Source: a virus
Direction: 5' to 3' (one strand)
DNA: 30,649 nt
Virus record (IMG/VR): IMGVR_UViG_3300037487_000750
Span: 1 to 30,649 of that record
This document shows, one piece after another, positions 1 through 30,649 of this stretch. A program made the position numbers and the translations under genes. Numbering within the stretch: the stretch's first letter is position 1; each line of letters starts with the position of its first letter. The notes below the pieces were generated by a model. It was not told the origin of the DNA and ran no database searches. It worked only from the letters and a program-made list of their open reading frames with translations.

Positions 1-127
1 GATGTACCTTTCAACTCGTAATAATATACGGTTGAGCCAGATGGAAGTGCAGTGACTTGGCCACTACCATTTTTTGTAAATGAAGATGTTGTGTAGTTGA
101 TGAAGTAAACTCCAGCCAAACCACCAA
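1..127. repeat. Terminal direct repeat, left copy (contig closure)
   Basis: These 127 bases are identical to 30523-30649. An exact end overlap of 127 is what a de Bruijn assembler using k=127 leaves on a circular molecule. I therefore read it as proof of circularity or circular permutation, not as a biological terminal repeat. It lies inside a coding gene that reads through the join in frame. Confidence 0.95.
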
Positions 128-176
128 TACTTTCTTTACAAACTTCTTGTCTTCCTTGTGATAAGTTACAACTCAT
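1..176 (-). CDS. Putative major tail (tube) protein, 5' part across contig join
   Basis: This is the amino-terminal part of a 178-aa protein that continues at 30522 and ends at 30162 (see the entry at 30162). The ATG is at 176-174 and encodes MSCNLSQGRQEVCKESIGG before the reading frame enters the repeated 127 bases. Nineteen codons precede the TTG at 119 where a linear reading would otherwise start. I chose this start because it is the first ATG after the terminator at 200-240 and because this family typically begins with a short Cys-containing leader followed by a SIGG motif. Confidence 0.85.
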   Translation of the reverse strand, partial: MSCNLSQGRQEVCKESIGGLAGVYFINYTTSSFTKNGSGQVTALPSGSTVYYYELKGT

Positions 177-199
177 AATGATTAGTTTTTATTTTTGTT

Positions 200-240
200 A
201 AAAAGGGTGAGTTTCTGTTCTACGATACTCCCCACCCTTT
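200..240 (-). terminator. Intrinsic terminator or attenuator after the capsid gene
   Basis: In the sense (minus) direction an AAAGGGTG arm (240-233) pairs with CACCCTTT (209-202), with a loop of about 23 nt that can extend the stem through AGT/ACT. It is followed by a short T run. It lies between the capsid stop and the next start at 176. The long loop and 5-T tail suggest partial rather than complete termination. Confidence 0.6.
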
Positions 241-254
241 AATTAGTTGGTTGA

Positions 255-1196
255 TTAAGATAAATGATAAGCAATATCAGATGCTACACCAATTTGTGTA
301 CCAGCTGTATATCTCATAATGATTCTAAAGTTTTGAGAACCATCTAAGTTTGCCATATCCAATACTCTTACTTCGTTGTAATCAGATAATAAACCTGTAC
401 CGAAGAATAAGTTAGATTTTTGTGCTGCTACTAATGTAGAAGCTGTCATACCAGGACAAAACGCGATTTCAATACCATTGAAGTTAAGAGGTTTCTCTCC
501 AACGTTCATTTGATTGTTCCATCCGTTTGCACCTTGTGCACCACCAGCTAATGCTTGTTGGTAAGCCTTAACAACGTTTGTTGGAGCGTAGATCATCAAA
601 TCTTCTTTACCATATACTGTTGTAGGGATTGCCGCTACTAAAGCTTCTAAATCTGCTAATACGTTTGCTGAAGTGATAGAACCACTTGCAGAAGAAGTTA
701 TAGCTGCTGAACCTGAGATTCTTCCGAACAAACCACCGAATTGACCATTAGTCGCTTCAGTACCTTGCCAAATAGAAGTTTCAGTTGCTTGAGCTACAAC
801 ACCACCAACATAAGAGATTAAATAATCTGTAAAGTTAGCAGGTACTGTATCAAATGCACTGTATCCTAATTGTAATGCTTCCCAACTTTCTACAAACTCT
901 TGCTTACATAATTGTAAGTTAACTTGTAATTCTTTTGGAGTGATGATTGATTCAGTTAATGTTACTGAGCCAGAAGTTGTAAAATCACAACTAGCATCAT
1001 TTACGATGTTAGCTACTGCGATTTTTTGAATAACTTGCTTATACTTTACGTTTGGTAAAATAGTAATGTACTTGTTATCCAAAGTTTTTGCCGATAACAA
1101 CGCTGCTGCGATGTATTGACCAGCAAATTCACCTGAGTACGTTGGACTTTGTATATCAGGTTGTGCGGATGTTCCGAATTTTTGAATTTTTTTCAT
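255..1196 (-). CDS. Major capsid protein, HK97-fold-like
   Basis: 313 aa. It forms the icosahedral shell. The length, the Ala/Gly-rich middle and the C-terminal part ending in RYTAGTQIGVASDIAYHLS fit the short HK97-type capsid proteins of Bacteroidota siphophages; no separate N-terminal delta domain is visible, consistent with a separate scaffold. Segments such as EDLMIYAPTNVVKAYQQAL and NGIEIAFCPGM resemble the A-domain region. The upstream gene is the acidic scaffold-like protein and the downstream gene is the putative tail tube, which is typical context. The start ATG at 1196 follows an A-rich leader with no Shine-Dalgarno. The identification comes from length, composition and position; I could not run a fold search. 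Confidence 0.85.
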   Translation of the reverse strand: MKKIQKFGTSAQPDIQSPTYSGEFAGQYIAAALLSAKTLDNKYITILPNVKYKQVIQKIAVANIVNDASCDFTTSGSVTLTESIITPKELQVNLQLCKQEFVESWEALQLGYSAFDTVPANFTDYLISYVGGVVAQATETSIWQGTEATNGQFGGLFGRISGSAAITSSASGSITSANVLADLEALVAAIPTTVYGKEDLMIYAPTNVVKAYQQALAGGAQGANGWNNQMNVGEKPLNFNGIEIAFCPGMTASTLVAAQKSNLFFGTGLLSDYNEVRVLDMANLDGSQNFRIIMRYTAGTQIGVASDIAYHLS

Positions 1197-1221
1197 TCTT
1201 TAAATATTTTTTGTTTTTTAA

Positions 1222-1956
1222 TTATTTATATAATTTAGATAAGAATGAATTCTGAGGTGTATCCATTTTCTTACCAAATCTTTTATTGTTTTGTTCTGCT
1301 GAGAATCTGAAACCTTCTTCAATCGGAGCACCATCTAATTTAGGTAACTCTTCATCTTCAACTTCTTTCTCATCTTCTACTTCGATTTCAATTTCTGCCA
1401 TCTTAGCAATTTTCTTTTCCATCTCTTCGATTCTATATGCCATGTCTTCAAATTTCTTTAACATTTCTGGCATACCCATTTCTTCTTTATCATCATCAGC
1501 TGGAATAGTTTCTGCTGTTTCGGTTTCTTCCATTGGAGTATCACCTAATTGGATTTCTGATAACATAGATGATGGTTTCAAATCTTTAACTTGCTCACCT
1601 GCTTCTTTTTCATCAATTACATCGTTTGCTTCTGTTGGGTCACCTGGTAACTTTTCAGTTTCTTTTGTTTCAACATCTGCTAATTCAACATTTTCTCTTT
1701 CTACAATCTTACCATTTTCTGTGATAACTTTCAAAAGAGTTTCATTTCCTTCTGTATCTTTCAACATAAGTTCATGTGTTCCATTAGGTGCTGGAGTTTT
1801 AGTTCCATCTTCTGATACAACGAATAGGTCTTCACCAACATCAAATGTTGCTGATTCAACTATCGTTCCATCTGCTAACTTAGCGTAAGTTAATTCAACT
1901 TCTGCTTCTAAGTTCAAAAGTTTTGCAACTTTACTTAATACTTGTTTTGCGTTCAT
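1222..1956 (-). CDS. Acidic scaffold-like protein upstream of the capsid gene
   Basis: 244 aa from the ATG at 1956 (MNAKQVLSKVAKLLNL); an upstream in-frame ATG at 1989 would add an unlikely hydrophobic leader that crosses the intergenic element at 1974-1981. An N-terminal beta-rich part (about residues 20-90, with DGTIVESATFDVGEDLFVV) is followed by a long Glu/Asp-rich, low-complexity region and a coiled coil (about residues 165-200, MLKKFEDMAYRIEEMEKKI). The tail is basic and ends in NSFLSKLYK. Phage scaffolds are typically acidic and helical with a basic, capsid-binding C-terminus, and this gene sits 25 bp before the capsid gene. The assignment rests on position and composition, not on a family match. 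Confidence 0.65.
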   Translation of the reverse strand: MNAKQVLSKVAKLLNLEAEVELTYAKLADGTIVESATFDVGEDLFVVSEDGTKTPAPNGTHELMLKDTEGNETLLKVITENGKIVERENVELADVETKETEKLPGDPTEANDVIDEKEAGEQVKDLKPSSMLSEIQLGDTPMEETETAETIPADDDKEEMGMPEMLKKFEDMAYRIEEMEKKIAKMAEIEIEVEDEKEVEDEELPKLDGAPIEEGFRFSAEQNNKRFGKKMDTPQNSFLSKLYK

Positions 1957-1973
1957 AATTATTCTTTTATTTA

Positions 1974-1981
1974 ATATTAAC
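1974..1981 (-). promoter_or_regulatory. Intergenic GTTAATAT element upstream of scaffold gene
   Basis: The sense strand reads TTGTTAATATTA, 17 nt before the ATG at 1956. It is one of eight same-strand copies found in gene gaps, possibly a late promoter element or a leader signal (see findings). Confidence 0.45.
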
Positions 1982-2007
1982 AATATCACTACTAAAAGTA
2001 GTTATTT

Positions 2008-2184
2008 TTAGTTTAATCTTTTATCTATTGCTGTTAGATTATCATATTCTATCAACAATTGTTTGTTTTTATATTCTAAATACCTAGTCAATGCGAGTAG
2101 GTATTCATTTTCATGCTTTAATTCTTCGTTTTCTTCTTCACAAAGTTCTAACATCACTTCTAATAATATTGTATCTTCGTTCAT
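2008..2184 (-). CDS. Small acidic coiled-coil protein (58 aa)
   Basis: 58 aa, starting MNEDTILLEVMLELCEEENE. It is Glu/Leu-rich with a heptad-like pattern throughout, so predicted to be a helical coiled coil. Its start follows the fibre stop by one base in a TAATATG junction, suggesting translational coupling to the fibre gene. It stands directly before the scaffold gene. I do not recognise the family. A fibre chaperone or an accessory head-assembly factor would both fit the position, but neither can be shown from the sequence. Confidence 0.75.
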   Translation of the reverse strand: MNEDTILLEVMLELCEEENEELKHENEYLLALTRYLEYKNKQLLIEYDNLTAIDKRLN

Positions 2185-2185
2185 A

Positions 2186-5100
2186 TTACGATGGGTTTAT
2201 AATCATAAATGCTACTATATCTGTATCACCATTATGATTAGATGTTATTGTAAATGTGCCACTACCTTTTGAACTTATTGAAACACCTTGTCCTTGTGGG
2301 TGATTATATGTTTGTTTAGTTAACATTATAATAGAATTTGCAGTTACATTTGTATTTGATACTGTTACAGTTCCTGGATTACCACCATCTAACGTTGCTA
2401 ATCCTGTTTGTTTATTAGAGCCCGATGGTAAATATAATTGGTTATTATTATTATTTGGTGCTATATAGATACTACTACTTACTATTTGAGTATTAGTGAA
2501 TGTATTACTATCTAAAGATGCAAATCCAGTTTGTCCGTTTAGAGTTAATGAGCCTGTGATATTAACACTACCCGTTGCAACAATTGCTAAATTACTCGCT
2601 GCATTAGTTCCGTTTACTATTAATGCTGGCTTTCCACCACCTACTGATTGTGAAACATACATTCCTTTATCAACATATACCTTTCTATTAAATGCGGTAT
2701 CTGCTTTGAAATCCATTATCATTGCAGTTTCTAAATAATCTAAACCTACTTTATTTGCACCACCACCACTACCGGTAATTGTAGAGCCACTACTCATTGC
2801 GAAATAAGTGCTACCTCCACCAGGTAAAGATAATGTTCCGTTTGTTTGTAATCCCCATTGGAATTCAGAACCGGTGTATGCTGCTATCTGATTTGCAGTT
2901 AAGATAACATTGAATGCGTATGGTTGTCCTTGATATTGATAAACTTGTAATCCATCCTTACCATAGTTTGTATTGTATACACCCGCTACACTACCCGTTG
3001 ATTGTTGATTATATATGAATGCAGTAGTTCCATTAGAGGTTGCTAAGAATGTTGAGCCAGTTACATCACCATTATTAATTGTTGTTCCGTTAATAGTGCC
3101 ACTAGCAGTTAAACTTCCAGTCACTACCATATTACCATTGAAGGTTGAACTACCCGTTACTGATAAACTACCCGATACATTTACTACTGATGAACTATCT
3201 ACTGAAAGTGCTGTTTTTCTATTTGATGTTGAAGTACCTGTTCCTACTGAGAATACCATTTTACCACTATCCGCATACATATTAGTTACATCATTATATC
3301 TACCAAAGAATGCACCACCACCTACTGTTGTTGATGTTCCTGATGCTGATACAATTAAGTTTTGTCCTATTACCGCAGTTGCAACTAAATGACCACCCGA
3401 TGAGCCACTAAAATCAGAACTTATTGCATTAGTTGAACCGACAATTATATTATGATTAAATGTTCTTCTTATTGAAGTATTACTACCGCTTACTAATAGG
3501 GTATGACCCGTTCCAGTAAATAAATTTCCTTGAACACTAACATTATCTACAGTGGTTGAAACTGATGATGAATAATTGTTTGTTACACTTATACCACCAC
3601 CTATATTACTACTATATAATATTGAGGAACTATTATGATTTAATGTAACACCACCAAAACTTGCTACTAAATTTCCGCTTATTGTTGAGTTAAGTGATAA
3701 AGTGGTTGTATTAGCCGTTGAAGTAAAACCATTATTCATAACAATATTACTAATAAACGCAGCACTACCGGATTGATGGTTTATTTGAGTACTACCTACT
3801 ATTTGGTTAGTATTAAAAGTAGGGTTTGCCAATGTTGAACTTGTATTAAAAGTAAGAGTTACTGCCCCATTCAATTGGTTATTGCCCATTGTTGGATTAA
3901 CTAATGAGCCTGTATTTAATGTTGGAATTGTACCAACAAAATTACCACTACCACCGATATATCCAAATCTAAAACTAGTTGCTAATGTATTCGTTCTTAC
4001 AGGATTTAGAAGGATATTATTACTACCCGATATTATAATTGAGCCAGTCAAAGTAGATGATGCTAATAACGGAGTTCCAACCAATACTAAGTTTGATTGT
4101 GATATTGCGTTTGATGCAGTTATATTAAGTTGTACTGCTCCACTTACGAATGCCTGAGAAAATAATTTAGTTACAGCTGTTGTTGGATTACTTACAATTG
4201 CACCTTCAATAGTTTGATTTCCTGTGAATGTATTACTACCTGTCGTTGCAAAACTACCGGTATCAATACTTCCTCCACCGCCTGTAATTGTTATTGATGC
4301 TGTTCCTGCACTTATTGTTGCAGTTACACCACTACCAATAAAATCCATTGATGTTGCTGGTCCTAATATAGTTCCTTCATCTTGTACTACTAATATATTT
4401 CCACTAATTGCTAATCCATTAATTCTACTATCTAATGAAGAACTAAATGGAATAAAATCTACATCATTTATTAAAATTTGAGAACCACTTATATAAACTC
4501 TACCTGCATCGTTTCTTATATTAAGACTTGCACTTTGAGCTAATAATTCTAAATCAGCCGTATTAGACCTTTTTAATCCACCATTTGCAGTACTATTCCA
4601 AATCATCCAATCTGTGTTTGGGTCATCTATTCTAATACCACCACTAATTATTTGTAATGGGAATTGTAAATCACCTGTATTAGAAAGTGTTTGTTGGCCT
4701 GTAAATGTATTACTTCCAGTTGTTGCAAATGTTGTGTTCTTAAAATCTTGTGATGATGTATATGCATTGAATGATGCAGTAGTTACGAAATTACCCGCAC
4801 TTCCACTCACATCTGCTACTACTATATTAAATGTACTACCATCACCTTTTGTAAATGTAATTGTACTTTGTGATACACTTGCAGTTATCAATGAACTTCC
4901 AGTAATTGCTGATGTTACATATGATGCGGTTGCAGCTATTAAAGAATTTACTTTACTATCGTTAGATGAAGTATATGCGTTGAATGATGAAGTTGTTACT
5001 AAACTACCTGTATCTATTGAACTACCAGTTATTGCTAATATTCTACTACTAAATGATGCAGAATCAGCTTTGTATTGAGACCCACTAAACGTTTGTAATA

Positions 5101-5890
5101 AACCTACCGAAGAACTATTACTCGCTATGTTATTACTTTGAGTTGCATCTGTTTGAAATACTGATGAACTTAATGTATTTATATTTGATTGTAATGTAGA
5201 AGAACTAGCATTCAATTGAGCATCTGTTGCGTATGTTACATCTAATGAACTACTCCAACTTTCTAAACTATCTAATCTGTTATCTACCGATGAACTAAAT
5301 GAATTAAATGTAGATGATGATACAAAACTACCTGTTAAGTTTGCACCATATACATTACCTTCTGCTCTTATATCACCCGATGCAGATATGTTACCATTTA
5401 CACTTACCTTACCTGTCACATATTGATTACCAACAAAATAATTATCTTGTGATAAACTTGCTTTACCCGCTACCGCTGTATCATTACTTTGTGTATACTG
5501 ATTAAACTTTAATTCATCTGCTGTAAATCTATTACTAACATTTGTATTAATTGTTGCTTGGTCACTAAATCCAACATAAACACTTTGAGATAATGTGTTA
5601 ACACTACCCGTACTTGCTTTTCCGTTTATATTAGATTGTAATACAGAAGAACTTGTATTTAATTGTGCAACAGTTGCAAAGTTAGTTACTAATGAAGAAC
5701 TGAAATCTTCTAAGTCATTTAATTGAGATTGGAAAGATGATGATAATGAATCTACTTGTGTTTGTAGAGCCATAGAATCAACACTTTCAGAATTAAACCC
5801 TCTTAACAATGCAGGTGTAATATAGCCTGTTGTATTGTTAGGAAAGTTTGTATTATTTAATTGTTGTAATTGTTGTTTAGTTAAACTCAT
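2186..5890 (-). CDS. Large tail fibre / structural adhesin (1234 aa)
   Basis: 1234 aa, very rich in Ser, Thr, Gly and Asn. The N-terminal 300 residues carry repeated helical modules (for example VTNFATVAQLNTSSSVLQSN and VTYATDAQLNASSSTLQSN). Next come beta-repeat units of the form TTGSNTFTGxQT (about residues 390 and 550), a long beta-helix-like Asn/Ser/Thr stretch (570-870), further SGSLxVTGSSTFNGN units and a compact C-terminal tip ending GDTDIVAFMIINPS. This layout is that of trimeric fibre or spike proteins that recognise the host surface. It shares modules with the fibre at 25227-26960. It lies between a Cys-rich small gene and the scaffold gene, away from the other tail genes. Confidence 0.75.
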   Translation of the reverse strand: MSLTKQQLQQLNNTNFPNNTTGYITPALLRGFNSESVDSMALQTQVDSLSSSFQSQLNDLEDFSSSLVTNFATVAQLNTSSSVLQSNINGKASTGSVNTLSQSVYVGFSDQATINTNVSNRFTADELKFNQYTQSNDTAVAGKASLSQDNYFVGNQYVTGKVSVNGNISASGDIRAEGNVYGANLTGSFVSSSTFNSFSSSVDNRLDSLESWSSSLDVTYATDAQLNASSSTLQSNINTLSSSVFQTDATQSNNIASNSSSVGLLQTFSGSQYKADSASFSSRILAITGSSIDTGSLVTTSSFNAYTSSNDSKVNSLIAATASYVTSAITGSSLITASVSQSTITFTKGDGSTFNIVVADVSGSAGNFVTTASFNAYTSSQDFKNTTFATTGSNTFTGQQTLSNTGDLQFPLQIISGGIRIDDPNTDWMIWNSTANGGLKRSNTADLELLAQSASLNIRNDAGRVYISGSQILINDVDFIPFSSSLDSRINGLAISGNILVVQDEGTILGPATSMDFIGSGVTATISAGTASITITGGGGSIDTGSFATTGSNTFTGNQTIEGAIVSNPTTAVTKLFSQAFVSGAVQLNITASNAISQSNLVLVGTPLLASSTLTGSIIISGSNNILLNPVRTNTLATSFRFGYIGGSGNFVGTIPTLNTGSLVNPTMGNNQLNGAVTLTFNTSSTLANPTFNTNQIVGSTQINHQSGSAAFISNIVMNNGFTSTANTTTLSLNSTISGNLVASFGGVTLNHNSSSILYSSNIGGGISVTNNYSSSVSTTVDNVSVQGNLFTGTGHTLLVSGSNTSIRRTFNHNIIVGSTNAISSDFSGSSGGHLVATAVIGQNLIVSASGTSTTVGGGAFFGRYNDVTNMYADSGKMVFSVGTGTSTSNRKTALSVDSSSVVNVSGSLSVTGSSTFNGNMVVTGSLTASGTINGTTINNGDVTGSTFLATSNGTTAFIYNQQSTGSVAGVYNTNYGKDGLQVYQYQGQPYAFNVILTANQIAAYTGSEFQWGLQTNGTLSLPGGGSTYFAMSSGSTITGSGGGANKVGLDYLETAMIMDFKADTAFNRKVYVDKGMYVSQSVGGGKPALIVNGTNAASNLAIVATGSVNITGSLTLNGQTGFASLDSNTFTNTQIVSSSIYIAPNNNNNQLYLPSGSNKQTGLATLDGGNPGTVTVSNTNVTANSIIMLTKQTYNHPQGQGVSISSKGSGTFTITSNHNGDTDIVAFMIINPS

Positions 5891-5902
5891 TGTATTACTC
5901 TT

Positions 5903-6184
5903 TTATTGTGTATTTTCGTTATCGAATCCATCTGAATATCCTAATGAGAATGCTCCTCTCTGATTGAAATTTGCAACTCCTTCTATCACACCGATTCCTT
6001 GCTCCATTAATGCTCCGTTACAACAATCCACGTGATATATATCAGCGTGTAAACAAAGACATCCTCTCCTACTATTTTTAGGTGAAGATAATCCTTGTGT
6101 TGCTCCTATATAGATTCCACTATTGTTTTCTCTATTAACTGAGTATCTAAGATTACCATTTCTACTATTACTCCAAATGCCCAT
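5903..6184 (-). CDS. Cys-rich conserved phage protein of unknown function (93 aa)
   Basis: 93 aa. The centre has a Cys/His cluster, GCLCLHADIYHVDCCNG (about residues 41-57), followed by a QGIG motif, which could bind a metal or form disulfides. I recall similar short proteins with a CLC...YxxxCCxG...QGIG pattern beside tail or fibre genes of Bacteroidota phages, but I know no function for them. The gene ends 12 bp before the large fibre start and is preceded by a copy of the intergenic GTTAATAT element. A virion-associated or fibre-linked role is an inference from position only. Confidence 0.75.
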   Translation of the reverse strand: MGIWSNSRNGNLRYSVNRENNSGIYIGATQGLSSPKNSRRGCLCLHADIYHVDCCNGALMEQGIGVIEGVANFNQRGAFSLGYSDGFDNENTQ

Positions 6185-6200
6185 AATGGTTTTAGTTTTA

Positions 6201-6208
6201 ATATTAAC
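6201..6208 (-). promoter_or_regulatory. Intergenic GTTAATAT element upstream of 93-aa gene
   Basis: The sense strand reads TTGTTAATATTAAAAC, 16 nt before the ATG at 6184. It is one of eight same-strand copies in gene gaps, and its spacing matches the copies before 1956 and 30047. Confidence 0.45.
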
Positions 6209-6228
6209 AACTGATGATTACATTATAA

Positions 6229-6501
6229 TCAATTCATTTTTTTAATACTTTCTTTGTGTAATAAGTTTTCTAAATGATTTCTATCTGCTTTGTATGCTAA
6301 TAACAATAAACACTTCTCTAATGGTTCTTTTACTACTTCATCAATATATCTAATATCACCATTAGCTAAATCTACAACTGCTGTATAACTTCCCCACTTC
6401 TTTCCAAAATTGATTTGATATTCGGAGGAAACCCCATCTCCTTCGTATAGTTCAGGATACCTTTCAACAATTCCTTTGACAAATTGATAAAAAAAAACCA
6501 T
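6229..6501 (-). CDS. gpT-like reading frame, reached by -1 frameshift or internal start
   Basis: This second frame overlaps the end of the 206-aa gene by 130 bp. From an internal ATG at 6501 it gives 90 aa (MVFFYQFVKGIVERYPELYE onward), including FGKKWGSYTAVVDLANGDI. It looks protein-like and ends in KESIKKMN. The frame can also be entered from the upstream gene by a -1 shift on the 9-T run at 6497-6489, which would make a 254-aa fusion (168 + 86 residues), as in the lambda G/GT tail chaperones. A GTG at 6537 is a further possible start. The choice between internal start and frameshift cannot be settled here. Confidence 0.65.
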   Translation of the reverse strand: MVFFYQFVKGIVERYPELYEGDGVSSEYQINFGKKWGSYTAVVDLANGDIRYIDEVVKEPLEKCLLLLAYKADRNHLENLLHKESIKKMN

Positions 6502-6992
6502 GCACCGAAGTGAACATCCATTGTAACATCTAACCACAACTCCCTATCTATGTGACCATCGTATGCTTTAACCTCATACAAACTACCAATTCGTTTTGTG
6601 ATAGGACGATATAGAATACTCATTACCTCTGCCCATTTAACATCTAACCCCATTTCATTATACTTACTGATATCTACATATGCACCATACTCAATCTTAG
6701 ATAAGTTAGGATAGAAACCATACTGAACACCATTGATATTTATTTCTTTTTTTAAATCTAACTGATTATCATTAATAAAAGAATATAAATCATCTTTTAT
6801 GTGTAGATATGTTTCTGCATCTAACTTAGGTAATACATTTGGTTCTAACTTACATAGGTGAAAAAACAATGCAGCTGTTTGTGCTTCATCATCACCATCA
6901 TATAATTTTAAATCATTTGTTAGTTCTATATACTTTCTTAGAGTTATAGCTGACCAATCTGTTGGTACAATTATTTCAATTTGTTGTTTCAT
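6372..6992 (-). CDS. Putative tail-assembly chaperone, gpG-like (206 aa)
   Basis: 206 aa, frame-0 product. It opens with IIVPTDWSAITLRKYIELT, followed by an acidic helical region, then NGVQYGFYPNLSKIEYGAYVDISKY (about residues 88-111), MSILYRPI (about 124-131) and DVHFGAWFFFINLSKELLKGIL near residue 160. I recognise this pattern from short proteins beside terminase or tail genes in Bacteroidota phages that are usually unannotated. The overlap with a second frame at a poly-T run suggests a chaperone that makes two products. It follows the 72-aa gene through a TAATATG junction. Chaperones of this type usually precede the tape measure; here it follows terminase, so the role is inferred. Confidence 0.65.
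   Translation of the reverse strand: MKQQIEIIVPTDWSAITLRKYIELTNDLKLYDGDDEAQTAALFFHLCKLEPNVLPKLDAETYLHIKDDLYSFINDNQLDLKKEININGVQYGFYPNLSKIEYGAYVDISKYNEMGLDVKWAEVMSILYRPITKRIGSLYEVKAYDGHIDRELWLDVTMDVHFGAWFFFINLSKELLKGILNYTKEMGFPPNIKSILERSGEVIQQL
6489..6497 (-). other. 9-T run, candidate -1 ribosomal slippery site
   Basis: The sense strand reads TGG TTT TTT TTT ATC in the 206-aa frame (codons 165-169). Re-reading the last T gives TAT CAA TTT, which is the frame of the downstream overlapping ORF. The run contains U UUU UUA, a canonical -1 slippery heptamer. I have not identified a clear stimulatory pseudoknot downstream. A sequencing error in the homopolymer is the main alternative. Confidence 0.5.
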
Positions 6993-6993
6993 A

Positions 6994-7212
6994 TTATGCT
7001 TTGTATGTTTTATTTGTGAACATTAAACTCATCTGTGCTAATCTTTGTGATAAGTTAATTACTTTCTTTTCTTCGTTTTCTAATTTGGCATTCATTGCTA
7101 TTACTCTTGCATTTAATTCAGAGTTAACTTCTAATAATTCGTTTGCCATTTCTAAGACCTGAATAATATCATCTTCAGTAAATTCTTTTCCTTTAATTTC
7201 TATTGTATTCAT
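6994..7212 (-). CDS. Small coiled-coil protein downstream of TerL (72 aa)
   Basis: 72 aa, acidic at the N-terminus and almost entirely helical. The segment from about residue 15 to 65 (ILQVLEMANELL-like pattern, then LNARVIAMNAKLENEEKK) has heptad spacing typical of a coiled coil. Its start overlaps the TerL stop by one base (TAATG) and its stop precedes the next ATG by one base, so it is translated as part of the packaging/tail-chaperone run. I do not recognise the family. A packaging accessory protein is possible from the context, but no motif supports it. Confidence 0.75.
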   Translation of the reverse strand: MNTIEIKGKEFTEDDIIQVLEMANELLEVNSELNARVIAMNAKLENEEKKVINLSQRLAQMSLMFTNKTYKA

Positions 7213-8378
7213 TAGTATTTAATTTTACCTATTGTAATTGCGTATTTACCTTTACTCTTTGCCTTCTCACTTAACTTCATCATACAACAATAACGTGCTG
7301 CATCTATTAAGTGGTCTAAACCTCCTTCAGGATTATCAGTTGTATATCCATGCTTATCACTTGCGTATTGATAACCATACATCTCATTGATAAGATTCTG
7401 ACTTGTTTTTAATATGTGTAACTTATGATTCTGCATTACACTAATACCAAACTTAATACTATCCTTACCCTTTACTACCGGCTTAATATTAAATCCACTT
7501 CTATATATCTCTTCAATAAGACGAGGTTCTGCACTATCACCCCATATCTCTTCACTCTTTGTTATATCTAACTTTTTTAGTTTCTCTATTATATCTGATG
7601 TTACTAATCCTTTCTCATAAATTAATTCTTCTAAATATAAATCATTGCCACTCTTATATACCGCTACTAATGCCGTTGGGTCATTACTAAATCCAAAATC
7701 TATTCCAAACCCTACAAACTCTGCTTCGTATGTATCTACTATATCAAATTGGAATATTGCCTTATCGTTTAGTGCAAATTCACCTTTACCATATATCTGC
7801 CATTTCTTTGGTGAGGTATGTTCTAAATCCTCAATTGCTTTAATAATTTCTTTTTCTAAGTATGGGTTATCTCTATACGTTGTTATGAATCTTTCACAAT
7901 CTTGCATTTGTCTAATCCAATGATAGGGTGATATGGTAGGGTTGTATGCGAGTATGATACGATTAGTAGTTCTAATAGATAACTGAAAATAAGATTCTTC
8001 ATCCACTTCACTTGCTTCATCAATAAAAAGTATATCAGATTTAATACCGCGTAACTTATCGGCATCATCAGTAGAGAGGAATTGAATAGAACTATCGTAC
8101 AACTTATAGACCCTGTCAGTAATATTAAAGTTTTCATCTTGCCAAATATCGATTGATTTTAAAATATCTGTGAAATCTTTTATCACAGTTCTTTTAAGTG
8201 AAGGAATTGTTTTTCTTACTATTGTAATTGTTTGTGGTGATTCTAATGCCTGAACTATTATCCATTGTAGTATTGCGTATGTTTTACCACTTCTAGTTCC
8301 ACCTATGTGCTGAGTGATTCTACTCTTTGCATCTAAAAGATGTTCAAATGTTATGGTAGTATTAATCTCTAAGTTCAC
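7212..8378 (-). CDS. terL: Terminase large subunit
   Basis: 388 aa. It is the DNA-packaging motor ATPase and the nuclease that cuts concatemers. Walker A is GGTRSGKT (residues 26-33) and Walker B is DILFIDEA (about 115-122). The C-terminal RNase-H-like nuclease shows GIDFGFSNDPTA (about 225-236, catalytic Asp227), GDSAEP (280-285, Asp281) and GLDHLIDAARY (353-363). This is the PBSX-type (Terminase_3) arrangement, somewhat short for the family but with all motifs intact. The start overlaps the small-subunit gene by 17 bp, as is common for TerS-TerL pairs. Confidence 0.95.
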   Translation of the reverse strand: MNLEINTTITFEHLLDAKSRITQHIGGTRSGKTYAILQWIIVQALESPQTITIVRKTIPSLKRTVIKDFTDILKSIDIWQDENFNITDRVYKLYDSSIQFLSTDDADKLRGIKSDILFIDEASEVDEESYFQLSIRTTNRIILAYNPTISPYHWIRQMQDCERFITTYRDNPYLEKEIIKAIEDLEHTSPKKWQIYGKGEFALNDKAIFQFDIVDTYEAEFVGFGIDFGFSNDPTALVAVYKSGNDLYLEELIYEKGLVTSDIIEKLKKLDITKSEEIWGDSAEPRLIEEIYRSGFNIKPVVKGKDSIKFGISVMQNHKLHILKTSQNLINEMYGYQYASDKHGYTTDNPEGGLDHLIDAARYCCMMKLSEKAKSKGKYAITIGKIKY

Positions 8379-8664
8379 TACCTGTTCGGTTTACATTAAC
8401 ATTTATCTGCTGTATTCTTTGATTAATCTCAGCTTTCATTTCTGTTCTACTTAACTTTGGCATTACATATTCCATTAATTGTAAAGCGAGTTGTATTGCC
8501 TTCTCAGGATTATCTTTTCTTATTCTATCTAAATCTTCAGAAATAGTATCTAATGTTTTATTAGCTGCTCTTGCTAAAGTAAGTTTCATTTGTTCGGTAG
8601 ACCTATTAACTGCTCCTACCGGCCTTCCCTTACTCAATGTATGTCCTTTCTCAAACTTTGCCAT
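8362..8664 (-). CDS. terS: Terminase small subunit (DNA-binding), putative
   Basis: 100 aa, basic N-terminus. It starts MAKFEKGHTLSKGRPVGAVN, the kFxkGxxxxxGRPxGxxN opening common to small terminase or DUF5681-like proteins, followed by helices (residues 25-75). The likely role is recognition of phage DNA and loading of TerL, which it overlaps by 17 bp. The start ATG at 8664 lies downstream of a hairpin that contains one copy of the GTTAATAT element. The assignment combines the motif with its position in front of TerL. Confidence 0.8.
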   Translation of the reverse strand: MAKFEKGHTLSKGRPVGAVNRSTEQMKLTLARAANKTLDTISEDLDRIRKDNPEKAIQLALQLMEYVMPKLSRTEMKAEINQRIQQINVNVNRTGSELRD

Positions 8665-8680
8665 ATATTTCCATTATTTT

Positions 8681-8708
8681 ATTGGTATATCTATATATAT
8701 TAACCAAT
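8681..8708 (-). promoter_or_regulatory. Inverted repeat with GTTAATAT element before the terminase operon
   Basis: ATTGGT (8708-8703 in sense) pairs with ACCAAT (8686-8681) around an AT-only centre that includes the GTTAATAT core (8697-8704). It fills the gap between the Mom-like gene stop at 8709 and the TerS start at 8664. It could be an operator or a leader hairpin at the switch from early to packaging genes. There is no T run, so it is not a standard terminator. Confidence 0.4.
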
Positions 8709-9464
8709 CTATTCAAAAAAGTCATTAACCTTATGTTTTACTTCTATACTTGGTTTATGTAATAATTCGATAAACTCATCATAGTTATCACCCGTATCTC
8801 CATATCCTTTCTTAATAATTAAATGTTCTTTTATATCAGTTTGTTTTGGATAAGGTAAATGTGGAACTATTAAATTACGAATTTGTTTTCTATCATAAAA
8901 GTAAAAGTATCTATATTGCCCACCTCTTACTAAATACAATGGAGTTCCGTATATACTCTCTAATAACTTTCTATCTGTCTTACCATGCTTATGCCACAAA
9001 GATACATTATGCATTCTATTACCTTCTTTACTTAACCACAATCCATTTGATGTAGTAGAAAATCCGGTATATATAAAATTAGTTGCTTGGTATATAGTTC
9101 CTACCTTACCCATCATACCATCAGCAAAACTAATTATCCATTTGATTTTTGGATTATTTTTCTTTACCCACTTCAAACATAGGGAAATACTTTTACTCTC
9201 TGCATTTGCTCCTAATTCATCATCTATCCATAATCTATTTAATTCTAAGTATTCATCACTTTGTGTATTGGTTACCCATCTACATGTATCTTTAGGTCTT
9301 ATACCATATCCAAATTGTGCTACACCTAATAATCTATGTTCAACAAATATACCTAAATGATATACTACTCCTTTTGCTACTGACCTACTATAATGATTTT
9401 TACATATTAAGTCATTTGCTAACTTTGGCTGTATTTGTTGAATGTAGATATTATTTATTTCCAT
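8709..9464 (-). CDS. Mom-like DNA-modification protein, GNAT-type acetyltransferase fold
   Basis: 251 aa. The pattern NHYSRSVA (23-30), YHLGIF, LLGVAQFGYG (45-54), YLELNRLWIDDEL (72-84), NAESKSIS (87-94), IISFADG (110-116) and VGTIYQATNFIYTG (121-134) matches the phage Mom-like family, whose Mu member modifies adenine in phage DNA to resist host restriction. The acetyltransferase-like core spans about residues 15-140; the rest (YGTPLYLVRGGQYRYFYFYD) is conserved-looking but of unknown role. It is the last gene before TerS, so phage DNA could be modified before packaging. The substrate and product in this phage are not known. Confidence 0.7.
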   Translation of the reverse strand: MEINNIYIQQIQPKLANDLICKNHYSRSVAKGVVYHLGIFVEHRLLGVAQFGYGIRPKDTCRWVTNTQSDEYLELNRLWIDDELGANAESKSISLCLKWVKKNNPKIKWIISFADGMMGKVGTIYQATNFIYTGFSTTSNGLWLSKEGNRMHNVSLWHKHGKTDRKLLESIYGTPLYLVRGGQYRYFYFYDRKQIRNLIVPHLPYPKQTDIKEHLIIKKGYGDTGDNYDEFIELLHKPSIEVKHKVNDFFE

Positions 9465-9606
9465 TACTACCGCTTTGTTCTAACATTCTCTTTTGGAATT
9501 CATTGAAATCATTTTCCATCTTTTTGATTTCTTCTTTAGTGAAACTAGCTTTAAACATTTCTGCTATCTCTTTGATTTGTTCATTTAATTTTTCTGTGTT
9601 TGTCAT
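9451..9606 (-). CDS. Small charged helical protein (51 aa)
   Basis: 51 aa: MTNTEKLNEQIKEIAEMFKA then a Lys/Glu-rich helix and a Ser/Gly/Asn tail. It overlaps the sigma-like gene by four bases (ATGA) and the Mom-like gene start by 14 bp, so three genes are interlocked and probably translationally coupled. I do not recognise it. A small partner or inhibitor of the sigma-like protein would fit the overlap, but that is speculation. Confidence 0.7.
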   Translation of the reverse strand: MTNTEKLNEQIKEIAEMFKASFTKEEIKKMENDFNEFQKRMLEQSGSNGNK

Positions 9607-10151
9607 TCGAATGGGTTTTGTATATTATTTTTTAAATGTTTTTTTACTTTCTTTACTGCTAAGAATGTAGTAGATTTACTTATACCAATATCTCTACTTA
9701 CTTCATCTAATGTTTTTTCTGAGAACCAATAGTGTTCATATATCATTGCATTACTCCAACCCTTTCTTTTCTTCATACTATCTAATTCTTCTCTTACTTC
9801 ATCATATGCTATCTGAACCTTTGTATCGTACTCTATATTATATTCTTCATCTATTGTATCCCAATTTTCCGCTAATGGACTAACCTTACCATTTCTCTTT
9901 AACATATTCAATGCTCTCGTCTTTAAAAAGAAATAGATGTAGTGTAGGTTATAACTTTCTTTGTAAAATAGTTTAGGATTACATTTCTCTGCTAAGTAAA
10001 GGTATAAATCACTTACTACTTCTTCTGTAACATTTTTATTTTTACACATATTGAGTGTAATATTATTTATCCACTCTCCATGCATTCTATATAGTGTATC
10101 CAATCTTTGATTGCATTGTGATTGAATACTTTGTGTTACTTCGTTTTGCAT
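9603..10151 (-). CDS. RNA polymerase sigma-factor-like protein (ECF type)
   Basis: 182 aa from the ATG at 10151; an in-frame TTG at 10169 is a less likely start because it overlaps the previous gene. Residues about 30-90 resemble sigma region 2 (VTEEVVSDLYLYLAEKCNPK, then YIYFFLKTRALNMLKRNGK). Residues about 120-175 resemble region 4 with a helix-turn-helix (TLDEVSRDIGISKSTTFLAVKK). This is the size and layout of an ECF sigma factor, though diverged. It precedes the modification and packaging genes, so it may direct the switch to late transcription. A region-4-only regulator or a plain helix-turn-helix DNA-binding protein are the alternatives. Confidence 0.55.
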   Translation of the reverse strand: MQNEVTQSIQSQCNQRLDTLYRMHGEWINNITLNMCKNKNVTEEVVSDLYLYLAEKCNPKLFYKESYNLHYIYFFLKTRALNMLKRNGKVSPLAENWDTIDEEYNIEYDTKVQIAYDEVREELDSMKKRKGWSNAMIYEHYWFSEKTLDEVSRDIGISKSTTFLAVKKVKKHLKNNIQNPFE

Positions 10152-10155
10152 TATA

Positions 10156-10386
10156 TTATTTAGTATCAACCTCTCTTATATAATTTTTTATTGTATCTAC
10201 CGCTTTCTTCCATAACCCCGCTGCGCTACCACAACTACATGGTCTCGGTTCTTCTATGTTACCACTAATGATACGATAGTTATCCCATATATACGGAAGT
10301 AAGTTCTCAGGTAGGTAATCCTTTACTTCTTTAATACTATCTTTTAATTTTTGATATTCTTCTACACTAAATTTTGTTTGTTCCAT
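10156..10386 (-). CDS. Hypothetical protein with CxC motif (76 aa)
   Basis: 76 aa. The N-terminal two thirds is acidic and helical (VEEYQKLKDSIKEVKDYLPE). It is followed by EEPRPCSCGSAAGLWKKAVD (about residues 45-64), where PCSCGS could be part of a metal site with only two Cys in this chain. I recall similar small proteins in replication regions of Bacteroidota phages but no function. It follows the 81-aa gene through a TAATATG junction and precedes the sigma-like gene by four bases. Confidence 0.75.
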   Translation of the reverse strand: MEQTKFSVEEYQKLKDSIKEVKDYLPENLLPYIWDNYRIISGNIEEPRPCSCGSAAGLWKKAVDTIKNYIREVDTK

Positions 10387-10387
10387 A

Positions 10388-10633
10388 TTAATCCTTTTTT
10401 AATGGTATAAATTCTGGTTGTTTTGCTTGTTGCATTGGAAACGGATTATCTAAGTTTAAGAATGGTTTAATGGTTTCAATATATGGATGATTACCTGGAA
10501 AACTAATTCCCATTGCTGATAATATCATAATCAAATCATTTACCGATTTTAGAGAACTGAAATCCACTAAGTATGCGTGGTCTTCTTTAATTTCCTTTGT
10601 TGTTCCTGTTAATGTACTTTTTACTTCTATCAT
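10388..10633 (-). CDS. Hypothetical small early protein (81 aa)
   Basis: 81 aa, beginning MIEVKSTLTGTTKEI and ending in a Pro/Gln-rich, probably flexible tail (NPFPMQQAKQPEFIPLKKD). The middle contains a hydrophobic helix (SVNDLIMILSAMGISFPG). No known motif. It overlaps the 129-aa gene by four bases (ATGA) and is followed by the 76-aa gene after one base, so it belongs to the same tightly coupled early run. Confidence 0.7.
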   Translation of the reverse strand: MIEVKSTLTGTTKEIKEDHAYLVDFSSLKSVNDLIMILSAMGISFPGNHPYIETIKPFLNLDNPFPMQQAKQPEFIPLKKD

Positions 10634-11019
10634 ATTGTTTGTTTTTCGTTATTTCTTTGTTCTTCCATACTCATTGAATTTAGATACTTCATTAGATTTT
10701 CATCCGCTAATATCCTATCCATTTGCTTACTGATGAATTCTCTTACATCATCTCTCTTTGTTAATCCTTTTATTTGTTTATTTATATCTCTCCAAAACCC
10801 TTTTCTATTCTCAAATTTATAATCCTTATATAAATTGATTCGGTTTATTGCTGCACCTACTTCTACTCTCCTTTCCCTTTGTTCCCTACTTAGTCTTTGT
10901 GATTCAATAGTGTAGCAAGGTTTACACATTGCTCTCTTAGGTTGTTTATTACTTAGTGTCTTATCAAATACTACTCCACACGTACGACATTCTTTACTTA
11001 ACTCTTTCTTTATTGCCAT
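10630..11019 (-). CDS. Zinc-ribbon-like early protein (129 aa)
   Basis: 129 aa, strongly basic. Cys pairs CRTCG (residues 11-15) and CKPCY (32-36), about 20 residues apart, make a CxxC...CxxC zinc-ribbon pattern; the rest is helical with many Arg and Lys (QRLSREQRERRVEVG), consistent with nucleic-acid binding. The C-terminal half (about 85-125) is a charged helix. It overlaps both neighbours (one base upstream, four downstream). The function is unknown; a small DNA- or RNA-binding regulator is the simplest reading. Confidence 0.75.
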   Translation of the reverse strand: MAIKKELSKECRTCGVVFDKTLSNKQPKRAMCKPCYTIESQRLSREQRERRVEVGAAINRINLYKDYKFENRKGFWRDINKQIKGLTKRDDVREFISKQMDRILADENLMKYLNSMSMEEQRNNEKQTI

Positions 11020-11201
11020 TAAAATAATTTTATTCCTTCTTTACATCCACACACTTCATTGAGATATATCCTACGTTCCTCACATCCACAACTAGCATAC
11101 CCAAATTTTGATGCAATCCAACTAGCGATATCTTTACCCCAACCTAATGTCACTACGTTAATTAGCCCCTCTAAAACGTTTCCTAACTTTATAAGACACA
11201 T
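11019..11201 (-). CDS. Small protein with amphipathic helix and CGC motifs (60 aa)
   Basis: 60 aa. A hydrophobic/amphipathic N-terminal segment (LGNVLEGLINVVTLGWGKD, residues 6-24) is followed by IASKFGYASCGCEERRIYLN and a second VCGCKEG, giving two CGC motifs that could form one metal site. The TLGxGKxIAxxIAxxxGxxxCGCxxRxxxLN pattern is familiar to me from short ORFs in Bacteroidota phages, without known function. It is four bases after the GIY-YIG gene and overlaps the next gene by one base (TAATG). Confidence 0.75.
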   Translation of the reverse strand: MCLIKLGNVLEGLINVVTLGWGKDIASWIASKFGYASCGCEERRIYLNEVCGCKEGIKLF

Positions 11202-11205
11202 ATCA

Positions 11206-11712
11206 TTAATTTAAAATGTTTAACGAGATTCCTTTTGATTTATACAATGCAATAAATTCACTTTCTAATATTCTACCTTCATACTTAGTTCCTTCTGATT
11301 GATGTATAATTTCTATGTTATGTTTATCATATCCCCATTTATCCATTGAGGTATGTAATAAAGGGAATAGGCCATTTCTATGCTGATATTGTTTCTTATG
11401 TTCACCAAAACGGAATATAGGTCTTTTTCTGCGAGTTAATCCAACATATACTTCACCCTTTGGATTTGTAAATGTATAGATTGTATTTATGTTACCACTA
11501 GCACAATAGATTTTATAATAATCATTCCAATGCTTTCTATGTTCATTGAACCATCTACTCATATATTCAGGATCTAATTCATCTCTGAACCTTTGATTAT
11601 CCCTATTATTGCATTCTTTACAATGGTATTGATAACCATCTTTGTTTCTATTACATTTGGAGAATTGTGTGTATTCTTTTGTATTACCACACTTTGTACA
11701 TTGCTTTGCCAT
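11206..11712 (-). CDS. GIY-YIG endonuclease with N-terminal zinc ribbon
   Basis: 168 aa. The N-terminal zinc ribbon has CTKCG (residues 5-9) and CKEC (31-34), as in many phage homing nucleases. The GIY-YIG domain begins at about residue 77 with TIYTFTNPKGEVYVGLT (GIY and YIG motifs as IYT and YVG), followed by FRFGEHKK (catalytic Arg101 region) and ILESEFIALYKSKGISLNILN with the family's Glu near 150. It probably cuts DNA lacking the gene and spreads itself as a homing endonuclease. It has its own promoter at 11737-11768 and a strong terminator before it, so it looks like an inserted cassette. A structural nuclease role is possible but less likely. Confidence 0.8.
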   Translation of the reverse strand: MAKQCTKCGNTKEYTQFSKCNRNKDGYQYHCKECNNRDNQRFRDELDPEYMSRWFNEHRKHWNDYYKIYCASGNINTIYTFTNPKGEVYVGLTRRKRPIFRFGEHKKQYQHRNGLFPLLHTSMDKWGYDKHNIEIIHQSEGTKYEGRILESEFIALYKSKGISLNILN

Positions 11713-11736
11713 ATTTGTTTTGTTTGTGTTACTGTA

Positions 11737-11768
11737 TAAATATACTCAAAAAATCTCAAACAAACAAA
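11737..11768 (-). promoter_or_regulatory. Bacteroidota-type promoter for the GIY-YIG gene
   Basis: Sense TTTG (11768-11765), 20 nt spacer, TATATTTA (11744-11737). This fits the -33 TTTG / -7 TAnnTTTG consensus of Bacteroidota with the last base changed. It lies just downstream of the terminator at 11783-11813 and 24 nt before the ATG at 11712. Confidence 0.6.
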
Positions 11769-11782
11769 TAATTTAGGACAAT

Positions 11783-11813
11783 AAAAAAACCCTACCGAAG
11801 AACTCAGTAGGGT
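11783..11813 (-). terminator. Strong intrinsic terminator
   Basis: The sense arm ACCCTACTGA (11813-11804) pairs over ten bases with TCGGTAGGGT (11798-11789, one G-T wobble), with a 5-nt loop, followed by a run of seven T (11789-11783). It ends transcription from the DUF1376-like gene and from the candidate RNA, and insulates the GIY-YIG promoter. Confidence 0.9.
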
Positions 11814-11896
11814 TGAGAGAGTATTATTTTCCTCTCTATATATTGTATAGGAGTCGGCCCCAAAATGGCAATAAAGTTACCGACTGATATATTAAC
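11783..11896 (-). ncRNA. Candidate structured non-coding RNA
   Basis: This non-coding interval between the DUF1376-like stop (11918) and the GIY-YIG promoter starts at a GTTAATAT element (11896-11889) and ends in the strong terminator. It holds three consecutive hairpins in sense: AGTCGG/CCGACT (11885-11880 with 11857-11852), AGAGAG/CTCTCT (11837-11832 with 11821-11816) and the 10-bp terminator stem. No ATG-initiated ORF is present. It may be a separate small RNA of about 100 nt or a structured 3' UTR; the sequence does not decide. Confidence 0.4.
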
Positions 11897-11917
11897 AAAT
11901 ATAATTTATTTTTTCTA

Positions 11918-12391
11918 CTAAACCAAATTATCTAATTCATTTATTTCTTTATCCGATGGTTTAATTTTCATTTTATCCTCTATACTATATACAGTATTAC
12001 TAGAAGTATTATTAATAGAAGTATCAGTTACAGTTCCAGTTACAGTTACAGTTTCCATACGATTAACATATGATTTAGATAAGTTAATCATATCTACATT
12101 ATCTTTCTTTGTTCTATTGTTTCTTCTACTATCAGCATATGCTTTTCTTCTTTCACTTTCTACTTTCAGTTTTAAGTTATAGTATTTGCCATCAGATAAT
12201 TTTTGAAACTTATTGAATACTTTACTATCAGTTCCATCTAAAATTGCTTTGAAATCTTCTTCTAATAGAAATCCCTGCTGATGTTGATAACACAGCAAAG
12301 TAATATACTTTCCTTTTTGTTCGTAATTCATTGTTAGTGTTCCACTCAGAAAATCTGATGTGTAAAATAATACTGCTGGGTCTTTTGCCAT
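11918..12391 (-). CDS. DUF1376-like replisome-organiser N-terminal domain protein
   Basis: 157 aa. Residues 1-80 (KDPAVLFYTSDFLSGTLTMN, EQKGKYITLLCYQHQQGFLL, EEDFKAILDG) match the DUF1376-type winged-helix domain found at the N-terminus of phage replication initiators. The C-terminal half is basic, then Thr/Ser-rich (a short VTVTGTVTD repeat) and acidic, with no DnaD-like domain visible, so the protein is shorter than full replisome organisers. Its likely role is origin binding and recruitment of the host helicase with the AAA+ ATPase at 12912-13718. It has its own promoter at 12434-12465. Confidence 0.7.
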   Translation of the reverse strand: MAKDPAVLFYTSDFLSGTLTMNYEQKGKYITLLCYQHQQGFLLEEDFKAILDGTDSKVFNKFQKLSDGKYYNLKLKVESERRKAYADSRRNNRTKKDNVDMINLSKSYVNRMETVTVTGTVTDTSINNTSSNTVYSIEDKMKIKPSDKEINELDNLV

Positions 12392-12433
12392 AGTTTGTGT
12401 TTTGTTTATGTTAATAATATGTTTATCATATCT

Positions 12434-12465
12434 TAAAGATACAACAAATATAAGTATCAGCCAAA
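12434..12465 (-). promoter_or_regulatory. Bacteroidota-type promoter for the replication-organiser gene
   Basis: Sense TTTG (12465-12462), exactly 20 nt, TATCTTTA (12441-12434), 42 nt before the ATG at 12391. The core GTATCTTTAAG is shared word for word with the promoter at 14519-14550. Confidence 0.65.
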
Positions 12466-12478
12466 TTTTGTAACGAAA

Positions 12479-12925
12479 TTATTTTTTATATTCAAAACTC
12501 CATCCACATTTAGTTTTTGGTTGATTACCTTTTATTATTTTTCTTATAATAGGTGCCTGTATTTTCAAATCTCTTTCACATTCTCTAATTGAGATATACT
12601 CCCAACACTCCTCAGTATTTTGGTTATATGCAATAATTCTTTTGCCATACTTTTGTTGATTTGCTTCATTACCTAATTTAGAATGTTCTTTTAATTTACC
12701 ACTATCTCTTGTAACTACACCACCTACTTTACCACCTAAAGAAGCACCAATCTTTTGGATTTCTTTCATATGACCATTCTTAGCATTCTTTTTACCTTGA
12801 TTTTTGTTTACAATAGTAGCAGCTAATTTACCATTAGTTTGTTTTACAATTTTTTCATGTGAAAGTTCTGATAATTTATCATAATCTATTGTAGATTTTT
12901 TCCATTGTATATTATTCATAATCAT
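12479..12925 (-). CDS. NUMOD-type DNA-binding protein, nuclease-less homing-endonuclease relative
   Basis: 148 aa (start ATG at 12925 or the next ATG at 12919; both overlap the ATPase gene). The N-terminal half is basic with Gly/Lys-rich NUMOD3-like repeats (KNAKNGHMKEIQKIGASLGG). The C-terminal part, about residues 94-147 (GKRIIAYNQNTEECWEYISI through KTKCGWSFEYK), fits the NUMOD1 modular DNA-binding domain of homing endonucleases. I see no HNH or GIY-YIG catalytic motif. It may be the DNA-binding remnant of a homing nuclease inserted between two replication genes, or a domesticated regulator. Confidence 0.65.
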   Translation of the reverse strand: MIMNNIQWKKSTIDYDKLSELSHEKIVKQTNGKLAATIVNKNQGKKNAKNGHMKEIQKIGASLGGKVGGVVTRDSGKLKEHSKLGNEANQQKYGKRIIAYNQNTEECWEYISIRECERDLKIQAPIIRKIIKGNQPKTKCGWSFEYKK

Positions 12926-13718
12926 TCATTGTTTGGTTATCTAATATTCGTTTCCAAATTGTTGGATATACATTCATAGTATCTGCTACTTTAATTGCAA
13001 CCCTAGGTGTTATTTCTTTAAATGAAGAATAGTTTTCACATAAATAAGTTAATGTATCTTTAATAATTCTTTTACTATACCCACCTTCTTTTGCTTCACA
13101 ATTCTTACCTAATATATCCATATCTTCTATTAAGTAAGTTGTATACATATATTTTTCCTCTTTTGATAGAAAGACTTCTACCGGAATAAATCTACCTTTA
13201 ATTGCATCCCAATGGTCTCCAAACTTCTTTTCTAATTTAGAAAATCTACTATTCGTAATCCAAATTATTGAACCCTGAAAATCAAACTCATTAGGAACAC
13301 CTAAATCTTTAAATAATGTATTTTTAGTTGCGGCTTCATATCCAATCATTTTAGGTCCTTTTAATAAATCTAATCCACCTTTTAGGAAATCAGTAAACTT
13401 TCTAAAATCACCGGTTGACATTGATTCTAATGAACAGTCATCAAATACAACTACATCACTTTTCATTCTATTTTCCCATAGTTTAGCATAAAAAGCCGGT
13501 GCTGTAAATGTTTTAGATTTATTATAATCTACTTTATGTGTAGTGTTTGTTGATATAAATGCCTGTTTAACAAAGTGTGATTTACCTGTTCCGGCATCAC
13601 CACTAATTAATAATCCTCTTTGGGCAGAATTACCAGTTACAAACACTTCTGATATATGTTGGATAGATGAAAATTTCTCTATCACTTTGTTTACTATTGG
13701 ATTGTTACTTTTTTTCAT
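12912..13718 (-). CDS. AAA+ P-loop ATPase, DnaC-like helicase loader candidate
   Basis: 268 aa. Walker A is GDAGTGKS (residues 40-47) and Walker B is DVVVFDD (88-94); a sensor-1-like region is GSIIWITNSRF (about 149-159). Size and motif spacing fit phage DnaC/IstB-type ATPases that load the host replicative helicase. Its neighbour, the DUF1376-like organiser, and the lack of a phage helicase support that role. Another P-loop ATPase function cannot be excluded. The gene follows a 52-aa ORF after 3 bp, and that ORF contains a terminator hairpin, so expression may be attenuated. Confidence 0.7.
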   Translation of the reverse strand: MKKSNNPIVNKVIEKFSSIQHISEVFVTGNSAQRGLLISGDAGTGKSHFVKQAFISTNTTHKVDYNKSKTFTAPAFYAKLWENRMKSDVVVFDDCSLESMSTGDFRKFTDFLKGGLDLLKGPKMIGYEAATKNTLFKDLGVPNEFDFQGSIIWITNSRFSKLEKKFGDHWDAIKGRFIPVEVFLSKEEKYMYTTYLIEDMDILGKNCEAKEGGYSKRIIKDTLTYLCENYSSFKEITPRVAIKVADTMNVYPTIWKRILDNQTMNDYE

Positions 13719-13721
13719 AAC

Positions 13722-13880
13722 TTATTTTTTTAATTGTTTATACGTGTTAGATTGCTCTAATAAAAAAAGGTTGATATATTCAACCTTTTGTTTTAATTCG
13801 TTTAACTCTACTTTAAGTTTTAGTATTGCTTCTACTAACTGACCTTTAGTTAAAGTATTATAATTTGGTTTATTGTTCAT
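13722..13880 (-). CDS. Small coiled-coil protein (52 aa) containing a terminator hairpin
   Basis: 52 aa: MNNKPNYNTLTKGQLVEAIL, then a heptad-like helix (KLKVELNELKQKVEYI). The LTKGQLVEAILKL opening resembles short SAP- or Rho-N-like helices, but too little is present to assign it. It overlaps the upstream 51-aa gene by 11 bp and stops 3 bp before the ATPase start. Codons 31-41 form a perfect terminator-like stem and poly-T tract, which is unusual inside a coding sequence. Confidence 0.7.
   Translation of the reverse strand: MNNKPNYNTLTKGQLVEAILKLKVELNELKQKVEYINLFLLEQSNTYKQLKK
13762..13788 (-). terminator. Intragenic intrinsic terminator or attenuator
   Basis: The sense arm AAAGGTTGA (13788-13780) pairs perfectly with TCAACCTTT (13774-13766) around a 5-nt loop and is followed by further T residues (run 13768-13762). 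It lies inside the 52-aa ORF, upstream of the ATPase gene. Ribosomes translating the ORF would disrupt it, so it could link ATPase expression to translation. Confidence 0.65.
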
Positions 13881-14025
13881 TTTGTAAATCGTTTATATAT
13901 CCTAATATTTGTTTCATTATTTGAATAGCTATTTCATCACTACCATTACCGATTGGTTGATAGTATTTACATTCTTTTATATCTTGTTCTATTAAAGATT
14001 TTAATTGCTCTAATTTATCATTCAT
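13870..14025 (-). CDS. Small acidic early protein (51 aa)
   Basis: 51 aa from the ATG at 14025 (MNDKLEQLKSLIEQDIKECK); an upstream start would overlap the preceding gene and is not needed. Helical, acidic, ending IMKQILGYINDLQNEQ. Its start follows the previous stop by one base in a TAATATG junction and its end overlaps the 52-aa gene by 11 bp. I do not recognise it. Small, acidic, first-expressed proteins in phages often act on host factors, but nothing in the sequence shows that here. Confidence 0.7.
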   Translation of the reverse strand: MNDKLEQLKSLIEQDIKECKYYQPIGNGSDEIAIQIMKQILGYINDLQNEQ

Positions 14026-14026
14026 A

Positions 14027-14239
14027 TTATTTATTTTTATATGTTGTTGGTATATCAATTCTATCTAATCCTAATAAATCCTGATACACATTTCTTAAAG
14101 TATTAAGTTTTAATTCCATACTATGGAAGTAAATTTCACCATTTGGATTATCCTCTTTCAGTTTTTCAACTAAATCTTTTTGAGAATAGTATTTCCATTT
14201 CATATAGTCCAATACTCTTTTTTTACTAAATCTTTCCAT
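14027..14239 (-). CDS. Small basic early protein (70 aa)
   Basis: 70 aa, rich in Lys, Arg and Tyr, beginning MERFSKKRVLDYMKWKYYSQ and continuing with a helical middle (MELKLNTLRNVYQDLLGL). No known domain. It is 11 bp downstream of the first early gene and is joined to the 51-aa gene by a TAATATG junction. The function is unknown. Confidence 0.7.
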   Translation of the reverse strand: MERFSKKRVLDYMKWKYYSQKDLVEKLKEDNPNGEIYFHSMELKLNTLRNVYQDLLGLDRIDIPTTYKNK

Positions 14240-14250
14240 TGTGTTTTATT

Positions 14251-14469
14251 TTATTTTTTAAGGTAATCAATAATTTCTAATTCGTTATTCATATGATCAA
14301 TATCGGTATAAAATATTGTTTGTTTGAAATCAAAATAAGTGTTTGTGTTACCACTAAACACTACTAAACTAAATGTTTCACATTGGTTTTCTTTAGTTAG
14401 AACTTTGTTCAGAATGTAAAAGTTATCATTTAAGATTTGAATTCTTTCAGCTTTTGTTAATTTAGCCAT
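14251..14469 (-). CDS. First early gene, small protein of unknown function (72 aa)
   Basis: 72 aa from the ATG at 14469 (MAKLTKAERIQILNDNFYIL); a GTG at 14493 would extend it by eight residues but lies nearer the promoter and is less likely. The N-terminal helix is followed by a beta-strand-rich part (SLVVFSGNTNTYFDFK) and an acidic C-terminus. It is the first gene after the promoter at 14519-14550, hence probably the earliest expressed. No family recognised. Confidence 0.7.
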   Translation of the reverse strand: MAKLTKAERIQILNDNFYILNKVLTKENQCETFSLVVFSGNTNTYFDFKQTIFYTDIDHMNNELEIIDYLKK

Positions 14470-14518
14470 TTTTCTTTTAGTGTAGGTCACCACCCTTTGT
14501 TTAATGATTGAATATACT

Positions 14519-14550
14519 TAAAGATACGAAAAAATGCCGTAAAAACCTAA
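14519..14550 (-). promoter_or_regulatory. Main early promoter, Bacteroidota-type
   Basis: Sense TTAG (14550-14547, three of four bases of TTTG), 20 nt, TATCTTTA (14526-14519), about 50 nt before the ATG at 14469. It lies in the largest intergenic gap (14494-14761), just past the terminator that ends the structural operon. The rest of that gap (14551-14658) is AT-rich, contains short AT palindromes and shows no gene; it could hold an origin or operators, which I cannot show. Confidence 0.55.
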
Positions 14551-14658
14551 TTTTTAAGGGTAAAAACTAACACCCATTAGTAATCAATGAGTTATGCATA
14601 GTAAAAAACCTTAATATAAGGTAATATATACAAATTTATTTATATATGATATATGCAC

Positions 14659-14684
14659 AAAAAAACCCTTTTTTAAGGGGTTTA
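14659..14684 (-). terminator. Terminator ending the structural operon
   Basis: In sense, AAACCCCTT pairs with AAGGGTTT (one bulged C, loop AAAA) and is followed by a run of seven T. It lies 78 bp after the last structural-operon gene (stop at 14762) and before the early promoter, dividing the genome into two transcription blocks. Confidence 0.75.
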
Positions 14685-14761
14685 ATTTAGATTTGGTATG
14701 TTTACCTTATTTAGAGTTTATCTTTGAAATTTGCTATGTTAAAATTAGGTAGTAACCTATT

Positions 14762-14887
14762 TTACTTACCTTGTCCTCTCGACACTTTTGTATTTTTAAC
14801 TTTAGGACCTTTTCCTTTAATTCCTTTTTCGTTTCCTTTCTTTTTACTCTTTAGCACTTTTACTGCCGCGTTCATTCCTTTTGCCAT
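14762..14887 (-). CDS. Small lysine/glycine-rich protein (41 aa)
   Basis: 41 aa, extremely basic: MAKGMNAAVKVLKSKKKGNE, then KGIKGKGPKVKNTK and an SRGQGK end. About one third of its residues are Lys. It follows the holin-like gene by one base (TAGTATG) and is the last gene before the terminator. It could be a small DNA-binding or virion protein, or a basic lysis accessory peptide; no family evidence supports any of these. Confidence 0.6.
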   Translation of the reverse strand: MAKGMNAAVKVLKSKKKGNEKGIKGKGPKVKNTKVSRGQGK

Positions 14888-14888
14888 A

Positions 14889-15170
14889 CTATATACTTTT
14901 ATTTTTACTTTGTGTTTGTAAGAATGCAATTTCAGTTTGTAGTTTTGCTACTTCTGTTGATAAGTGTAATACTAATGCTCTTAACTCATCTTTTTCATTA
15001 CTATTCTTTTCTAATAGGGCTTCTAATTTAGTTATTCTGCTTTGACAATCATTTCTGATATATCTTTCATCATCCTCTTTATGAGATGCTCTTTTCTCAA
15101 AGTATCTCCATGCATTCACTCCACCTAAAGTAGTTATTGCAGTTATAATTACTGTGTATATATTTTCCAT
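14889..15170 (-). CDS. Membrane-anchored coiled-coil protein, holin- or spanin-like (93 aa)
   Basis: 93 aa from the ATG at 15170 (TAATATG junction with the previous gene). One N-terminal hydrophobic segment (residues about 4-20, IYTVIITAITTLGGVNAW) is followed by a charged linker and a long coiled coil (about 40-85, ITKLEALLEKNSNEKDELRA, then STEVAKLQTEIAFLQTQ). One membrane segment plus a coiled coil at the end of a late operon is seen for small holins and i-spanins. No endolysin is visible next to it, so the lysis role is only a possibility. Confidence 0.6.
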   Translation of the reverse strand: MENIYTVIITAITTLGGVNAWRYFEKRASHKEDDERYIRNDCQSRITKLEALLEKNSNEKDELRALVLHLSTEVAKLQTEIAFLQTQSKNKSI

Positions 15171-15171
15171 A

Positions 15172-15474
15172 TTAATCTTTTGTTGGTACACAATTAGGAA
15201 CTTCTCTACCATCTAACATCTTTGTTCCAATTGCGGTATATCCACTCCAGCAGGCATCTTCTAATCCTTCACCTAAGTAAATACCTTTATATTTAGTTAA
15301 TTGATTAATCTTACTTGCAACTAATCTTTCACCACTCATTTTAGTTTCACTTCTATAAGTGTTGTAACATATTGCTGCACCTTGCTCTTGTCCGTATTCA
15401 TCGTATATTTCACCGATACATCTACTTACATATTGTTCTTCTGTTTCTGATTGGTTTGGTTTTGGTATTGGCAT
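15172..15474 (-). CDS. Small protein combining two conserved phage Cys modules (100 aa)
   Basis: 100 aa from the ATG at 15474, which follows the upstream stop by one base (TAATATG); an upstream ATG at 15504 would add ten residues. Module 1 is IPKPNQSETEEQYVSRCIGE followed by YGQEQGAAICYNTYR (about residues 2-41). Module 2 is LEDACWSGYTAIGTKMLDGR ending VPNCVP (about 71-97). Both patterns are familiar to me as short conserved segments attached to protease, portal or head proteins in many phages; here they form a stand-alone gene right after the protease region. The function is unknown. Confidence 0.7.
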   Translation of the reverse strand: MPIPKPNQSETEEQYVSRCIGEIYDEYGQEQGAAICYNTYRSETKMSGERLVASKINQLTKYKGIYLGEGLEDACWSGYTAIGTKMLDGREVPNCVPTKD

Positions 15475-15475
15475 A

Positions 15476-15799
15476 TTAGTTAATTGTATAAGTTTTACCA
15501 TCATATTGAAATGATGATATATTATCGTATGTTAATGTTCTCCATCCTTCGATTGTAGTAGGGGCTACTAAATTTACCATACCCTCTTCTGATTTTGTGA
15601 CTGATTGGTCTGAGTTGGAAAAAAATTGTCCCCAATACATATCGTAAGATGCTCTATGTGTAGGAGAAACTGCTGTTCTCCACTTAATGAACATTGTATT
15701 ATTACTATTCGTTGATTGTAACATTTGATAAAATTGTCCAAAGGTTACTGATGGTAATGCAAACTTTTCTAAATTCTTATGTACTTTATTTGGATACAT
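15476..15799 (-). CDS. Hypothetical structural-region protein (107 aa)
   Basis: 107 aa, aromatic-rich: MYPNKVHKNLEKFALPSVTF, then THRASYDMYWGQFFSNSDQS and a beta-rich C-terminus (GWRTLTYDNISSFQYDGKTY). It overlaps the end of the XkdF-like protease gene by 14 bp and is followed by the 100-aa Cys-module gene. I do not recognise it. It has no signal peptide or membrane segment and no muramidase or amidase motif, so it is not an obvious lysin. Confidence 0.7.
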   Translation of the reverse strand: MYPNKVHKNLEKFALPSVTFGQFYQMLQSTNSNNTMFIKWRTAVSPTHRASYDMYWGQFFSNSDQSVTKSEEGMVNLVAPTTIEGWRTLTYDNISSFQYDGKTYTIN

Positions 15800-16838
15800 C
15801 TTTCTTTTTCTTTTTAGCTACTTCGCCAGGATATGTTGATGCGATAGATGGTTGTGTTCCTTCTAATTCTTCTGCAACATCTTTACCTTCTCTTAATACA
15901 CCTAATTCTCTTAGTTTACTTTCTGCCCATCTTTTGCCAGCTAATCCACCCCATAACATAAAACTAATATATCCACAATCGTTTGTATCTGCACCTGTGT
16001 AATATGTTTCTGCTCTACTTAGGTATGAATACATTCTTCTTACTGTATCAATACTGATATTCTTTCTTTGTGCTAATTGTTGTGCTCTTATCTTTCCTAC
16101 CGGAGTTGCACATTTGTTACCATTTAATATATTGTAATCAATTCCCTTTTGTGCGTTATTACTAACTGCATCAGGATAATCATTAATACTTTCCATTTCA
16201 ATTCTTTGCTTGGATTTGTATCTTTTATCTTTTTTGATTAATGCTTTTATTTCTGATAAGAATAATTCTGCTTCATCTTCTGTAAATTCTTCAATAGATT
16301 TTTCCATTGATAATTTTAAATCTGAAACGTGATGTTCAAATAGGCCTTCAATACTAAATCCTTTGAATACACCATCTTTTACATCTTGCCATACTTTAGG
16401 ATTACCACTTACATCATACACACCGAACCATGTTCCTTTTGGTAATGTATATCCGTATATATTAGATTTATCTTTTGAACTCATTTCAATTAACCAACTT
16501 TCTGTTAAGTTAATTCCACTAACCTTTTTATCATGCTCTATTGTAACTGCATCGTTGTATTTGTTCTTCATAAACCTTCTACTAATCTTCTCAATTGTTT
16601 CAGGTGTAAAGTATACATAATAAGAGTTACCTAATCCATCTAATCTTAATATCTTTTTATTTGGAATTAATAAAGGTCCCGCTACTAACATTTTTTCTTC
16701 ACTAACAGCTTGGAAGTTTATCTCTTTACCAAAATAAAAAAAATCTCTTTCTATTGCCGGAGAATCTACAAAAGATGTTGCAAATACACCATCTTCTTCA
16801 TCCACTAAAATTAATTCGTATAATAATTCTTTTTCCAT
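15786..16838 (-). CDS. XkdF-like prohead serine protease with C-terminal conserved domain
   Basis: 350 aa. The N-terminal part (about 1-170) follows the XkdF-like phage protease pattern: an AVTIEHDKKVSGINLTESWL stretch (97-116, with His102) and GFSIEG (160-165, Ser162) as likely catalytic residues. It would cleave the scaffold and capsid during head maturation. After an acidic linker, a second domain (about 213-318; NNAQKG, NKCATPVGKIRAQQLA, SYLSRAETYY, WGGLAGKRWAESKL) is a conserved module I know from other phage head proteins, function unknown. Its place after the tape measure, far from the capsid gene, is unusual. Confidence 0.75.
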   Translation of the reverse strand: MEKELLYELILVDEEDGVFATSFVDSPAIERDFFYFGKEINFQAVSEEKMLVAGPLLIPNKKILRLDGLGNSYYVYFTPETIEKISRRFMKNKYNDAVTIEHDKKVSGINLTESWLIEMSSKDKSNIYGYTLPKGTWFGVYDVSGNPKVWQDVKDGVFKGFSIEGLFEHHVSDLKLSMEKSIEEFTEDEAELFLSEIKALIKKDKRYKSKQRIEMESINDYPDAVSNNAQKGIDYNILNGNKCATPVGKIRAQQLAQRKNISIDTVRRMYSYLSRAETYYTGADTNDCGYISFMLWGGLAGKRWAESKLRELGVLREGKDVAEELEGTQPSIASTYPGEVAKKKKKDVSK

Positions 16839-16841
16839 ATG

Positions 16842-16849
16842 ATATTAAC
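16842..16849 (-). promoter_or_regulatory. GTTAATAT element directly before the protease start
   Basis: Sense ATTGTTAATATCAT then ATG: the core is only 3 nt from the start codon. The 18 bases ATTGTTAATATCATATGG are identical to those at the 49-aa gene start (18599). Confidence 0.5.
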
Positions 16850-16869
16850 AATTTTATTAAGTAAAATGG

Positions 16870-18450
16870 TTATCCACCACTTAATGTTGCTGCTCTATTA
16901 ACTCTTCTATCTAATGCTTGTTGTGAAGAAACTTGTTGAGATACTACATATGCCTGAATTGGTTTACTTGCATTTGATAAAGTTTCTGCTAATTGTGATG
17001 TAGGATTTTGTCCACCACTCGTTGTTACTTGTGGTGCTTTCATTGTTGCTATTGTTGGAACTGATGGAGTAGCTATACTTGCATTCATTGATGGAGTGCT
17101 TTTTGCACCTGGCATCTTAGGTAATTGTGTTGATAAGATTTTCTTAACATTTAATAAACCTGCTACTATTACTGTTCCAGCTGCTATTGCACCAAATGGA
17201 GGTGGATATGCTGCCAATGCTTTATTCGCACCCGCATATGTATCCATTACTGCCTGTGCTACTGCTAATGCTTTCCCGGCTGCCGTATTTTCACCAACTA
17301 AACTTGCTACTGCTCCTAAACCATCTGAAATAATTCCTATCTTATCTTCAGTAGTTAATTTAACATATTCCTTTTCTTGCTCAGCACCTGCTTTAGTTGC
17401 ATCTGCTTGCGCAATTACCGATGATACTTTTAATCCTTTTACTATTCCCTCTTGCTCTTCAACTGTATTAATTCTTAGATTTTTAATCTTTTCTGCCAAT
17501 GCCTTTTGAGCTGCTTCTTCTGCTAAGTTTGTATCTATTTGAGTTTGTAATGTATCCTGCTTAATTACAGTTAAATCTAATTTTGCTCTATCCTTCTTTC
17601 TTTTCTCATATTCTTTTATGATACCATCTAATCTTTCTTGCTCTGCTCTTAATGCTTCTGCTTCTTGCTCTGCTTTTTCTTGTAGTTCTTTTGCCCTTCT
17701 TGCCTTTCTATCTGCTTCTGCTTTTACCGCTGCATCTCTTTGCATTTGAATAACCTTTGCCATATTATCCAAATCATCTTGTGCTGCTTGTAATGCGTTC
17801 TTAGATGCTTCTTGTGCTGCCGTATCAAACTTTTGTATTTCTGATTTTGCAAACCCTAACTTTTCTGCGAAATATTGAAATCCTTCTGCAACTTTATCAA
17901 TAATTTTTGCCAAAGCTTCAAATATAGGAACTGCAACAGCTGATATTATTGTCATCACAGGTGCTAATAGTTTACTAAATGCATCTGTTACTTTATTTAA
18001 TACTGCCTGTCCTTCACTTGTCTTAGATAATGCTTCTTTCATTGCCGCAAATGCTGCAATTATTAAACCTACAACACCTAATGCCACAGTTGTTGCTGTA
18101 CCAAATGTTACAATTGCATCTTGTGCAGATTTTAATCCACCACCTAACTTACCAATAGGTCCAGGTAATGCCGCTATCTGGTCACCAAATTGTTTAGATT
18201 TAAAGTTTACTCTATCTTGAGAATCTTGTAAATCATCTAATTTATTTTTTAAATCAGTAAATTCTTTAGTATTACTTTTACCCTGGTCTTCTAATTTCTG
18301 TAATTCAACGGTAGTTTCTCTAATTTTAGATTTAAGTGATGTGAATTTGCCACCGGTCTTATCCGCTTCATCCCCTAATTCTTCAACCTCACCTTTACCT
18401 TTTACTTCGGTTTCAATTACTGCTTTATATGTTGTAGTATTATCTGCCAT
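16870..18450 (-). CDS. Tail tape measure protein
   Basis: 526 aa. The N-terminal coiled coil (about 35-85, TVELQKLEDQGKSNTKEFTD) is followed by hydrophobic segments (about 110-140, ALGVVGLIIAAFAAM, and a second run at 155-180, LLAPVMTIISAVAVPIFEAL). Then come a long Ala/Glu/Lys-rich helical region (about 215-340) and a Ser/Thr/Pro-rich C-terminus. This is the standard tape-measure layout; it sets tail length and carries DNA-ejection functions. At roughly 0.15 nm per residue the tail would be near 80 nm. It is short for the family but plausible for a 30-kb siphophage. The start overlaps the stop of the 49-aa gene (TAATG). Confidence 0.85.
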   Translation of the reverse strand: MADNTTTYKAVIETEVKGKGEVEELGDEADKTGGKFTSLKSKIRETTVELQKLEDQGKSNTKEFTDLKNKLDDLQDSQDRVNFKSKQFGDQIAALPGPIGKLGGGLKSAQDAIVTFGTATTVALGVVGLIIAAFAAMKEALSKTSEGQAVLNKVTDAFSKLLAPVMTIISAVAVPIFEALAKIIDKVAEGFQYFAEKLGFAKSEIQKFDTAAQEASKNALQAAQDDLDNMAKVIQMQRDAAVKAEADRKARRAKELQEKAEQEAEALRAEQERLDGIIKEYEKRKKDRAKLDLTVIKQDTLQTQIDTNLAEEAAQKALAEKIKNLRINTVEEQEGIVKGLKVSSVIAQADATKAGAEQEKEYVKLTTEDKIGIISDGLGAVASLVGENTAAGKALAVAQAVMDTYAGANKALAAYPPPFGAIAAGTVIVAGLLNVKKILSTQLPKMPGAKSTPSMNASIATPSVPTIATMKAPQVTTSGGQNPTSQLAETLSNASKPIQAYVVSQQVSSQQALDRRVNRAATLSGG

Positions 18451-18599
18451 TATTTTTTAGATTTCCAAATTCTTTTAATTTGTTTTTTAGCATCACCAAA
18501 TGATGTAGGTATTCCATAAATTCCTTTTGCTATATCTATTTTTTTAGATACACCATAGAAATCATTTGTATTTAGTAAATCAATTATATTCTTAACCAT
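18450..18599 (-). CDS. Small basic protein before the tape measure (49 aa)
   Basis: 49 aa: MVKNIIDLLNTNDFYGVSKK, then IDIAKGIYGIPTSFGDAKKQ and IKRIWKSKK. It is bracketed by a GTTAATAT element 3 nt before its ATG and by a one-base overlap with the tape measure start, so translation of the two is probably coupled. Lambda-like phages place tail chaperones here, but this is too short and dissimilar to call one. I do not recognise the family. Confidence 0.65.
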   Translation of the reverse strand: MVKNIIDLLNTNDFYGVSKKIDIAKGIYGIPTSFGDAKKQIKRIWKSKK

Positions 18600-18602
18600 A
18601 TG

Positions 18603-18610
18603 ATATTAAC
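18603..18610 (-). promoter_or_regulatory. GTTAATAT element directly before the 49-aa gene
   Basis: Sense ATTGTTAATATCAT then ATG, 3 nt from core to start codon, in an 18-base match to the copy at 16842-16849. Confidence 0.5.
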
Positions 18611-18638
18611 AATATTATGTTATTAAATTAGTGATGGG

Positions 18639-19160
18639 TTATGATGTTAATGAATCAGGAATGATAGGTCCTAATAATTGTAAATTACATTCACCCGTCT
18701 TAAGTGAGTAATCATTAATTGCTCTTAAATGATAATAGTTTCCTCTAAAGTTTACTATATCATTCAATTCCATATTAACATAATCTGCTAATGGTATAAT
18801 TGCAGCACATTCTAATAATCTTGTCTTTGGATTATATAATAAATTTATATAAGTTTGCCAATATTCTGAATATAAAGTCCCGGTTGGTACTTCACCATAT
18901 ACCGCGGCTTCATTATTGAATAGTAATGTTCTACTATCTGTGGTAGGGAAACTGCCACTTACTACATTGTAGTTATCAAAATAAGGAAATGCGGTTTGTT
19001 CATATGTTACACCACCAACAGCTGTTGACCCACTTTCAATCCAATAACTTTCACACTCTAATAATCCATTGTAAAAAAACAAACGTGGTAACACTCTTGC
19101 AGGTGTGTAATCTGCTGCGTTAATGTAAGTTGGAATGTATATTGGTATAATTTGACTCAT
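18639..19160 (-). CDS. Tail/baseplate protein, C-terminal hub fragment-like (173 aa)
   Basis: 173 aa. The segment YWQTYINLLYNPKTRLLECA through MELNDIVNFRGNYYHLRAIN (about 103-150) resembles the C-terminal part of large baseplate/hub proteins in Bacteroidota phages (tR.l.c...L...d...lnDi....YyhlraI.dys). It starts 12 bp after the 670-aa protein ends, so the two genes may be a split version of one hub protein. The function as a tail-tip component is inferred from position and this pattern. Confidence 0.6.
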   Translation of the reverse strand: MSQIIPIYIPTYINAADYTPARVLPRLFFYNGLLECESYWIESGSTAVGGVTYEQTAFPYFDNYNVVSGSFPTTDSRTLLFNNEAAVYGEVPTGTLYSEYWQTYINLLYNPKTRLLECAAIIPLADYVNMELNDIVNFRGNYYHLRAINDYSLKTGECNLQLLGPIIPDSLTS

Positions 19161-19172
19161 AATAATTTTATT

Positions 19173-21185
19173 TTAGCAGAAAAATCCTGTTCCGTATCCT
19201 ATTTCGCCGGTTGTGAAATTTATATCATACACCTCATTACCACCACCATATGTAAAATATCTATACCCAGTAATTGGTGTAATACCATATTGGTCGTAGT
19301 ATGCAATTTGTCCTGGTGATTCCAAACCATCTGCAGTATACATATCATATTCAATAGGACTACCACAAGCTGAACCTGCATAAGTTTCACCTGTAAAGTG
19401 CATAGATTGTACAAGGTATTGTGTTACTGTTGGATTTAATCCACCAACACTGCCACTCAATCCTGTTCCTGCTATTCTAAGTAATGGTGAACTTGCAAAT
19501 GTTGTTTTAACTTCAAATGTTCCTTGTGAGAAAAAGTTTGTTGTATCTGTATAATAACTCTTACCATATTCTCTATTTGCACCTTTACTAAATTGTTGAG
19601 AAATAAAATCACCATCTAATGTATCACCAAAATTTAAATTATTTACTGCAAAGTTATTTGCCGGAGTTACTGATATTTTTTCATCTAAGTTAATAAATTG
19701 ATTGAAATCTTTTACTTCACCTCTATAATACCAATCATTAAATGTTTCTACTATAAATTGATTTGGTTTAGTTTTATTAGGATAAATTACTAAATTAAAT
19801 TTCTTTTGTATACCTAATAAAAAATCTACTAATTTAATACCATTCGTACCAAAGGGCATATTAGATGGAATATCCATAATTCTACCATCAGCCGCTGAAT
19901 TAACTTGTGTTATTTCTAAAAATGATTTAGTTGTACTTAATGGGTCTAATGTTACAACAGGTAAAGATGCAACAGATGCTGGAAAATTAGGAGATTGTCT
20001 TATTTGAAAATAATAATTACCAATCGGTATATTATTAAAATTAAATTCACTTGCTAATTGATATGTTGTATTAATACTACCATTTCTACTTTGTTGTAGT
20101 TGGTCAAAGAAATTAATATAAGATATCACTGCACGAGTTCCAGAAGCCGCTGAACTTCCTGTATCTAACATTCTTATCTGCCATGTTCCATTTGCAGAAA
20201 GTGTACCCGGCATATTGTTTGCCGAACAACTTACATTAATATTAATATTCAATGCTCCTCTTAGATTAGTTCTTTGTTCAACTCTATATGCACCATTCTG
20301 ATAAAAGTTTTGTGGGTCAGAAAATTCATTAAACCAAGGTAAAGTTACCCAACTACCCGATGGTAAATTAACATCTGTCATTCCACTTCCACTAATTGCA
20401 CCTATTTTTATCTTACCATACGTTTCTAAATCAACACCACTATATTCAGGATATTTTAATGAATTATTACAAACCATATATACATCATCTAAGAATGATT
20501 GTTGCCAAAATGATGATGAGTAGGTATATCCTGTTTGTTCAAATATTGCATCCCATACTGCTTTTACTCTAATTGCAGGTTTAAAATTTTGAACAGTTAA
20601 TGCACCCTCCTGGTCATCCATACCATATAATTCATATGCACCTTGTGTAAATGCATATGCACTACCATAATCTGCTAAGGGATAAACAATATCCCCACCA
20701 AATAAATTACGATTCCAACTTTCTGAAATATTATTATAAGATGAAGTATGATTGAATGCTGATAATGTTGTTAAATCTGTTAGATATAATCTATTAATTT
20801 CTCTACCAAATGATGAAAGAGTACCATAAATAGTTACCTCATATGAATCAATAAATTTATTTGCTAATACATTTACTTTGTTTAATTGTAAGTATCCTTG
20901 TGAAAGATACACAGAATCAAAATCAAAGTATGCTGGAACCTTTATATTGGTTGCAAATAGAAAAGGTGAATCAATACTTATATCGTAAACATGCTCAAAA
21001 AATGCGTTGTTTGTCTTCGTTCCAGGTAGGGTTATTGTGCGAGTGAAATCTGATGGTAATACACCGATATCAAATAGACCTGTTGAGTTATTTGAAATCT
21101 GAATATCTTCATCTTCAAAAAGGTCTAATTCTGTTCCATTTGCTACTAATCTAAAAGTAAACGCCTGAGTAGATATAATTCCCAT
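19173..21185 (-). CDS. Large tail-tip/baseplate protein (670 aa)
   Basis: 670 aa. The N-terminus (FRLVANGTELDLFEDEDIQI then NSTGLFDIGVLPSDFTRTIT) has the lfD......sD.t.ti.lPgT..N pattern known to me from baseplate proteins of Bacteroidota phages. The rest is beta-rich with many aromatic residues; a region near residue 450 (GIKLVDFLLGIQKKFNLVIY) resembles hub domains. It lies between the tape measure side and the 388-aa tail protein. Its start overlaps the upstream stop by one base (TAATG). A role in the tail tip is likely, the exact one unknown. Confidence 0.65.
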   Translation of the reverse strand: MGIISTQAFTFRLVANGTELDLFEDEDIQISNNSTGLFDIGVLPSDFTRTITLPGTKTNNAFFEHVYDISIDSPFLFATNIKVPAYFDFDSVYLSQGYLQLNKVNVLANKFIDSYEVTIYGTLSSFGREINRLYLTDLTTLSAFNHTSSYNNISESWNRNLFGGDIVYPLADYGSAYAFTQGAYELYGMDDQEGALTVQNFKPAIRVKAVWDAIFEQTGYTYSSSFWQQSFLDDVYMVCNNSLKYPEYSGVDLETYGKIKIGAISGSGMTDVNLPSGSWVTLPWFNEFSDPQNFYQNGAYRVEQRTNLRGALNININVSCSANNMPGTLSANGTWQIRMLDTGSSAASGTRAVISYINFFDQLQQSRNGSINTTYQLASEFNFNNIPIGNYYFQIRQSPNFPASVASLPVVTLDPLSTTKSFLEITQVNSAADGRIMDIPSNMPFGTNGIKLVDFLLGIQKKFNLVIYPNKTKPNQFIVETFNDWYYRGEVKDFNQFINLDEKISVTPANNFAVNNLNFGDTLDGDFISQQFSKGANREYGKSYYTDTTNFFSQGTFEVKTTFASSPLLRIAGTGLSGSVGGLNPTVTQYLVQSMHFTGETYAGSACGSPIEYDMYTADGLESPGQIAYYDQYGITPITGYRYFTYGGGNEVYDINFTTGEIGYGTGFFC

Positions 21186-22351
21186 TACATAATTAATTTA
21201 TAAGATTGACCTAAGTTAAATTCAAATTGATATTGAATTACTTTATCTACTACACCTGTTTTAAATTGTAAATCAGATGTTGCAATACTTAATGGTCTTA
21301 CTGCTGCAGTTGATTCATTATATACCCAATATATCTCATCACTAACCATAAGTTGTTTTAAGATATCATTGTAATCTTCATCTAACCAATCTGTATTTAC
21401 TTGTAGAGTTTGTTTAGTATCTACAATATAATCTAACATTGCACTATCATATGCTTGATAACTAAATGTAGAACTTTCCCAACTACCTAATTGTGGTTGA
21501 TATGTTCTCTTAGTTGTGGATATACTTTGTCTATTAATCATATTAAAGTTTAACCAATCAAATTGTCCAAATCTATTTTTCCATTTAATTCTTATGTTAG
21601 GATATTTCTGTTCACATACTACATCATATCTTACTTTACTACCTAATGCAGTACCACCATTATATGGTTGTATTGTATAGAAAGTTAGACCTGTTGTAGA
21701 TAAAGGAAATTCACTTTGTAATGGTCCTATTGGATAATCATCTATTTGACCTGATGATGATTCTGATGATGATAAGAAATATGTTCCATTACCTGTACTA
21801 CCGCTATAAATTATTCTATCTGCAATCACTCCACCTAATGTTCCTACTGCCACTCCACTCGTACCTGTATTAGTAACGAATGCACTTCTTGACACCGGTC
21901 CATCAGTTAATAAAGGATAGTATTGAGATAGTGTATTTAGTTCTTGTCCTATTGTTTCAGGAAATAAACCATAACCATCTAATGCTTTATACATTGATGA
22001 TTTAACATGCGAACCTGTTACGAATAGTGAGCCACTTAAGTATTGTGTATAAAAATCACATGCAAAGTAAACTACATTTGATGGATTTTGTTGTAATAAA
22101 TCTGTAAGAGTTGAATTGATAATTCTATTCAAATCAAAAATACCAACATTAGAAGTGTTAGGATATTTTGAAATTGTATAATCTGATAAAGAGCCTGAGT
22201 TCAAAACCGAACCTGTCCAATAATATAAATCACCAACATACTGAAATGATGATGAAGTTAAAAGGACAAGATTACTCTCTGCTAACGTAAATATGATAGG
22301 AGATTGTGCTAATGAACTTGTTGCCGGAGTTTGTGTTATTGATAATGCCAT
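21185..22351 (-). CDS. Tail structural protein, distal-tail-like (388 aa)
   Basis: 388 aa. The N-terminus is Ser/Thr-rich and beta-like (SIIFTLAESNLVLLTSSSF-type pattern, residues 18-37). The centre has IRIKWKNRFGQFDWLNFNM (about 264-282), a segment I recognise from conserved tail proteins of Bacteroidota phages, followed by a beta-rich C-terminus ending YQFEFNLGQSYKLIM. It lies in the tail block between the gp10-like protein and the 670-aa protein. A distal tail or baseplate component fits; no enzyme motif is visible. A GTTAATAT element stands 21 nt before its ATG. Confidence 0.6.
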   Translation of the reverse strand: MALSITQTPATSSLAQSPIIFTLAESNLVLLTSSSFQYVGDLYYWTGSVLNSGSLSDYTISKYPNTSNVGIFDLNRIINSTLTDLLQQNPSNVVYFACDFYTQYLSGSLFVTGSHVKSSMYKALDGYGLFPETIGQELNTLSQYYPLLTDGPVSRSAFVTNTGTSGVAVGTLGGVIADRIIYSGSTGNGTYFLSSSESSSGQIDDYPIGPLQSEFPLSTTGLTFYTIQPYNGGTALGSKVRYDVVCEQKYPNIRIKWKNRFGQFDWLNFNMINRQSISTTKRTYQPQLGSWESSTFSYQAYDSAMLDYIVDTKQTLQVNTDWLDEDYNDILKQLMVSDEIYWVYNESTAAVRPLSIATSDLQFKTGVVDKVIQYQFEFNLGQSYKLIM

Positions 22352-22372
22352 CTATATACTTTGTTTATATAG

Positions 22373-22380
22373 ATATTAAC
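22373..22380 (-). promoter_or_regulatory. GTTAATAT element upstream of the 388-aa tail gene
   Basis: Sense TTAATGGTTAATATCTATATAAACAA in two overlapping parts (TTAATG then GTTAATATCT, followed by ATATAAACAA). It stands 21 nt before the ATG at 22351, and the ATATAAACAA leader also follows the copy at 30065-30072. Confidence 0.5.
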
Positions 22381-22389
22381 CATTAAGTA

Positions 22390-22752
22390 TTAAAAAGTAT
22401 TTGATGTAGTAAATCCTCTCATTGATTTATCTATTCTTTCCATTGCAGAATCTAATACGGTTACTACAACTGTTTTATTAACATAATCATCAACTAATGC
22501 TTTGAACTCATCTGCATTTGCTGCATTGGTTGCAAAAGGTCTTGCTTCCATTCTAAATGTACCGAAGTTTACATACACACCATAATCAACTGAATTCAAA
22601 TCAAATACTGCACCGAAATCACCAATTTTATTGTATTTAACATTTATTGAATCTCTTAACTTACCAGTCTTAATTGCACGAGTAGGTCCTCTTTGCACAT
22701 TTAATTGTGCTATATTTTTGAGAGTAGTTGATATTTGATTTAGGGTTGCCAC
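22390..22752 (-). CDS. HK97 gp10-like head-tail joining / tail completion protein
   Basis: 120 aa. The pattern KTGKLRDSINV (28-38), then YGVYVNFGTFRMEARPFATN (about 57-76) is the HK97-gp10-like signature (TG.L..si...... Y....e.GT..m.aRPF). The family sits at the neck or the tail end and helps join tail to head. The start is GTG, overlapping the stop of the glycine-rich gene as TAGTG, the only GTG in such a junction here. It is placed among tail genes rather than after the connector, which is unusual but still consistent with the family. Confidence 0.7.
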   Translation of the reverse strand: MATLNQISTTLKNIAQLNVQRGPTRAIKTGKLRDSINVKYNKIGDFGAVFDLNSVDYGVYVNFGTFRMEARPFATNAANADEFKALVDDYVNKTVVVTVLDSAMERIDKSMRGFTTSNTF

Positions 22753-25217
22753 TAAACTATAAATGTTGATGATGAATTAAATGTATGATAAGTATAACCT
22801 CCACTATAAGTAATAGTTCCACCTGTTGCTTTTGAGCCAGTTCCAGCATATCTTATAATTGCTACACCACTACCACCTGAAACATTACCGGTTGTTTTGC
22901 CACCTGCACCACCACCGGTATTAGCAGTTCCTGCTGAGCCACTAATACCTCCTCCACCTATTCCACCAGCACCATAATTTCCTGATATAGTTACTCCACT
23001 ACCACCGCCACCATAATAATTACCATCTAACCATTGTATACCATTACCACCATTATATCCAACACCTTCTGCAGCTGCTCCACCACCTCCACCACCACCA
23101 TTATATGTATTATAAGTTACGGCAGCTCCTGAATTTCCTTGACCACTAGTGCCAGAACCACGTGCTCCATTTCCATAATTTTGTGATGCATTACCTCCAC
23201 CGCCACTTCCACCACCAAAAGCCGCCACACATGTACTTACTCCATTAAATCTTGCACCTTTACCTCCACCAATTGCAGTTAATGATATAAACGATCCTGT
23301 AACTGATGAATTTTGTCCATTAGTTCCAATATATCCTGCATTAGAACCACTTCCACCATTGCCAATTGTAATAATAGTTGTAGTTAAATGAGGAAGTGAA
23401 GTTGAACCAGTTATAACTCCACCTGCTCCACCACCACCTGAATATAAATAACCATTACCACCACCACCTGCAACAACTATATATTCAACATCTACTGCCG
23501 AGCGAGTAGGTGGAGGAATAAACCCTTGCATTGATTGTGATAAATATAAGAATGCATTTTCAACTTCCCAATCAAATAACTCTCTATTGTAAATTAACAA
23601 ATTATTCATTGAACCGGAGAAATATCCTGCAGATGGTGTAGTTGAAGGGTAACCAAATTTCAAAGTTGCATTATTATTTACAAAAGTACCGTTTGATACT
23701 TGTTTACTTATAGGGGTAAATTCTGCATTTCTATATAATATTCCACTATACCAATTCTGTTCAAAATTTGTATTATTAGTTAAGGCATAACATGTATTTG
23801 GTTGTGTTGATGCTGAATTAAACATTTGCATAGCTTGGTCACTAGTTCTATATGTATCTGATAGGGTAAAACTACTTAGAAAACCAGTAGCACCATCAAA
23901 TTTACTATATCCTGCTGTTGTTGTATTTGTACTAAATTGACCATAGGTTATAATTGTATATGAACCTGTTGAAATATCTAAATCACCATATTCTAAATAA
24001 TTATTTACTCCATTAAATACATATCCACTTCCATTCCAATTCATTTGTGCACCATTAATAGTAGCGTGATTATTATTACCACTTATATCATACCATGTTT
24101 GTGTTTCAATACTTTGTGAAAATGAATTGAATGCATTATATAAAAGTAATCCATTTGTAGATAAACTTGCGGTTGGTGTATATCTCCATGGATATTCAAT
24201 ATATACTCCACCACCTAAACCATCATATGAATCAGGAGATGTTGTTCCTACAATTATTCCACCGCCACCTAATGGTGCATCATTTGTAAGTCCAATTTCT
24301 GCTGCCGTTCCTAAACCATATGAAGAAGTTGTTTGTAATGTATTACTTAATCTTCCATATGCGTTACCACCACCACCTACATATTGTGGTATTACATTCA
24401 TTGATGATGGACTAAATAATGTAAGTAATGTACCATCACCACCATTAGAAACTATATTTGTAGAAGTTGCAGGATTAGAAGAACCTTCATATCCACCTCC
24501 TCCACTTGCATAATATCCTATTCCTGCTGAGTATTGTCCACCACCTCCAGCATTTCCTTGATTAAGAATAGTTAAATTTTTTATTCCACCTAAACCATTA
24601 TAACTTGATTGTATTGTTGGTTTACTTTCTATTACCTTAGCAATTGCAGTTCCACCACTATTTCCACCAGTTTTACCACTTACGTTAGGTGAACCTACTG
24701 CTACTAAGGTACTTGCTCCTCCTCCACCACCACCGGCAATCATATAAGATGAAGTAAATGGAGTTACTATAAGATTTGATGGTAATTTAATGTATGAATT
24801 TTCACCAGTAGTTCCAGTTGTACCACCATCACCTGCTACTATTTCATATGTACCTGGTGTTAATACAAAATTATCATATTGTACAATACCACCACCTCCG
24901 CCACCACCTGCTGAATTACCACCTGGCCCGTTTATTGCATATCCTGCTCCGCCTCCACCACCAATAATAATAACTTTAGCTTGTGCAGTTGAACCAGAAT
25001 ATATTGTTAATGATCCACTATTACTAGTAGAAAAGGCTTCAGCCGATCTAAACCAATGGTATTTATATTGATTTGAACCTGATGTAAAATATCCTTCAAC
25101 ATAATAATATTGTGGATTACCCCCAGTTAGACCTGTCCCTCCATAAGTACCTGTAAAATTAGCTATTAAAAATCCACCTAATGTAGAAAAAAAGGTTGTA
25201 GGTATGTATATTGCCAT
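22752..25217 (-). CDS. Glycine-rich adhesin with LamG-like domain (821 aa)
   Basis: 821 aa. There are two glycine-rich domains (about residues 80-345 and 575-800) with GGGGGxG runs of the phage glycine-rich tail-protein type. Between them lies a LamG/concanavalin-like domain (about 350-565: GLLLYNAFNSFSQS, TWYDISGNNNHATINGAQM, YNRELFDWEVENAFLYLSQS), a fold that often binds sugars. It ends in a beta-rich tip. The likely role is host-surface recognition at the tail tip. Low-complexity Gly codons make this region prone to assembly error and to recombination between the two domains. Confidence 0.75.
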   Translation of the reverse strand: MAIYIPTTFFSTLGGFLIANFTGTYGGTGLTGGNPQYYYVEGYFTSGSNQYKYHWFRSAEAFSTSNSGSLTIYSGSTAQAKVIIIGGGGGAGYAINGPGGNSAGGGGGGGIVQYDNFVLTPGTYEIVAGDGGTTGTTGENSYIKLPSNLIVTPFTSSYMIAGGGGGGASTLVAVGSPNVSGKTGGNSGGTAIAKVIESKPTIQSSYNGLGGIKNLTILNQGNAGGGGQYSAGIGYYASGGGGYEGSSNPATSTNIVSNGGDGTLLTLFSPSSMNVIPQYVGGGGNAYGRLSNTLQTTSSYGLGTAAEIGLTNDAPLGGGGIIVGTTSPDSYDGLGGGVYIEYPWRYTPTASLSTNGLLLYNAFNSFSQSIETQTWYDISGNNNHATINGAQMNWNGSGYVFNGVNNYLEYGDLDISTGSYTIITYGQFSTNTTTAGYSKFDGATGFLSSFTLSDTYRTSDQAMQMFNSASTQPNTCYALTNNTNFEQNWYSGILYRNAEFTPISKQVSNGTFVNNNATLKFGYPSTTPSAGYFSGSMNNLLIYNRELFDWEVENAFLYLSQSMQGFIPPPTRSAVDVEYIVVAGGGGNGYLYSGGGGAGGVITGSTSLPHLTTTIITIGNGGSGSNAGYIGTNGQNSSVTGSFISLTAIGGGKGARFNGVSTCVAAFGGGSGGGGNASQNYGNGARGSGTSGQGNSGAAVTYNTYNGGGGGGGAAAEGVGYNGGNGIQWLDGNYYGGGGSGVTISGNYGAGGIGGGGISGSAGTANTGGGAGGKTTGNVSGGSGVAIIRYAGTGSKATGGTITYSGGYTYHTFNSSSTFIV

Positions 25218-25226
25218 ATTTTATTT

Positions 25227-26960
25227 TTATACTAATTTATTAATACCAACTCCTAACAAACTACTAGTATCAAACGATTGGAATGATAAGATATCAATTG
25301 CCTCTGATGCTAATGTTGCTATATAAGGAAATGCTTGTGGGAATTTAATTACTGAATTATTAGATGTTAAATTACCAAAACTTCCTGATGGCTGTGTAAC
25401 TCTTAATGATAAAGTTTCTCCTGCATTAATATTTGTAGCAGTTAAATAAGTTGTTGACCCACTTACTAATGTTATTGTAAAGAAGTTTCCTAAACTACAA
25501 TCCATACTTGCAGTTTGAGATGATATACTCATACTAACTACATTACCTCTTACACTTCCGCTATATATTGATTTTCCAATTACTATAAAATCATTATCAA
25601 TTGAAGAACTGATTATAACTGAACCTGTTATTGTTTGATTTCCGTTAAATTGGTTTGAACCAGTAGTTGCATAACTTCCTGTTTTTTCAGTTAATGACGT
25701 TATATTATTACTCTGAGTTGCATCAGTTAAAAATGCAGAAGCACTAAAAGAATTAAATGATGAAGTATCTAATTTGGTATTAATATTAAAACTTTGAGTT
25801 GCATCAGTTAAATAAATACTCGCACTTAAACTTTGAGATACTGAGTTAACATATGCAACTGTTGCGAATGTTGCTACTAATGAAGAACTATATGCTGCAA
25901 ATGATGCACTATTAGTTAAGATTTGTGATTCAAAACTTGCACTATCTGTTTTATATTGAGATGAACTGAAATTATAAAAAGATGCACTATTAGCTGTAAT
26001 TGTAGATGTTAAACTCGCACTATAAGCTGATGCAGTTGCAAATGAAGCATTTATTTGTTGTGAAACTGATGCTGAATATAAAGTTACATTACCAACACCA
26101 CTTAAAGTCGAAGAACTAATATTACCAGATGCAGTTATTGAACCGGTTATTGTAGTAGAACCCGTAATAGTTGTATTACCATTAATTCTTGTACTTCCAG
26201 TTACTTCTAAACTCCCACTTACAATTACTCTACCAATTAGGGTTTGAGTATCTATGTTTGCTTCATCACCTAATATATTAGAACCCGATGTAAATATAAT
26301 AGAAGAACTTTCAATTGTTACATCTAATTTATATGCGTGTATTGTATCTTTTACCCATAAGTTACTTGCACTTATGTTTCCACTTGCACTAATATTAGTT
26401 ACACTAAAATTATCTCTTACCGATAATGAGCCTGTGATATCTTCCGAACCACTCACACTAAAATTATAATACTGAACATTAGGGTTAGTAAAATAATAAT
26501 TACCAAACCATACTGCTGTATTTTGATTTATTGTTAATTCTACAAATTGTGAATTTACATATTGTTTATTTGTTACAACTGCTCCACTTACTAAACCATT
26601 ACCATATACTGGCCATCCAATTTGAACTTCATTAACTGTTGGTGATGCTGCTGAGCCACTTGCAAAAGAACCTGTAATTCTAATAATTGAATCTGTAAAA
26701 TAATTTCCACTATTTACATAGGTAGGAGTTGATGCAGTTACTGCTGTATTTATTGTAACTGAACCGCTAATATCTAATCCGTTTCTTAAACCTAATGTTC
26801 CTGCTAATGTAACATCCCCATCTGTGTTTACAGTTACACCAATTCCATTTCCTAAACCATCCTGAATTTCAGTTGATGTAGAACTAGCTGTATTATTACT
26901 ACCTAAGTGTAATAAAGAGATATAACTCTGTGATATGTATAAATTACTTAAACTTCCCAT
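25227..26960 (-). CDS. Second tail fibre, modular Ser/Thr-rich protein (577 aa)
   Basis: 577 aa. The N-terminus (MGSLSNLYISQSYISLLHLG) is followed by SGSxxVTGSTxINGNTTITG beta repeats (about 250-285). A helical repeat section shared with the 1234-aa fibre comes next (YKTDSASFESQILTNSASFA, TFATVAYVNSVSQSLSASIY, then two LTDATQS units). After a TGSNQFNGNQTITGSVIISS unit it ends in a distinct C-terminal domain. The assignment as a fibre is by composition and repeats. The shared modules suggest duplication or recombination between the two fibre genes. Confidence 0.7.
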   Translation of the reverse strand: MGSLSNLYISQSYISLLHLGSNNTASSTSTEIQDGLGNGIGVTVNTDGDVTLAGTLGLRNGLDISGSVTINTAVTASTPTYVNSGNYFTDSIIRITGSFASGSAASPTVNEVQIGWPVYGNGLVSGAVVTNKQYVNSQFVELTINQNTAVWFGNYYFTNPNVQYYNFSVSGSEDITGSLSVRDNFSVTNISASGNISASNLWVKDTIHAYKLDVTIESSSIIFTSGSNILGDEANIDTQTLIGRVIVSGSLEVTGSTRINGNTTITGSTTITGSITASGNISSSTLSGVGNVTLYSASVSQQINASFATASAYSASLTSTITANSASFYNFSSSQYKTDSASFESQILTNSASFAAYSSSLVATFATVAYVNSVSQSLSASIYLTDATQSFNINTKLDTSSFNSFSASAFLTDATQSNNITSLTEKTGSYATTGSNQFNGNQTITGSVIISSSIDNDFIVIGKSIYSGSVRGNVVSMSISSQTASMDCSLGNFFTITLVSGSTTYLTATNINAGETLSLRVTQPSGSFGNLTSNNSVIKFPQAFPYIATLASEAIDILSFQSFDTSSLLGVGINKLV

Positions 26961-26979
26961 TATATTCTATTTTTATATT

Positions 26980-27849
26980 TTAATTTTGTGACCATGTCCT
27001 TGTTACTACATTCACACCACTACTCCAATTCTGTGGTGTTGTATTCCATATCTTTGGAGAAATCCACAACTCACACACTGCACACGTTCCGTAGTTAGAG
27101 AATGGTAATGCTAATACTTTTAAGTTAACATAATCCCAATCATCCGTATTATTTATTTGTTCTATAATCGTATAACACTTTAAGTTATCATACGAAGTTG
27201 TTCCATCATTTGAATTAAGAGTATACTTACTACTAAATACTTGTCCAATACTCCCACTCTCATTCAACACTGCCTTATATCTATCACCCGTCTCACACTC
27301 TTCAATTACATAACCACTACCCGAAGGATTAACTAAAAAAAAAAGACAACGATTTTTATCATTGTGAGTAGTTAGGCTAAAGGTTGCCACCCATCCTGCC
27401 AGTCCGTTGTTAAACCTATCTGAGAACGGAACACAACCGATTTCTCCATCTATCTCAAACCCTGCTACTCCTCTTTGTGTATATGATGTTAAATCGTTTA
27501 ATATACCCAATGTGTTATTGTGTATATCAATTGTATCATCTACACCTTTGAAGTAATCTATACTTTGTTGATTAAGAGAACCTGATGATTCGTTATTCTT
27601 ATTTTTAATTTTATCTGCTACTGTTAACTGAACTGTATATGTTGTTACATTAGTACCAAATTCAGAATTAGTAATCAATACATTCCCAACAGGATATGCT
27701 GGAAATTCCTTTGTATCAAAATCAGTTAAATCACCATACGTTGCAACTCCAATAGAAGGATGATTCTTAAGTATTGTTCTAAAATAGTTAAGAATGTTGT
27801 AGTATAGTGTATAATTTATACCGGTATTATGAACAATTTGTTGACTCAT
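26980..27849 (-). CDS. Tail completion / terminator-like protein (289 aa)
   Basis: 289 aa. The N-terminal about 90 residues (YNILNYFRTILKNHPSIGVA, then YPVGNVLITNSEF, TYTVQLTVADKI) fit the phage tail-completion/terminator pattern. The C-terminal part, beta-rich with a Cys-containing segment near residue 262 and ending GVNVVTRTWSQN, looks like a second, phage-specific domain. It follows the connector and precedes the second fibre. A 10-T run (27344-27335) inside the gene is read without a shift, so the ORF is intact. The function is inferred from position and the N-terminal pattern. Confidence 0.6.
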   Translation of the reverse strand: MSQQIVHNTGINYTLYYNILNYFRTILKNHPSIGVATYGDLTDFDTKEFPAYPVGNVLITNSEFGTNVTTYTVQLTVADKIKNKNNESSGSLNQQSIDYFKGVDDTIDIHNNTLGILNDLTSYTQRGVAGFEIDGEIGCVPFSDRFNNGLAGWVATFSLTTHNDKNRCLFFLVNPSGSGYVIEECETGDRYKAVLNESGSIGQVFSSKYTLNSNDGTTSYDNLKCYTIIEQINNTDDWDYVNLKVLALPFSNYGTCAVCELWISPKIWNTTPQNWSSGVNVVTRTWSQN

Positions 27850-27854
27850 AGTTA

Positions 27855-28373
27855 TTATAATTGAATACCAGACCAGTATTGATTTGTGGAATCTGGATAT
27901 ATTTGTGTTTGGTTACCAACTGATTCTAAGTATTGAGGTATGTTATTTGAATATGCTACCAAATAGTTTTGTAATCTCAATGCGTAGTAATCTGCGTTAT
28001 TCAATGCCTTATTCAAAAGATAATCTATCTCACTCTTTGAAGGTGCTACTGCTTGTTCACTTTGTTGTTTTACTGCACCATTAGATTTAAATTGAACTGA
28101 ACTAAATGGAATATATTCTACACACCCATACCATATCAAAGTATTTTTAATATGGTCATTCATTAAATCTTGATAATATACTGATAAACTACTAAATGTT
28201 CCTGCAACGATTTGTGCTTGTAAATAATCAAATAGGACAGTTCCTAATAGATTCTTTAAGTATTTATCTTGTGCGGTTCTCATAAAGGGTAACAAAGCAT
28301 CTGCATCGATTGCTCCTTGCAATGGTGAGTTCTTTATGATATCGTTTCTTGTTATAAAAAGAGCGTAAGCCAT
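27855..28373 (-). CDS. Head-tail connector-like protein (172 aa)
   Basis: 172 aa, mostly helical. The pattern MRTAQDKYLKNLLGTVLFDY (31-50), YYQDLMNDHIKNTLIWYGCV (66-85), YIPFSSVQFKSNGAVKQQSE (87-106) and ADYYALRLQNYL (127-138) is one I know from conserved Bacteroidota-phage proteins next to the portal gene (DUF6712-like). Its place, 2 bp after the portal stop, supports a connector (adaptor) role at the portal vertex. It could also be a head completion protein of other type. Confidence 0.7.
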   Translation of the reverse strand: MAYALFITRNDIIKNSPLQGAIDADALLPFMRTAQDKYLKNLLGTVLFDYLQAQIVAGTFSSLSVYYQDLMNDHIKNTLIWYGCVEYIPFSSVQFKSNGAVKQQSEQAVAPSKSEIDYLLNKALNNADYYALRLQNYLVAYSNNIPQYLESVGNQTQIYPDSTNQYWSGIQL

Positions 28374-28375
28374 AT

Positions 28376-29686
28376 CTATTTTTGTTTTATAATTTCGTAT
28401 TCTTGTTCAAAGAAAGTTGGTTTAACAAATGCTTCAGGTGTTGAAGTAATTTCATTATCAGTTTCTACACTACCATCATCTATTGTTGCGTTACTATCTT
28501 CTTCAACTGTAGAAGGATTTTCCATTGAATCATTTGTATCTTGTTGTACTTCTTCAATAGTTTGACCAGTTTCTTCTGCTGTTTCTGAAAGAATTACTAA
28601 TGGAGTTAATTGGTCAAAGTATAATTCTAAGTTATTATATCCACCTTCACTCAATGCCATATCTAATGCGTTTAAGATAATGTTTTGGAATGGTGCAATT
28701 GTCATTGTTTGTAAGATACTAAACGCCGTTTTCATTTCTTCACTTTGAGAACTGAAACCATTTCCTTTATCTCTGATACCAAATAAAAGAGGAGAGGTTA
28801 CTCTATGTGCCACCAATATTCTATCTTGTATATATTCTGCAACGTACTGATACTTTTCATGTAAGTTATCAATCTGAATTATATCTAATGTAGGTTTGTT
28901 TGCTGCATCATCATTAAAAGATACCATAAATCTACCTGCGTTATCTGTTCCTGTGAACTTAGCCTGAAGTAAATCTTCTATTGTTTGTCTTTCTTCAGGT
29001 GCTGGAACTCCATTGTTGAAGTTAATCATTACTGAAGGTAAGAAACCATTTGTAATATTATTATAATGTAAGTTAGAGATTTCTCCTTCACTTAATCCAA
29101 ATTGTAATGCTGAAATCCAATCAGGTAGTGAATAGTAATACAAACCTGGTGTATAATGTTTAATATAAAGGATTTCCATTTTATCTTTAGAAGTTCCAAA
29201 AGCAGGAATAGATTTCTTATTCTTTACTGCTTTATTATCATTCCAATCAGTACAATAGTAATACGTTTTTATTTTTGGTTCATTGTTTAACTTCTCTGCT
29301 CTTAAGTTCTGAACAGGTATGTGATACATCTTTATAATCTTAGTATGTTCATCATTCCAATATACTTGGTAAGATGCATTTCCGTATAGTTTCAAATCAA
29401 ATGATACTCTCTTAGTTTCTTCTTGTGGAATTACTTTAGATAAAATCTGATTAAAGTTTTCATCCTTACTATATAATCCTTTACCAAATATTAAATCAGC
29501 CAATCCTTCGATACATGCTGCATTAGTTGTACTACAATTATATGCCGTAGTTACTGCTCCAAAGAAATCATCTTGTCCGTATGCACCGAATGGAACCCAT
29601 TGATAGCGAGTTTTTGTATCTTCACTTACCATTGGTAACCCATTATTTTGAACGTTTACAATACTAAATTTTGTTGTTTGCTTCAT
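28376..29686 (-). CDS. Portal protein
   Basis: 436 aa. It forms the dodecameric DNA channel in the capsid vertex. The domain order fits phage portals: an N-terminal wing (residues 25-130), a clip/stem region around IYIKHYTPG-like segments (about 165-230) and a long helical part (VAEYIQDRILVAHRVTSPLL, about 278-297, then GIRDKGNGFSSQSEEMKTAF, about 299-318) that resembles the crown/stem helices. The C-terminal about 75 residues are acidic and disordered-looking. It is followed by a connector gene and preceded by an unknown 119-aa gene in a TAATATG junction. The assignment by pattern and position is strong. Confidence 0.85.
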   Translation of the reverse strand: MKQTTKFSIVNVQNNGLPMVSEDTKTRYQWVPFGAYGQDDFFGAVTTAYNCSTTNAACIEGLADLIFGKGLYSKDENFNQILSKVIPQEETKRVSFDLKLYGNASYQVYWNDEHTKIIKMYHIPVQNLRAEKLNNEPKIKTYYYCTDWNDNKAVKNKKSIPAFGTSKDKMEILYIKHYTPGLYYYSLPDWISALQFGLSEGEISNLHYNNITNGFLPSVMINFNNGVPAPEERQTIEDLLQAKFTGTDNAGRFMVSFNDDAANKPTLDIIQIDNLHEKYQYVAEYIQDRILVAHRVTSPLLFGIRDKGNGFSSQSEEMKTAFSILQTMTIAPFQNIILNALDMALSEGGYNNLELYFDQLTPLVILSETAEETGQTIEEVQQDTNDSMENPSTVEEDSNATIDDGSVETDNEITSTPEAFVKPTFFEQEYEIIKQK

Positions 29687-29687
29687 A

Positions 29688-30047
29688 TTAATTCATTATG
29701 ATAAATTCATTCGTACTCTCATGTGAGATATACTGATTGTTTTGTGTTTTATAAACTGCCTTATCTACTGATTGTGATTGATAAACTTGTAAAGAACCAA
29801 ACCATATAGGTTCACTACTACCGCTATTCAAAATCTTTACTCTAAACTCTTGTCCTGTATATGCTCCACTTATACTTGCAGTGAATGCTAATAAGTTTTC
29901 ATATGAAGTAAAAGATGCTGATACTAAACTACCCGTTGAGTTAGTTTGTGTTATCATATCTTGCAAAGACATTGTATATTGATTAGATGCAGTGTTTTCT
30001 GTTCTAATTGTGTATGAGTTAGTATTATTAAGGTAATAACTTAGCAT
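29688..30047 (-). CDS. Hypothetical protein upstream of the portal (119 aa)
   Basis: 119 aa, Ser/Thr/Asn-rich and beta-like (NSYTIRTENTASNQYTMSLQ, then AYTGQEFRVKILNSGSSEPI). It is the first gene after the terminator at 30104-30137, with a GTTAATAT element 17 nt before its ATG, and it is coupled to the portal by TAATATG. I do not recognise a function; a small head-decoration or neck protein would fit the place. Confidence 0.7.
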   Translation of the reverse strand: MLSYYLNNTNSYTIRTENTASNQYTMSLQDMITQTNSTGSLVSASFTSYENLLAFTASISGAYTGQEFRVKILNSGSSEPIWFGSLQVYQSQSVDKAVYKTQNNQYISHESTNEFIIMN

Positions 30048-30064
30048 TATCTATTGTTTATATG

Positions 30065-30072
30065 ATATTAAC
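30065..30072 (-). promoter_or_regulatory. GTTAATAT element upstream of the portal operon
   Basis: Sense TTAATTGTTAATATCATAT then AAACAATAG, 17 nt from core to the ATG at 30047. It shares ATTGTTAATATCATAT with the copies at 16842 and 18603. It stands just downstream of a strong terminator, a place where a new promoter would be expected. Confidence 0.55.
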
Positions 30073-30103
30073 AATTAAGTAGGAGAATATAACTAATATA
30101 CAT

Positions 30104-30137
30104 AAAAAAAGGGATAACTCCAAAGAATTATCCCTTT
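30104..30137 (-). terminator. Strong terminator between tail-tube and portal genes
   Basis: Sense AAAGGGATAA (30137-30128) pairs with TTATCCCTTT (30117-30108), extended by TTC/GAG, with loop TTTG and a run of seven T. It separates the capsid/tail-tube unit from the portal block. Confidence 0.9.
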
Positions 30138-30161
30138 AATATTTTATATCAACCTATCTGA

Positions 30162-30649
30162 TTAGTTATAAACGATAGTTGGTTGTGTAGATAATCCTGC
30201 GAATGGATTAACTGTTGTTGAACCGGATAAGAAAGCTGCTGGTAATTGTTCTTGACCAGTGAATGTTACTGAATAACCATAAAGATCACCCAATGCTCCA
30301 CCTGTCTGAATTGTACCTGCTGTTACATCTGCACCTTCTCTCTCACCAACTAATAGAGCATCTCCGTTCATTGTCCAAATTACGATTTGAGGTCTACCAT
30401 ACGCCATTGTTTTCAATTGCGTTGTCATTTCGTTTGTCAATTTCTTAAGATTTAGTGTTAATTCTTGATTAAAGAATGTAGTACCATTTTCTCTACTCGA
30501 GTTAACTGTTTCAGTATAAGCCGATGTACCTTTCAACTCGTAATAATATACGGTTGAGCCAGATGGAAGTGCAGTGACTTGGCCACTACCATTTTTTGTA
30601 AATGAAGATGTTGTGTAGTTGATGAAGTAAACTCCAGCCAAACCACCAA
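30162..30649 (-). CDS. Putative major tail (tube) protein, 3' part across contig join
   Basis: The main part of a 178-aa protein that starts at 176 and crosses the join. The pattern YELKGTSAYTE, NSSRENGTTFFNQELTLNLK, MAYGRPQIVIW, LLVGEREGADVTAGTIQTGG and GDLYGYSVTFTGQEQLPAAF is one I know from a conserved family next to the capsid gene in Bacteroidota siphophages. A tail tube role is likely because a major tail protein is otherwise missing, and the gene sits between two terminators downstream of the capsid gene as an abundant protein would. A head decoration protein is the alternative. Read linearly it seems to start at the TTG at 30641, which is an artefact of the contig end. Confidence 0.7.
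   Translation of the reverse strand, partial: GGLAGVYFINYTTSSFTKNGSGQVTALPSGSTVYYYELKGTSAYTETVNSSRENGTTFFNQELTLNLKKLTNEMTTQLKTMAYGRPQIVIWTMNGDALLVGEREGADVTAGTIQTGGALGDLYGYSVTFTGQEQLPAAFLSGSTTVNPFAGLSTQPTIVYN
30523..30649. repeat. Terminal direct repeat, right copy (contig closure)
   Basis: Identical to bases 1-127. Removing one copy gives a closed genome of 30,522 bp in which the 178-aa gene is intact. Confidence 0.95.

Follow-up and report, generated by a model that had tools for sequence, protein, structure and literature searches.

Repeated element and genomic setting

What role does a short sequence play that recurs, always in one orientation, in the gaps between the genes of a phage? 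The stretch of DNA analysed here, the window, is the 30,649 nt (30.6 kb) of IMG/VR virus record IMGVR_UViG_3300037487_000750, which is probably incomplete. It has a G+C content of about 31% (A+T about 69%), essentially all of its genes lie on the minus strand, which is the coding strand, and it encodes a portal, an S78/XkdF-type protease, a Terminase_3 type terminase, a capsid-like protein and a Mom-family protein. The host is likely to belong to the Bacteroidota, because gene starts are free of Shine-Dalgarno signals and boxes of the host type, TTTG-N19/20-TAnnTTT, precede the early genes. A near-identity search of phage records with the window returned no match, nor did Rfam and tRNA scans of it, and searching a genome collection with the portal for a host gave no relative. 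The 1,234-residue protein encoded at 2186-5890 is likely a tail fibre or spike. The Mom-family DNA modification protein (8709-9464, minus strand; PF25680, 2.2e-61) is encoded directly upstream of terS, and the product of 12479-12925 (minus strand) has a weak NUMOD/I-HmuI-like similarity, making a homing endonuclease possible.

A preliminary description had reported the 8-mer GTTAATAT in eight gene gaps, always in the direction of transcription, and both statements hold: all eight gap copies are sense (minus strand) and none is antisense. Within genes there are two more copies (2559 and 18772, both minus strand) and the plus strand has none, so that 8 copies in 1,359 gap bases (18 gaps) stand against 2 in 29,270 coding bases. 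Shuffling the gaps left a mean of 0.166 copies and a maximum of 3, and in 500 gap shuffles no 8-mer of any sequence occurred in eight gaps (maximum six); the result therefore withstands the post hoc choice of this 8-mer. Shuffling of the whole window gave 4.75 copies against the 10 found, and the enrichment is thus specific to the gaps. The clustering that the preliminary description judged to be above chance is accordingly real, and A+T content does not explain it. Its match of 18 bases between the copies at 16842 and 18603, extending to 16 bases at 30065, was likewise right, as were its distances to the ATG of 3, 3, 16, 17, 17, 21 and 32 nt at seven sites. It had named equal density inside coding regions on both strands as evidence against a signal; the element was found to be very rare in coding DNA and on the antisense strand.

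The motif search that it proposed, over gaps including those of related phages, returned the element as the top motif. For this, 80 related viral loci were gathered via the portal, and expectation-maximisation was run on 189 non-redundant gaps from starts that were random data stretches and seeds. The best de novo motif, TTGTTATTAT, occurs in about half of the gaps. The closest relatives carry GTTAATAT before the same genes as the window; with greater divergence its place in the homologous gaps is taken by TTGTTAAATA, GTTATATA, GTTATTA or GTTTTTA. Exact copies of GTTAATAT in the relatives have no overall strand bias (56 vs 61), a count that misleads because diverged relatives use other variants, as the homologous gaps settled. 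Counting strand-biased k-mers gave no clear signal, being swamped by A-rich sense strands.

Table 1. Predicted genes, promoters and RNA of the window discussed in the text
Feature	Coordinates	Strand	Details
Virion structural, capsid-like genes	255-1196 and 1222-1956	-	
Late promoter before 1222-1956 and 255-1196	1974..2004	-	TAACTACTTT 1995-2004, N11, TTGTTAATAT; predicted +1 1970
1,234-aa protein gene	2186-5890	-	C-terminal K1-lyase domain (PF24146)
Gene	5903-6184	-	
Late promoter before 5903-6184 and 2186-5890	6201..6231	-	TGATTATAAT 6222-6231, N11, TTGTTAATAT; predicted +1 6197
terL	7212-8378	-	
terS	8362-8664	-	
terS/terL late promoter	8697..8727	-	TAATGACTTT 8718-8727, N11, TGGTTAATAT; predicted +1 about 8693
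ECF-like phage sigma gene	9603-10151	-	182 aa; ATG at 10151; TTG-started ORF reaches 10169
Host-type promoter before operon 11712-8709	11737..11768	-	TTTG-N20-TATATTTA; kept in relatives
Structured RNA ending in terminator-like hairpin	11774..11885	-	z = -3.15 vs shuffles
Eighth GTTAATAT copy	11889-11896 (site 11889..11927)	-	no late upstream box
Host-type promoter in 395-nt gap	14631..14661	-	TTTG-N19-TAAATTTG
S78-type protease gene	15786-16838	-	
Protease-gene late promoter	16842..16872	-	TAACCATTTT 16863-16872, N11, TTGTTAATAT 16842-16851; predicted +1 16838, the A of the protease ATG
Tape-measure-like gene	16870-18450	-	
49-aa gene	18450-18599	-	
Late promoter for 49-aa and tape-measure-like genes	18603..18634	-	TCACTAATTT 18625-18634, N12, TTGTTAATAT 18603-18612; predicted +1 18599, the A of the 49-aa gene ATG
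Gene with late promoter upstream	21185-22351	-	
Late promoter before 21185-22351	22373..22403	-	CAAATACTTT 22394-22403, N11, TGGTTAATAT; predicted +1 about 22369
Portal gene	28376-29686	-	
119-aa gene	29688-30047	-	
Late promoter before 119-aa gene and portal	30065..30095	-	TAGTTATATT 30086-30095, N11, TTGTTAATAT; predicted +1 30061

Probable two-box promoters, predicted start sites and the eighth copy

When the sites are aligned on the motif alone, a conserved block, TTAACTAYTTTT, appears upstream at a spacing that hardly varies. In a model that left the spacing free, this upstream box, TAACTAYTTT, is separated from TTGTTATTAT by N11 in 78% of sites; the full promoter reads TAACTAYTTT - N11 - TTGTTAATAT - N3 - A(+1), and GTTAATAT is the core of its inner (-10 type) box. 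When the window and its close clade were excluded from training, the upstream box scored 5.5-13.3 bits at seven of the eight window sites (P 0.0005-0.05 each; joint P <= 0.0005), being weak at 6201 and at 18603 (P = 0.05 at the latter), and -4.4 bits at 11889. When the window was scanned with the two-box model, the seven best sense matches coincided with these sites; they precede virion or packaging genes only, and the same scan found no two-box site in the early region between 8709 and 14889. Over 860 kb, the matches of at least 17 bits comprise 136 in sense gaps (partly in-sample), 3 in sense coding DNA, 0 in antisense gaps and 1 in antisense coding DNA. In relation to ECF promoters, the family consensus TAACTA contains the -35 AAC, but AAC is intact in just two of the seven window sites; of the -10 CGT/CGTT the GTT is invariant, with a preceding C only in the cultured phage P12024S discussed below. 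The upstream box of the terS promoter sits within the coding end of the Mom-family gene. A weaker two-box site resembling a late promoter, GAACCATTAG-N11-TTGTTATTAG, lies at 6297-6306 (minus strand), some 90 nt upstream of the 6201 promoter and within a doubtful ORF.

Among the aligned sites, the fourth base after the ten-base inner box, the predicted +1, is A in 76%. Distances to the ATG fall into two classes, at least 12 nt (most often 15-19) or about 3, with none from 4 to 11; the short class has eight cases, six at 3 nt and the others at 2 and -1. Where the distance is 3 nt, the conserved A coincides with the first base of the ATG, so that some late mRNAs probably begin at the start codon itself. 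Misplaced gene starts are an unlikely explanation, since start codon and 3-nt spacing are kept in relatives, for the protease at 82% protein identity and for the 49-aa gene at 47-86%. Leaderless mRNA is a 5.5% minority in Flavobacterium psychrophilum (PMC9723704), and bacteria of this type evidently can use it.

The preliminary description treated the eight copies as one set; this stands for the seven before virion or packaging genes and fails for 11889, where it had overlooked the overlap with a host-type promoter just as it had missed the upstream box and the sigma factor described below. The 11889 copy overlaps, by one base, the end of TTTG-N20-TATATTTG (11896-11927), which fully matches the housekeeping promoter of Bacteroidota, consensus TAnnTTTG (PMC9723704). 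That -7 box, with TTTG about 20 nt upstream, is absent at all seven late sites. A late promoter at 11889 was rejected on this overlap and on the missing upstream box, and for the same two reasons the downstream RNA is assigned to host transcription; the site appears to be a host-type promoter with the 8-mer in common by coincidence. The RNA is also kept in relatives, where pair-preserving change is limited. GCCATTT is invariant in its first loop region and AATAATAC is conserved in the second hairpin, and the RNA is placed between the host-type promoter and the early operon 11712-8709, which contains the sigma gene. The gap holding the promoter at 14631 separates the upstream structural block from the early region.

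An ECF-like sigma factor and its probable promoters across related phages

The sigma gene belongs to the early operon; it precedes terS by two genes and stands behind the host-type promoters. Its product matches TIGR02985 (9.6e-9) and TIGR02937 (1.3e-7), both below the curated cut-offs, and phrog_1740 (4.8e-7). For TIGR02937 the window protein and its P12024S counterpart gp33 reach 29-38 bits, less than the cut-off of 42.9, and the protein is therefore named ECF-like and not a family member. Sigma region 2 (PF04542) was weakly detected in nine of 14 members of the sigma family. The structural model is middling (pLDDT 66, pTM 0.43), and the ten best Foldseek matches to it are all ECF sigma structures; neither the sigma sequence nor its profile matched anything in a sequence search of the PDB. 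Homologues occur in 16 of the 32 long records of relatives; many of the other half are fragments, which may or may not explain the absence. Bacteroides phage BS162P3, which has a related terminase, has no annotated sigma gene near it.

The inner box varies between phages, and this variation was compared with that of the sigma in 13 related genomes, with sites picked by the upstream box and GTT alone and the other inner-box bases left free. Each genome uses one variant at nearly all its promoters: GTTAATAT in the window and one relative (G001), GTTAAATA/GTTATATA in eight genomes, GTTATTA in two (G008, G022) and GTTTTTA in two more (G021, G029). Between genomes, distance in the box correlates with that in the sigma region 2.3/2.4 segment (r 0.75), and with region 4 held constant the partial Mantel r is 0.68 (P = 0.0002), a procedure that reduces the effect of shared ancestry and does not remove it. 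Region 4 makes no further contribution (r = -0.10, P = 0.82). Across genomes the upstream box varies only slightly, as expected if a conserved region 4 reads the TAACTA box. The pattern suggests that, in many related phages, sigma factor and promoter signal changed together.

Among cultured phages the closest relative is Nonlabens phage P12024S (NC_018271, Inhavirus; portal 32% identical), whose ECF-like sigma gp33 is encoded just upstream of the terminase, the same position relative to it as in the window. GTTAMT occurs just upstream of eight P12024S genes, with the G exactly 11 nt before the ATG in six; at the seven sites apart from gp13, AAC lies exactly 21 nt before the G in six. The late genes are preceded by AACAAA...CGTTAATA. 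The upstream box differs from that of the window, where AAC and G are 22 nt apart, and nearly all P12024S promoters adjoin the ATG; transcription would start on or next to the start codon at most of its late promoters. Owing to the different upstream box, a scan of P12024S with the two-box model of the window family gave no clear sites, and those described here were found by reading the gaps. No description of P12024S promoters was found in the open-licence papers searched. Near 3000, 5385 and 23935 of P12024S, the sequence CAAATATA, located at the late upstream box or close to it, is TATATTTG on the other strand, there a host-type -7 box that faces divergent genes of the minus strand; at these places early and late promoters may be overlapping and mutually exclusive.

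Proposed mechanism, alternatives and significance

Taken as phage-specific late promoters, as the preliminary description had guessed, the seven sites (and not 11889) are well supported by the second box at fixed spacing, conservation in homologous gaps, rarity in coding and antisense DNA, the phage sigma and the co-variation of its region 2. We hold with considerable confidence that they serve the phage-encoded ECF-like sigma factor, and they are most likely read by host RNA polymerase carrying it. Host polymerase with the housekeeping sigma would read the host-type promoters and express the early operon including the phage sigma. Bound to the host core polymerase, the phage sigma would then recognise the TAACTA box through region 4 and the GTTAnnnn box through region 2, and this holoenzyme would start late transcripts about 11 nt past the G of the inner box. 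Most late genes would receive a leader of roughly 13-30 nt, and at two window genes and most P12024S late promoters the +1 would fall on or next to the A of the ATG, giving essentially leaderless mRNA. Sigma binding and dependence, transcription start, late timing and leaderless translation are all features that we infer from the DNA.

Alternatively, a regulator might bind a short element of this kind on the sense strand ahead of late genes, so that host polymerase with its own sigma, helped by a phage protein at an operator or activator site, would transcribe these genes; the scores of the sigma-like gene under curated cut-offs leave room for this. We regard it as unlikely, as two boxes at -35/-10 type spacing, an A at fixed distance and phasing to the ATG are promoter geometry, the seven sites have no host -7 box TAnnTTTG, and the inner box follows sigma region 2. 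The preliminary description had also offered a translation leader, and its operator and leader readings are both disfavoured by the variable distance to the ATG and the bipartite promoter geometry. The element is close to start codons, and Bacteroidota are without Shine-Dalgarno signals (PMC6847099), as might suit a leader or ribosome-binding signal in the mRNA; this was rejected because the distance to the ATG runs from 3 to 32 nt in the window and further in relatives, the second box is found some 20 nt farther from the gene, in part within the preceding one, and most genes internal to operons have no copy of the element before them, and we give this reading very little credence. Late promoters specific to a phage-encoded RNA polymerase, T7-like or multisubunit, are known in general, but a pair of boxes of which the upstream one carries AAC is consistent with a sigma-70 family factor, and the window and ten other records gave no RNA_pol (PF00940) match in a search without a working positive control; such a polymerase seems highly improbable here. 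Least credible of all is chance or simple A+T bias, which DNA of this composition invites and which is refuted by the shuffle tests, the antisense and coding controls, and conservation.

The closest worked-out case is Salmonella phage 7-11, in which the phage sigma SaPh711_gp47 works with the host core polymerase, early genes use host promoters and a bipartite GTAAtg-16-aCTA precedes late genes (PMC8948821). Its boxes and host phylum are other than those of the window, the system is proven by experiment there and predicted here, and the comparison covers promoter layout and mode of transcription. Phage phiEco32 likewise has a phage sigma, gp36, for its late promoters, but uses a single element, tAATGTAtA, with no -35 box; its middle and late starts lie 6-8 bp downstream of the element (PMC4331800, PMC8948821). 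Motif SM6 of F. psychrophilum is an example of an ECF sigma with Bacteroidota polymerase, and its -10 region has a conserved CGT, as in P12024S CGTTAATA (PMC9723704); SM6 belongs to a host regulon (secretion system, others), and the window inner box has TTGTT or TGGTT in place of CGT. By analogy, the window system would work like those of 7-11 and phiEco32, with different boxes, another host phylum and a subset of promoters fused to start codons. A prior description of this promoter class was not found in the open-licence papers searched.

Late transcription control in Bacteroidota phages is poorly described, and the window provides a concrete promoter model, a probable reading factor and a cultured phage for testing. 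On balance, and with some reserve, we favour the wider view that a widespread group of Bacteroidota phages carries co-evolving late sigma/promoter sets, candidates for orthogonality, with partly leaderless late virion mRNA. If so, inner box and sigma region 2 have switched jointly, a whole genome at a time, which would leave several sigma/promoter systems as candidates for mutual orthogonality, and late virion genes would be expressed from leaderless mRNA in part of the group and at most P12024S late promoters. The clade-specific pairs of sigma and box would form a natural series on the joint change of a sigma factor and its promoter set, and could serve a phylum with few genetic tools.
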